Part shown: piece after piece, positions 1 to 64,000 of the stretch
Layout of the letters: every line of letters begins with the position of its first letter
Numbering within the stretch: the stretch's first letter is position 1
Source of the DNA: Tridacna crocea
Taxonomy: Eukaryota; Mollusca; Bivalvia; Cardiida; Cardiidae
Assembly: GCA_943736015.1 (NCBI GenBank)
Contig: OX031058.1
Coordinates: forward strand, 20,671,001-20,735,000
Reading direction: 5' to 3'
Length of the DNA stretch: 64,000 nt
The notes under the pieces: generated by a model
What the model saw: only the letters and a program-made list of their open reading frames with translations
Database searches by the model: none
Told to the model about the DNA's origin: nothing
Translations under genes and position numbers: made by a program

Positions 1-73
1 GTTTTCTTGTCTGCAAATACTTTAAGTTTAGACCAGTCTAAAATTTTGTCTTTTGGTAAAGAGTTAAGCAATA
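1..73 (+). mobile_element. M1 MITE, right half only
   Basis: This matches the right half of the TTAA-flanked hairpin MITE defined at 18714-18920: the TCTGCAAATAC and AGACCAGTCTAAAATTTTG motifs are followed by GGTAAAGAGTTAA. The left half lies off the window. Confidence 0.7.
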
Positions 74-91
74 TTTATTCACTAACTTATA

Positions 92-715
92 TACCGTAAT
101 ATTTTGCGTGTGTTTTGGGACATCCAAAGAATTGGGACACCATCAAAAATAGCGAAAATAATTATTTTTTATGACCCAAAGATTTGGGACATACTAAAAA
201 TTGTAAAACATGATTGGTAATTTTTTGTTCCAAAGAATTGGGACAGTGAATATCTATTTCTAGAAAAGGAATCTTTCAATCCGTATGAAAACTTTTGTTT
301 GCAAATATTTATTTCGCATAGTTTTATTTCTCCACACGTAACATCGTAAGCATGCTTCCTAACCCTCACGATTTCAAGGGGAGTTACCTGATTCAAGACA
401 AAAAAAATCCAATTATCTGACAGTCTAATTTAAACCCTAAATAAAAAAGAAATCTGACACAAGTGTCAAAAGGTTGTGATAAACTTCTATCCAAGATCCA
501 TAATGTGTATATAACATGTGTAGATTTGAAGTTAACAGAGTTGAAACACATGTAATTCATGGTCAATCTAGTTCATTGTCTATAAATAGAAATCAAGGTA
601 CACAGTTTTACCCAAGGTTTATCGATCGAAAATCGACAAACCAATCAAATTTGAGAACGATGCGAGCAGGTACTTGTCAAAGTGGAATTAACATCGTTCA
701 CCTCACATACATGAA
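92..715. mobile_element. Repeat C, copy 1 (truncated DNA transposon)
   Basis: The left end is TA-CCGTAAT, followed by several TTTGGGACA/CCAAAGAATTGGGACA motifs. The same sequence recurs inverted at 35774-36799, where both ends are present. This copy stops near 715 at a MITE fragment. It carries a short minus-strand frame (169-396) that is conserved in the other copy. TA at both ends of the complete copy fits a Tc1/mariner-type insertion, but no transposase is visible. Confidence 0.6.
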
Positions 716-780
716 AGGATGTAAGACCCATTAATCCCTACTTTTGAAGACCCTGAGAAAAAAGCCAAACAATACATATA

Positions 781-1005
781 TTAACCCTTTACTGCACAAT
801 CCCAAAAGAATTAGACAACCCTGAGAAAGAAAGTCTTTAATAACATTGTGGGAAAAGGAGAAAATGCTGGAACCAGCATTTTCTCCTTTTCCCACAATCT
901 TTTCTACCCTTAACAAAACAAACTTCAAAAAAAAATTTTTTTTGTCGTCAGCAAATGCTTTCGACTTGGACCAGTCTAAAATGTTGTTGTTTGGTAATGA
1001 GTTAC
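781..1005 (+). mobile_element. M1 MITE
   Basis: The copy starts TTAACCCTTTAC, has the central GGAGAAAATGCTGG/CCAGCATTTTCTCC hairpin (one base lost at its centre), and ends GGTAATGAGTTAC with a mutated TTAA. A second left-end fragment lies just before it (730-768). Confidence 0.8.
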
Positions 1006-1316
1006 CGTTAAGCAAGTACATGTACATGGCACATTTATGTCATAGACAGTGGAGTGAAACAAGAACATCATGGCCCACTTCTTTGCATTTTAATAGAGTG
1101 CTTTCAAAACAACATGCTGCCAATTTGTTTCAGCCTCAAGGGTAAATAAGTTAACTTGTTTAAAACTTTATAACTGTATTTGTTCTGTGTTGTGAATAAT
1201 AGATTCATGAAGAGTAGATCCATCTAGCATAGATCTTTGAGAACAACTGAAAAATCTCATCCTGTTATCTACGAAGTGACTTTGCATGTTCATTTAAATT
1301 GTATTTGTATTAACAG

Positions 1317-1416
1317 GCGATGAAGTTTAAGCTTCAACAACCCAAGAGTTTGCCGACATTCCCTGGTTTAAAACCTGTAACTGAATGGAGAGCATTTGTG
1401 CTAAAGGCTTGTCCAG
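1317..1416 (+). CDS. ALKBH1: ALKBH1 exon a
   Basis: The acceptor TAACAG precedes GCG ATG. The exon encodes a lysine-rich stretch and then GLKPVTEWRAFVLKACP, which aligns with the segment just before the AlkB core of human ALKBH1. It ends CCA G|gtaatt (phase 1). Either an upstream exon joins at 1317, or less likely the ATG at 1320 starts a short isoform. Confidence 0.85.
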
Positions 1417-4400
1417 GTAATTATCAGTACTAAAATATGCATGTAATATTATTTTATTATCCTGAATTCATGAACATCAATGGTTACAGTGGCATACATA
1501 CAGCCAAAGTTTATCCTAGCATTTCGGAAAGTTCAAACAAGATAGTAAATGTTCAACTCTTTCCCCGACGACAAAATTTTGGACTAGTCCAAGGTCAAAG
1601 CACTTGCATACGCGAGATAAAGGTGAATCAAAAATTGAAATTTGACTTGGAAAGGGTAGAAAACTTTGGAAAAGGAGAAAATGCTGGTTACAATATTTTC
1701 TTCTTTTCCCACAATGTTTTCAAAGGTTTCCTTTCTCAGGGTTGTCAAAAGTCGGGATTGTGTGATAAAGGGTTAAATGCGGCCCTTCAGATTTTGGGAC
1801 GAAAATTTTACAAAAATGCAAAAAAATCATCGTTATAATCCCAGAGCCTTTCCGGTTGACATCAACGGGAGACACATTCATTTTTAGCTCACCTGAACAC
1901 AACATGCTCAAGGGGAGCTTTTTCAGTCCACCAAACCACAATGTTTCAGACTTATTTCAAACTAAATTCATGAGCTGAAGACAAATTAAAAATTGCCCAA
2001 ATGGTTAGATTTGCCTGTAGTAGGATAGAAAGTATTGTGGAAAAAGAAGAAATTGCTGGTTACAAGCATTTTCTTCTTTTCCTACAATGTTTTCAGACGC
2101 CTTTTCTTCCAGTTCTTATCAAAAGCCAGGAAATTTTTAGTAAAGATTTAAGGCAGGTACTTGAAACCATTTGTTTGCAGTTATTTACTGTGTTAGGGAA
2201 CCAAATTTTTAGACTTGTCCAAATTAAAAGCACCTGCCTACAAAATATTTTATTGTTGCTTTTAAATGCTTGTCCAAAGAAAACCATGTGGAAAAAGAAC
2301 TTTATAAAAAAAATTATGTAACAGCATAACGAAAAAATTTGCATTAAAAACCAACCAACAAACAAAATATTTGTGCAATAGGTAATACAGTGGATTCCAC
2401 TTAATTGCAACCCTGTTTATCGGGATTTTCGGTTATTTGCAAGATTTGGTCCAGCACCGATCCATTTCCTATTTAGACAACGTAAATTTCAACGCTTAAT
2501 CGGGATCCCGTAAATAGAACATTTCGTTTTTTTTGCAACAAAAAATTAGCAGTACACCATATAAAGTTTCACAAAATTTCATCCAATACTAGTGGAGACA
2601 TTGAACTTGAAAGACGGACAGATGGATGGAATAACAGACAGATAGACAGATGGACAGACAACAAAACTATAAATATCTCTCTGTCTTTGGCAGAGGATAA
2701 AAAAGGGAAACTACCCGAAAAGAAAAATGCTTATACTGGTAATTAGCATGTCATTTTTTCCCCCACAACTTTTTTTTTTCAAATGCTTTTTTTTTTCCAT
2801 TGAATTGTGAAAACAAAGGATTGTTTGGTAAAAGATTAACTCATTACCAAACGACAAAATTTTAGACTGGTTCAAATTGAAAGCATTTGCAGACGACAAG
2901 ATAAAGATGACTGAAAAATTGAACATTTTTTTGTGAAGGTAAGAAAACATTGTGGGAAAAGGAGAAAATACTGGTTACCAGCATTTTCTCCTTTTCCCAC
3001 AGTGTTTTCAAAAGGCTTCTTTCTCAGGGCATCAAAAGTAGGGATTGTGTGGTAATGGGTTAAAATAACTTTCTCCTTTTTGGGCTTGCTGATCTTTTAG
3101 TTAAAGATGCCAAAGAAGATGATGTAACAAGCAAGGTATTCTTTGCCTCAATCTGTAAAAATATTTACAGTATGTTTCCAAAGTCAAATGCTACACATCT
3201 TTTTCAGACTGCAAAGGTGATCAGGTGCCATGTGTTATTAGCTCTGCTTTTTTTGAAGAAAACAAGTTATTTTCAAAGCTCTTGTGTCTGATCATGCTGG
3301 TGCTAAAACTTTGATATTGTAATATCTCATTTACTATTGGAGGTATTTTCTTCAAACTTGAACAAATTGTTCACCTTTAGTTTTAATTCTTTACCAAACG
3401 TGAAAAATTTAGACTGGTCCATATTGAAAGCACTTGCAGTCGACAAAATAAACGTAACTAAAATATTGAAATTAGTTACTAAAAGTGTAGAGAACATTGT
3501 GTGAAAAGGAGAAAATGCTGGTCACCAGCATTTTCTCCTTTTCACACAAAGTTTTCAAAAGGCTTCTATCTCAGAGTTGTAAAAACCAGGGATTGTTTTG
3601 GAAAGGGTTAAAGGGGAACCCATTCAAGAAAGGCTGGTAGCCCTCAAAATATTTTTGACTCAATAATGCCTCTTCCTCATCTTATATTTTTTACTGAAGC
3701 AAAGCGTTGGCACCCGCATGGGGTGCCCTTGTTTTCCTCAAAAAGGAAGCTTTTCATGCATTCCTAATGCCTGAAGTCACTTGCATTGATTTGGGCCATG
3801 CTCTGTAAAAAAAGGGGCTTAACCCTTTACCACACAATGACAACTTTTGAAAACCCAGTTATAGAAGCCTTTTTGAAAACATTGTTGGAAAAGGAGAAAA
3901 TGCTGGTAACCAGCATTTTCTCCTTTTTCCACAATGTTTTCTACCCTTCCCAAATCTAATTTCGATTTTTCAGTCATACATGTATTTATTTTGTCGTCTG
4001 CAAATGCTTTCAATTTGGACCACTCTATAAATTTGTCGTTTGGTAGAGTTAATGCATCAGCAAAAAGTATCTGTTCGGGTCAGCCTGCACAGTTTTTTGC
4101 CAGTGACCCTGAGCCAAAACTGTTTGAGCTCAGTAATTTTTCTGCGCATCCAAAAACCAATCTATATTCTATAACAAGATTCAGCCATGTATTATGTTAG
4201 ACAAAATAGATGTCATGGATCTGTAGTAATGTGATGACTTGCTTGGTGAAGTGTATCAGGATAATGCAACAGGCCCCCTTTTGCCTGAGCATGGCTCATT
4301 TATGTTTCTTTTGTTTGCTTTTTTAGGTTTCATTGTTATACAAAATCCGTTTAAAGCAAAGTATCAGCGGTATTGGATAAAAAGGTGCCTTCTTGATTTT

Positions 4401-7400
4401 TCAACAAAGCCCAACACAACTAACTTGGATGCACACATGAAAAGACCAGCACAGATCTGGTTCAGCAGTGTAAATGAGAAGGATGAGTATGTTCTATACA
4501 TGTTCACTTGACTCTTCACCACTTAATCCCTCCTGTCAAAGACCCTTTGTTCATTTGTATCACTTTTGAGATTGTTGTTTACAGAAGCTGTCAGTCTGGA
4601 AGAGACTCAACACTAATTCTCAAGATAAAAGTTTTGATTATGACAGTCTATGAGGAAATTGGCCACCTTCTTTGAGAATTAGTGTCAAGTATCATCGTTG
4701 AGTAAAGGGCTTACCAACCTATTACAGTACAATACTATGCTAGACCCTTCCAAATTCAAGGCATTTGCCAATGACTGGTAAGGTATGGCTTAAAGGTAGC
4801 CCTTCAGATTCTGGGACAAAAATTTACAAAAGTAAAAAAAAAATCATCCTTTTACTCCCAAAGCCTTATAATTTTCTTTCATAAAACTCCAGTAGTCAAA
4901 AACCACCCGACAACGACAGAAATTAGAGATTCACTACAGCCCAGGTCGACAAAAACAGGAAACATGATCTTTTTATAAATGAGCAACTCGCTTATTTGTA
5001 TACAAGAAATACACATACAAAGCTTTAAACATAGCATCTGAAGAAATTATGGAAAATAATTTCATGTTTGTTATATTATGGAATTTAAGTGTCCTTAGTC
5101 ATGTGCCAGTCACTCAACATTCACATAATGTTTTTTCTTATTTATTGATGATTTGTATCATTTTTGCATATTAATTTCAGTGATATATGTATTTTTAGCT
5201 CACCTGAGCACGAAGTGCTCATGGTGAGCTATTGTGATCGTGCTGTGTCCGTCGTGCGTCGTCCGTCGTCAACTTTTTACCTTGTGTACGCTCTACAGGC
5301 CACAGTTTTGGTCGGATACTCATGAAAGTTGGTCAGGATGTTTGTCTCGATGATATCTCGGACGAGTTCGAAAATGGGTCATGTGGGGTCAAAAACTAGG
5401 TCACTAGGTCAAATCTTAGAAAAACCTTGTGTACGCTCTAGAGGCCGCATTTTGAGTCCGATACTCATGAAAGTTGGTCAGGATGTTTGTCTCGATGATA
5501 TCTCGGACGAGTTCGAAAATGGGTCATGTGGGGTCAAAAACTAGGTCACTAGGTCAAATCTTAGAAAAACCTTGTGTACGCTCTAGAGGCCGCATTTTGA
5601 GTCCGATACTCATGAAAGTTGGTCAGGATGTTTGTCTCGATAATATCTCGGACGAGTTCGAAAGTGGGTCACGTGGGGTCAAAAACTAGGTCACCAGGTC
5701 AAATCTTAGAAAAACCTTGTGTACGCTCTAGAGGCCGCATTTTCAGTCGGATACTCATGAAAGTTGGTCAGGATGTTTGTCTCGATGATTTCTCGGACGA
5801 GTTCGAAAGTGGGTCACGTGGGGTCAAAAACTAGGTCACCAGGTCAAATCTTAGAAAAACCTTGTGTACGCTCTAGAGGCCACATTTTCAGTCGGATACT
5901 CATGAAAGTTGGTCAGGATGTTTGTCTGGATGATATCTCGGACGAGTTCGAAAGTGGGTCACGTGGGGTCAAAAACTAGGTCACCAGGTCAAATCTTAGA
6001 AAAACCTTTTGTACGCTCTAGAGGCCACATTTTCAGTCGGATACTCATGAAAAATAATCAGAATGTTTGTCTGGATGATATCTCGGACGAGTTTGAAAGT
6101 GGGTCACGTGGGGTCAAAAACTAGGTCACCAGGTCAAATCTTAGAAAAACCTTTTGTACGCTCTAGAGGCCACATTTTCAGTCGGATACTCATGAAAAAT
6201 GGTCAGGATGTTTGTCTGGATGATATCTCGGACGAGTTTGAAAGTGGGTCACGTTGGGTCAAAAACTAGGTCACCAGGTCAAATCTTAGAAAAACCTTTT
6301 GTACGCTCTAGAGGCCACATTTTTAGTTGGATACTCATGAAAGTTGGTCAGGATGTTTGTCTGGATGATATCTCGGACGAGTTTGAAAATGGGTCACTAG
6401 GGGTTAAAAACTAGGTCACCAGGTCAAATCTTAGAAAAACCTTTTGTACGCTCTAGAGGCCACATTTTCAGTCGGATACTCATGAAAGTTGGTCAGAATG
6501 TTTGTCTGGATGATATCTCGGACGAGTTTGAAAATGGGTCACGTGGGGTCAAAAACTATGTCACTAGGTCAAATCTTAGAAAAACCTTTTGTACGCTCTA
6601 GAGGCCATATTTTCAGTTGGATACTCATGAAAGTTGGTCAGGATGTTTGCCTGGATGATATCTCGGACAAGAACGAAAATGGGTCATGTGGGGTCAAAAA
6701 CTAGGTCACTAGGTCAAATGTTAGAAAAACCTTTTGTAGGCTCTAGAGGCCACATTTTCAGTCCGAAACTCTTGTAAGTTGGTCAGAATGTTTGTCTTGA
6801 TGATATCTCAGACAGGTTTGAAAATGGGTCATTGGGGGTTAAAAACTAGGTCACCAGGTCAAATCTTAGAAAAACCTTGTATATGCTCTGGATGCCACAT
6901 TTTCAGTCCAACACTCTTGAAAATTAGTCAGAATGTTTGCCTTTATAATATCTTGGATGAGTTTGAATATGGGTCATGTTGGGTCAAAAACTGGGTCAAT
7001 AGGTCAAATGTTATAAACACCTTTTGTATGCTCTGGAGGACACATTTTCAGTCTGATACTCCTAAAACTTGTTCATAATATTTGTCCTGGTGATACCTTG
7101 AATGAGTTTGAAAATGGGTCATGTGGAGTCAAAAACTAGGTCAATGGGTCAAATATTAGAAAAACCTTGTGTACACTCCAGAGGCTACATTTTCTGCCTG
7201 ATACTCTTCAGACTTGGTCAGAATGTTTGTTTTGGTGATGTCTCAAAAGAGTTTGATAATGGGTATTTGTCGGGTCCAAAACTAGGTCACTTGATGAAAT
7301 CTTAGAAAAACCTTTTGTACACTGTAGAGGCCACATTTTCAGTCCAATACTCATGAAACTTGGCCAGAATGTTTGTCTTATTGATATCTCAAAAGTGTTT

Positions 7401-10400
7401 GATGATGGGTAATGTCTAATAAAAAACTAGGTCACTGGGAAACTAGATGGTGCATGTTTGGTCAATAAACTCAGGTGAGCGATTTCAGGGCCATCATGGC
7501 CCTCTTGTTTAATTAGGTGTAATCATTACTGTAATGTGAAAAATCTGAATACCTTCCTTTAAATAAAGGGATTTGTCTTTGATATGGTCAGAAAAGTTGG
7601 AATGTTTTATACACTATTGTGCCTCATTTATTTTACAGTGAAAGCTTTCAACATAGTCTACATAGTTTTGGACAAGTCTACAGTTTTGTCTTTTGTTTGA
7701 GTATCAGCTCTTAACCCTTTACCAAACAATCTGTTTTTTACAAAGCCTTCTGGAAACATTGTGGAAAAAGGAGAAATGCTGGTCACCAGCATTTTCTCCT
7801 TTTTTCACAATGTTTTCTACTCTTTCAAAGTCAGATTTCAAGTTTTGAGTCATGGCTATTTTATTGTCTGCAAATGCTTTCAGTTTGGACAAGTCTTAAA
7901 TTTTATAATTTGATAAGAGTTAATCATCGCTGTCTGCCCATGTCATATTCTTTGAAGATTCGCCTGTCTTATATGACGCATCACTAGCCCTGAAAGGGGG
8001 CTGACTGTAATATTATGCTCTATAAAGTAGCAATGTAGAAAATAGCTTTTATTAATACGTTTGAGGAGAAATGAGACCTGCTTTAGCTCCAGATTTCTCT
8101 AAACTGGTGATCATAGCTGAGTGAATTGCACGAGGTAGTGTTTTATTGAGTAAAGGTTTATTTTAGTTTGAAATTCAAAGTAACGGTTGTCACGTAGGAA
8201 AGTGGTTCGGCTCTGTACCCAGCATGCCCAAATTAGATAGATGAGTATTTATGGAATGCTATCTAGCGGGAGATAATTAGTTAATCATACAGCCTTAGCC
8301 CTGTACTAGGTTTTAGGTGACTGCATATCAGATGAGGCTCACTTTATGGATTTTATCTTTGATCAGGTAGTGAACTCTGGTTTTTTCCTCAATGTTTTCA
8401 AAAACCTAATATGTTAGGGTTATCAAACCTTGAGATTGTTTGATTGAGAGACACAAGCTATGTTCATCTTTAACTGAGCTACATGCGTACATGGGCACAG
8501 AACTTGGTGGAAAGGATTAGAGTTTTGAAGTCATTTGATTTTTACTTAACTTTTTGCCAGAAAACTTTTAGACTTCAACAAATTGAAAGCATTTGCAGAT
8601 GAGAACTTGAGGTTTAATTGTCATATTTGTGTACTTCTCAGGCCAGACTTGACCAAGGACAGTCTTCTAATGAAGCTGAGATGGGCTACACTTGGATATC
8701 AGTATGAATGGAATACTAAGGTGAACATATATATGGCTTTCAAGAGAAATGGGGTATTCAGACATTTGTACAGTGTCACCTACAATCAGCCTGGACAGTC
8801 GGCACAGGCTAACCCAATATGGCATTTTACCACCACATCAGAATTTGTGCTACAGTAGACTGGGGCAAAACAGAAAACTGCATAAAAAATGGAAAGTTTT
8901 GTTTCACCTTAGCCTGTGCAGGCTGGTCAAAGACAACACTTTATGCAAATGTCTGACTTCCCTTTGCATGTTGCAGACCATATATAGAGGTCATTACATG
9001 GCAGATGAGGGCCGAAGGGCAAATTTCGAGGCGGCTTAATATCAGTTTCCGGCCCTCATCAGCCATCTGATAACCTGTTTATTACACTCATTGATCAATT
9101 TCTCGATTTCTTCATTTTCTGAGACGTTTAAACACTTAGAGAAATTCTTTTCTTCATTCGACACAACTTTCTTTACGGGTAAACATCACGCTCATGACAT
9201 AAACATGCATCATTCATCATCACTATTGCAGCTGCATATATACAGTATAGGACATTTTAGATAAACAGTTCTTCATCTTTATTAATCATGAAAAAATGTT
9301 GATGTGTTTATTTTTCCAATCTAAATTTCCATCGTAATGTGATAAAAAAAACAAAAAACAAAATCTATAGAATAGATGCTTGGTGGTTTGGATTATGAAA
9401 CTTAATCAGGCATGGTTCACCTGGCTCAACAGAAAATCCATAGAACTGCTAGCATGTAGACACTATGCCTTGTCTGATAAACTTTCCTGAACCAAGACAA
9501 CAGTACCGGTAATTTATTCTATATTTTCATGTCGTTGCTGGATATAACGATTCAATCATTGACAGTGATTCTGAAGACTTACCATCTTCTGATTAACAGA
9601 TTGATTCAAAATTTCAAAATGGACATTTTGAGAATGTTAGTTTACGAGCCAGTGTTCTATTGCTCTAGAATTAGAACAAATATCTTGTCAACAACATATT
9701 ATATCAATTTTGTCAACCGGTTATCAAACAATACATGCCAAGTTTTAAGTAAGCTATAGAAAAGAAGGCTTTTTAAAACCATTCAATTTTTTTGTTTCAG
9801 AATTTTTCAATATAATTATGTGAGGACAAAAATGGTCTTTACCCCAACAGATTTGGAAATCTCCATGTCAAAGCACTCTTTTTTTATTAAATTTCTTATA
9901 ATTGATAGTTGTCTAGACCTGCATGTATTTACTGACATAATTTTTCTGAGGGGCCTGGGGTGGGGCAATGGAGGCTGAATTCAAATGAATTCTGATGACA
10001 TGATTGACTTTTGAATGGTAGAAAACATAGTGAGAAGAAAATAAAAATACTGGTTATCAGCATTTTAGCCTTTTCCCACAGTGTTTTCAAATGCCTTCTT
10101 TCTGAGTCGTCAAAATATTGGATTATGTTAAGTCTTTTCCACACAATCCCGACTTTAACGACCCGAGAAAGAAAGCCTTTGAAAACATTGTGGGAAAAGG
10201 AGAAAATCATATCAAATTTAAATTTCTGATTCACATTTATTCAGTTGTCTGCAAATGCTTTCAATTAGGAAAAGTCTAAATTTTGTCGTTTGGTATAGAG
10301 TTAATGCTTCATTTTTGTTTGTTTTTTGAACAGGAGTACTTCTCCAACAGAGTTCAAGCTTTCCCTGATGACCTTAAACACATTTGTAGCTACATTGCTG

Positions 10401-13400
10401 CTGCACTCGGTTATGAGGATTACTCATCAGAAGCTGGCATTGTGAATTATTATCGGATGGATTCCACGTTAATGGGACACACAGATGTCTCAGAGCTGGA
10501 TAAAGCTGCACCCTTGATCTCTTTTAGGTATTTTACATACAACTAAAGAGTTAACTCTATATCAAACAACAATTGTTTGGACTAGTCCAAATTGAAAGCA
10601 TCTGCAGAAGACAAAATAAATGTGGTTGAAAATCTGAAATTTGTGTTGGGAAGGGTAGAAAACATTGTGGGAAAAGGAGAAAACACTGGTTACCAGTATT
10701 TTCCCCTTTTACCTCAATGTTTTCAAAGGGTTTCTTTCTCAGGGTCGTTAAAAGTCAGGATGGTAAGGTAAAGAGTTAACTCATTTAACTGTTTAACCCA
10801 TTACCACATAATCCCTACTTTTGACGACTCCAAGAAAGATGCCTTTAAAAAACGTTGTGGGAAAAGGAGAAAATGCTGGTAACTAGCATTTTCTCCTTTT
10901 CCACAATTTTTTCTACCCTTCACAAAATAAATTTCAAATTTTCAGTCACTTTTATGTTGTCATCTGCAAATGGACCAGTCTAAAATACTGTCGCCTGTTA
11001 AAGGGTAAAAGGTCCTTTCTTTCAAATATCTGTTTATATGTGTAACCCGTTGCTACTGTTTTTGTAGGCCTTGCACTGTGTTACACAGGAAAATGTGAAA
11101 GGTCTAGCACAAAGCACATAATTACAGTATGTGGAAGCTTTATTTGTTCCTCAGTGCTTCAAGATCAGACAAGACTAAGTGTGTTGTCTAATCTTAGATC
11201 AATATGCCTTATTTGTTGAGATATGTCTTGATCAGAAAAGCCTTGAAACAGTGAAATTTTGTTAAAGAAAGATAATACCAATTCTATTTACATTGCTCTC
11301 AAATGAGTGTTTTCTGACTTCAGTTATACATTTTTATTTACATTTATACAAATTATTACAGTTTTTGATAAGCAGTTTTGAAAACATTGTAGCAGAGAGA
11401 TTAATTAATTGGAAGATATCACAGCTGTTTAAAAAAGTTGTGTTTGCACTGAATTTCATGCAGATATCCAGTTGGAGGAGCTATTTTGTTTTTCCTATGA
11501 ACCATATATTTGTTTAACTCCTAGGCTGCTAAGTACAACTTTTTGCAAAGTGTAAATCAAGATCAGACTACAAAGATGGTGTATTTCGATCTTGGATCTA
11601 CACTGTCCCATAAGGAAAATAGCGATCTCCATAAAAAACAGAAAAAATGAAATCACATTATTCAGGGCACTTGTTATTTTCGGCATGAAAGTCTCATTTA
11701 ACTCTTTCCCAAGCAATCCCAGTTTTCATGACTGTGAGAAAGAAGCCTTTTTAAAACAATGTGGAAAAGGAGAAAATGCTGGTAACCATTATTTTCTCCT
11801 TTTCCCACAATGTTTTCTACCCTTCCCAAAAAAGTTCCAATTTTGAGTCCCCATTTATTTTGTTACAGATGACATATTAAGTGTGACTCAATCATACGGA
11901 TTTCGTCTTTGAAAGAGAAGAAAACAGTCTGAAGAATGCTATTTACTCTCCATTTCCCTGCTTTTCTGGCATTTTTTTCAAAAGCCTTTGTCCCCAAGGT
12001 TGTTTAACCTGTTACCAAACAATCCCTGGTTTTTACAATCCTGAGATTGAAGCCTTTTAAAAACATTGTTGGAAAAGGAGAAAATGCTGGTAACCAGCAT
12101 TTTCTCCTTTTCCCACGTTTTCTATCCAGCTTGAAACAAATTTCAATTTTAGATTGTGGTTTATTTTGTCATCTGCAAGTGCTTTCAGTTTGGGCCAGTC
12201 TGAAATTTTGTCATTTGGTAAAGGGTTAAACTAGGGATTGTGTTTATTGTCAATATTATAACCTCTGATAGCTTCTTCTTGTCTTAGTCCGGTCTGTTAG
12301 CTCAAAAAGGTTTACCAGCCGGACGAAAGTGTGAAAATTTTATATGATGTAAACAATACTTTTCTAAGACGAAAAAAAGAGGTGTGCCCGATTTTAAGGC
12401 CCTAGATCAATTTTTATTGCGATTTGAAATTCGGATAACTGTACTGTCCGAATACTAGCTCTTCCTTTGTAGAACAGTAATTTGGTTCACAATGTATGAT
12501 CGACAAAAATGGTGTTTCAGATGTATTTTGCCATTTTAAAGGCACAGCTGGATTTAAGGATTGATTTTATGAATATTCTATATGTCTTTCGTATCTGTGT
12601 GTTTATCCGTCCGTCCAATTGCCTGTCATTTGCTTGCACTTTACATACTTAAAAAGAACTGACTTTGCATTTCGCGTAGAGGATTCCTTTGAATTTGGTC
12701 GATCGGCAAGACAAATCAAATTGCCTTCATATTTCCGCATACAATGCAATAGACAATTTGCCGATTACATTTGATATAACGGATATTTTCTTTTTATCCA
12801 AAGCATTTTTTCAAGGACAAATGCTGTATGTCCCGTTCGCAAACCCTTGAAATTTGGACATTCACAACTGAGAAGAAAATGGCATAGCAAAAAATCTAGA
12901 AGAAATCAATTCTAACACAATTTAGTAATATTTCATGATATTGCTTTTGAAAAAAGTAAACATGAACAGACAAAATATGCATTTTATGAGATCGTATTGA
13001 AATAAAGAGCATATAGAGACTAAGAATGAACCCTCTGTAACCTGTGTATAATTCAAAATTCCGTCCATTAATGATCACCACACGGGTAGATTAATATGAA
13101 ACAAAAGATACAAAGAGTCAGTTTAATGTGATACATGTTTGGAAATCTGTAAAAAGACAGTACATTACAACTCTTCTAAAGGTTACCCACCGAGATCAAA
13201 GGAACACTGAGTTAACCCTTTACCCATTTTTCACATCTTTAAATGCTCAAAATGAAGTTTGAATAAATATTTTGTGAAAACGGTATGGAAGGTTTTAAAT
13301 TTGATCTGAAGCCACGTTTCTTTTGTTCATGATCTATAACATGGAGTTATTCGTCAATAGGAACGTGCCTGAAATCGCAACAACGACGGTTTGATAATAG

Positions 13401-16400
13401 TGCTGTAATATCAGTAAATGGACTGTCCCTTTCTCTCTGAAGACACTGGACCTTTAATTTACCTTTTACCAAAGTATTTCATGTTTGGCGACCCGGAAAA
13501 AAGGGGCAGACGTGCTGATTTGTTCCACTTTCTGTTTTGTCTCACATCCTCAACCTCAACACCCCCACCCCCCGCAAAAAAAGTAATCAATATAATAGTT
13601 CAAAAACATCTGTGAAAAATGAATTTTCAAACTGTGAGAGAAAATACTGGGAAAAAAAGGAATCTTTCTCGAGCTTCAACAATATGTTTTATTTTTTCAA
13701 GGACAATTACAACCATTTGAACCACCTTTATTCTATCGTCTCCATATACTGGGTGTAGGACAAAACCCCAATGGGACAAAAGCCCACTAGGACAAAAGCC
13801 CACTAGGATAAAAGCCCACTGGGACAATAGCCCAATAGAACTTTTAGTTCTAATCATGTATTGAATTAATAAGTTTCATATATATTATGTGACTTGTCTC
13901 TACAAAATGTAGAAAACATTATGTGAAAAGCAGACAATGCAGATAAGCAGCATTTTCTTCTTCTTTCACATGGTTGTTATAAGAATGGGAAATGTTTCAG
14001 AGAATTAAACATTGAGAAGAGAGAAAAGCAATTTGATCATACTGATCATAAAATTTCTACAAAAATGATTGAAAAATTATTTTTATACACTTTTATAAGC
14101 AGTGGGCATTTTTCCTCCCTGTCAAAATTAGCAGTGAGCTTTTGCCCAGTGGGCTTTTGTCCAGTGGACTTTTGTCCGTCCCCCATAATTATGCTAAGTA
14201 TATGGACGTCGTCGGGTGAAAACATTCACCGTAACTATTTAAAACCCTATCCCGCATAGCACAAGCTTTTCACAACCTTGAGAAATATAGCTTTTAAAAA
14301 TGTTGTAGAAAAGTGATAGAGTTCTGGTAACCACTTTTTTCTCCCTTTCCATTTACTATCCTTCTTACAAACCATTTCATTTTTTCAAGTCACATTCAAA
14401 TTGTCTCAAATTTTCGTTTGGTAAAGAGTTAATGAAGAGTCAGTATTGTAAGAAATTGGGGAAAAGGGAGAAAAATAACATTAATAAAACTGCAATAGAC
14501 CTTTCCTATTTTATGTCTGATTGATCAACTAATGGTTGCCGAATTCCGTGGCTAAGTTTTTTAACGTACTGGCTTGAAATCCAGGAATTGGTGGTTTGAT
14601 TCATTTAAACTATTAAAGTAATAATTTTTGTTTTAAAAAAATCGTTTCAGTATCTGCAAATAGTCAGAGACAGTTTATTTCCCAAAAACTGGGATATTAT
14701 ACATTTTCAATTTACAGCGAAATTCCTGACTTTGAAATAATATTTAGACTCTCTATAGTCGCATTTTTGTCATGTTCCTGTTTGAACTTCCTTATAAGTT
14801 AACTGTCGTAATAACAAAATTCAATTCAAATCTCAAACCTACCATTAAATTCCTTCTAGAAAAAACAGAAGTTCGAGCACCGACTAACACATAAGTGTCA
14901 TAATTAAGCGTTTATCCTGTTCAGCCTTACATTGATATCAATTGTAAAGGTTTGAAATGGTTAAAATCTGTTACAGAGGATAAGTCTGTTCTAATTACTG
15001 GCCCTAACAGATGCATTTTTCTGCCCGAACATTTTTTTTTGTTTTCAAGTGCATTATTATATGTAACCTGATTTAACCGGTCCCAGTTTAACTGTATATT
15101 TGCACTTATTTCTTTCGGAATGGGCTGGGGGAATTTGTTTTTCAAATTATTAAACCTTATCCTACTAATTAAATGACACTTTAAAGCCGATCGTGAAATC
15201 CCAAATGTTATTTCAGAGGAATATCTCGAGGAAAAATGTCTCCGTATCGGACAGTGTAGATGATCTAGGATCAGACTGCACATTCTTCGTAGTCTGATCT
15301 TAGTCTATATTGGCTGCAAAAGATCATTGAGTCGCGCTTGGCAGCCTGAGGGTTAATGCAGTCTGCATACAAAAAGTTCTATCAACACGCCCGATGGGAG
15401 ACAGCGCTTATTTTACTACTTTATTCTCTGAAGTCTACCGAAAGATTGTGTATCTTCGAAAAAGGTGATTAATAAAACTACCGGCACAGGTTTAGGTTTT
15501 TTGGATCTTTCAAAATTTTCGGAAATTAATTAATGTAAAAAATGAAAAAATACTAAAAATGCCCATTCTAGGTATCATTTCGGATTTATTCATATCTATA
15601 TTACTGAAAATAAACTAAAATCCACCTACAAAGTAAATAAAAAACTAATTTTCGATAAAAAAATGAAGCTCTCTTAAATTTGAAAGCGTTTTGATCGACC
15701 CTCAGTGATCAAATCATTGTGATATACAAGTGTATGCGATCTGATAAAATACAAAGGAAGAGTATTCGGACACTACATCTATCCGAATATATAATAAGCT
15801 GTAATTAATGAACAAGGCCACTAAAATCGGGCAAAACAGGCACAAATGACTCGGAATAGTGTCTATTAACTGTATGCAAAATTTGTTGCTTTCGTCCGGA
15901 GTGTAAACAATTTGCTAAAGAATCGAGTTAACAGACCGGACTACTGGTTGCAATCTGGTTTTGAAAAAATTGTTGCAAAAGGACAAATTGCTCACACTGA
16001 GTGATTTAGCCATTTCCCACAAAATTTTCCCTTGCATTTATTTGTAACTCCAAAATTTTTGTGGATGAAAAAGAGTAGAAGATATTGTGGGAAAAGGAAA
16101 GAGTTAGAGTTTCTGCTTTTCCCCTCATGGTGTTTGAAAGCAGTTCTCTAATTCAGCTAAATTCAGCTGCAGATGTGGAGGGAAAAAATCATTATATGTA
16201 ATACTGAGTGAAAAATTCCTGTTGCAGCTTTGGACAGTCATGCATTTTTCTCATTGGGGGGCCAACAAAAGAGACAGAACCTGTTCCCTTATTTCTGCAC
16301 AGTGGTGATATTTGCCTAATGACTGGTGAAGCTCGTTTATCCTACCATGCAGTACCAAGAATTTACCCATCAGAAAAACAGTATTTCCATGCATGTTTCC

Positions 16401-16876
16401 ATGATAATAGTCATATTAAAGACTCACAATCTGTGATATCTGTGAAAGAAAGAGACAGTGAAGAAAATCAGCAGGATGACAGTGCTGTTTCTGAAGAAGT
16501 TTCAGAGAGGAATATAATGGATAAAACTGTGATAAATATGGAATCTTCACACGACGGAATAGATAATGATATAGATACTGAAGAAGATCCATACAGTAAA
16601 TCAGAAAAACAAATAATATATAAGGAAAATAATGATAAACTTGCAATTGACTCTGACGAGTCTATTTTTGTGACACAGACTGTCAATGGAAATTATTGTA
16701 CAGTTGATGAGCTCTCCACTTTGATGGACGTAGTAGTAGAGAATACAGACTGGCAACCATTTGAAAATTATTTAGCACATTCTAGGATAAACGTGAATGT
16801 GAGACAAGTCTTGAAACCAGGCCTGACGCTCAAACCAAGACCGAATGTTATAGTGTCATGTCAAGGAAAGACATAA
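1317..16876 (+). CDS. ALKBH1: ALKBH1-like Fe(II)/2-oxoglutarate dioxygenase, five exons, 5' end missing
   Basis: Exons are 1317-1416, 4327-4486, 8642-8720, 10334-10527 and 16228-16876. All junctions are AG/GT, phases agree, and the total is 394 codons including TAA. Numbering from the ATG at 1320, the AlkB core is visible. The iron ligands are H161 and D163 (GHTDVSELD) and H217 (LSYHAVPR). The 2-oxoglutarate arginines R363 and R369 sit in SRINVNVRQV with the six-residue spacing of human ALKBH1. Family members demethylate tRNA (m1A) and act on mitochondrial tRNA-Met; roles in DNA 6mA and AP-site cleavage are reported or debated. Human ALKBH1 has about 80 residues before the point matching LKPVTEW, so the ATG at 1320 is probably internal and one or more exons lie upstream. 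An acidic insert of about 95 residues separates H217 from the arginines. Introns are full of MITEs. Confidence 0.93.
1552..1776 (-). mobile_element. M1 MITE
   Basis: Reverse-orientation copy: CTCTTTCCCCGACGACAAAA at the left, a decayed central hairpin, and GATAAAGGGTTAA at the right. It lies in the first visible ALKBH1 intron. Confidence 0.8.
1777..1942 (+). repeat. Repeat B fragment joined to an array-element end
   Basis: 1777-1885 matches repeat B (GCCCTTCAGATTTTGGGAC, then ACGGGAGACACATTC). It runs into TTTTTAGCTCACCTGAACAC, a decayed copy of the hairpin end that bounds the 145-bp array at 5192. Confidence 0.6.
1996..2135. mobile_element. M1 MITE, degenerate
   Basis: The central hairpin region GGAAAAAGAAGAAATTGCTGG...CATTTTCTTC is recognisable. 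The ends are eroded. Confidence 0.5.
2136..2835. other. Intron of ALKBH1 without a recognised gene
   Basis: It contains eroded MITE pieces, a short GACAGATGGACAGA-type simple repeat (about 2615-2660) and poly-T runs. No exon with AlkB similarity was seen. Confidence 0.6.
2836..3063 (-). mobile_element. M1 MITE
   Basis: A complete copy bounded by TTAA at both ends (TTAACTCATTACCAAACGAC ... GGTAATGGGTTAA) with a long central palindrome around 2953-3003. Confidence 0.85.
3383..3611 (-). mobile_element. M1 MITE
   Basis: TTAA at both ends, terminal TTCTTTACCAAACG and GAAAGGGTTAA, and a near-perfect central palindrome (GTGTGAAAAGGAGAAAATGC and its complement). Confidence 0.85.
3819..4052 (+). mobile_element. 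M1 MITE
   Basis: Starts TTAACCCTTTACCACACAAT and ends GGTAGAGTTAA, with an intact central hairpin. It lies about 275 bp upstream of ALKBH1 exon b. Confidence 0.85.
4327..4486 (+). CDS. ALKBH1: ALKBH1 exon b
   Basis: The acceptor TTTTAG precedes a phase-1 exon reading GFIVIQNPF...YWIKRCL...NTTNLDAHM, which corresponds to human ALKBH1 after its GYPG motif. It ends AAG GAT GA|gtatgt (phase 2). The family's Asn-Leu-Asp-x-His segment is present. Confidence 0.93.
4790..5191 (+). repeat. Repeat B, copy 1
   Basis: An unclassified dispersed repeat beginning GTAGCCCTTCAGATTCTGGG. The block CCAGGTCGACAAAAACAGG and the TTAA-containing site AGCTTTAAACATAG (5031-5043) are diagnostic. Other copies lie at 18478-18942, 48251-48622 (inverted) and 50830-51325. 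Position 5034-5037 is the unoccupied TTAA that carries a MITE in the 18-kb copy. Confidence 0.75.
5192..7510 (+). mobile_element. Hairpin-bounded element D1 carrying a 145-bp tandem array
   Basis: The element opens TTTTTAGCTCACCTGAGCAC and folds back at once (GAGCAC...GTGCTC, CTCACC...GGTGAG). It closes with GGGCCATCATGGCCCTCTTGTTT-type sequence, again a hairpin. Between them lie about 15 head-to-tail units of exactly 145 bp. There is no credible protein: 145 is not a multiple of three and the same short frame restarts in each unit. The hairpin near the 3' end is Helitron-like, but the last bases are not a clear CTRR, so the class is open. Confidence 0.8.
5298..7440 (+). repeat. 145-bp satellite array
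   Basis: Each unit contains ACTCATGAAAGTTGGTCAGG, a GATATCTCGGACGAGTT block, GGGTCAAAAACTAGGTCAC and TGTACGCTCTAGAGGCC. Successive units start 145 bp apart from 5329 to 6779. Units on the left are nearly identical; those after about 6780 diverge progressively and carry small gaps. Confidence 0.9.
7711..7923 (+). mobile_element. M1 MITE
   Basis: TTAACCCTTTACCAAACAAT at the left, a central GGAGAAATGCTGGTCACC hairpin, and TTTGATAAGAGTTAA at the right. Confidence 0.8.
7928..8320 (-). repeat. Repeat R, uninterrupted copy
   Basis: A dispersed repeat whose complement occurs at 20735-30672 (split by the LINE) and 30664-30914. Diagnostic blocks are GTCTTATATGACGCATCACT, CCAGATTTCTCTAAACTGG (the LINE target in the other copy) and TAGATGAGTATTTATGGAAT. 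Its class is unknown; a solo LTR is one possibility, but no coding part is visible. Confidence 0.75.
8642..8720 (+). CDS. ALKBH1: ALKBH1 exon c
   Basis: The acceptor TTCTCAG is followed by PDLTKDSLLMKLRWATLGYQ and ends ACT AAG|gtgaac (phase 0). It matches the human LEKLRWVTVGYHYNW segment. The phase-2 junction with exon b restores a Glu codon. Confidence 0.93.
8755..9000. repeat. Repeat Q (AGCCTG...CAGGCT palindromic repeat)
   Basis: It has repeated motifs AGCCTGTGCAGGCT and ACAACACTTTATGCAAATGT. Related copies are at 16880-17060 and 33990-34285, where the inverted structure is clearest. It is non-coding and lies in the ALKBH1 intron. Confidence 0.6.
9001..10011. other. Intron of ALKBH1, nothing recognised
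   Basis: AT-rich sequence with scattered stops on both strands and no similarity to other copies in the window. Confidence 0.5.
10012..10304 (+). mobile_element. Two adjoining M1 MITE pieces
   Basis: A decayed half copy (10012-10127) abuts a copy with TTAA ends (10128-10304). The second has lost the right arm of its central hairpin. Confidence 0.65.
10334..10527 (+). CDS. ALKBH1: ALKBH1 exon d (first iron ligands)
   Basis: The acceptor GAACAG precedes EYFSNRVQAFPDDL. The exon carries the substrate/iron core AGIVNYYRMDSTLMGHTD: His and Asp of the HxD iron motif, and the preceding NYY of the family. It ends TTT AG|gtattt (phase 2). Confidence 0.95.
10551..10779 (-). mobile_element. M1 MITE
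   Basis: TTAA-bounded reverse copy (TTAACTCTATATCAAACAAC ... GGTAAAGAGTTAA), 24 bp past the donor of exon d. The hairpin has a few mismatches. Confidence 0.8.
10793..11009 (+). mobile_element. M1 MITE
   Basis: Starts TTAACCCATTACCACATAAT, has a clear central hairpin (GGAGAAAATGCTGG...), and ends TTAAAGGGTAAAAGG. It follows the previous copy by only 13 bp. Confidence 0.8.
11010..11697. other. Intron of ALKBH1, nothing coding recognised
   Basis: It contains two AAGATCAGAC-type short inverted motifs (about 11160-11205 and 11555-11605), each a small stem-loop seen elsewhere in the window (15250-15300, 37445-37715). There is no exon signal. Confidence 0.5.
11698..11870 (+). mobile_element. M1 MITE, right end missing
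   Basis: Starts TTAACTCTTTCCCAAGCAAT, has the central GGAGAAAATGCTGGTAACC motif, and stops at about ATTTATTTTGTTACAG. Confidence 0.7.
12004..12229 (+). mobile_element. M1 MITE
   Basis: A complete TTAA-bounded copy (TTAACCTGTTACCAAACAAT ... GGTAAAGGGTTAA) with a strong hairpin at about 12067-12116. Confidence 0.85.
13755..14190. repeat. Inverted GGGACAAAAGCCCACT clusters
   Basis: Four plus-orientation units at 13757-13838 (GGACAAAAGCCCACT and variants) face three complementary units at 14126-14182 (GTGGGCTTTTGTCC). The spacer holds a decayed MITE core (13909-13975). Confidence 0.65.
14239..14432 (+). mobile_element. M1 MITE, diverged
   Basis: TTAA at both ends. The left terminus is TTAAAACCCTATCCCGCATA and the right GGTAAAGAGTTAA. 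The central hairpin is heavily mutated, suggesting an older copy. Confidence 0.65.
16228..16876 (+). CDS. ALKBH1: ALKBH1 terminal exon (third iron ligand, 2OG arginines, acidic insert)
   Basis: The acceptor TTGCAG is followed by the completed Ser codon and FGQSCIFLIGG, as in human FGQSAIFLLGG. HSGDI, then SYHAVPR (third Fe ligand), and finally AHSRINVNVRQVL with both 2OG-binding arginines. Between them, about 16400-16690, lies a Ser/Glu/Asp-rich, probably disordered insert that human ALKBH1 lacks at this length. The stop is TAA at 16874-16876. Confidence 0.95.
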
Positions 16877-16879
16877 CTA

Positions 16880-17060
16880 CACCAGTCTGCACAAGCTGAT
16901 CCAAGACGACACTTTCTGTTTCATGTAAGCCTACTGTAGGACAAAAACTAATGTTGACATAAAGTGCCATCTCAGATTAGCCTGGGCAGATTGTGCTGGC
17001 GGTTGAGATGACACTTTATGCAAATGTCTGAAAGCCCCCTTTCCCATTTTGCAGACTATG
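16880..17060. repeat. Repeat Q copy just after the ALKBH1 stop
   Basis: CAGTCTGCACAAGCTGATCC, AGATTAGCCTGGGCAG and ACACTTTATGCAAATGTCTG are shared with 8755-9000 and 33990-34285. It begins three bases past the stop codon, so it probably supplies 3' UTR sequence. Confidence 0.6.
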
Positions 17061-17380
17061 TATGAATGTGTTTGCCTCAGTGCAGTAGACAGCTTTTGAA
17101 ACACTGTTAGAGAAGGAGTTATTGCTTCAGACAGAAAACAAGACTAATTAGTTTCTGAATCTTTTAGAAATTATTTTTGGAAAATAGAAAGAGGGTGACT
17201 AAAATAGTAGGCTATAACTTCTTGTCAGAACTGTGGCTAAATTTATAAGGGAAAAATAAAAAATGTTGATTTTTATAGCACCAGTCCTGTGAAAACTGTA
17301 TTACATCTGTATCTAAAGTTTTGGTATCTTTTCAATCTTGAAAATGTTTGCGTCTCAATAGTTCTGTAACTATTTTAGAC

Positions 17381-17609
17381 TTAATCCTTTACCACACAAT
17401 GACGACTTTTAACAACCCTGAGGAAGAGGCCTTTTGAAAAATTTTTGGGAAAAGGAGAAAATGCTGGTGACCAGCATTTTCTTCTTTTCCCACAAAGTTT
17501 TCTACTCTATCAAGGAAAAACCGCATCATTTGAGCCACTATGAAATTATAGCCTACAAATGCTTTCGATCTAGATAAGTCTAAAATTCTGCTGAGAGGTA
17601 AAGGGTTAG
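17381..17609 (+). mobile_element. M1 MITE
   Basis: TTAATCCTTTACCACACAAT at the left, hairpin at 17451-17495, GGTAAAGGGTTAG at the right. Confidence 0.8.
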
Positions 17610-17955
17610 AAGGTACAACATGGAAAAGCCAGGAAAGATTAAAGCCATCAAACACCTTTCAAAACTTCATTTGCCATGATGGCCTGTGTAGAGAAAGATC
17701 TGACTTAAGACAGAATATTTAATGTTATCTTTGATTGAAGTCTACACTGTTCGCTGTGGTGAGAGGTTTTTAACAAAAACATTCTCGCTGTTGCCATTGT
17801 TTTGTTCTAATTTCATGACTTAAAATTATCAATAAGTTTTTTGTCCCTTGAAGGATCCTATGCATTAAGGTGTATTATCTACAACAGTATATTATGCTGT
17901 TGTCTCCAGTATAGAAAAGTAAAAATCTACATATAGATTCAGTAATAGTTGAGCC

Positions 17956-18167
17956 TTAATCCTTTACTGCATAACAAAAACGAAGGTCTTATCCAAATTG
18001 GAAGTATTTGCAGACAAAAATTTCATAAAAGCTCAAATTCATGCTGTGTCTACTTGATAGGATAGAAAACCTTGTGGGAAAACGATAAAATGCGTTTTCC
18101 CACAATTTTCTCAAAAAGCATCTTCTTCAAGGCTGTTAGAAGTCATCACTGTGTAGCAAAGGGTGAA
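17956..18167 (-). mobile_element. M1 MITE, diverged
   Basis: TTAATCCTTTACTGCATAAC at the left and GCAAAGGGTGAA at the right. The hairpin is shortened by loss of its centre. Confidence 0.65.
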
Positions 18168-18246
18168 TGAAATTTTTATGAAAACAATTATTTCAATGTG
18201 TGAATGAAATGTATGTGAATTTCTGTTTGATAGAGAGTGTGTATGT

Positions 18247-18475
18247 TTAACTCTTTACCACACGAGAAAATTTTGGACTGGTCCAAATTGAAAGCATTTG
18301 CAGACGACTAAATAAAGGTGACTGAAAAATAGAAATTTGTTGTGGGAAGGGTAGAAAACACTGTGGGAAAAGGAGAAAATGCTGGTTACCAGCATTTTCT
18401 CCTTTTCCCACAGTGTTTTCAAAAGGCTTCTTTCCCAGGGGCGTCAAAAGTAGGGATTGAGTGGTAATGGGTTAA
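18247..18475 (-). mobile_element. M1 MITE
   Basis: Perfect TTAA ends (TTAACTCTTTACCACACGAG ... GGTAATGGGTTAA) and a long perfect hairpin around 18362-18413. Confidence 0.88.
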
Positions 18476-18477
18476 AG

Positions 18478-18942
18478 GTTTAAAGGTGGCCCTTCAGATT
18501 TTGGGACAAATATTTTACAGAAATACAAAAGAAAAATCTTTATACTCCCAAAGCCTCATAATTTTCATTCATGAAACCCCAGTAGTCGAAAAGAACCCAA
18601 CAACAAGAGATATAGAGATTTACTACAGCCCAGGTCGACGCTGACGGGAAACACGGTCTATTTTTACATGAGCATCCCGCTCATTTACATACTGGAAATA
18701 CACAGACGAAGCTTTAACCCATTACCACACAATCCCTACTTTTGACGCCTCTGAGAAAGAAGCCTTTAGAAAACATTGTGGGAAAAGGAGAAAATGCTGG
18801 TAACCAGCATTTTCTCCTTTTCCCACAATGTTTTCAAATTTTCAGTCACTTTTATTTTGTCGTCTGCAAATGCTCTCAATTTGGACTAGTCTAAAATTTT
18901 GTCGTCTGGTAATGAGTTAAACATAATGTCCAAAGAAGACAT
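18478..18942 (+). repeat. Repeat B, copy split by a MITE
   Basis: Repeat B runs from GGTGGCCCTTCAGATTTTGG to GACGAAGCTTTAA, is interrupted by the MITE at 18714-18920, and resumes as ACATAATGTCCAAAGAAGAC. The unoccupied copy at 4790-5191 shows the original AGCTTTAAACATAG. Confidence 0.85.
18714..18920 (+). mobile_element. M1 MITE, reference copy with proven TTAA target
   Basis: Copy bounded by TTAA (18714-18717 and 18917-18920); terminal inverted motifs TTAACCCATTACCACAC and the complement of GGTAATGAGTTAA. Its centre is a perfect hairpin: 33-nt arms at 18769-18801 and 18803-18835 around one base. Comparison with 5031-5043 proves insertion into one TTAA with duplication of just those four bases. 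This is the hallmark of piggyBac-type (and a few other) cut-and-paste transposases. No transposase is encoded, so it must be mobilised in trans. Confidence 0.92.
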
Positions 18943-19316
18943 TATCTCTTTACCAAACAACAAAGTTTTAGACTGGTCCAAATTGAAAACACTTGCAGAC
19001 GACAAAGTAGATCTAACTAACAGATTGATATTTGTTTCAAGCAGGGTAGAAAACATTGTTGGAAGTGGAGAAAATGCTGGTTACCAGCATTTTCTCCTTT
19101 TCCCACAATGTTTTCAAAAGGCTTCTATCTTGGGGGGTCGTAAAAAAACATTGTGGGAAAAGGAGAAAATGCTGGTAACTAGTATTTTTTCCTTTCCCCA
19201 CAATGTTTTCTACCCTTCACCGGACAAATTTCAAATTTTCAGTCACCTTTATTTTGTGGTCTGCAAATACTTTTGATTTGGACAAAGCTAAAATGTTGTC
19301 GTTTGGTAATGAGTTA
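18943..19316. mobile_element. Two M1 MITE halves head to head
   Basis: 18943-19140 is a reverse copy lacking its right end. It runs directly into a forward copy (19141-19316) lacking its left end, which finishes GGTAATGAGTTAA. Each keeps its own central hairpin. Confidence 0.75.
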
Positions 19317-19499
19317 AATGACACATTGGCATATATGTAATCAATGAAAGCAGAGCCCAACTAAGTTTCGAGAGGGCCATGGACCTATCTTTCATTTAGA
19401 ACTAAAATTTGTGGTCTTATCAACCCACTTAATCAACAAAAACTAGCACTGAAGAAATATTACTGGTTTCACAGTAACATAAATTTGTGAGTGTCATAG

Positions 19500-19776
19500 T
19501 TAAAACTCTACCAAACAATACTAAGTTTTAACAATGGTGAGAGAGAGAAGGTCACAGTTAAAACTTTTGGAAATACGCAAAATGGTGATAACCAGCAGTA
19601 TCTTTTTTCCAAAACAATCCCTGGTTTTTACTGGTAACCAGCATTTTCTCTTTTTCCCACAATGTTCTCTACCCTATCATAGACAGAAATCATCGTTTCA
19701 GCAAGAGTTGAATTGTCGTCTGCAAATGCTTTCAATTTTGTCTGGTCCAAAAATTTGTCGTTTGGGAAAGGGTTAA
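19500..19776 (+). mobile_element. M1 MITE, rearranged
   Basis: TTAA at both ends, a duplicated CCCTGGTTTTTAC segment and only the right arm of the hairpin (ACCAGCATTTTCTC). Confidence 0.65.
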
Positions 19777-19804
19777 GAATTCATATGGTCAGGTCACATT
19801 TCCT

Positions 19805-20075
19805 TTAACTCTTTACCATACAAATCCGACTGTTGACGACCCTGAGAAAGAAGCCTTTGCTAAATAATGTTGGAAAAGGAGAAAATGCTGGTAACCAGCA
19901 TTTTCTCCTTTTCCCACAATGTTTACTACCCTTCCCAAATCAAATTTCAATTTTTAATTCACATTTATTTTTTCGTCTGCAAGTGCTTTCAATTTTAGCT
20001 AGTCCAAAATTTTGTCTGCAGCAAAAGCTTTCAATTTGGACTAGTTCAAAATTTTGTTGTGTTGTAAAGAGTTGA
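19805..20075 (+). mobile_element. M1 MITE with duplicated right end
   Basis: TTAACTCTTTACCATACAAA at the left and an intact hairpin at 19869-19918. The right-end motif GCTTTCAATTT...AGT(C)CAAAATTTTG occurs twice in tandem. Confidence 0.8.
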
Positions 20076-20189
20076 TAAGCAAGCTGTAAACTTTAAAAAC
20101 AAAAAAAAGAAAAATACAACTAAAGAAAAGATTCTTGGGATGTGCTACTGTGATTTTTCTGTGTCTGTCAACCATTTTTTTGCAAACGA

Positions 20190-20330
20190 TTTTTACCAGA
20201 TTTGGATGAAAGCCAGGAGAGCTTATGTCATGTTGTGGTTTCTATCTGCTGTCCGTCCATCCGTCTGTTTACCTGATAAGCCTGCATTTGTGGTCAAGTT
20301 CTCATGGTGAGATAATGGCCAGTAGAGCTT
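20190..20330 (+). repeat. Array-element (D family) 5' end remnant
   Basis: GAAAGCCAGGAGAGCTTATG and the CTGTCCGTCCATCCGTCTG block match the start of the element at 41422. The array and 3' hairpin are missing. Confidence 0.55.
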
Positions 20331-20406
20331 GATTGGCAATGTATTTGTGTATAAACAATCCGTGATTAAGCATAGAACTTGGTTATAATGTGAGTAAGTG
20401 AATTTG

Positions 20407-20598
20407 TTAACTCTTTACCAGGAGACAAAAAGTCGACCCGTCAAAATTTAAAGCATTTGTGTCAAAAAATGCTTTTTGTCAATTATAGGATAGAAAACGT
20501 TGAGAGGGGAGAAGAAGCAGGTTGCCAACGTTTTCTCCATCTTCCAACATGTTTTCAGAAGCTTTTTGTTTTTCGTTGGATCCGTTGTGTGGTAAAGT
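20407..20598 (-). mobile_element. M1 MITE, diverged
   Basis: Starts TTAACTCTTTACCAGGAGAC and keeps a decayed hairpin near 20490-20545. The right end is reduced to GGTAAAGTAC. Confidence 0.6.
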
Positions 20599-21271
20599 AC
20601 GGAGCCCATTATTGTCATACTCTACACATTTTTATTTAAAAATAACGAAATCCTTAATCGTTTAAACGATTCCAATATTTGGGCATTCTGGGTATAAATA
20701 GTAACGAACTATTTTTCTGTGCGACGACCATTCATTATTTCCCGCTAGATGGCATTCTATAAATACTCATCTAATTTGGGCATCCTGGGTACAGAACCGA
20801 ACCACTTTCCTACGCGACAACCGTTACTTTGAATTTCAAACTGAAATAAACGTTTATTCAATAAAACGCCACCTCGTGCAATTTACTCAGCTATGATCAC
20901 CAGTTTAGTTTAAACATATTTTATTCAATATAATTACAGATATTATTCATGTACAACAACATATTGCGAATAGGATTAGAACGAAAGCATCAAAGCTTAT
21001 ATAGTTCCTCTCCCTAAAGAAAATCACGTGGTATAACAATTACAGTAAAGAAAAATAAATAGAGACACCAAAATAATGAACTGACAGTGAAAAATTTAAA
21101 GAGTAACGGTGAAAAACGAGGAATAATGTAAAAAAAAATCAGAGGTTGTGCAGAGTTAAGAAATAAGATGTAAAATTAACTTTTATAGGCCTCGTGTATG
21201 TGTGTGTCTGATGCAGTACAGTATCCAAAGAAAGGTACCATACACTAGTAACGTTAAATTTAGCTTAAAAC

Positions 21272-22830
21272 TCAGGAGAATCTACCGCTATTCTCAATAA
21301 AAGCATGGACTGCATTAAAGATTATTTCATTTTCAGCAAGGGAGAGATTATTATCTCCAAAAAGGACAACGTCAATATTATAATCAGATATTTCACAAAT
21401 ACATCGTCTGAATGCTGTCCTAATATTACGATAAAATTTGCAAACAAAGAAGTAGTGTTTATTGGATTCTATTTCCCCGCAACGACATAAAGGGTTTTCT
21501 ACAATATTTTTCCAAAATAAGTGTTGCTTTAAATCGCTACATTTATTCCTAAGGCGAGCATGTAAAATCTGCAGTCTTCTTTCTCCATAAAAAAACAGTT
21601 TGTTGGGAATTGGTTTATCTTCATCTAATATACGTTTAAAAGATGAGAGGGAATCTGTCTCCCTTGTAGACTGTGGCAAAGAGTTCCATGCCTCTATGGT
21701 AGAAGGTAGAAAAGATTTCATATAAAGATTAGTTTTGCAGGCGATGTTTGATAAATCATTAGAATTACGAAGATTGTATGTAGTATTACTGCCAACAGTG
21801 GTCGGTACTAGAGAACATAAGTAATTTGGAACTAAACCATTTGCCATTTTGAAAAGAAGAATAAGCTTGTGTTTGTTCCTACGCTGTCTTAATGTTTCCC
21901 AGCCTGATTCTCTTATAAGGTCTGCAATTGATACAAGCTTAGTACATCCCGTTACAATCCTGGCAGCCTCGTTTTGAATCTTGTCAAGTTCTTCCTTTTG
22001 GTATTCATGAACATTATCCCAAATAATATCTCCATATTCAAGAATTGGTCTTATAAATGAAAAATATATGGTTTGAAGTGAAAGGCGATCGAGCTGGTAC
22101 CTCAGACTTCTTAAAACACCTATTCTTTTCCATGCCTTTTCAACGGTACACTGCACTTGTTGATCCCAGTTTCCATCACAAGATAGATAAATACCAAGGT
22201 GTTTGTGAGACTGTACTAATGGGATAACAACATCTGACATAGAAAGATCCGGATGAACAGGTTTGATTCGTTTGCGAGATATTAACAAAGATTTAGATTT
22301 AGAGGGATTGAATTTAACCAACCATCTGTCTGCCCAACTGCTAACCTTATCTATGTCTGACTGTAAAATAGCACCAGATATATCTGGAGTATCAACTACT
22401 AAAGAAAGACTTGTGTCATCGGCAAACAAATTGATACCAGATTCAATATCGTGAACAATATCATTGATATATACCAAAAATAGCAATGGACCTAATACTG
22501 AACCCTGTGGGACTCCCGCTTTTACAAATGATAAATTGGAAGAACCTCCAGAAAGAACGACTTTTTGAGTTCTGTTAGTCAGATAGTCCTGCAGAAATGA
22601 TAAAACTTTACCATATATTCCTGCAGCATGTAATTTGAAGATCAGACCCTTGTGCCACACCTTGTCAAATGCTTTACTAATGTCAAAGAAAACCATCCTT
22701 ATTTCAAAGCCATTATCTAAGGCGCTACAGATTTTATTGTACAAATATGTCAATTGGTTGACAGTAGAGTCACTAGGGAGGAAACCGGACTGATGTGGTG
22801 TAAAAAAATTTGTCTCTTTTATGTGATTAA
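21272..22830 (-). pseudogene. LINE ORF2, C-terminal half (reverse transcriptase and tail)
   Basis: This is the RT-core-to-C-terminus half of the split ORF2. Visible motifs in order: FFDISKAFDKVWHKGL (RT palm), AGVPQGSVLGPLLF, and FADDTSL with the catalytic Asp pair near 22414-22428. Near the end comes a CRCGEIESNKHYFFVC Cys/His motif common in jockey/CR1-type elements. No stop interrupts 21272-22753, and the frame stays open to the LTR junction at 22830. The 3' untranslated part is 20909-21271. The exact clade (jockey, CR1 or L2-like) cannot be set by eye. Confidence 0.88.
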
Positions 22831-23328
22831 TGTTATGTACATACCCAGTTATTCCTAGCTTTGTTCATGTGTGTATCTATTTTTGAATGGTTTTCCCCTG
22901 TTGCTATTTTTAGAACTGGATTCTCTCTTGTGGAATATTGTGCTGGAAGTTTCCAGGCCTTTATACAATCTGATTACTAAGAATTATGCAACTGATTTTA
23001 ACATGAATTTTCTGGAAGTTTCCCTGTTATTATAAAAGGAAAAGCTTTTTACATGTCAGTGTTCACTAGTTAATACATGATTGCCAGACTACAGTGGGGA
23101 TTATCTTGTGTTTGTGTCATAATTAGTGCCTGGATTACATTCAGTTTGGATCAGGATCAGATTGGAATTAAGACTGGAATAGTTTGTCTTCTGAATTTAA
23201 CGTCTAAGGTATTGTTTTGTACTATTGTAATATTGTCACTGTTTATTTGATATTTTTGTTAATAAATTCTGTTAATTGTTATCGTTTGTTGCTGGCTTCT
23301 TCTTTCTAGTTACGCCTGACTCGTAACA
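22831..23328 (+). repeat. 5' LTR of the Gmr1-like element
   Basis: 498 bp, TGTTA...TAACA. A TATAAAAG box at 23031-23038 and AATAAA near the LTR 3' end (23261-23266) are plausible promoter and poly(A) signals. Confidence 0.95.
23031..23038 (+). promoter_or_regulatory. Putative LTR TATA box
   Basis: TATAAAAG lies 200 bp into the LTR and about 225 bp before the AATAAA, a sensible U3/R/U5 layout. The assignment is inference. Confidence 0.5.
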
Positions 23329-23333
23329 GAAAT

Positions 23334-23351
23334 TGGGGGCTCGTCCGGGAT
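23334..23351 (+). promoter_or_regulatory. Primer binding site, tRNA-Pro type
   Basis: TGGGGGCTCGTCCGGGAT begins five bases after the LTR. It is the 18-nt complement of the 3' end of tRNA-Pro (including CCA) used to prime minus-strand synthesis by several retroelements. Confidence 0.9.
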
Positions 23352-23479
23352 TGGAAAATAGACTAACGTATTTGTTTTCCATTTTGGACTATCCATCGAT
23401 TGGAAAATAGACTAACGCATTCGTCTACTAATCAGTAATTATAATACAATTTTGTACTTGAATCCAGCAACAAACAAAC

Positions 23480-26400
23480 ATGTCTTTTGACTTAGATAAA
23501 TTTACGGCTGAACCATCTGTGGAGTTACTGAATTTGGGTAAAAAGACTGATTTGCTTAATCTTGCTAAGCACTATAAATTGTCTGAAATAAAATCTTCAA
23601 TGCGTAAACATGAAATTAAGAACATTTTGGTACAATATTTTGTTGATGAGGAGATTTTTAATGAAAATGCTCTTTCCCTGATAGTTGACATTCAGTCAGT
23701 TTCAAGTTCGAAAGAACTTGAATTAAAACTTCAGATCAGACAGTTAGAAATAGAAAGAGAAAGGGAAAGACAGAGAGAAGAAAGAGAAGAGAGAGAGAAG
23801 GAAAGAGAAAGGGAAAGAGAAGAGAGAGAGAAGGAAAGAGAAGAGAGAGAGAAGGAAAGAGAAAGGGAAAGAGAAGAGAGAGAGAAGGAGAGAGAATTTC
23901 AATTAAGAATGAGGGAAATTGAAATGCAAGAAAGAGCAAATCAGCCCAAGGAAAAGGTTGAATACAATTTCGATGTTACAAAACATATTAGGCTTGTTCC
24001 TCCATTTCAAGAAAAAGAAGTTGATAAATACTTCCTACACTTTGAAAAAGTTGCAGAAAACTTAAATTGGCCAAAAGAGCACTGGACTTTGCTTCTGCAA
24101 AGTGTTTTGATAGGCAAAGCTCGTGAAATTTATACACAACTAGGTGTTGAACAATGTCATCATTATGAGACTGTTAAAGAACTTATTCTCAAAGGTTATG
24201 AGCTGGTCCCAGAAGCATATAGACAAAAATTTAGAAATTGTAAAAAAGATTCTAACCAGACTCATGTTGAATTTGCTAGAAACAAAGAACAGTTATTTGA
24301 TAGATGGTGCTGTTCTAAGAAAATAGACCAAAATTTTGATAAACTCAGACAACTTATGTTAGTTGAAGAATTCAAACGTTGTATTCAATTTGATGTTAAG
24401 ACATTCTTAGACGAAAAACAAGTTGAAACTTTAGAAGAAGCAGCTCGTCTGGCTGATAATTACTATCTTACACATAAAGTTTCTTTTATTGCTAAAGCAA
24501 AACCTACTTCCTCACATCCCCAAAATAAATTTACGTCTGGTAATTCATCTGGCGTGCCCAGTCAATCCAATACACCCAAACCCAATTCTACTAGTGAAAC
24601 CAAAAGTCAATATCCCTTATCTCGACCCACTTGTAACTATTGTAAGAAACCTGGTCACCTTGTTTCTGAATGTTTGAAATTAAAAAGGAAGTTAGAAAGT
24701 GATGAAGCCAAACCAACAGGGCTCACCACTCTTAGGCCAAGGCCACAGTCTTCTATCAAAACCAATACAATTGACATAGTCACAAAACCCAAGTCTGATT
24801 CTACTATGGAGATTTTTGAACCATTTATGTTGAATGGTTTTGTATCACTTTCAGGTGATAATTGCCCACCTACCCCTATTAAAATTTTAAGAGACACAGG
24901 AGCTTCTCAATCTCTTATTTTGGCAGATATACTGCCTTTTTCTGAGAAGACTTCTTCCGGTACTAGTGTCCTTATTCAGGGTGTAGAGTGTGGAACTGTT
25001 AATATCCCTCTCCATCATGTTAATTTGTCATCAGATTTGGTTACTGGGCCTGTGGTTATTGGTATTAAACCTTCCTTACCATTTAAAGGTGTCCATTTAC
25101 TGCTAGGCAATGACTTAGCTGGAGATAAGGTTGTGGTTAATCCACTTGTAACTGACACACCAAATATAGGTCAAACAGATGACCCTATCGAGCAGGAAAT
25201 TCCTGACTTGTATCCTTCTTGTGCAGTTACCCGAGCTATGGCTAAAAAGGCCATTTTGAAAAACTCAAACTCTGACATTGACTTGACGGATACTTTTATC
25301 GGTCAATATTTTAATAATGAGATTAAAAAGTCTCTTGATCCCAGTTTGTCTGATACTCAGACAGACTCGTCAATGTCTTGTCATTCACTACCACGGTCTA
25401 TTGACCAAGGTCACGACACGCTGTCAAAGTCACAGCTTATCCAGGAACAGCAAACTGATCCTGAGATTTCAAAATTAATTTTTAGGGCTTTACCTGAAGA
25501 TGAAATTTCAGAGGTCCCAATGTGTTACTATATAAAGAATGGGATTCTTATGAGAAAATGGCGACCATGTGATGTCCCAGCTGATGATGAATGGGCTGTT
25601 TACCACCAAATTGTGGTTCCAAAGTCATATCGTCATGAAATACTAAGTATAGCCCATGAAAGTCCTATGTCAGGTCACCTAGGTATAAACAAGACCTATC
25701 ACAAAATTATTAATCATTTTTATTGGCCTGGTCTCAAATCAGATGTCTCTAAATATTGTAAAACTTGCCATACATGTCAAATGGTAGGTAAACCCAACCA
25801 AACCATTCCCAAAGCTCAATTACAACCTATTCCTGCTTTTGATGAACCTTTCAGTAGGATACTTATAGATTGTGTTGGTCCTTTACCTCGAACCAAGTCA
25901 GGAAATGAGTATCTCTTAACAATTATGTGTACTTCTACACGTTTTCCTGAAGCTATTCCTTTAAGGAACATCAAAACAAAGTCAATAGTCAAAGCTCTTA
26001 TAAAATTTTTCACATTTGTTGGTCTTCCAAAATCAGTTCAGTCTGATCAAGGGTCAAATTTTATGTCTGGTATATTCCAACAGGTCATGCATGAATTAGG
26101 AATCAAGCAATATAGGTCATCCGCTTATCACCCTGAAAGTCAAGGTGCTTTAGAAAGATTTCACCAGACATTAAAAAATATGATAAGGTCATATTGCTTT
26201 GACACTGAAAAAGATTGGGATGAGGGCATCCATTTGTTACTATTTGCAGTCAGAGAATCTGTACAAGAATCTCTTGGTTTCAGTCCTTTTGAATTAGTTT
26301 TTGGCCATTCTGTTCGTGGACCTTTAAAACTTTTGAAAGAGAAATTTCTCTCAAATGATGAAACACCTTTGAATTTACTGCAGTATGTTTCTGACTTCAG

Positions 26401-28225
26401 AAATAGATTGTCTAAGGCATGTGAGGTTGCTAGGTCTAATCTTAAAACGTCTCAAGGCAAAATGAAAGCAAGATATGACAGCCATGTGATTGATAGAAAA
26501 TTTAAACCAGGTGACAAAGTCCTTGCTCTTTTGCCAGTACCTGGCAGACCTCTACAGGCAAGATATTTTGGACCCTACACTATTGACAAGAAAACAAGTG
26601 ATTTAAACTATATAATTAATACTCCAGGAAGGCGTAAAAACAAACAAATGTGTCATATAAATATGTTAAAGGAATACTTTGACAGAGATAGCTCTATTTC
26701 AAAACCAATTACAGTTGTAAACACTGTCCCACAAGAATCAAATGTATCTGATCTTGAAATAAATTCGGACTTTATTGATAAATCTGATCCTGGTCCATCT
26801 AAACTTGAGAATTCTGATATTTTGAGAAACCTTAACAACAAACTTTCTCACTTGGAACCATCACAACAAGAAGAGCTGAAACAGTTGATACATGAATATG
26901 AACATTTATTTCCTGATATCCCCACAAGAACAGATAAAATCTATCATGATGTCATTGTGGAAGATTCTACACCAATAAAGCAACATCCATATAGGATGAA
27001 TCCTTTGAAACAGAAATACCTCCAAGATGAAGTAAAATACTTACTGGAAAATGACTTTATTGAACCTAGCCAGAGTAATTACAGTTCACCATGTATATTA
27101 GTACCCAAATCAAATGGAACTTATAGAATGTGTACTGACTATCGTAAGGTGAACTCTGTGACAAAAACAGACTCTTTTCCAATACCAAGAATTGATGACT
27201 GTATTGACAAAGTTGGAAATTCTAAATATGTCACCAAATTTGACCTGCTTAAAGGATTCTGGCAAGTTCCACTGACTGATAGAGCAAAAGAAGTATCAGC
27301 CTTTGCTACTCCAAACGGTCTGTACCAATACAAAGTTATGCCGTTTGGGATGAAAAATTCTCCTGCAACGTTTCAGCGGCTTATAAACAATGTTATATGT
27401 GGATTAGATGGCTGTGATGCATATATTGACGACGTCATCATCTACTCAGACAGTTGGAGTGACCACCTTCAAAGAATCAGGAAGTTCTTCGACAGACTCA
27501 GTAAAGCAAAACTGACTGTGAATCTTGCAAAAACTGAATTTTGTCATGCTACTGTAACATTTCTAGGACATCTTGTGGGACAGGGTCAAATTAAACCTTT
27601 AGAAGCTAAGGTCAATGCTATCTCTGAGTTTCCTGTGCCTAAATGTAAAAGACAGCTGATGCGATTTCTTGGTATGGCTGGCTACTATAGGAAATTCTGT
27701 AAAAATTTCTCAGGTATTGCTGAACCTTTAACAAATTTACTTAAGAAAAGCACAAAGTTCAAATGGAATGACAAATGTCAAGATGCATTTGATCGTCTGA
27801 AAGCCATACTTAAGAGCGCACCAGTTCTCTTGGCACCTGATTTTGACAAATGTTTCAAATTAGCTGTTGATGCAAGTGATGTTGGTATTGGTGCTGTTCT
27901 TTTACAAGAAGATAATAATGGTATTGATCACCCAGTTTGTTACTTTTCTAAGAAGTTTAACAAACATCAGAAAAATTACTCTACCATCGAAAAAGAGTGT
28001 CTTGCTTTAATTCTGGCAATCCAGCAGTTCGAAGTTTATTTAACCTCTTCAACTTCACCAATTGTTGTATTCAGTGATCATAACCCTTTAAGTTTTCTAC
28101 ACAAACTTAAGAATAAGAATCAAAGATTACTGAGGTGGAGTTTATTGCTTCAAGAGTTTAATCTTGACATAAGACACATAAAAGGGAAAGATAACATTAT
28201 ACCAGATGCTCTTTCAAGAGTTTGA
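23480..28225 (+). CDS. Gag-Pol polyprotein of the Gmr1-like retrotransposon
   Basis: 1581 residues with no frameshift between gag and pol. 1-75: helical N-terminus with a SAP-like look. About 78-154: extreme Glu/Arg coiled coil. 171-333: gag capsid region whose end (245-333: EAYRQKFR, FDRWC, LMLVEEF, TLEEAARLAD) resembles the SCAN fold. 385-398: CCHC knuckle CNYCKKPGHLVSEC. 472-475: protease DTGA. About 725-767: integrase HHCC zinc region. Catalytic D797, D856 and E892 (exactly 35 residues between the last two), followed by a GPY-type C-terminus. About 1189-1400: reverse transcriptase with YIDD (1315-1318). From 1464: RNase H, ending with a DALSRV motif. It starts at the ATG in ACAAACATGTCT. 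All catalytic residues expected for each enzyme are present. Confidence 0.95.
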   Translation: MSFDLDKFTAEPSVELLNLGKKTDLLNLAKHYKLSEIKSSMRKHEIKNILVQYFVDEEIFNENALSLIVDIQSVSSSKELELKLQIRQLEIERERERQREEREEREKEREREREEREKEREEREKEREREREEREKEREFQLRMREIEMQERANQPKEKVEYNFDVTKHIRLVPPFQEKEVDKYFLHFEKVAENLNWPKEHWTLLLQSVLIGKAREIYTQLGVEQCHHYETVKELILKGYELVPEAYRQKFRNCKKDSNQTHVEFARNKEQLFDRWCCSKKIDQNFDKLRQLMLVEEFKRCIQFDVKTFLDEKQVETLEEAARLADNYYLTHKVSFIAKAKPTSSHPQNKFTSGNSSGVPSQSNTPKPNSTSETKSQYPLSRPTCNYCKKPGHLVSECLKLKRKLESDEAKPTGLTTLRPRPQSSIKTNTIDIVTKPKSDSTMEIFEPFMLNGFVSLSGDNCPPTPIKILRDTGASQSLILADILPFSEKTSSGTSVLIQGVECGTVNIPLHHVNLSSDLVTGPVVIGIKPSLPFKGVHLLLGNDLAGDKVVVNPLVTDTPNIGQTDDPIEQEIPDLYPSCAVTRAMAKKAILKNSNSDIDLTDTFIGQYFNNEIKKSLDPSLSDTQTDSSMSCHSLPRSIDQGHDTLSKSQLIQEQQTDPEISKLIFRALPEDEISEVPMCYYIKNGILMRKWRPCDVPADDEWAVYHQIVVPKSYRHEILSIAHESPMSGHLGINKTYHKIINHFYWPGLKSDVSKYCKTCHTCQMVGKPNQTIPKAQLQPIPAFDEPFSRILIDCVGPLPRTKSGNEYLLTIMCTSTRFPEAIPLRNIKTKSIVKALIKFFTFVGLPKSVQSDQGSNFMSGIFQQVMHELGIKQYRSSAYHPESQGALERFHQTLKNMIRSYCFDTEKDWDEGIHLLLFAVRESVQESLGFSPFELVFGHSVRGPLKLLKEKFLSNDETPLNLLQYVSDFRNRLSKACEVARSNLKTSQGKMKARYDSHVIDRKFKPGDKVLALLPVPGRPLQARYFGPYTIDKKTSDLNYIINTPGRRKNKQMCHINMLKEYFDRDSSISKPITVVNTVPQESNVSDLEINSDFIDKSDPGPSKLENSDILRNLNNKLSHLEPSQQEELKQLIHEYEHLFPDIPTRTDKIYHDVIVEDSTPIKQHPYRMNPLKQKYLQDEVKYLLENDFIEPSQSNYSSPCILVPKSNGTYRMCTDYRKVNSVTKTDSFPIPRIDDCIDKVGNSKYVTKFDLLKGFWQVPLTDRAKEVSAFATPNGLYQYKVMPFGMKNSPATFQRLINNVICGLDGCDAYIDDVIIYSDSWSDHLQRIRKFFDRLSKAKLTVNLAKTEFCHATVTFLGHLVGQGQIKPLEAKVNAISEFPVPKCKRQLMRFLGMAGYYRKFCKNFSGIAEPLTNLLKKSTKFKWNDKCQDAFDRLKAILKSAPVLLAPDFDKCFKLAVDASDVGIGAVLLQEDNNGIDHPVCYFSKKFNKHQKNYSTIEKECLALILAIQQFEVYLTSSTSPIVVFSDHNPLSFLHKLKNKNQRLLRWSLLLQEFNLDIRHIKGKDNIIPDALSRV

Positions 28226-28447
28226 AATTCCAATAGTTATTTTCCCTATATCATGTTTAAACTGAATTTTTAAATTGTACTTTCATTACCTGGATTATTT
28301 TCATTTGTCTGAAATAATTAATATTTGAGTTTGCCATTTCCTCTGTAATACTTCAGTTAAAGTATTATATACATGTATATAAATAATATTGCAAAAAAAG
28401 AAAGATTTATTTCATAAACCTTTCTTTTTTCTTTTCAAGGGGGGAAG
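28226..28447 (+). promoter_or_regulatory. Element 3' untranslated region, hairpin and polypurine tract
   Basis: After the stop codon, an imperfect stem (AAAAAAGAAAG...CTTTCTTTTTT, 28394-28430) directly precedes the polypurine tract AAGGGGGGAAG (28437-28447), which abuts the 3' LTR. The tract primes plus-strand synthesis; the hairpin's role is unknown. Confidence 0.85.
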
Positions 28448-28945
28448 TGTTATGTACATACCCAGTTATTCCTAGCTTTGTTCATGTGTGTATCTATTTT
28501 TGAATGGTTTTCCCCTGTTGCTATTTTTAGAACTGGATTCTCTCTTGTGGAATATTGTGCTGGAAGTTTCCAGGCCTTTATACAATCTGATTACTAAGAA
28601 TTATGCAACTGATTTTAACATGAATTTTCTGGAAGTTTCCCTGTTATTATAAAAGGAAAAGCTTTTTACATGTCAGTGTTCACTAGTTAATACATGATTG
28701 CCAGACTACAGTGGGGATTATCTTGTGTTTGTGTCATAATTAGTGCCTGGATTACATTCAGTTTGGATCAGGATCAGATTGGAATTAAGACTGGAATAGT
28801 TTGTCTTCTGAATTTAACGTCTAAGGTATTGTTTTGTACTATTGTAATATTGTCACTGTTTATTTGATATTTTTGTTAATAAATTCTGTTAATTGTTATC
28901 GTTTGTTGCTGGCTTCTACTTTCTAGTTACGCCTGACTCGTAACA
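28448..28945 (+). repeat. 3' LTR of the Gmr1-like element
   Basis: 498 bp. Identical by eye to the 5' LTR except A at 28918 in place of T. Confidence 0.95.
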
Positions 28946-30485
28946 TTAAAAATATGCTTGTAAATTATTCTTTCAAGTACTTTCTCCATTGTGTTTAGGA
29001 GTGATACAGGTCTATAATTAGATACAATAGAAGGATCACCGCTCTTTAAAATAGGACACACGAGGGATGTTTTCCAGGTAGTGGGAAGGACACACTTGTC
29101 GAGACAAAGATTAAATAATCGACAAAGTGGAGTTGAAATCTGAAGTGCTGATTCCAGTAACATTTTGTTATTAATACCATCTGGACCTGATGCTTTCCCA
29201 ATATGAAGAGTTTTTAATACATCGAAAACCTCATTTGGGGTGATGACTATACTGTTAAGCTTCTCACCAACAAATTGCTGGTAATCACTCGGAAGAGAGT
29301 TTAAAGAGTCGTCAATCATAGACTGACTGGAGAAAAACGAATTCAAAACATTTGCTTTTTCATTATCATCCACTGCAAATCTGTCGGTACTGGAATCAAA
29401 AATGGGTGGCAGTGTTGATGGTGAGCTTGAAGTCGGGCATATAAACGACTTTAAAATTTTCCACCAGTCACGTGGATTTAAGTTACCAGATTTAAGTTTT
29501 AGTGCCATTCGATCAAAGTAATCTTTTTTCGCAAATCGAATACTAGAAATTACTTCATTTCTTAATCGTTTAAATTTCAGCCAGTGCTGATCAGAGTTGG
29601 TCCTTTTTGCTCTTTGATAATATCTTTTTCGTTTACGTGTTTTTCTTTTGATTTCTAATGTTATCCAAGGCGGATCGTGAGGATTTATAGTGACAGTTTT
29701 ATTAGGAATTGATTGAGATGCTTTTTCAATTAAGACATTCGAAATATTCTGCGCGTATATATTTTCATCATCATTATAAACAGTATCCCATTCTACCTCG
29801 GATAAACTTTTCCTTAACTGAAAATAATCGCCGCTATCATATTTCCAAATTCTTCGTTTAAATGACTTATATCTGGGTTTTAAAAAATTGAAAACGCCAA
29901 AGATGGGACAATGATAACGGACATTTAAATCAAGACAGGGTTCCCCTACTCCTGAAGTTAGAATTGATTCTTTGTTCTTCACGAAAAGAAGATCTTTGAC
30001 TGACATTGAGTTTTCAGTAAAATGAGTTGGCTCCTCAATGTACTGAGTAAGATTGAACTGTTTACAGATCGAGTCTGTTTTTCTGAAATGTGATTGATCC
30101 ATTGTGTTTAAATTGAAATCACCCATTATGATAATGTCAGTGATATTCGTGTCAACTGCAAGAGCGATAGAGTCCTCAATTAGAGAAGTATACATTACAT
30201 TTGAATTGGGTGGTCGATAAAAGACACCATAGAGAACATTCCTACTATTACTTAGTTTTATTTCTATCCAAAGGCATTCTAATCTATTAGGTTCTAAATC
30301 ATATCTACGCTTGTAAACAATTGTATCTTTAACATATAGAATCACACCACCATACCTGTCCCCAATTCTATCTTTACGTTCAGGTGGGTGAAAAGTAGGG
30401 AAGAGAAGATCATTAGATGCGTAGTTACTATGTAACCATGTTTCTGTAAAGGACAGCACGTCAAAGTAAGAGAATTCCGAAACCA
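28946..30485 (-). pseudogene. LINE ORF2, N-terminal half (endonuclease to RT start)
   Basis: The truncated APE-type endonuclease shows LSFTETWLHS and GDFNLN, but the usual Ser-Asp-His before the C-terminal strand reads RYHCPI, so the catalytic Asp appears lost. Its first residues are missing at the 5' truncation. The early RT region follows (GKASGPDGINNKML, NYRPVSLLNTMEKVLERII). The frame runs without stops up to the LTR junction. Truncation and the lost Asp make this copy unable to move by itself. Confidence 0.88.
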
Positions 30486-30663
30486 AGTTTAGAGAAATCT
30501 GGAGCTAAAACAGTTCTCATTTCTCCTCAAACGTATTGATGAAAGCAATTTTCTACATTGCTTCTTTATAGAGCGTAATGTTACAGTCAGTCCGCTTTCG
30601 GGGCTAGCGATGCGTCATATAAGACAGGTCGATCTTCGAAGAATATGACATGCGCAGAAAACG

Positions 30664-30914
30664 GACAACCATTACTGTGAAATTCATACTAAAATAAATG
30701 TTTACTAAATGAAACGCCACTTGGTGCGATTTATTCAGCTATAATCAGTTCAGAGAAATCCTGGAGCTAAAACAGGCCTGATTTTTTTCTCAAACGTATT
30801 GATAAAAGGCATTTTCTCCATTGCTACTTTATGGTGCGTATTACTTCAGTCTCCCCAATATTGGGGAGAATAATGCGTCATATAAAACAGATCGAATCTT
30901 CGAAGAATATAACA
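30664..30914 (+). repeat. Repeat R, third copy, tandem to the second
   Basis: It repeats the R blocks (AAACGCCACTTGGTGCGATT, AGAGAAATCCTGGAGCTAAA, GCGTCATATAAAACAG) immediately after the split copy. Its right part is displaced by the SINE, and R sequence resumes at 31201. Confidence 0.8.
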
Positions 30915-31200
30915 CAGACAAGCCCGCAAAGCTCAGTTGGTAGAGCGTAAGACTCAGGATAATGAGAGTGTGGGTTCGATTCCCACGGCTGGCCATCTAA
31001 AATTACTAATAGTCTTTCGGATGAGACGTTAAACCGAGGTCATTAAACCTGTACATAGCACGTTAAAGAACTAGGCGAAACTCGGGATGGGTTTTGTCCG
31101 GTATCTGCACTATCCCCCATAACAATACTAAGTCTTCAAGGGGGCGTCGCCCATATGGGAAACCCGGGGCGACGATAAATAAACGCAAATTCATTCATTC
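30915..31200 (+). mobile_element. tRNA-derived SINE
   Basis: 286 bp flanked by a perfect 12-bp duplication AAGAATATAACA (30903-30914, 31201-31212). The head has Pol III A and B boxes (AGCTCAGTTGGTAGAGC, GGGTTCGATTCC) and a CCA. The middle has TCGGATGAGACGTTAAACCG, which I recall as the conserved central domain of a widespread animal SINE superfamily (Meta type). The tail is an ATTC repeat. It is not a functional tRNA gene; the arms do not pair as a cloverleaf. Confidence 0.88.
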
Positions 31201-31212
31201 AAGAATATAACA

Positions 31213-31830
31213 TGTGCAGATGTCTACAAAGTCTTTCACCGGCGTTTGTGTCGCCATTTTGAGTTCTAGTAATGTGACGAAAATATCACCTGTAGCCGGA
31301 CTACTTTCTGAGCCAACTACTGAGGTGAATGGGAATGATCCGTAGTGCAAGAGAGTGGGTACACAGTCACTCAATGACAACTCGCCTTACCTAGTCCGTA
31401 CTACGGACGTTTCCATATGAACTAAGATTAACGTGGTTCTATATATAGCGCATAACACTCGGGAGTGGGTACACTCCTCACAACTCGGCTGATTCCGTAC
31501 CGACATATTACTTCGTCCGTACTACGGACGTTTCCATAGCGCATCATACTCGTCAAAACTCGGCCGATTCCGTACCTACGTCTACTTGAATGTATGAACT
31601 GTTTGTCAGCTGAAATATAGTAAGAAAGATTTTGATAGAAAATTGAAACTCAAGTTTCCTTTTCTTAAAGAAGCTTTACAATTTTCAGAACAATAAACCG
31701 TTGTATTTCCGGGCGATGAATCGTCTGCGCATGTCCTGTTTTTCGAGGATTCGACCTCACTCGTCACAACTCGGCCGATCTGCTACTTTAAAAATTATCC
31801 ACCAGTTACAGTCGAGGGATATGATGGCTT
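31213..31830. repeat. Unclassified region with spaced repeats of CGTCCGTACTACGGACG
   Basis: The palindromic block GTCCGTACTACGGACGTTTC occurs at about 31396 and 31514. ACAACTCGGC(C/T)GATTCCGTACC-like text recurs near 31480 and 31553, with a third ACAACTCGGCCGAT at 31764. No long frame is present. Confidence 0.6.
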
Positions 31831-31839
31831 CCGTATCGG

Positions 31840-32060
31840 GACAATTGATCGACCCCGGACTATTGCCCCCTGAGGACAATTCCTCCCCCCCCCCCAGGAT
31901 AATCCCCTTCCCGGGACTATGGCCCCCAGGACAATTTCTCCCCAGACAATTTGCCCCCCCCCCCCCTCCAGGACAACCCCGGGACATTGCCCCCCCCGGA
32001 CTATCCCCCCCCCCCTTGAGAATGAATGTAATTACCACCGAAGCGGGACTTTTGCCCCTG
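31840..32060. repeat. C-run minisatellite
   Basis: Irregular repeats of GGAC(A/T)AT(T) separated by runs of 8-13 C. The complementary strand has G-runs able to form quadruplexes. Long frames here come only from the biased composition. Confidence 0.75.
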
Positions 32061-33760
32061 GAAACAACAAAAACAATATGAAAGCAAATGTTTTTGTTGT
32101 TGCTATTCGCTGGACTGTACCTTCCATTCAACGTACAGAATTTGTAATGATAGAATGGAAAACTGCGACTGGCGTTGACTTGACATTGACAACAGTCAGT
32201 GTCTGCATTGAGCAGTATTCTATATTACTTTAGTTTCACATGAATAGATATTGCATCCATGATACAGAAATCTGAATTAACAGTTTTTAAATGTTTATTT
32301 CTCGCGTATGAAAATTTATCCTGACTATGGGAATCTAACTTTGTCAAGCTGGAATCCAACTTTTTAGTTTGGAATCTAATATTTGTCTGAGTTGAATTCC
32401 TGGAGTCCAACTTTCAAAATCCTAGCGAGAACACTGAAGACATAGATGAGTATGAACGGTAAATACATGTACGTATTTGAAAATATGTAAAATGGGAGAT
32501 GAAAATCATGCGATTGGATTACATGTATATGAAAATATAAATTATATCAAACGCAATGTTAATTTAATAATTTCATCAATGCGTCAGCAAAAACATTTTC
32601 GATCTGTGTTTGAAGAAAAAGAATTAATTCTTATTCGCTGCAGGATTTCAAATCGTGTGACATGGAAGCTTTTTCATTTTTTAGAGATGAGAGCTATTGC
32701 TTGATTTTAAGAGTTGTTTGGAACTTTCGAAGGTCAGCTTACAGAAGAAAAATCATTTGTGATTCTATTTGCAACGGTAACTAGGTTCATTTATCCGTTT
32801 TCGTTTACATATTTTCCCTGAACGGGGACGAGAGTGAAATTTTCTTCGATTTTGTTGCGTACCTTGTCTTATTACATATTATATAATACATGGGTCCATT
32901 GTGAGAAGATAAACCGACTACCTTAGTCACTGTTGCCAAGGGCTCACAAACAAACGTAGTCCATACATATATAGTATAGCAGATAGGCTACCCCCTTCTC
33001 CTCTTCTTTTCTTTTCCTTTTCCTTTACTCACAGCCTATATCCTTCCTCTACTGACAATTATATTAAGTCATAAATCTTTTTCCTTTCTTATATTATTAT
33101 AGATCGTTTCTGTTCTTATACCAGACTGATAAATTTTGTGTATTTTTTTTTACTTTATGTGTAATGTTCATCATTACTGGGTGATATAAAGCGTATGTTG
33201 TAGATCTAAGTTGTTGACTTAAATCGATCGTGCTGTCATAAATGTTTCTCTCCATAAAATTTCGGAAAAAAATATTGAAATCTGCTCTAAGTCAGGAAGA
33301 ACTATACGTCGAAGTGCTTATTGTAAACAGCAGTACTTTAAATTCCATGACTAATCATCTTGTAATTTGCAATCTGATCTATATCGAGATCTACACTTCA
33401 GGGATCGTATATACGATCCCTGTACACATTCAGCATATTCTTCATACACCATGGGTTAAGACCAATGTCAAATAGAAACATTGGTGACAAGTTAGGCGCC
33501 TACTTTTTGGATGTGCATAGGTTATTGAACAAGGTTAGATATTCAAGTAAGCTAAACGTATAAAAAAAACTTTTTATAAGTACTCCATATAGGTCTATTG
33601 TTACCTTTGTTTTCCATTTTTGTCTTTCAGAGGGGGATAAATTATAGATTAAATTAATCCATCAGCTCTTTGCATAACTTCAAATTTTCAGTAGGCTAAT
33701 CATCATAATTTAAACGTGTAGACCTATATAGCCTCTGCGTGATCTCACGTTACAAGCCAA
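32061..33760. other. Intergenic, no gene recognised
   Basis: AT-rich DNA with scattered stops. The only noteworthy structure is a 24-bp perfect palindrome at 33399-33422 (half site CAGGGATCGTAT). Confidence 0.5.
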
Positions 33761-34345
33761 GGGCGGATCCAGAGGGGGGACCGGGAGTCCGGACCCCCCT
33801 AGAATTTTGGCAAAAAAGTGGTTATTGGATTCGTGAATGGGACTGGTTTGATATTGCACAGAATTCATGTAAAATACAGTCATAAATTTAAAAAAAAAAA
33901 AAAGGTTCTAAATGTGGAGACCTCCTCATGTTTAGAACTGGAAACGTTGACTTTTCTTGTAAACGGCTTACTCGTACATCCACTACAATCCGAAAATCAA
34001 GGTATCATATGGAGTGCAACACGCGAAAAGGTGCATTCGGACATTTGCGTAAAGTGTCGTCCCGGATTAGCCTGCGCAGTCCGCGCAGGCTAATCCGAGA
34101 CGGCACTTACGACTACATTAGATTTTGTGCTAGCTACAGTAAACTTGCGTAAAACAGAAAATCACATAAAATCGGACAGTGTTGTTTCGGATTAGCGTAT
34201 GCGGACGGCACAAGCTGATCCGAGACGACACTTTACGCAAATGTCCGAATGCACTTTTTCGCGTGTTGCACTCCATATAATAAGACGAGTGCGTTTTCGG
34301 TGGGACCCCCCCCCCCTCCCCCCCAGAACGATATAGATCTGGATT
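33760..34345. mobile_element. Composite repeat: GGCGGATCC-ended element around repeat Q
   Basis: GGGCGGATCCAGAGGGGGGA at the left and CCCCCCAGAACG...GATCTGGATTCGCGC at the right look like imperfect inverted ends. Inside, 33990-34285 is repeat Q in its best form: a long imperfect palindrome from ATATGGAGTGCAACACGCG to its complement, with an inner AGCCTGCGCAGTCCGCGCAGGCT. Confidence 0.55.
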
Positions 34346-34563
34346 CGCGCATGAAAGCGGTGCACGTTCGCAAAGCACATTTTAAAGTTAAGCTTTTTTT
34401 TTTAAATTCAAACGTTAAAAACACAACATAAATAAAGAGTATGGCATCCTTCCAACGTTAACAGTCATTTATTTGTAAGCCGAAATAGCAGAAACCTATG
34501 TATCCATGTATGGAGTTTCAGATGCCTATGGAGTAACGAACGACAACTCTGCTCGGCGATTGT

Positions 34564-34575
34564 TGACGTAAGTCA
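34564..34575. promoter_or_regulatory. CRE/bZIP-like palindrome upstream of the SLC3 start
   Basis: TGACGTAAGTCA lies 127 bp before the ATG. It resembles a CREB/ATF-type site; vertebrate SLC3A2 is an ATF4 target. A 12-bp match alone is weak evidence. Confidence 0.25.
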
Positions 34576-34701
34576 AAAATCACGAATCCCTGAGGTGAGG
34601 TGCGCACGCTACAGTTTCATCAGACAAGATCTGACCTTCATAACAGCTACCAAGATCGGTGGGAATATATTACCCGTAAAGAGATTCACATAGAGAAGAA
34701 G

Positions 34702-35149
34702 ATGGCAGGTAATGAAAACGCAAATCATCCGGACGAAAAGAAGAGTTTGAAATCTGATTTCGACGATACAATCGACGATCAATGCAACAGCTCGACAGCC
34801 AAATTCATGAATGGAAAAAATGGCGGCGAAGCTTGTGTTGAATTACCCGAAGACAGCAACTCCGAGGTTTCATTCAGCGGTCTCGGAAAGGAAGAGTTGA
34901 TGAGATTTGCCGATGATCCATTCTGGGTTAGAGTACGAATTATTTTGTTTGCCTTATTTTGGATTGGATGGATTCTGATGTTGGTCGCTGCTGTCGTTAT
35001 CATTGTTCTAGCGCCACGTTGCCCCGAACGACCAAACCTAAAATGGTACGAGACGAATGTCGTGTACAAAGTTGATCCGAAATCGTTCAAGGACACAAGC
35101 AGTAACGATGCAACGGCAACTATTGGAAAGGGCGTTGGAGATCTTAAAG
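34702..35149 (+). CDS. SLC3-like exon 1
   Basis: The first in-frame ATG of the open stretch, with a good context (AAGATGG). It encodes an acidic N-tail, GLGKEELMRFADDPFWVRVR (4F2hc-like), the membrane helix, APRC and the start of the ectodomain. It ends CTT AAA G|gtgcg. The stop codon follows soon in the intron. Confidence 0.92.
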
Positions 35150-38100
35150 GTGCGAATTATGATATATTATTTTACTAATTTTTGCATGGCATACGTGACC
35201 GGTTCAAACAAAATTGAATATTGCATCATATTTATCGGATGTCAGAAGATTCGGACCCAAGAAGATTCGGCCCAGGGCCTTCCAGCGATTTTCGAGAAGA
35301 TTCGGCCCAGCAGGTGAGAAGATTCGGCCCCGAAGGTGAGAAGATTCGACCCAAGTTGTATTATATTGTTTGTACTAGTAAAATTACCTTATTGAACTAA
35401 CCATTCTTAAACGTTTGAGTAATCTTAATCGCCCATATTGTTTTGCAGAATGTAACGATTATTACCGTGTTCTGCTAACGCCATTATTAGTTGATTTTAG
35501 TGGTGTACTTCTCATCCTTTTTTTGGAGAGGATTAAGCACAATTGATGAGAAACAGAGAGAACTCGGACCAGTTTTCATATTTTGTTTTTGTATTATTGG
35601 CTGTATGTTTTGTTTGCTTTAACAATCTAGGAGCGTAATTTTCTCTTTGTACTGGAACAATCTTACTGAGACACTGAAAAAATCGACTTGAACTTTATTT
35701 GCACATTATTTTGCCATGGAAAAATTACTCTTGTTGTGAAATTCCTGTAAATGAGTAATACATGCATTGATTTTACCGTAATTTGCTTAAATTTTGGGAC
35801 AGTAAAAAATAATTAATTTTTTTCGTGTCCCAAAACTTTGGTCTACAAAAAATGATTATTTTGTCAGCTGTCCCAAAACTTATGGTCAAACAAGACTATC
35901 TGTCCTACTGACAGTCACTTGCCGCTAACCCGTTGAATATTGCCGACGTTGAAATATTGGAACGTCACTGATGTCAGGTTTGCAAGGTGATCTATTTTTA
36001 GACAGATTGGAATTCCACCGATCAATTTGAGCACTAAGAGTTTAAAACTTCGCTTTTTCTCATTATTTTTGTTGATTATTAACTTGGCACTCATAATTGT
36101 CTGCGTCTTTGGATCGCGATGAAGATGTTATTGTGCGTTTGTAGATCAATTCGCAACATATCTTACCTGCTTACATGTACGTGAGGTGACGTTAATTCCA
36201 CTCTGACAAGTACCTACTCGGACCGATCTCAAATTTGATTGGTTCGTCGATCTTCGATCGATAAACCTTGGGTAAAACTGTGTACCTTGATTTCTATTTA
36301 TAGACATTTCAAACTCGATTGACCATGAATTACACGCGTGTCAACTCTGTCAACTTCGGATGTACACACGTTATGGATCTTGGATAGAAGTTATCACACC
36401 CTTTTTACAGTTACGTCGGATTTCTGTTTGATTTAGTGGTATTCGATTTAGGGTTTAAAATAGACTGTCAGGTGATCGTTTTTTTGTCTTGAATCAGGTA
36501 ACTCCCATTGAAATCGTGAGGGTTGGGAAGCATGCTTACGACGTTACGTGTGAAGAAATAAAACTACGCGAAAGCCGAAATAAATATTTGCAAACAAACG
36601 TTTTCAAACGGATTGAAAGATTTTCTTTTTCTCTAAATAGCTATTCACTGTCCCAATTCTTTGGAACAAAAAAATACAGATCTCGCTTTGCAATTTTTAG
36701 TATGTCCCAAATCTTTGGGTCATGAAAAATAATTATTTTCGCGATTTTTGATGGTGTCCCAATTTGTTGGGTGTCCCAAAACATACGCAAATTACGGTAC
36801 CTATTACTTCTTCAAACGAAACATGTAGACAGGAGAAAGATGTGAACTTGTCAATTTCAAAACATTTTTGGTTGACAATTTAATATGGCTCAGGAGTTAA
36901 CTATTATTATGGGATATGAAAAAAAAAAATTAATTTTAAGATCATTTAAGAAAACATGTTGGCCACCAGCAAATTCTCTCCACTCATGATGTTATGCACA
37001 TTAAGACATCAGACATTAATTTAATTTTTTCACAACTTGAAAAATGTAGACTTGTCAAAAAAAAAAAAGTTGATTTGCATTGTAGAAATTGAATCTGGTT
37101 CATATGGTTGGGATTCTTTTGAAAAGATATAAAACATTTCAGAAAATGAAGAAAAGTTGGCTGCCAGCAATCTCTCCATAATCTGCATTGTCATACAAAC
37201 TTTAAAAAGCCAGTTCAAGTTGAACTTGTTAAAAAGCCGAGAGATAACTTTTTCCCAGAAAAATCAAAACTATGAAAAATACGATGACATAATTATAGAA
37301 CTTCTCCAAGTCAATCAACAATAACACTTCACAAAGTGATAACGCGTGTCTGACTGTAATAGGATTAAACCCTGCACCCCATTTTACTCACCATATCGAA
37401 GAGTGTACTTCAACATCATATCACACAGAATTTCAATCTGGTCTCAAGATCGGATCGCAATTTACTGCAGTCTGATCTTGCACCACACTCTCTACAATAT
37501 GTAATTAACTAAAAACAGTAACTAGGTTAGAAGATTTTCTGACAAACCAAGCAGTAATATATAGACATACCAAAGCCATCTAACGTCAAGATCGGATCGC
37601 AATTTACTGCTGTCTGATCTAGCGTCACAATCCCAACAAGATGTAATTAACTTTAAACAGAAATTAAATTTGGATTTTTCTGAGAAGCCAAGTAGTAATT
37701 TGGCGATCCTGTAAAGGTGTTAAATAGATCAGATCAGATTGCACCCTTTCTTGTCCGTCCCAGACAATGATAATGAACGTAACATTTGCGGACGATTTTT
37801 TGAACATTGTACCATTCTTAAAGACCTCCAAGAACATACGAAAACGATGTAGATCAAGCAGAAAAAAAATTACAGTCAGTTTCTCGTTTTTCCAATTTCT
37901 TTCAAAAGCCTTCTTTCACATTGTCCTTAAGAGTCTGAGTTGTCACGTTAAAGGCCTTAAGTTACAGTCTGGAAATTGATACATTTGTGATATCCGACGG
38001 TATTATGTCCTAACTAGATAAAAACCTTTTTTGCTAATGTTTCATGTACATAAGATCACACATACCAATAAAAAAAATGTAATATAGCGGTGCATTCAGT

Positions 38101-41100
38101 TAATCAAATTTTTCGTTCTGTGTTATCGGATCCTGATCCCCAGGTCATAATTATAGTAATAATGAATCTGATGCATATTCATTATACAATACTATCAAAT
38201 TTATCTACCTCACATAATGAGAACACTTAAAAAAATTACGATATCAACAATTATTAAATCAATACATACCATTCATAATACATCAATACAATTACAAATC
38301 GCCTATTTATGACAAGTACATGTACTGCAAAAACATCTTCAAACTGTGAAAACTGCATTTACAATCCTTTATCTTATTCGTCATTAAACTGTGAAAAAAA
38401 TTATTGTAATCCATACTTTCAACTATCTTCACACTGTGTAATGTACCGTATAATCATTTACAAATACAAAAAAATGTTCTTTTCATCTTTAATGTGCATG
38501 CAAACATACATTACATAACAACAAAGTGGGACAAAACCTTTTACAAATTAACCTGCATATTGGGCATTCTCCTTTAATAAAAAATTAAGTTTAATTGCAA
38601 GCTATGGAAATCACCTTCACTATATGCTGTTTTCAAAATTAGGGCCGAATCTTCTTCTACCTTGGGCCGAATCTTCTCGTAGATGGTCCGAATCTTCTTG
38701 GGTCTGAATCTTCTCAAGATTTTGCGTTGGGCCGAATCTTCTTGGGTCCGAATCGTCCTCCACCCATATTTATCACATGACATTGACCCCAATTCTCAAT
38801 AAGTCACACAAGCATTTTTATTTTTAAGGTATCTAACAAAATAAGAGATTGATCAAGGGATTTTCTTCCTTACCTGCAGGGCCGAATTTCGGCCCCATTC
38901 CCAATTGCAAAAAGTGTATTTTTTTCCCAATTCCATAAAATAAAATTCCCAATTTGACGCTAGAAAAAGAAAAGAGTCTGATGTATCAGCCAGGGTGTTA
39001 CCAAACACACAAATTTGCGGGCACTCAGGAAATCGACAGACGTCATCTTGTAGGTATGAAAATACTTGGTGGCGAATTAAGTATAGACTGTGTCCGTATA
39101 ATTTCAACCGATTCATGCGTTGACTGGATTATCTGGCTGTTAACCGTTCTTGCTTTACACGTACAAAATACAGACGACAGTTAATTTCTCGGCAACTGCC
39201 ACGCATATATTGCAGCAAAGCCGAGTTTCGTGAGGCAAATAAGAACCCAGCTCCAAAATTGACAGTCCTGAATTAGGAATAATTTATGAAAAATACCCAG
39301 CCGAATCTAGAATAAGACCACAGGATTTTTTTCCTCTCTCAAATTTTGATCGGTTGTCTCGAGCGGTTCGTAGAAGCAAATTTTTAAGTGTGAAGTTTCC
39401 TCTCTCCATTCATTTTTAACAATTTCTTTTCAACACTGTAATAGGTCTACCATTTGAAAATTACGATTTTTCAGTCTTTCTTTATATGTCAAAGCACTCA
39501 AAAAATCAGTTTCAAAGATGAATCGTAATGGGAAAAACCACGAAAACCCATGACAAAACAAGATCTCTGCTGATCAGAGACTCCTAAATCTGTCGTATCA
39601 AGCCTTGATAAGGACATCTATCAGCTGTGTGGCATACACACAATATAAGAAATAAAACGGGAAATAATACTTCTATTCTTTCATCAGAAAAATAAATATC
39701 TTTATTTAATTATCCTACTAGTACAGATAACTGTCCCCAAAGGCAATGTTACTTTTTGACTGGTCGCCTCTGGGTACAGAGACAAACCAGACAAAATCAG
39801 TTGAAAGTTCCGCACAGAATTTGTGCGCAAGTTTGAACTCTTATAATTTCCTAAATAGAGCACAAAACTAGGATTTAAACATACCTGTGGCTTGCGTATT
39901 CAATATTCTTTCATTTGAAATACAAATATTTTCAATTCAAATGCTGATCATGAGAAAATACCGTGCATTTCATCAGTGACCCGAGCTGTTTACGTTCCCG
40001 AAAACATTCAAAATGGCCGCCACCCACGATAAATTTCGCCCGTGATTTTTCCCGAGATAAACATGTTGTAAACGACTTCTACAAGCTTTTTATGTAATGA
40101 ATGGTTTAACAATTTGGTTTTGGTCATGATTAGTACTAAAGTTTAATTGCATGTCACTGCAATACAGATAAAACCGACGAAACCGAAAGTAGGTATAGCG
40201 CTCTATATTTGCTACCGGAAAATTTACGATGGACTTGAGACGGTACAGTCTACAGTAAATATCCAAATATGAAAAAGATCACCAGGGCGTCTCATTATTG
40301 AGACTAAATATCCTACCTAACATGTTCCCGGGGTGGGGGGAGGGGGTGGTGTCCTTCTAGCTTAGACACTTGAATTGGTATGAAAGACAAAAGAGAGCAA
40401 ATCCACCCAAAAAGAAAGAAGTTTGAAAAAAAAAGAAGCAGTATTGATTCAGTAGTACATTTAATGCCTAAATAAGTTTATTGTAAAATTAATTGTGTTC
40501 CAAACTTTATATTTTTTTATATTTTGTCAATAGTATTTTCCCAATTTTGACATTTTGTCGATGATATTTTTTCCCAATTTGGCCAGGGGCCTTTTTCCCA
40601 AAATGTGTGGATAAAGCCCTGTTGATGATAATCATTGCTGATATAGCTCATTGGGAATAGTGACGGATGTTCCGGTAACAGACGAGTTCGATAGTACAGA
40701 TAACTGTCCCCAAAGGCGATGTTACTTTTTGACTGGTCGCCTCTGGGTACAGAGACAATCCGGACAAAATCAGTTGAAAGTTCCACACAGATTTTGTGCG
40801 CAAGTTTGAACTCTTATAATTTCCTAAGTAGAGCACAAAACTAGGATTTAAACATACCTGTGGCTTGCGTAGTCAATATTCTATCATTTGAAATATTTTC
40901 ATCTCAAACGCTGATTGTGAGAAAATACCGTGCATTTCATCAGTGACCCGAGCTATTTACGTCCCAAAAACATTCAAAATGCACGATCAATTTTATCAGT
41001 GATTTTTCTGAGATAAACATGTTAACGACTTCTACAAGCTTTTTATGTAATGAATGGTTTAACAATTTGTTTTTGGTCATGATTAGTACTAAAATTTAAT

Positions 41101-44100
41101 TCATGTCACTGCAATACAGATAAAACTGACAAAACCAAAAGTAGGTATAGCGCTCTATATTTGCTACCGGAAAATTTACGATGGACTCGAGACGGTACGG
41201 TGCGCAGTAAATATCCAAATATGAAAAAAATCACCGGTGCGTCTCATTATTGAGACTATTCGAGTTCGGTAACATAGACTTGTAGAGTAAATCGACTGGA
41301 TGTTTCGGTAACCAAGCAATTTATATTGTGTTTATGTTCTTAACACCTAATGTATGGCTTTGTTATGTTCAAACCTTTTACTTTTGCACTCTTCAGCCAT
41401 TTATCTAGGGTGGAACAATGATTTTTAGCTCTACTGGCTGAAAGCCAGCAGAGCTTATGACATGGCGTGGTTTCCGTCTGTCCATCCGTCCGTTAAGTCT
41501 TTTTATTGTTTACGCGATAAAGTCTTCATTTCTGGTCAGATTTTCCTAAAAACTCACACAGTTTGTTTATCACATCGATAGCTTTAACCCTATCGATTTT
41601 GAAAAAAATCCGACAAACAGTATGGGAAAAGTAGCCATTTCAAGTTTAGAATTTCCATTTTTGTTAACGCGATAAAGTCTGTATTTTTGGTCAGATTTCC
41701 ATGAAACTTGCAGAGTTTGTTTATCTTATCAATAGCTTCAACCCTATCGATTTTGAAAAAATTCCTACAAACAGTATGGGAAAAGTAGCTATTTCAATTT
41801 AGAATTTCCATTTCTTGTTTACGTGATAAAGTCTGTATTTTTGGTCAGATTCCCATGAAACTTGCGGAGTTTGTTTATCTTATCAATAGCTTCAACCCTA
41901 TTGAATCTGAAAAAATTCCTACAAACAGTATGGGAAAAGTAGCCATTTCAAGTTGAAAACTTTCATTTCTTGTTTATGCAATAAAGTCTTCAATTTTGGT
42001 CAGATTTCCGTGTAACTTACACAGTTTGTTTATCTCATCAATAGCTTGAACCCTATCGATTTTGAAAAAAATCCGAAAAACTATGGGAAAAGTAGCCCTT
42101 TCAGAAACTTTCCATTTCTTTTTTACGCGATAAAGTCTTCATTTTTGGTCAGATTTCCTTGAAACTTGCGGAGTTTGTTTATCTTATCAATAGCTTCAAC
42201 CCTATTGATTTTGAAAAAATTCCAGCAAACAGTATGGAAAAAGTAGCCATTTCAAGTTGAAACCTTTCCTTTCTTTTTTACGTGATAAAGTCTTCATTTT
42301 TGGTCAGATTTCTGTGAAACTTACACAGTTTGTTTATCTCATCAATAGCTTGAACCCTATCGATTTTGAAAAAAAAATGACAAACAGTATGGGAAAAGTA
42401 GCCATTTCAAATTGAATGATTTCATTGCCTGTTTACATGATAAAGTATTTATTTGTGATCACATTTTTATGAATTTTTCAGCTTGTTTATCCCATCAATT
42501 GCTTTTTAACCCTGTTGAGTTGAAAAAATTCAACAAACAATAATGGAAAAGTAGCCATTTTGAGTTGAAAATGACAATTTTTTTTTGTCTTTTCGCGTAA
42601 TGAATTCCTATGTATGCTTTATTTAAAAGCAAACTCTCTGCCAGTAGAGCATATTCAGGCCCTTCAGGGCCTTCTAGTTTGAATTTTGGAATAGAAATCT
42701 TAAAAACTTTCCACATATCAGGAGTAGGGTTTAAGAAGTTCAAAACACTGAACTCTTTCCTTATCAGACCAGTATTTTTTTTTTTTACAAATTTTTTAGT
42801 ATGATCTGTTGCATATCGTTGAAAAACACCCAAATTATTTTTATGGGAAAAGTCATAAATTTTACCCAAACCTTGTAAAATTAGTCGAATCCAAATAAAT
42901 GGTTTTTCTTTCTGCATCAACCAGTCCTACTACCAATACTTTACAAAGAAAACCCAAGAAAAAATGCCTGTAGTTCAATCTAATTTTTTATTCATTTTTT
43001 TAACATGTGCACCGAGCACCAAATTTGTACAGAAAACATATAGAGTTGATGGAAATCATTATGTCAACATTAAACTCTTAACAATTAAAACTATTAATCA
43101 TCTGTTTCCTCCCCCTCTCTCTTATTTTTCTTCTTTGGTAGCTCTGTCACAGTTTTTGAAATCGGAGGAAATGTACATCTATTTTTTCATTGCTTACCTA
43201 AGCATATCATTGCACAGGAGTGTGTAAGGTGGCAAAATTCATTTTTTCCCTAAATTGGATGGGACTGGCACTCGGATGATTACTTCACATGGTAATCTTT
43301 TATTATTATTATTATTATTTCAGTTTGCTCACCATGCGACCAGGGCTTCCCCTGCAAGTTTTAATTTTTGCGCCATCAAATTTGCCACTTCATAAAAATT
43401 GGGGCCAATAGGAGCCAACAGAGGTAGCCACATAGTGCTTTAGATACTCGAGTTTATTGGCCAATGCTAAAGCTTCTAAATACATTGCTCAATAGTGCTG
43501 TACAAGCTTACTTATGTTTCTTTTTCCACAATGGTTTCAAGGTTTTGAGCTGCAGGGACATAGAATTTCTATTTTAAAAGTAATACAGCTCCTTAATTCT
43601 ATGACTGCCAATCTGTTAGAATTCCATCAGTTTTTAAGAAATTCAGAAAGAAATTTGGGATTGTGTGGTGAATTTTTACAACATCATTTCCTTTATCCTA
43701 AAAATACCTGAAGTTTATTTTTTAAAAGGTCCTTTTATTTTGGTCTTTTCTCTCAGTATGAGTGTCCTATATAGTTACTTGTTCCTGTACTATCATCAAG
43801 ACAAAGTGGCCTACAAAGTGTAATTCTCCCCCCCCCCCCCCATTCATTCAGCATTTTCACATCATAAAATCATCTGTGTTTTTCCTCATTATAAGACATA
43901 TTTTAGCACCTACTTTAGAGTTTTATACATATATTTGTGTAAACTTACTGTTTAAAGTCATCATCAAAGCTAAAGACAGTCTGAAATGCTTTTGATCGGA
44001 CGAAGTCAAACTGACATGTTGTTTTGTCATGGGTTTTCACGCTTTTTCGACGATCCGTTTTTTCATATCACTTAATTTTCAGAAATTGTTTTCCTCTTTA

Positions 44101-47100
44101 TTGTGCATAAAATTTTCAGTATATGTAGCAACTACATGTAACTCCAAAATCTGTTATTTTTACACTAGGTAAGCAGATCTATACTATTATTATGTTTTTC
44201 ATAAACAACATCGATAAATACACACGACAAATTTCTAGCCAGTGAAAGGATGTAGACCAGGTAAGGCATACTGAAGGCGTGGCTTTAGAGAAATTGTGGG
44301 TGGCGACTAAATCTTGTATCTGATAACTGATTGATTTGATACAGGTGCTCAAAGGGGCGTGACGAAATATATATTGATATTTGATTGTTTAGCAGTGGTG
44401 TGTATGCAATTTGCATGGTGTGTAATTTAGACAAGACCGTTAATGCATACCAGCCTGATAAGGTGTGATAAACAGTTACACGGGCTTCCTTTACTCTTGA
44501 TATATACTGTGTATGTCAGAGGATAGTTTATAGACATTTGCTTGTCGCCAATACATTTGCCAATGCTTCATTTTTGGTGCCATTTTTTCTAAATTTTCGC
44601 ATTTGGCGCCACTGGCGATCGACAGCGGGAGCCCTGTGCAACTATCACAGTATTCAGTATTGTGAAAAAGGGAACTTCCACAAATTATTCTTTACAAATC
44701 ATAAGTCGAATACGATAGAACAGAAAATTTCAGGTCTTTAGCTCATTTAACTCTTTACCTAACAACAAAATCCTAGACTGGTTAAAATTCAAAGCATTAC
44801 CAGACAACAAAATAAATGTGACCAAAATGTTGAAATCTGTTTGGAAAGGGTTAAAAAAAATTGTGGAAAAAGGAGAAAATGCCGGTTATCAGCATTTTCT
44901 ACTTTTCCCTCAACGTTTTGAAAAGTATCTCAGGCCTCGGCCGAGTGGGCGACTTGGGCAAAGAAGTCGCCTGATTTCAAAAAACTTTGCTCATTTCGCC
45001 AAGTAAAGTGAAGTCCAAGTCGCCTGAAAAAATCGGGAAGTCGCCTCGCGTATATTGACAAAGAGTACTGTTTCTAATCTACCAAATCGGCGTGTGCCGT
45101 ACCCGATTTACATTAACTGCCCAATCAGCGAGTTTAATTAGTTTACAACATACCGAGAGTCTGATTGACAAGTCATTGTTAATTAACTTTACAATACCAT
45201 GGGATAATTCCCTATTATTGACAAATATCATCGCCGCCTATCAGTGTTTGTCGGACCTCTATTTTTGAAACACGGTTTGCTAAATTTAGTAACTATATGG
45301 ATGTGAAAGTCCTACCCTGGATATCGCTTTGTCGTCAACTTTTATTTCCAAAGTTTTAAATGGATTGAAATATTCCAGTTTTGAAAACAATGGAATCGGT
45401 ACCTACTTGCTTATCGCCATTTATCCCATCCTTTAAAATTTGTTATTACTCGCAGTTTTCCAAACGAACAGATATGATGACGTACTTAGATCATCTCCTA
45501 GATCATGTGGCACTATGTTTTCAAATCATGTGACTATAATTTGGTGCCAACATAGTATTTTAGCAAAGTCACATCATTCAACTTCAAAATGGTAGTTCGT
45601 CACCGCAACAGCGTTTGGGTAAAATCGAATATATTCTATGACGCTAACCAGGGTTCGAAATTCCCACATACTTACTCGCAAAATGCAAGCCAGAATTGGA
45701 AAATGCGAGTTGAGATTTCCAGCACTTGCTAAAAAATGCGAGTGAAAATTAATGAAGAACAGTTACCAAATATACTAAATTTCATATGTGAATACAGAAT
45801 TACGGTAATTCTTTTCGCTCTGGATAAACATCAGCCATGTCGCACTGAGAATACCCTTCGACGGCTGTTGATAATTTTTACATGTTGCCATTGAAGCCCC
45901 CGAGTTGTCGTTCGTCATCCGAGTTTCGTGAAGCAAGTGCGTTCGTCTGCACTCACAGCCGAGGTTTTGCGTTTTTATACGGAAAAACGGTTGGCGAATT
46001 CAATCTCTGATTATAAAGCAAAAATATTTGTCAATCTGTAACGAAAAGTTAATTATCATGCACAAATAGCAACGGGAAGCAAGTCGGACGTGGTGGACTC
46101 GCTAAACCAGTTACCGGACACGCAGATATTCGGATGTGATACGTCTGTATTTCATTTACAAAATCGTCCACCATCTTAAGTTTTGAAGAAATTTAATTTG
46201 GTTTTAGAACAGAAATTCAACTAGAATTGAATTGATTGTTAAATTAGGGTTTTAATATCAATTAGCGTTCCTTTTTTGTTTGGTTGTCGTCTCAGTTGAC
46301 AGGTTACGTAATAGAACGGAATTGAACAGTTTGTACCGACCATTCATTCTTTGCAAATTGATAGGCAAGCTGAGCTTAGAAAAAAAATGCGAGTCCACTT
46401 TTAATTTTGCAAGTGGAAATAAAAGCTACTTGCTAAAATGTGCAAGTGGATAAAAAAATGAAATTCAAACCCTGCTAACTAAAAGATAAAAATTTGAAAA
46501 AAAAAAAAGTTATTGTCTGTGATTCTTGATAGATTTAAGTATTCTGTTGATTTATAGTATTTCCTTGATTGGGCCACGAACCGCCGATCTACAAGGCTTC
46601 GATAGCAAATATTAGGTGTTGGATTTTGAACGATGGTTTTATTTACGATTTATCCGATATTAATCAAAGACAAACGGTAATCAGACAGCTATATTTTCGA
46701 TGTCTCTCGCACTCTGAAACTGGGTCTAACTTACCAATAGAAAGGTGAAAACAGTGTGGCAATATGAGAAAATGCTGGAAGTAAGCTTTTCTACATTTGA
46801 CAGACTGTGTTTTGTATATCTTTAAACATTAGTTACAGCTTTTGAGCGGTTATCTACCGGTATTTGCCTGCTGCAAATGCTGTCAATTTGATAGGTATAT
46901 ATGTTACATTTGTATTATAATGTATATTGAAATTGGTAATGAGAATCATTTTTAGCAAAAAACTATATTCAGGACTTTGGAAACAAATGGTCCAGTGTTT
47001 GGAAGATTTTGAAAAGAAAAATGTGCCAGGAGAAACTATTCAATACTCAAACTAGCACTGCTTTCTCTTTCGATTATCATTCCTTTCCATAATATTTTAA

Positions 47101-50100
47101 TCCTAAAGGTACATGTACGTGAATTTAGCAAACTATGAATAAATATGTTTTGAGTTATTTCCAAAAGGAATAAGTACACTAATCATGAAAAAGATAAAAA
47201 GCATAAAATAATTTTATTCCAATTAGAGTCACATGATTTTCAATTTTAATGATTTGTTATATTGTTAAGGTGTTGTGAATTCCCTCTATATTTCGGCGCA
47301 CATCTATTTTTTTATGTCCGTTCGAACTTCTCCCCAAAGTATGACCACTTCTCCCCATTTTGAAAAACTTCTCCCCATTCTCAGACTAGGGAGAAGTCAC
47401 TTCTCCCCATGTTCTGAGGGTTGGCAGAGGCCTGTTTCTTCCGTTAAAGTTGGGATTGTGTGATAAAGGGTTGAAATATGAATAATGTTTACAGTATTCC
47501 ACTTTTTCTGGAAGAAAACAATGCATCCACAGGCTTTATCTAGTGTTCAGATTTCACTGAAAATGTGTTGAATCACAGTTTTCCGGGACAAAATGACAAT
47601 AGAAAGAACTGCAAGCATTTTAACTCTTTACAAAATGACAAAATTTTGGAATAGTCAAAATTGTTAATATTTCAATACAACAACATTAATGTGACTGAAA
47701 ATTCAAACTTATTTCTGGATGATTAGAATACAAGCCCGAGTGAAAAATGCAGGGATGAACAAGCCCAGGGATGAACTGGTTTTGGGACGAACAAGCCAGG
47801 GAGCAATCTAACAATAAATAAACACTAAAAAAAAATGCCATATGCATCTAATTATAGATTTTTAAAGGATTCTGTTCTCAGAATGACATTGCAATGACTG
47901 GATTGTGATTTACAACAGAAAACAGCTTCTCGAATGATTTTCTAATGGGAAAAAAAGGGAGCAGAGTTCTCAAAAAGATTTGAAGTAGCAGGCTCAAATG
48001 AGGAAGTAGAAGGCTCATCATGAGTGCCGAAGGCACGACGTGAGTGCCAAAGGTACGAGTGGGGGGGAAGAGTATGAGAGGGAGTTGACCCCCCCCCCTC
48101 TTAGGGGGGAACCAGCATTTTCCCCTTTTCCCACAGTGTTTTCTATCCTTCCCAAACCAAATTCTGATTTTACGGTCATCTTTATTTTGTCGTCTGCATA
48201 TGCTTTCGATTTGGACCAGTCTAAAATTTTGTCGTTTGGTAATGAGTTAAGCTAATTTTAGATTTCCCACCCAAAATAAAAAAATGCATGAGGGGAATGT
48301 TAAGTGACTGGCATGTGACTAATGACGCTGAAATTCAATAACATAACAAATATGTAATTATTTTCCATAATGTCTTCTTCGGACATTATGTTTGAAGCAC
48401 CATTTGTATATTTCCAGTATGTAAATGAGAGAGTTGCTCATGTAAAAATAGACTGTGTCTTCCGTCGATGTCGACCTGGCCTGTAGTAAATCTCTGATTT
48501 CTCTTGTTGTCAGATGGTTTTAGATTACTGGGGTTTTATAAATGAAAATTAAAAGGCTTCAAGAGTATAAGAATGACTTTTTTTGTATTCTTATAAAATT
48601 TTCGTCCCAAAATCTGACGTGTTTAGCGATGAATCTTTCAGAAATAGAGCTGTTTCCATAAATCATCAACGCTTTTAATAACCAGTGCTCGCGCTGCCAA
48701 TCGACATTATCGACATTTGTCGATTTTTTAATTCAGATGTCATTTAATTCTGCCAATTGTCGATAAAAATTGTCGATTAATTTATTCCCAAAAAAGGCGG
48801 GTAAAATTTCCTTTACATGCCTAGATCACAGGTTAATTTGCGCCGGAAATGTGTGGTAATTGCTTGTTTCACACCTTGTCGGACGCAGACTTGGGCAATC
48901 AACAGATCACAATGAACTGGTATATTATACAACACGTCATATTACTCTAAGCCGTTAATTGGCCATTATTGTTTGTTTCTTCTTAAATTTTGATTGACCA
49001 CGTTAACTGATGCGATGATAAAAGGGAACCAATCAGATGTTACTACTTCGACATTATAGAATTGAAATTCACGTAACAAATTTTGGTTACAGGCCAGTCC
49101 TCACGTAAGAAAAAACAAAAACAAAAAAAAAAAAACATTATCCGCTTAACTTTTATAAAATGACAAGATTTGAAGTTACTTGCTACCCTTATTAATAATT
49201 ATAGTCAAATCACGCAGAAATACCTATCCACAAATCAACACAGGTGAAAAAATGCTCGATGCAAAAAACACGGAAACCCATGACACAACAAAATGGTCCT
49301 TGTGACATTGCCCGATCAGTGTCACTTTAGGCCGTCTTTTCTGCTTTTTAATAACTTTAAGCAGTAAATTTCCACAGCTATCTTACTTTAACAGAGTTTT
49401 GTGCAGCAAATCATCAATATTGACAACTTTACCTCGAGCAGAGAACAATTATTGTCATACCATATTATGACATCTTACCCCTAGATTTACAGCTCCAGGG
49501 GTAAGTGTACCATTGAAACAAAAAAAGCTACTGGGATAACTCTTCACTTATATAAGTCTACCTCACTGTTTATATACTATTGAGTGAATAACTTTTTGTT
49601 TACAAAGTCTGACTCGCCTGCCACACTGACTTAATTTGAGAATAATTGAGGTTAAAATATAATAAAGGGAGGTAATCATGTAATAGAAAATTTTATCCAT
49701 TCGCTTGTGCATATCATTTATTATGATAATAAAAGAATGTTGTTTGGTGCAGAAGTACTCTCAAAAGTCCTTATGCTTTTATGCAATATCGTTGTAAAAG
49801 GAGCACTGTCCCAGGAAGTAGCACTAAACAAATTTTCCTTTTTCCCCCCTCTGTATTTTCTGCATTGTAACATTAAAACAAAATTGTGTTATATTTTAAA
49901 AAAAGTAACCGTTCATCAAAGGAAACCAAGAAATCAATCTTTGTGCTTTTATGCAAATCTTGTGGGAAAATGAGCACTATCCCAGGAAATGGTATAGAGC
50001 AAATGCTCCTTTCCCCGCAATATTTCTACAATATAAGATTAAATATATAGATGATTTATTATTAATGAGATAATTATGTGAATGAAAGTTTGAAACTATA

Positions 50101-53100
50101 AGTTAACAGTAAATTTTGTTCAATGCTACATGTGCATTTTTTTTTTTTAAACCAACTTCATACGCTTATTTTGTCTATTATTTTTTGTAAGAAAAAGTTG
50201 TTGGCCATTATTTTACTTGGGCCAGAGCTAGCACTGAATAACGCATCAAGTAGATGTAGTCAGCAGATTTTTAAAAACATCAAGAGCTGTATGAGTGTTG
50301 GTTAATTGAATGGTGTGTTATGCAGCTTTCAACACTAACTCTGTTGCATCATTAAGATGGTTTCAAGATAGTTCCCCAACAAGACAGTTTCCCAACACAA
50401 GTTTTAGGGACAGTTCCCTGACAGATTTGGAGACAGTTCCCCAACACTTTTGAAGACAGTTCCCAGACACTTTTGTTTGATGTCAATGATAAAGGATTTT
50501 ATGGATAAACAATCTTTTATGACTAAATAAAGTCTTTGTACATGTGATTGGCGAGTACATCTGATCATCGTGGCAACGTCTATAACTTAGCTTGACGGAA
50601 CAAATTTGACCGCCTATCTTAAAATATCAAGATGTTATCAAAATACATGTTTATTCTCCCAAATGCTGTATATATAGAAAGAGAGAACTACAATATACAT
50701 GTATGTAAAATTGTTCTAGTGTACTATATGGACAGAAAAGGTATTTCACTCAGGAAACCCACCCCCTCTTCTGTAGGCCTATTATTATAAAACAGGGTAA
50801 AGCATATAATTAAACTACAAATTATTTAAAGACTTAAAGGTGGCCCTTCAGATTTTGGGACAAACATTTTACAAAAATGCAAAAAAATCATCCTTATTGT
50901 CCCAAAGCCTTTGAATTTTCATTCATAAAGCCCCAGTAGTCGAAAACCGTCCGACAGCACGAGAAATAATAGATTTACTACAGTCCAGGTTGACACCAAC
51001 GGGAGACACATTCTATTTTTAGATGATCAATTTGCTCATTTACATACAGGAATACACAGATGACGTTTCAAACATAGCGTACGAAGAAGACATTATAGTT
51101 CTATAATCATTACATGTTTGTTATGTAATGGAATTTAATCGGTATGAGGCATGTGCCAGTCACTTGACATTCCCAAAATGCTGCGCGAAATCTAAAAATA
51201 CCTTAAGAGGCTAGGCAGCCTTTTAAGAGAACACCATCAAAAAAATGTTCTTTTGTAATTTTAGGAATCTTAATTATTGATGATTTGTATTATTTTTTCA
51301 GATGAATTTCAGTGATATACATGTATATGTCGTAGGCCAAACTGAAATCCAGGCAGATCCAGAATCTGCCTAGACCAAACTGGAATTTGTAGATAACAAA
51401 TCAGGATTCTAGTTTAGCTTTGCAGTGCTACAATCTGCCTCAACCAAATTTTAATAATTTCTCGTTGAATATAAGGCATCTTCATATGAATCATTTTACT
51501 TTTAAACGTAAACCCCAAAATAAAAGAAGTTTTAGTCAGAAATTTGGAATAAATATAAATTTTGAATGTCTTGTACTAATAAAAAAGGTGGAAAAAAAGA
51601 GCTATTGTAGAAAAATCATATAAAATGCTTTAAATGAAAATACCTCTCAATTGTAAACATAATCAAATCAATATATTTGAAAAAAATATATTAGAAAACA
51701 ATGCATTTTGGTCTACACAAAATTTGAATTCTAATTTGGTCTAGGCAGATTCCGGATCTGCCTAGATTCCAATCTGGCCTACGACATATATATTTTTTGA
51801 TTTGGTGAGATGAAAAAATTCTAAATACCCACCTTTAATAGAATCAACACAAAATACTCTCTATTGTTTTATTTTATCAAATTTGATGCTGGCTAAAAGT
51901 CCCCTTAAAATTCTCTTATGTTCAATACAGTCCTGATTCGTTGTCAATTCATCCATGAGACAATAACTACATGTCATTTCATATATAGCAATCTTCTTCA
52001 CAGGGTACAGATCATTTGATTACAACATCAATTGTCCACGATTACCGTAATTCCCCTAAGTATTGGGACACCCTAAATTTTCAGATACCATTAATTATTT
52101 TCTAAAATAATTTATTTTTTGTCCCCAAGTTTGGACACTTGGTAATATAACAGGCCTCTGCCAACCCTCAGAAAATGGGGAGAAGTGACTTCTCCCTAGT
52201 CTGAGAATGGGGAGAAGTTTTTCAAAATGGGGAGAAGTGGTCATACTTTGGGGAGAAGTGGTCAGACTTTGTGGAGAAGTTCAGACGGACATCAAAAAAT
52301 AGATGTGGGGCGAAATATAGAGGGAATTCACAACACCTCAACAATATAACAAATTAATAAAATTGAAAATCATGTGAATCTAAATGGAATAAAATTATTT
52401 TATGCTTTTTACCTTTTTCACGATCAGTATACATACTTATTCCTTTTGGAAACTGCTCGAAACATATTTATTCATAGTTTACTAAATTCACGTACATGTA
52501 CCTTTAGGATTAAAATATTACGGAAAGAAATGATAATGGAAAAAGAAAGCAGTGCTAGTTTGAGTATTGAATAGTTTCTCCTGGCACATTTTTCTTTTCA
52601 AAATCTTCCAAACACTAGACTATTTGTTTCCAAAGTCCTGAATATAGTTTTTTGCTAAGAATCATTCTCATTACCAATTTTAACATACATTATAATATAA
52701 ATGTAACATATATATCTATCAAATTGACAGCATTTGCAGCAGGCAAATACCGGTAGATAACCGCTCAAAGGCTGTAACTAATGTGAAAAAATATAGTCTG
52801 TCAAATGTAGAAAAGGTTACTTCCAGCATTTTCTCATATTGCCACGATGTTTTCACCTTTCTATTGGTAAGTTAGACGCAGTTTCAGAGTGCGAGAGGCA
52901 TCGAAAATATAGCTGTCTGATTACCCTTTGTCTTTGATTAATATCGGATAAATCGTAAATCGTTCAACAACTAACACCTAATTTACTATCAAAGCCTTGT
53001 AGATCGGCGGTTCGCGGCCCAATCAAGGAAATACTATAAATCAACGGAATACTTAAATCTATCTAGAACCAAAGACAATAACATTTTTTTTTTTAATTTT

Positions 53101-56100
53101 ATCTTTTAGTTAGCGTCATAGAATATATTCGATTTTATCTGAACGCTGTTACGGTGACGAGCTACCATTTTGAAGTTGAATCATGTGACTTCGCTACAAT
53201 ACTATAATGGCGCCAAATTATAGTCACATGATTTGAAAATATAGTGCTACATGATCTAGGAGATGATCTAAGTACGTCATAACCTCTAAATATCTGTTCG
53301 TTTGGAAAACTGCGAGTAAAAACAAATTTTAAAGGATGGGAGTAAATGGTGATAAGCAAGTAGGTACCGATTCCATCGTTTTCAAAACTGGAATATTTCA
53401 ATCCATTTAAAACTTTGGAAATAAAAGTTGACGACGAAAGACCGATATCCGGGGTAGGACTTTCACTTCCATATAGTTACTAAATTTAGCATACCGCGTT
53501 TCAAAATAGAGGACCGACAAACACCGATAGGCGGCGCTGATATTTGTCAATAATAGGGGATTATCCCATGGTGTTGTAAAGTTAATTAACAATGACTTGT
53601 CAATCAGACTCTCGGTATGTTGTAAACTAATTAAACTCGCTGATTGGGCAGTTACTGTAAATCGGGTACGGCACACGCTGATTTGGTAGATTACACACAG
53701 GACGCTTTGTCAATATATGCGAGGCGACTTCCCGATTTTTTCAGGCGACTTGACTTCGCTTTACTTGGCGAAATGAGCGAAGTTTTTTTAAATCAGGCGA
53801 CTTCTTCGCCCAAGTCGCCCACTCGGCCGAGGCCTGATATAATTGTTGTTCCTAAATTTTCGGACACGAAATAATGATGGTTTAGAAGATCCGGAGTTCT
53901 CTACCAAACAATGAATTAAAATGATTTAAAAGTTGACGAAGACCCTCTACACTCTTTCCCAAACAACAAATTAAAATGGTTGAGAAGTTGATGAAGACCC
54001 ACTATACTCTTTCCCAAACAACAAATTAAAATGGTTCAGAAGATTGAGAATTAACCAAACAAGAATTTTATTGGACTATACAAAATTGGAAGGATTCGCA
54101 GATGACAATTACATTTTGCTAAAATGATTTTTGATTGGATAATGTAGAAAACAGTGGTGGAAAAGGAGAAAATGATTAATTCCAGCGTTTTCTCCTTTTC
54201 CAACAATGTTTTCAAAAGGTTTTACCCCAGGATTGTTTAAAGGTGTGATTGTGTGGTAAAGAGTTAATTAGCCTATTAGATTTTTATGATCAGTTCATTG
54301 ATTTTAGGGGATTAAAAGTGGATAGTCTTTTACTGTCTGAAAATACTGTGGAGAAAACGAGTTCTTTAAATTGCGTTACATATTTTATCCTTTAAAAATC
54401 TACTAACCAGTTGCTTAACATAGCCTCGCCCTACCTGCTCTCACAGCCAATGAAAATGTCGAACGTGTACGTCGGTCTATTTATAGCCATCATTTGATAA
54501 TGTGTATTGAAATGTCGGCGAAATCATGTCTAGATTATGAAGAATGAAGACTTATTTAATTGTATATCGATTATTTTTTTACGTAAAATTTTGTTTATAA
54601 TGAATACATGCTAAAACTATTGCGATTATTATTGGTTGTAACCTTTATCAGTATGCTTTTGTCAGTTTAAAAAAAAAAGACATGTCAAACTTAGGTGCGA
54701 TGTTGGCATAATTTTTCAACCCAGTCTGGTTAAACTGTTTTCTTCCTTCTCTTTTTTTTTATTGTCAGTTTTACAAAATATTGAAAGAAAGAATGTCTAA
54801 GAATACTTCTCGTAGCAAAGACACGAAATCGGGGAACTGTCTTGTTCCCCTAAGATAGCTCACATATTTCCTGATGGTATCAAGGCAGTTCCCTTACAAG
54901 ACAGTTCAACGACACAAGTTTTCGAAACAGTTTCCCGACAGACTTGGGGACAGTTTCGTGACACTGTTGTTTCATGGCAAATGACCTTTTATACTGTAAA
55001 ATTTACACAATTATGATTGATATTCATGAGAAATTAGAAATATTTGAGGATAATTGATGTTGTGGTGGAATTATCTGTACCCTGCAAAGAAAGTTTCTTT
55101 ATAGAATAATGAGTAGTTATTGTCTCATGAGTAAATTCACAACAAAATCATGACTCATGAACATTCGAGAATTTCAAGAAGACTTTTAAACAGCATCAGA
55201 ATTGATAAAAGAATAGAGAATAATTGGTGTTGATTCTATAAAGTCTGATAGGCCATCAAAGTGTTCCGTCGAACTAAGCCTGTAGAAGTTACCACAGGGC
55301 CAAATGTACTCACCAATCACATGTAGAAACACTTCAATTAGTCAAAAGAGATCATTTACCCACGATAAGATTTTTTTTTTACATTATACAAAAGTGTGGG
55401 GCAACTGTCTCCAAGTCTGTCAGGGAATTGTCTGGAAAACCTGTGTCAGGGAACTGTCTTGTTCCCTTCCTGATTTTCACCAGTGCTAGGCTGGGTCTTT
55501 GAAGTATTTTGCTCAAGGACACTCCCACAAAGGATCCAGTGTGACTCAAACACAGGGCCTTTAAGTCACAAGTCCTACACTTTTCCACTGGGCCACACAT
55601 GGCCCCTGCTGTAAAAAGTAGTTGTCATGAATCAGTGTTTCACATGTCAGCCATGGTGGTTAATTAGGAAACTGCCGTTAATGAGCAAATCCTCATTTTG
55701 CATAGAATTTTGAAAATTTCAAATTTTATAATAACAGATGTTTTGATTTCTAGGTATTGAGGAAAAGATTGGCTACATCCAGTCACTTGGAGCAAATACC
55801 CTCTGGATAACATCTTTCTTTGAGTCTGGGAAGCCATTAGATGGCAATGATGTTGTGGACCACACAAAAGTCAATGAGGTTCTAGGAACAATGGATGAGT
55901 TTAAAGCTGTAAGGAAGGACACGAAGAAGAAAGGTATTTATTAAGCAAAGAATTTTTATTTGCCATGTCAGACAATTCTGGTTTTTGTGGTATTTGTCGA
56001 AGACAATACCACTATGAGTTCAAGATTGAATTTTGATAACCATGTATCTGATTTTGTGCATAGCCGAGGGAAGTAAACCCAGTTAAATTCATTTTTTCTC

Positions 56101-59100
56101 AGGCAAATGAGTTTTTCGGTAGCACTCGGATATGTAATTTGAAATGGCATATTAAAATACATTGGGCGAGGCCATCAATTGTTGAGATACTTGTTTTTTA
56201 TTGAAAATAGCCTCTATTGCTCATAGCCTTTTATTGGCGCAATGATACAAATTTGCCTGCTTTTTCGTTCCAAACCAATTCGTTCCATGGCTTGTTCGTC
56301 CTATGATTGCGCGCTTCTCCATGTGATTGCTCATGAATATTTACAGATCGAAGTAATTGATTGTAATGTTGGAAATTAAATGTAAATGGCTAGAGATATT
56401 TCAAAATTATAGTTTTATGGTACATGAGCACTCTCCCTTCAACCTAAAAGGTATTCATTTGCTTAGTGGGTTGACTTTTTAGCCAATATTTGAACAATAT
56501 GTCTTTTTTTCTCTCAAACTATTATTCCATACAATGGGTTTCCTTGACAAATACCACTTCAGCATTCTCAATGCTTTGATTCTTAGTTGTGAAGGAGAAG
56601 ACTTGAAAAATATTTTGAGAAAATGCAGGGATCAAGCTATTCCAAAAATTCAGGGAGAAGTGACTTCTCCCTCTGGGAAAAAATTGGGAGAAGATTTTCT
56701 TATGATTTATATTCTATAATAAGGGTTTAGATTTGATTTCCAACATTAATAAAAGCACTAATTTTGACAAATTTTCTATCCAGCTAGGTGACGAAAGCAT
56801 CCCAGCAAGACATTTTCTTAAAAGGGGCATTTTGAATTTGAATAAGTCATTTTGGAGCTCTTGTGAGTAATATAAAATTTTGCGACACTGATATAAAATT
56901 GTTGGACTTTTGACCCAGAAATAAGTGTCTAGTCCATCTCTCATTATTTAGGTATGAAGATGATTGTTGATTTCATTCCCAACCACACTGGGAAGAAGCA
57001 TGAGTGGTTCATGAAAAGTCAAAAGAAGGAAGAAAATTTTATGGATTATTATATTTGGGTTAGCGGTCCAAATGATACTGCACCAAATAACTGGGTAAGT
57101 AAATTAAGCCACAATTTGTGTACAAAATTTTCATATTCTCACTTACATGAAAATCACCCGAAAACTTTCTGAAATAAAGCAGCTGTACACCGGTATATTT
57201 GAAAAAAAAAAAACATGGTAAAATTTGCATGAAATAAGGATGGATGTGTGTACAAGTAGAAAAATAATGTAATGGTATACACTCACTACTAAAGAGTATT
57301 CTCTCCTTTGGCAACCATTTAAAAGTGAAAAAATAAATGAATTGAACCATATAAATCGGAAAGATGGTTAAGTTTGTTAGACCATTTTTTTGTATAAATA
57401 TCTTCTGTAAATCATGGTCGAATGTATTGTGTTTTTTGCAGAAAACTGTGTATGGTGGGAGTGCATGGGAATATGATAACATGAGACAGCAGTGGTATTA
57501 CTTCTCCTACCTGCCTGAATACCCAGATCTCAATCTTAACAACCCAGATGTGCTTAACAAGCTTGATGTATGAATATTTTGTCTCACATTCAGCATTTCT
57601 TTAAATCTACTGAAATCTGAAACTGTTTAAATTTGTTTTTTCTTCCGAAGCCAACAGGGGAAATTTAGGAAGGCTTTAATTTTAAACCTTAGTTCTATAG
57701 TTTCGGAAGAGTGGAGAAAAAAAGGCTTATAGGTGACATTGCATTAGAAATAGTTGTTGAACTAAGTCAGTGCTTTCAAATTTCAACTTTACTTAACCTG
57801 TCAGTAAATAACATGACATTCTTGTATTTAAATGTGATCATAAATCTGATTTACTGAAAACATACTTGTCAGTTCCTGTGGGCCTATACATACAACATTG
57901 ACAGTTAATTTCGTAATCAAGGCATACATCAGATGGTAAGCAGTCCTACCCCCCTTTGCCTGATGTTAAAAAAATGAAGACTTGTCCATATTGAATGTTT
58001 TTGGATACAATGAAATCTGGCTCAAATAATGAAATGTTTCCTTGAAGGGAAAGAGAAAATGGTGAAATATTAAGTAAAAGCTTGTTATCACCATTTTATC
58101 CTGCTCTATTTTTTTTTCCCTAAAGCCTTCTTACACAACTTTGTTAAAACTATGGATTGTGCAATGAAATGCTGAAAAAGACATATACCTACATCTGTAC
58201 CCCTTACCACATGACTAAAATTTAAACATGTCCAAATTCAAAGCAAATCTATAGCAACTTGTGATCACTGATTAATGGAGCACAAAAGGTTTAATTTGAA
58301 AGAGAACATTGTTTCTCCTTTACCCACAATGTTTTCCAAAGGCCTCTTTTTCAGGACGGTAAAATCTTGAGATTGCGTGCTTAACGGTTAATCTGGACCA
58401 GTATATCATTGCTAGCTGTATGAGGTCTTACTTCTTTTTTTTTGATTACATAGGATATCTTGAGGTTCTGGTTGAATGAGGGTGTGGATGGATTCAATGT
58501 GGTTGGATTGCAACGACTGATGGAACTTAATGACACAACTAAAGGTGAGGTCGAAGTTGGAGAGCACACATCTGACCTTCCAGGAAATTTTGAACTGGTT
58601 AAACGATGGAGAAACATCATTGACAAGTACTCTGATAAGCCAGGCCGTGAAAAGTATGTATGTTTCCCAAAAATATATGTATTCATATTAAGCATTAAAA
58701 AGTTCAATTGAATACTCAGTACTAGACCCATAAAATATCATTAACTTAAATCATCTTTTTCAGCCAATGACAATCAAGACCTGTCTGCACAATATGTGCA
58801 GTCTTATCTTGGATCTGTTTTGTCCACTTAGTTTGAGCACTATAGACTTGTATGTTGACTGGAATATTTATTGCTCTTATTTGAATCGGCACTGTAAATA
58901 GATATCCAAATTATATGAACCTGGATGTTGCTGAGGAATAATGAATAATTCGAAAGTCCAGGTAAGTCGGGGTATTTCATAATTTGAGTCGTAAAAACTT
59001 TGTGAACGATGCAAACCTATGATGGGAGATGCTGTATAAGAGTAGCAAAGAGAACAGTATAGATCATACCGCACAGACTGGCCCCAAAAGCAACTTTGGT

Positions 59101-59771
59101 CATGAAAGGCTCCTTATAGGTTATCTTTGGTGGCTTACAAGTCACAGATTAATTTATTGGTGTTGATACAAGAGTAAAGAATGGCAAAAAAGATAATCCT
59201 GATACATACTGAAAATTACTTTATTCTGTAAGTGAACCCATTGCCAAGCATCCTGAAGGTCTAAACAGAGGGAAGAAAAAAAAGCTTTCAAAACATGTAG
59301 GGAAAAAGGAGAAAAAATTTCTTTCTACCATTGCAAAGACAAAATCCACCATCTGATGCACAGCAACAGCTTCGTCATCTGTGAATACTTTGAGTTTAGA
59401 AAAGTCATAATATTTTTTGGAGACTAAGAGCCAAACAAAAACTACGGTGTGATATGTTCACTGTTATGGCTTCTTTGATTCCCCTTCCTGAAACTCCACT
59501 TCAACTGAAGGTAGATTGTCTACAAATGGTTCTAGAAGTGGATCAGATAGAGAAATTTTATTCCACCTCTTTTTAATTTGTCATTTTTAGGGCTTTGTTC
59601 GGATATATGGAAGCACAAAAAAATAATGCTGGCAATTACTCTGAGGCTGGAATACATGTCATCTCTACTGATGCACTGATAAAACTGAACCTTGACCCAG
59701 CATGTGACTCAGAATGCCTGGAGAAGGCTGTAGCCGGTCTAACAGAGAAAAAGTACCGTATGGGATGGATG
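34702..59771 (+). CDS. SLC3-family amino-acid transporter heavy chain (rBAT/4F2hc-like), six exons, 3' end missing
   Basis: Exons are 34702-35149, 55754-55933, 56952-57094, 57442-57567, 58454-58653 and 59591-59771 (426 codons, phases consistent, all GT-AG). It encodes a type II membrane glycoprotein: cytosolic N-terminus, one membrane span (about 78-103), then Cys107, at the position of the cysteine that disulfide-bonds the SLC7 light chain in 4F2hc and rBAT. The ectodomain is GH13-like: GIEEKIGYIQSLGANTLWIT, DFIPNHT, PDLNLNNPDV and GVDGFNVVGL, where the GH13 nucleophile Asp is Val316, so it should not be a glycosidase. Sequons NHT, NDT (twice) and NYS suggest N-glycosylation. The neck is more 4F2hc-like, the ectodomain more rBAT-like. 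About 250 C-terminal residues of the fold are not seen in the window. Function: bring a heteromeric amino-acid exchanger to the plasma membrane. Confidence 0.9.
35236..35350 (+). repeat. AGAAGATTCGGCCC minisatellite, left copy
   Basis: Five irregular units of GAAGATTCGG(A/C)CC spaced 13-35 bp. The complementary array is at 38641-38756. Confidence 0.75.
35774..36799. mobile_element. Repeat C, complete copy
   Basis: Inverted ends TACCGTAATTTGC...TTTTGGGACA and the complement, with TA outside CCGTAAT on both sides. Several GGGACA motifs lie just inside each end and may be transposase-binding repeats. A frame at 36489-36725 parallels the one at 169-396 in the other copy. Confidence 0.7.
36800..37440. 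other. Intronic, nothing recognised
   Basis: AT-rich, with a few eroded MITE-like words (37040-37220). No exon. Confidence 0.45.
37445..37715. repeat. Tandem pair of about 142-bp units with CAAGATC stem-loops
   Basis: CAAGATCGGATCGCAATTTA begins at 37445 and again at 37587. Each unit holds a CAAGATC...GATCTxG stem and a GATGTAATTAACT-like block. Confidence 0.7.
37716..38640. other. Intronic, nothing recognised
   Basis: AT-rich DNA. A decayed MITE fragment near 37780-37945 is the only lead. Confidence 0.4.
38641..38756 (-). repeat. GAAGATTCGG minisatellite, right (inverted) copy
   Basis: Complementary units GGGCCGAATCTTCT face those at 35236-35350. Beyond both arrays a related ATATTTATC...ATG(T)CA block occurs in mirrored order. 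Confidence 0.75.
39720..40317 (+). repeat. Direct duplication, copy 1
   Basis: AGTACAGATAACTGTCCCCA through GCGTCTCATTATTGAGACTA recurs at 40693-41258 with scattered substitutions and small deletions. Confidence 0.85.
40693..41258 (+). repeat. Direct duplication, copy 2
   Basis: Second copy of the block at 39720-40317. About 375 bp separate them, including a TTTTTTCCCAATTT-rich patch related to 38880-38955. Confidence 0.85.
41422..42680 (+). mobile_element. Hairpin-bounded element D2 with a 154-bp array
   Basis: Begins TTTTTAGCTCTACTGGCTGA with the fold-back GGCTGAAAGCCAGCAGAGC, then the CATCCGTCCG block. It ends GGCCCTTCAGGGCC and TCTAGTTT. Inside are about seven units (149-155 bp apart) with TTTGTTTATCTTATCAATAG, AACAGTATGGGAAAAGTAGC and GGTCAGATTTCCATGAAAC. 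The architecture matches D1, but the repeated unit is different. Confidence 0.8.
42681..43340. other. Intronic, nothing recognised
   Basis: No gene signal. An ATT microsatellite sits at 43300-43320. Confidence 0.45.
43341..44636. mobile_element. Transposon G (CAGGGCT-ended)
   Basis: The left end CAGGGCTTCCCCTGC and the complement of the right end, CAGGGCTCCCGCTGTC, are followed by matching GCGCCA and AAATTT blocks. Flanks TGCGAC and TGCAAC look like a 6-bp target duplication with one change. It is non-autonomous; the ends are hAT-like. Confidence 0.6.
44931..47434 (+). mobile_element. Transposon K, copy 1 (carrying J)
   Basis: Ends CAGGCCTCGGCCGAGTGGGC and, inverted, CAGGCCTCTGCCAACCCTCA. 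It is the same element as 52151-53836 in opposite orientation, enlarged by the 826-bp element J. A GGGGAGAAGTG-type short repeat lies near the right end. No transposase frame was found. Confidence 0.85.
45649..46474. mobile_element. Transposon J inside K1
   Basis: Ends CAGGGTTCGAAATTCCCAC and, inverted, CAGGGTTTGAATTTCATTT. Flanked by CTAAC (45644-45648, 46475-46479). The empty site is visible in K2 near 53105-53116. TGCAAGTG/CACTTGC words are enriched just inside both ends. Confidence 0.85.
47475..48105. other. Intronic, no gene recognised
   Basis: It contains small GAACAAGCCCAGGGATGAAC repeats (47750-47810) and a G-run/C-run pair at 48060-48106. Confidence 0.45.
48106..48250 (+). mobile_element. 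M1 MITE, right half
   Basis: Starts inside the hairpin (ACCAGCATTTTCCCC) and ends GGTAATGAGTTAA. Confidence 0.8.
48251..48622 (-). repeat. Repeat B, inverted copy
   Basis: Complement of the repeat at 4790 and 50830. CATAATGTCTTCTTCGGACA, GTCGACCTGGCCTGTAGTAA and GTCCCAAAATCTGA are diagnostic. Confidence 0.75.
48623..50345. other. Intronic, no gene recognised
   Basis: A CAGTGCTCGCGCTGCCAATC end (48683) resembles the CAG-starting transposon ends nearby, but no matching right end was found. The rest is AT-rich. Confidence 0.4.
50370..50475. repeat. GACAGTTCCC minisatellite, site 1
   Basis: Five units around GACAGTT(C/T)CC(C/T)(A/G)ACA. Similar clusters occur at 54835-54965 and 55395-55470. 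Confidence 0.7.
50830..51325 (+). repeat. Repeat B, fullest copy
   Basis: From AAAGGTGGCCCTTCAGATTT to TTTCAGTGATATACATG. At its right edge sits element T1, where copy 1 carries D1. Confidence 0.75.
51328..51786. mobile_element. Element T1 with long inverted ends
   Basis: TGTCGTAGGCCAAACTGAAA at the left and its near complement at the right. Inside each end is a second palindrome, CAGGCAGATCC...GGATCTGCCTAG. Flanked by TATA (51324-51327, 51787-51790). 459 bp, non-coding. Confidence 0.75.
52043..52144. mobile_element. Short C-related MITE
   Basis: TACCGTAATTCCCCTAAGTA...GGGACA at the left and GTCCCCAAGTTTGGACACTT...GGTA at the right resemble the ends of repeat C. Confidence 0.5.
52151..53836 (-). 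mobile_element. Transposon K, copy 2
   Basis: 1686 bp with CAGGCCTC ends and a perfect 6-bp duplication ATATAA (52145-52150, 53837-53842). It is inverted relative to K1 and lacks J. It has no long frame; a 76-codon frame at 53644-53874 runs past its end and is not credible. Short GAG/CAG-rich termini with 5-6 bp duplications suggest an hAT-related or unassigned DNA transposon. Confidence 0.88.
53898..54050. repeat. Tandem copies of an M1 MITE end
   Basis: Three units of about 52-57 bp, each starting CTCT(TTCC/A)CCAAACAA and containing ATTAAAATGGTT and GAAGACCC, immediately before a full MITE. Confidence 0.75.
54051..54266 (-). mobile_element. M1 MITE
   Basis: TTAACCAAACAAGAATTTTA at the left, a hairpin at 54158-54207 with several mismatches, and GGTAAAGAGTTAA at the right. 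Confidence 0.8.
54835..55470. repeat. GACAGTTCCC minisatellite, sites 2 and 3
   Basis: 54835-54965 holds both GGGAACTGTC and GACAGTTTCC units. 55395-55470 holds the complementary orientation (AACTGTCT...GTCAGGGAA). The DNA between them is unremarkable. Confidence 0.65.
55754..55933 (+). CDS. SLC3-like exon 2
   Basis: The acceptor TTTCTAG precedes G(I)EEKIGYIQSLGANTLWIT and LGTMDEFKA, the GH13 beta2-beta3 region of rBAT (WITSFY, FGTMEDF). It ends AAG AAA G|gtattt (phase 1). Confidence 0.95.
55934..56951. other. SLC3-like intron 2
   Basis: No gene. A GGGAGAAGTGACTTCTCCCT palindrome at 56654-56673 resembles the short repeat inside transposon K. Confidence 0.55.
56952..57094 (+). CDS. SLC3-like exon 3
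   Basis: MKMIVDFIPNHTGKKHEWF and DYYIWVSGPNDTAPNNW, matching rBAT LIIDFIPNHTSDKHIWF and DYYIW...PPNNW. Phase 0 at its end. Confidence 0.96.
57442..57567 (+). CDS. SLC3-like exon 4
   Basis: The acceptor TTGCAG is followed by VYGGSAWEYDNMRQQWYY and YPDLNLNNPDV, the conserved GH13 segment before beta4. It ends CTT GAT|gtatga, a non-consensus but valid GT donor. Confidence 0.94.
57568..58197. other. SLC3-like intron 4, left part
   Basis: No gene. A badly decayed MITE is detectable around 58020-58160. Confidence 0.5.
58198..58391 (-). mobile_element. M1 MITE, diverged
   Basis: CCCTTACCACATGACTAAAA at the left and ACGGTTAA at the right, with a remnant of the hairpin. Confidence 0.55.
58454..58653 (+). 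CDS. SLC3-like exon 5 (degenerate GH13 nucleophile site)
   Basis: DILRFWLNEGVDGFNVVGLQ: the residue matching the GH13 catalytic Asp (rBAT GVDGFSLDAV) is Val. Then KRWRNIIDKYSDKPGRE, like rBAT FRQTMDQYSTEPGRY. Ends GAA AA|gtatgt (phase 2). Confidence 0.95.
58654..59590. other. SLC3-like intron 5
   Basis: It holds a CAAGACCTGTCTGC/GCAGTCTTATCTTG stem (58770-58812) and an eroded MITE (about 59230-59420). No other gene. Confidence 0.5.
59591..59771 (+). CDS. SLC3-like exon 6, last recognised
   Basis: ALFGYMEAQKNNAGNYSEAG...EKAVAGLTEKKYRMGWM, matching rBAT up to its ...GKWPNWM. The phase-2 junction gives Lys. Ends TGG ATG|gtaggt (phase 0). The following GGPD/NHD-type exon was not found before 64000. 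Confidence 0.85.
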
Positions 59772-61088
59772 GTAGGTTTAAAAAATGGTAGTTTTGACAG
59801 GCAGTTTTATCTCTTTCTTTTCTCTTGTGATGTTCAGTGCCCTAGTGACTCTAGCCATTGAAAAATAACAACAAAAACAACAGCTCAAAGGTCAAGGTTG
59901 CAGCGCAGGGGCATCTGTGTCAGTGACACATTTCTAGTTTTAACTTTCTCCAATATTATTACTTCTTGAATTAATGTTATTTAAATGTGCTCCATACAGT
60001 TATGAAACATACTTGTAAAATATAATTTTTCAATTTACAAGGTAAATTTAGATACATGTCGGGGCTAGCCCTGGCTTAAAAAATGTCTGAACCAGACCTT
60101 GCACCACTTGAGCTATGAGAAATTAATAAACTCAAAACCAATTACCTCTTCATGTTATCACATTTTCCTTTCCCTTTAGGTATTCAAAGAAAGTCTTGTT
60201 TGAAAAGTATTCTGTAAAATCATGCTTTTGTCTTCCAAACAATTGCCTGTTTAACTACAAGGCAGTGTCTATTCTAGAAATTGAAAATGAGGAGGGATTT
60301 CTGCCCCCTACATCAAGAAAATAGGCAGGATATTCAGAATTAGGTATGACAATTTTTTAACAGAGAGCAAACAAAAATTATATATTAGACATTCCTTTCA
60401 AAGACAATAAAGAAGACTTCCTTGAAAAATTTTTATTACTTCAAAAACTCTGGTTGCCATGGCAACAAAACTAAAAAATTGAAATTTTTAGCTCCACTGG
60501 CCAAAGGCCAAGCAGCTTTATGTCATGTGGATATTACTGCGGGTGCATTTATGGATGTTTTTGCATCATCTGATCTGTATTTTGTGAAATGTCGTTATGG
60601 GATATAAAGAATCGGACATTCTGATTTATGGGCATTTGAGATAAAATTTTATTATATGCGTCAAGGAAAAATGTTATTAAGCTCACCAAAGGCTTGCTTG
60701 ATAACATTTCCCTTGACACATTTAATAAAAATCTTGTCTCATAAGCCCACTCATGTTGGATCCTATATATATCCACTTTCAGGTACCATCAAGGAATTCA
60801 TGTAAAGTTCTAATTTTCTTGGACTGAACTTTGTTTAGGTTTTAAATTTATCAAAAAGTACAGTCTGACTTACAAATGTATACCTGTTTCTGTAAAATAA
60901 GATGGAAATGTACTTTACCCATGTTATTATACTGCCGCCAACAACATTTTGTGGAATTATCTCTCCCTGAACTTTGCAATTTTTTTATTTAATTGTATTG
61001 CTTTAACTCAAAATTTGTCTAGTGTAATACTCCTTCATTTATTAATGTACAGAACTAATTAATAATGTGTTTCTTACTGTGATTTCTA
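59772..61088. other. SLC3-like intron 6 or downstream region
   Basis: No exon recognised. 60485-60545 is a D-family 5' end (TTTTTAGCTCCACTGGCCAA with fold-back) without its array. Confidence 0.5.
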
Positions 61089-62347
61089 TTTTTAGCTCCA
61101 CTTGCCAAAGGCCCAGCGGGCTTATGTCATGGCCCGGCATCTGTCATTCGTGCGTTCGTCTGTCCGTCCGTGCTTTTATTTCAAACATCTTTTTCTCTGA
61201 AACTATCTATCCAATTTTGATGAAACTTCACAGAAATGATCCTGACATGGTCCTCTTTAGAATTCCATTCAAGAATTTGAATTCTTCAAAAAACTGTGGT
61301 TGCCATGGCAACTAAACTGAAAAATATTGAAAATTTTGAAAAATCTTCTTTTCTGAAACCATAAGGCCTAGGGCTACCAGATTAAGCGTGTCACTTTATC
61401 TAGTGGACTTCTACCAAGTTCCTTCAAATAATAGCCCTGGGGTCAAAATTTGCCCCACCCCAGGAGTCACAAGTTCTATATGGGCTTATATAGGGAAAAC
61501 TTTAAATCCTTCTGGTACCTAGCCATAGGGTCTAGGGCTACCAAATTTGGCATGAACCTTTATCAAGTGATTGTCTACCAAGAGTTCCCAAATGATAGCC
61601 CAGGGGTCAAATTTGACCCGGCCCTGGGGGGTCACAAGTTTTATATGGGCTTATACAGGGAAAACTTTAAAAATATTTTCGTACCAAGCCATAAGGCCTA
61701 GGGCTACTCAATTTTGCATCCAGCTTTATCAAGTGGTTGTCTACCAAAGGTGCCCAAATTATAGCCCTGGGATTAAATTTTGTCCGTCCCGGGGGTTCAC
61801 AAGTTTTACATGGGCTCAAGTTGGGAAATTTTTAAAATATTATTTGTACCTAGCCACAAGGCCTAGGGCTACTAAATTTTGCATGTAGCTTTACCTAGTG
61901 GGCATCTACCAGGAGGGCCCAAATCATAGACTTGGGGTCAAGTTTGTTCCCACACTAGGGGTCTCAAGTTTAACATGGGTTTTTGTGGTTAAAACTTTCA
62001 AAGTATTCATGTTACTAACTGTAATAAAGAGTAGGGGTACTAAGTTTAGCTCTGTCTCATTGGTTTCATGCTTTACAGGGCCTTTTATTGAGACAATTAC
62101 AAATTGTAGACCTGTATTGTTTGGTATGGGGCTTTATCTTGTGGACTTCACTAGCATTCAAGTAATTATAGCTTTGCAGTCACAATTGGCATTGCCCAGG
62201 TGTCACAACTTTCTCGTAGGAATTTATAGAAAAAAAATTGTATGTCCTCTAGTTTGAAACCAATTGGCCAAATATTGTAATGTTTGGCTTGTAGTGTTTT
62301 TACTTATTAGCCAATGGAGTGATACTGGGCCATCATGGCCCTCTTAT
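61089..62347 (+). mobile_element. Hairpin-bounded element D3 with a 165-bp array
   Basis: Begins TTTTTAGCTCCACTTGCCAA with GCCAAAGGC and the CGTCTGTCCGTCCGTGC block. Ends TGGGCCATCATGGCCCTCTT, the same closing hairpin as D1. Inside are about five units 164-167 bp apart with GTCACAAGTTTTATATGGGC and GGCCTAGGGCTAC. Confidence 0.8.
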
Positions 62348-62885
62348 TAATATAATCTGTCCGTAGACATAAATTTGTTTGACGAAATACTCCTATAGAT
62401 TCTCAGGGACTGAACTCAAATTTACATTATGTTCCTATATGTACATGAAGTTGTGCATGTGCAATTTTCATGACTCTGCTGGGATATATTTGCAGAATTA
62501 TTTCCCCTTGAATTATGCAATTTTTGGCAAATTTTATCACATTAATTTTCAATTTGTCCTGTATAATACTCGTACAATTTTTAATGTACAAAAGTATGTG
62601 AAATATGTGTTTAAAAAGTGTGGAAAAAAGAAAAAACACCCTAATATACCAAAGTGACCACAGTTTCATTACAGCTGCAATTCCATGGAAAAACGTTTTC
62701 TGTAAATATTAATGGTAATGTTACCCTTATATCATTCCAACTGTTCAAATTACTGCCCATGTATATTGATAAAGATTTAACCTTTACTCCATAAGGCATT
62801 TCTATGGTATCTGTAACTGACCCTAAATAACAGCAAGGATGAAGCCATTTCTTATGTGTATATGACACCTTTTGATAGCATAGAA
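62348..62885. other. No gene recognised
   Basis: A minus-strand frame (62641-62898) has a fairly even composition but matches nothing I know and lacks splice support. Confidence 0.4.
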
Positions 62886-63235
62886 AACATTTTGACAAAA
62901 TTTAGTCCCACCCCAAGGGGGTCACAAGTTGTACATGGGCATGGCTTATCTACTTTTACCTAGCCATAATGCCTGGGACTATCAAGTTTTGCATATGGCT
63001 TTATCTTGAGGGCTTCTACCAAGAGGGCCCAAATGATAGTAATTGGGTCAAGTTTGTCACGACAATACAGGGTCACAAGTTTTACATGGGCTTTTGTGGT
63101 GAAAACCCAATAAATTCTCTTGTTACTAGCCGTAATAAGACCTAGGGCTACTAAATTTAGCTGTCTCATGGATCTCATGTTTTACATGGCCTTTAGTATT
63201 GAGGAAACTTTGAAAATCTTCTAGTTTACAACCAC
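62886..63235 (+). repeat. D3-array fragment
   Basis: CCCCAAGGGGGTCACAAGTT, TCACAAGTTTTACATGGGCT and AAGACCTAGGGCTACTAAAT are D3 units without the terminal hairpins. Confidence 0.65.
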
Positions 63236-63790
63236 ATTCTAGACATGTATTACTGTGAAACCATTAATATTCGTTGAGTACTAATTTTCGTTGATTTCGT
63301 GGATAGGCAAGTCCACGAATTCAAGTTCCCGACGAAAGATAGGTCCTTTGCCATCAACTATGTTGGGTTCGGCTTCATTGATCAATAACGAACGTGACGA
63401 CGCCAACGTTAAACTGTACACACTATCGAACAGAAAGTTATTTGCACCTTAGATTATTTGTTCCTATAAAGATTTCGTTGGGACTTAACAATTACCGAGT
63501 AAAAATAGTGATTTTTTCATTGCCTCAACTTCATTTCCTTTTCTGTAACCCCGGGGACGACGGCATAAACACTGTTGAAAAATTACCTACACGCGTAGAG
63601 TCAAGTAATCCATGTTTATCTTTTACTGTTGCATGTCGGCTGCGAGGATTTATTTTTGCAAACAGCCAAAATAATTTTCTGCCGACCACAAAAAAAATGT
63701 GACACGACTGCCCAGGTGTTTATGAAACAGCCATTTCTAAACGCAATGTGACCATAGATTTCGTGGGGTAAAACAGTCGTAAATTAGTAC
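63236..63790. repeat. Possible dispersed repeat (ATTCGTTGAGTACTAATTTTCG region)
   Basis: The left part (ACTGTGAAACCATTAATATT, GATTTCGTGGATAGGC) and the right part (ATTTCGTGGGGTAAAAC) look like a bivalve interspersed repeat from memory. Only one copy is in the window, so this is tentative. Confidence 0.35.
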
Positions 63791-63969
63791 AACAAACGTT
63801 TGTTTTACAACCCTCTTGCTCGAATGATCTACACGTTACGTCATAGATCTACCCCAAATCAAAATTTTACTGCAAACGCGTGTGTACCTGCGACAAGCAT
63901 AAAATCATGTTGACGGGCGGCTTGTTTCATATTTGGGTCGTTCTAATATTGAACTTGGTGATGACAAGA

Positions 63970-64000
63970 TGGCGGATTCCAACATGTTTGACGATGTCAG
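63970..64000 (+). CDS. Possible first coding exon, cut by the window end
   Basis: ATGGCGGATTCCAACATG in a strong start context (GACAAGATGG) opens MADSNMFDDV and is still open at the last base. It could be the next gene's start or chance. Nothing can be said about function. Confidence 0.3.

What the first reader, a model, noticed from the sequence alone, without database searches (positions are those of the whole stretch)
22831..28945. Intact Gmr1-like retrotransposon: integrase upstream of reverse transcriptase
The single ORF orders its domains gag, CCHC knuckle, protease (DTGA 472), integrase (D797, D856, E892), reverse transcriptase (YIDD 1315), RNase H. Ordinary Ty3/gypsy elements place integrase last; Gmr1-like elements are the known exception. 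This copy has every catalytic residue, matched LTRs, primer site, polypurine tract and target duplication, so it looks capable of movement. Whether this lineage is described in molluscs I cannot tell.
Basis: partly seen in the sequence, partly recalled or inferred. Interest (0 to 1): 0.88.

Follow-up and report, generated by a model that had tools for sequence, protein, structure and literature searches.

The report
Intact integrase-first Gmr1-like retrotransposon
This is a complete, recently inserted copy of a known kind of jumping gene (a Gmr1-like retrotransposon) in which the cutting enzyme is encoded before the copying enzyme, and its many near-identical copies suggest it has been moving in this animal's genome recently.

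Summary
In detail: 22831-28945 is a complete LTR retrotransposon with LTRs identical at 497 of 498 positions, a 4-bp TTAA target duplication, PBS, PPT and one 1581-aa frame ordered gag, CCHC, protease, integrase, RT, RNase H. The order is not an assembly artefact: 135 of 135 listed database proteins matching both domains are integrase-first, while 3 of 3 other Ty3/gypsy elements read in the same genome are integrase-last. Its Gag carries a SCAN-type capsid domain, a published mark of Gmr1-like elements. So it is a member of the known Gmr1-like kind; no Gmr1 reference sequence was available for a direct tree. Its family is young: 150 of 150 scored RT matches are at least 99% identical, 95 of these 150 lie in frames of 1540 aa or more, and 15 of 30 LTR pairs compared show no substitution. 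Coding differences between copies are mostly silent. In the passages read, Gmr1-like elements are named in crustaceans and annelids; I found none named in molluscs. I could not confirm that the host is a mollusc.

The parts
22827..22830 (.). target-site duplication TTAA, left copy
   Evidence: 32 of 32 readable copies have a 4-bp duplication
22831..23328 (+). 5' LTR, 498 bp; TATAAA at 23031, AATAAA at 23261
23329..23333 (+). 5-nt spacer GAAAT between LTR and PBS
   Evidence: same in 40 of 40 copies in which it could be read, of 54 5' stretches
23334..23351 (+). primer-binding site TGGGGGCTCGTCCGGGAT (tRNA-Pro type is recalled, not tested)
   Evidence: identical in 36 of 40 copies
23480..28225 (+). 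single gag-pol reading frame, 1581 aa
23747..23896 (+). in-frame tandem repeat coding a Glu/Arg-rich stretch of Gag; a likely source of the frame-length differences between copies (inferred)
24209..24475 (+). SCAN-type capsid domain of Gag
   Evidence: 2.5e-11; 18 of 18 members, the window and 17 relatives
24632..24673 (+). CCHC zinc knuckle
   Evidence: below Pfam cut-off; motif
24893..25114 (+). aspartic protease, DTGA to LLGND
   Evidence: motifs only; no Pfam protease hit
25616..25789 (+). integrase zinc-binding H2C2 domain
   Evidence: 5.7e-23
25847..26155 (+). integrase core (Pfam match 25847-26134) with D797, D856, E892
26564..26671 (+). integrase C-terminal module: YFGPY motif and Integrase_p58_C (below Pfam cut-off)
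27101..27571 (+). reverse transcriptase, YIDD at 27422-27433
27839..28159 (+). RNase H; the frame ends at 28225
28437..28447 (+). polypurine tract AAGGGGGGAAG
   Evidence: identical in 34 of 36 copies read
28448..28945 (+). 3' LTR, 498 bp
28946..28949 (.). target-site duplication TTAA, right copy

Best explanation
It is a complete, recently inserted member of a Gmr1-like Ty3/gypsy family with PR-IN-RT-RH order. Likely cycle: the LTR drives a full-length RNA; one frame gives a Gag-Pol polyprotein; the protease cuts it; the SCAN-type capsid assembles particles; RT copies the RNA from a tRNA primer at the PBS and a second primer at the polypurine tract; the integrase joins the DNA to a 4-bp staggered cut at little-selected sites. 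Shown: anatomy, order, 4-bp target duplications, recent insertions, silent-biased divergence between copies. Inferred: transcription, cleavage, particle formation and current mobility.
For: Structure. Integrase-first in 135 of 135 listed database proteins matching both domains; 3 of 3 other gypsy elements read in this genome are integrase-last (Pfam on two of them). RT tree splits integrase-first from integrase-last at 100/99. SCAN hit in Gag and in 17 of 17 relatives; SCAN label on 120 of 120 listed Gag relatives, of 2386 found. 32 of 32 readable insertions with 4-bp duplications, 27 different tetramers; 15 of 30 LTR pairs without substitution, 14 of them fully identical. pN/pS 0.16 for IN (27 of 30 copies) and 0.12 for RT-RH (29 of 30).
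Against: No Gmr1 reference sequence entered the trees. With Ty3 included the IN split is weak (40/8 full; 82/78 core), with Ty3 on a very long branch. PDB sequence searches did not link the Gag to solved SCAN structures. The copies studied are the best RT matches, so they are biased to young ones, and the database proteins are the closest listed relatives, most found with a query that begins at the integrase C-terminus. 55 of 150 copies lack a frame of 1540 aa. No RNA, protein or mobility evidence.
Confidence: 0.93

Rival explanations
1. An integrase-first lineage that arose independently of Gmr1 within Ty3/gypsy and only resembles it.
For: No Gmr1 reference sequence could be tested; the mollusc survey lists 16 new MolGy clades whose domain order was not given in the passages I read.
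Against: SCAN-type capsid, reported in Gmr elements only among frog LTR elements (PMC4131045), plus the shared order; the 13 integrase-first rows form one group in the RT tree.
Confidence: 0.05
2. The domain order is an artefact of assembly or of a local rearrangement of an ordinary gypsy element.
For: None found.
Against: 29 of 30 other genomic copies compared, this one included, have integrase in register upstream of RT, and so do 135 of 135 listed database proteins matching both domains; clean LTRs and empty site.
Confidence: 0.01
3. A Ty1/copia element, which also has PR-IN-RT order.
For: Domain order alone.
Against: RT matches RVT_1 and the Ty3 RT structure best; integrase best matches Ty3 and foamy-virus integrases; no copia-type RT family among the Pfam hits at 0.01.
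Confidence: 0.01

Closest known systems
Gmr1-like Ty3/gypsy retrotransposons (Gmr1 clade; Goodwin and Poulter 2002 seen only as a citation)
   Same: Gypsy-type RT and integrase, integrase upstream of RT, SCAN-related capsid
Ty3 of yeast
   Same: Best solved relative of both RT-RH and integrase; same enzyme classes
   Different: Integrase lies after RNase H in Ty3 (chain 7q5b: RT-RH match 583-1008, integrase match 1080-1373)
Ty1/copia elements
   Same: PR-IN-RT order
   Different: Different RT and integrase sequence class
SCAN-domain zinc-finger genes of vertebrates
   Same: SCAN domain, reported to derive from a Gmr1-like capsid (PMC3406341, PMC4592553, passages)
   Different: Host genes; here the domain is still inside a mobile element's Gag

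Membership tests
Gmr1-like Ty3/gypsy | Ty3/gypsy-type reverse transcriptase and integrase | tested here: met
   RVT_1, RT_RNaseH, Integrase_H2C2, rve; Ty3 is the best solved relative
Gmr1-like Ty3/gypsy | integrase encoded upstream of RT | tested here: met
   three control elements in the same genome show the opposite order (Pfam on two)
Gmr1-like Ty3/gypsy | SCAN-related capsid in Gag | tested here: met
   Pfam SCAN 2.5e-11, 18 of 18 members of a Gag alignment, the window included; PDB sequence searches negative; fold not tested
Gmr1-like Ty3/gypsy | integrase-first elements group apart from integrase-last ones in both RT and IN trees | tested here: inconclusive
   met for RT, 100/99; for IN 100/99 without Ty3 but only 40/8 with Ty3 and 82/78 on the core
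Gmr1-like Ty3/gypsy | RT and IN cluster with Gmr1 itself | not testable with these tools
   no named Gmr1 sequence turned up in the collections used
Ty1/copia | copia-type RT | tested here: not met
   RVT_1, Ty3 best match
Retrovirus | env gene after pol | tested here: not met
   222 bases lie between the pol stop at 28225 and the 3' LTR at 28448; no ORF of 100 aa or more is listed there

The most novel reading that the evidence does not exclude
The integrase-first order and SCAN-type capsid are very old in animals: close relatives occur in a record named as the octocoral Paramuricea clavata (66% RT identity, integrase C-terminus directly upstream of RT) and in one named as the bivalve Solemya velum (71% integrase identity; a fragment without RT). 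In this genome such a family still runs as several coexisting, selection-maintained lineages: copies differ by about 5% at silent sites although their own LTR pairs differ by about 0.2%.
Probability: 0.4. Interest if true: 0.5.

Novelty: new member of a known kind. Interest (0 to 1): 0.33.

Why it matters
It gives a well-preserved, recently inserted example of the gypsy lineage with reversed integrase order, with ordinary gypsy elements in the same genome as controls. That makes it possible to ask what the order changes in particle assembly and Gag:Pol balance, and it shows the retroelement setting of the SCAN domain that vertebrates are reported to have taken into transcription factors.

Tried and rejected
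Assembly artefact, Ty1/copia and retrovirus readings were tested and rejected (see rivals and membership). A TTAA-specific target preference, suggested by this copy, was rejected: 27 different tetramers among 32 insertions. LTR size class as a marker of sublineages was not upheld: on the RT tree of 29 copies the long class (18 of the 23 copies with a size class) needs 4 changes against a shuffled mean of 4.6 (copy 13 dropped, 6 copies without class). Three scans of viral contigs found no relative. SCAN genes elsewhere in the genome, host identity and the primer tRNA were not tested: those searches did not complete.

Rows dropped: 3' ends of 17 of 24 further copies were not fetched; of 37 copies with both ends fetched, 32 gave both junctions (rows 3, 4, 22, 23 and 40 did not) and 30 gave an LTR pair (rows 12 and 19 also lacked the 5' LTR end in the stretch). 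In one search, copies 6, 7 and 13 were left out for IN (one stop, one stop, out of register) and copy 13 for RT-RH (a stop). Of 135 database proteins with both domains, 12 went into the trees: 8 that passed the identity and length filters and 4 near relatives.

Full report
Observation. The element spans 22831-28945. Its LTRs (22831-23328, 28448-28945) differ at 1 of 498 positions and are flanked by TTAA. The PBS begins 5 nt downstream of the 5' LTR, and the polypurine tract AAGGGGGGAAG abuts the 3' LTR. The protease rests on motifs only, with no Pfam hit; the knuckle and the p58_C module are below their Pfam cut-offs.

Surroundings. The insertion lies in a LINE on the minus strand: an endonuclease ORF at 28927-30486 (its last 19 bases lie in the LTR) and an RT ORF at 21272-22753. 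Joining 600 bp of each flank and removing one TTAA gives an open LINE frame through the junction, the expected empty site.

Is the order real? Among 363 proteins held after the three protein searches (3 pieces of the window and the 120 best of each search), 135 matched both integrase and RT, and in 135 of 135 the integrase lies upstream; 45 of them have RT identity below 80%, the lowest being 64%. These lists are capped to the closest relatives, and the RT query began at the integrase C-terminus, so they do not sample gypsy elements at large. As a control, a stretch of yeast Ty3 RT was used to find other gypsy elements in the same genome (132 matches, mostly copies of this family). Three that match Ty3 better were read, and in 3 of 3 the RT lies upstream of the integrase; Pfam confirmed this on two. 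Two of the three are close relatives, so they stand for two lineages. One genome thus holds both orders, and the method recovers both.

Trees. For 17 rows (window, 8 diverse and 4 close integrase-first proteins, 3 integrase-last elements of this genome, Ty3), the RT tree separates the two orders with 100/99 support. The integrase tree does so at 100/99 without Ty3, but only at 40/8 with it, and at 82/78 when each row is cut to its first 255 residues; Ty3 sits there on a very long branch. No Gmr1 reference was available.

Capsid. Pfam SCAN matches the Gag at 2.5e-11 and 18 of 18 members of a Gag alignment, the window and 17 relatives; the 120 best of 2386 database relatives all carry the precomputed SCAN label. 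Passages in PMC3406341 and PMC4592553 say that SCAN derives from the capsid of Gmr1-like elements, and PMC4131045 (passages) reports SCAN in over 50% of Gmr elements only, among frog elements.

Family and age. The RT query gave 2851 loose candidates in the genome; 150 were scored and 150 of 150 match at 99-100%; 95 of 150 lie in stop-free frames of at least 1540 aa and 55 do not. LTR DNA gave 1622 candidates; 40 were scored, giving 40 full-length matches at 97-100% and 3 partial ones. These are the best matches and so favour young copies. Of 37 copies with both ends fetched, 32 had both junctions readable, and 32 of 32 show a 4-bp duplication, with 27 different tetramers; one lies in a GT repeat and is ambiguous in length. 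Of 30 LTR pairs, 15 have no substitution (one of these has a 1-nt gap), 8 have one, 4 two, 2 three and 1 seven; pooled 29 of 16,584. With an assumed neutral rate of 2e-9 to 1e-8 per site per year (not measured here), the pooled value corresponds to roughly 0.1-0.4 million years. The spacer is the same in 40 of 40 copies read, the PBS in 36 of 40 and the polypurine tract in 34 of 36.

Selection and lineages. Between copies, pN/pS is 0.16 for integrase (27 of 30 copies) and 0.12 for RT-RNase H (29 of 30), as expected if mainly copies with working proteins leave descendants. Silent divergence between copies is about 5%, far above the LTR divergence within copies, so several source lineages seem to have been active recently. 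LTR gene conversion could lower the LTR figure. The RT tree of 29 copies is star-like with few well-supported branches (3 of 24 starred), and LTR size classes do not follow it well; that would fit recombination between copies but does not prove it.

How it works. The parts fit the standard LTR-retrotransposon cycle; transcription, processing, particle formation and present mobility are inferred. With one frame and no frameshift between Gag and Pol, the Gag:Pol balance must be set in some other way, such as splicing or differential turnover; this was not tested. The 5-nt spacer between LTR and PBS implies that more than the usual two nucleotides (recalled for retroviruses) are removed from that end before integration.

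Literature. Gmr1-like elements are described as gypsy elements with integrase upstream of RT (PMC6238403, passages). A crustacean study calls its four the first in protostomes (PMC3587641, passages), and an annelid study places a family in Gmr1 (PMC8220671, passages); a second annelid survey notes that this clade was not found in its own analysis (PMC8556966, passages). The mollusc survey's table of 21 gypsy clades does not name Gmr1; 16 of the clades are new ones (MolGy) whose domain order I did not see (PMC6238403). Searches for Gmr1 with mollusc, bivalve and gastropod, and for gypsy with mollusc and integrase upstream, gave no paper that I could see naming Gmr1-like elements in molluscs; I opened 4 of the 20 papers listed and judged the others by their titles and abstract openings. 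Only the held open-access library was searched, and the founding papers (Goodwin and Poulter 2002; Emerson and Thomas 2011, not held) were seen only as citations.

Verdict. A confirmed, well-preserved new member of a known kind, with a young multi-copy family around it. The reported surprise, integrase before RT, is the known mark of that kind.

Noticed in passing
21272-22753 and 28927-30486, minus strand: A LINE with endonuclease and RT is split by the element; its frame is open across the reconstructed empty site.
   Followed up: partly
23329-23333: A 5-nt spacer GAAAT separates LTR and PBS in 40 of 40 copies read, longer than the two nucleotides recalled for retroviruses.
   Followed up: partly
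23329-23480: The leader holds a direct repeat of about 20 bp (GATTGGAAAATAGACTAACG twice), seen; possibly a packaging or structural signal.
   Followed up: no
23747-23896: Minisatellite-like coding repeat in Gag; the 95 long frames among 150 copies range from 1546 to 1619 aa, perhaps through this repeat.
   Followed up: partly
G000:C1:12448800-12460571: Three LTRs spaced 5637 bp apart suggest two elements in tandem sharing an LTR; rows 3 and 4 lie 7 kb apart and may be another tandem.
   Followed up: no
5279-7436, 41502-42572, 61359-61979: Tandem arrays with units of 145, 155 and 165 bp.
   Followed up: no
16208-16876 and 34600-35178: Probable host gene exons: 2OG-Fe(II) oxygenase and SLC3A2 N-terminus.
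   Followed up: no
30922-30994: Rfam tRNA match (37.5 bits) not called by ARAGORN, next to the LINE; perhaps a tRNA-derived SINE.
   Followed up: no
database proteins P0047, P0095 and P0326: Records named after a clam symbiont, a ciliate and a Campylobacter carry close relatives of the element; animal DNA in those assemblies is a likely but untested reason.
   Followed up: no
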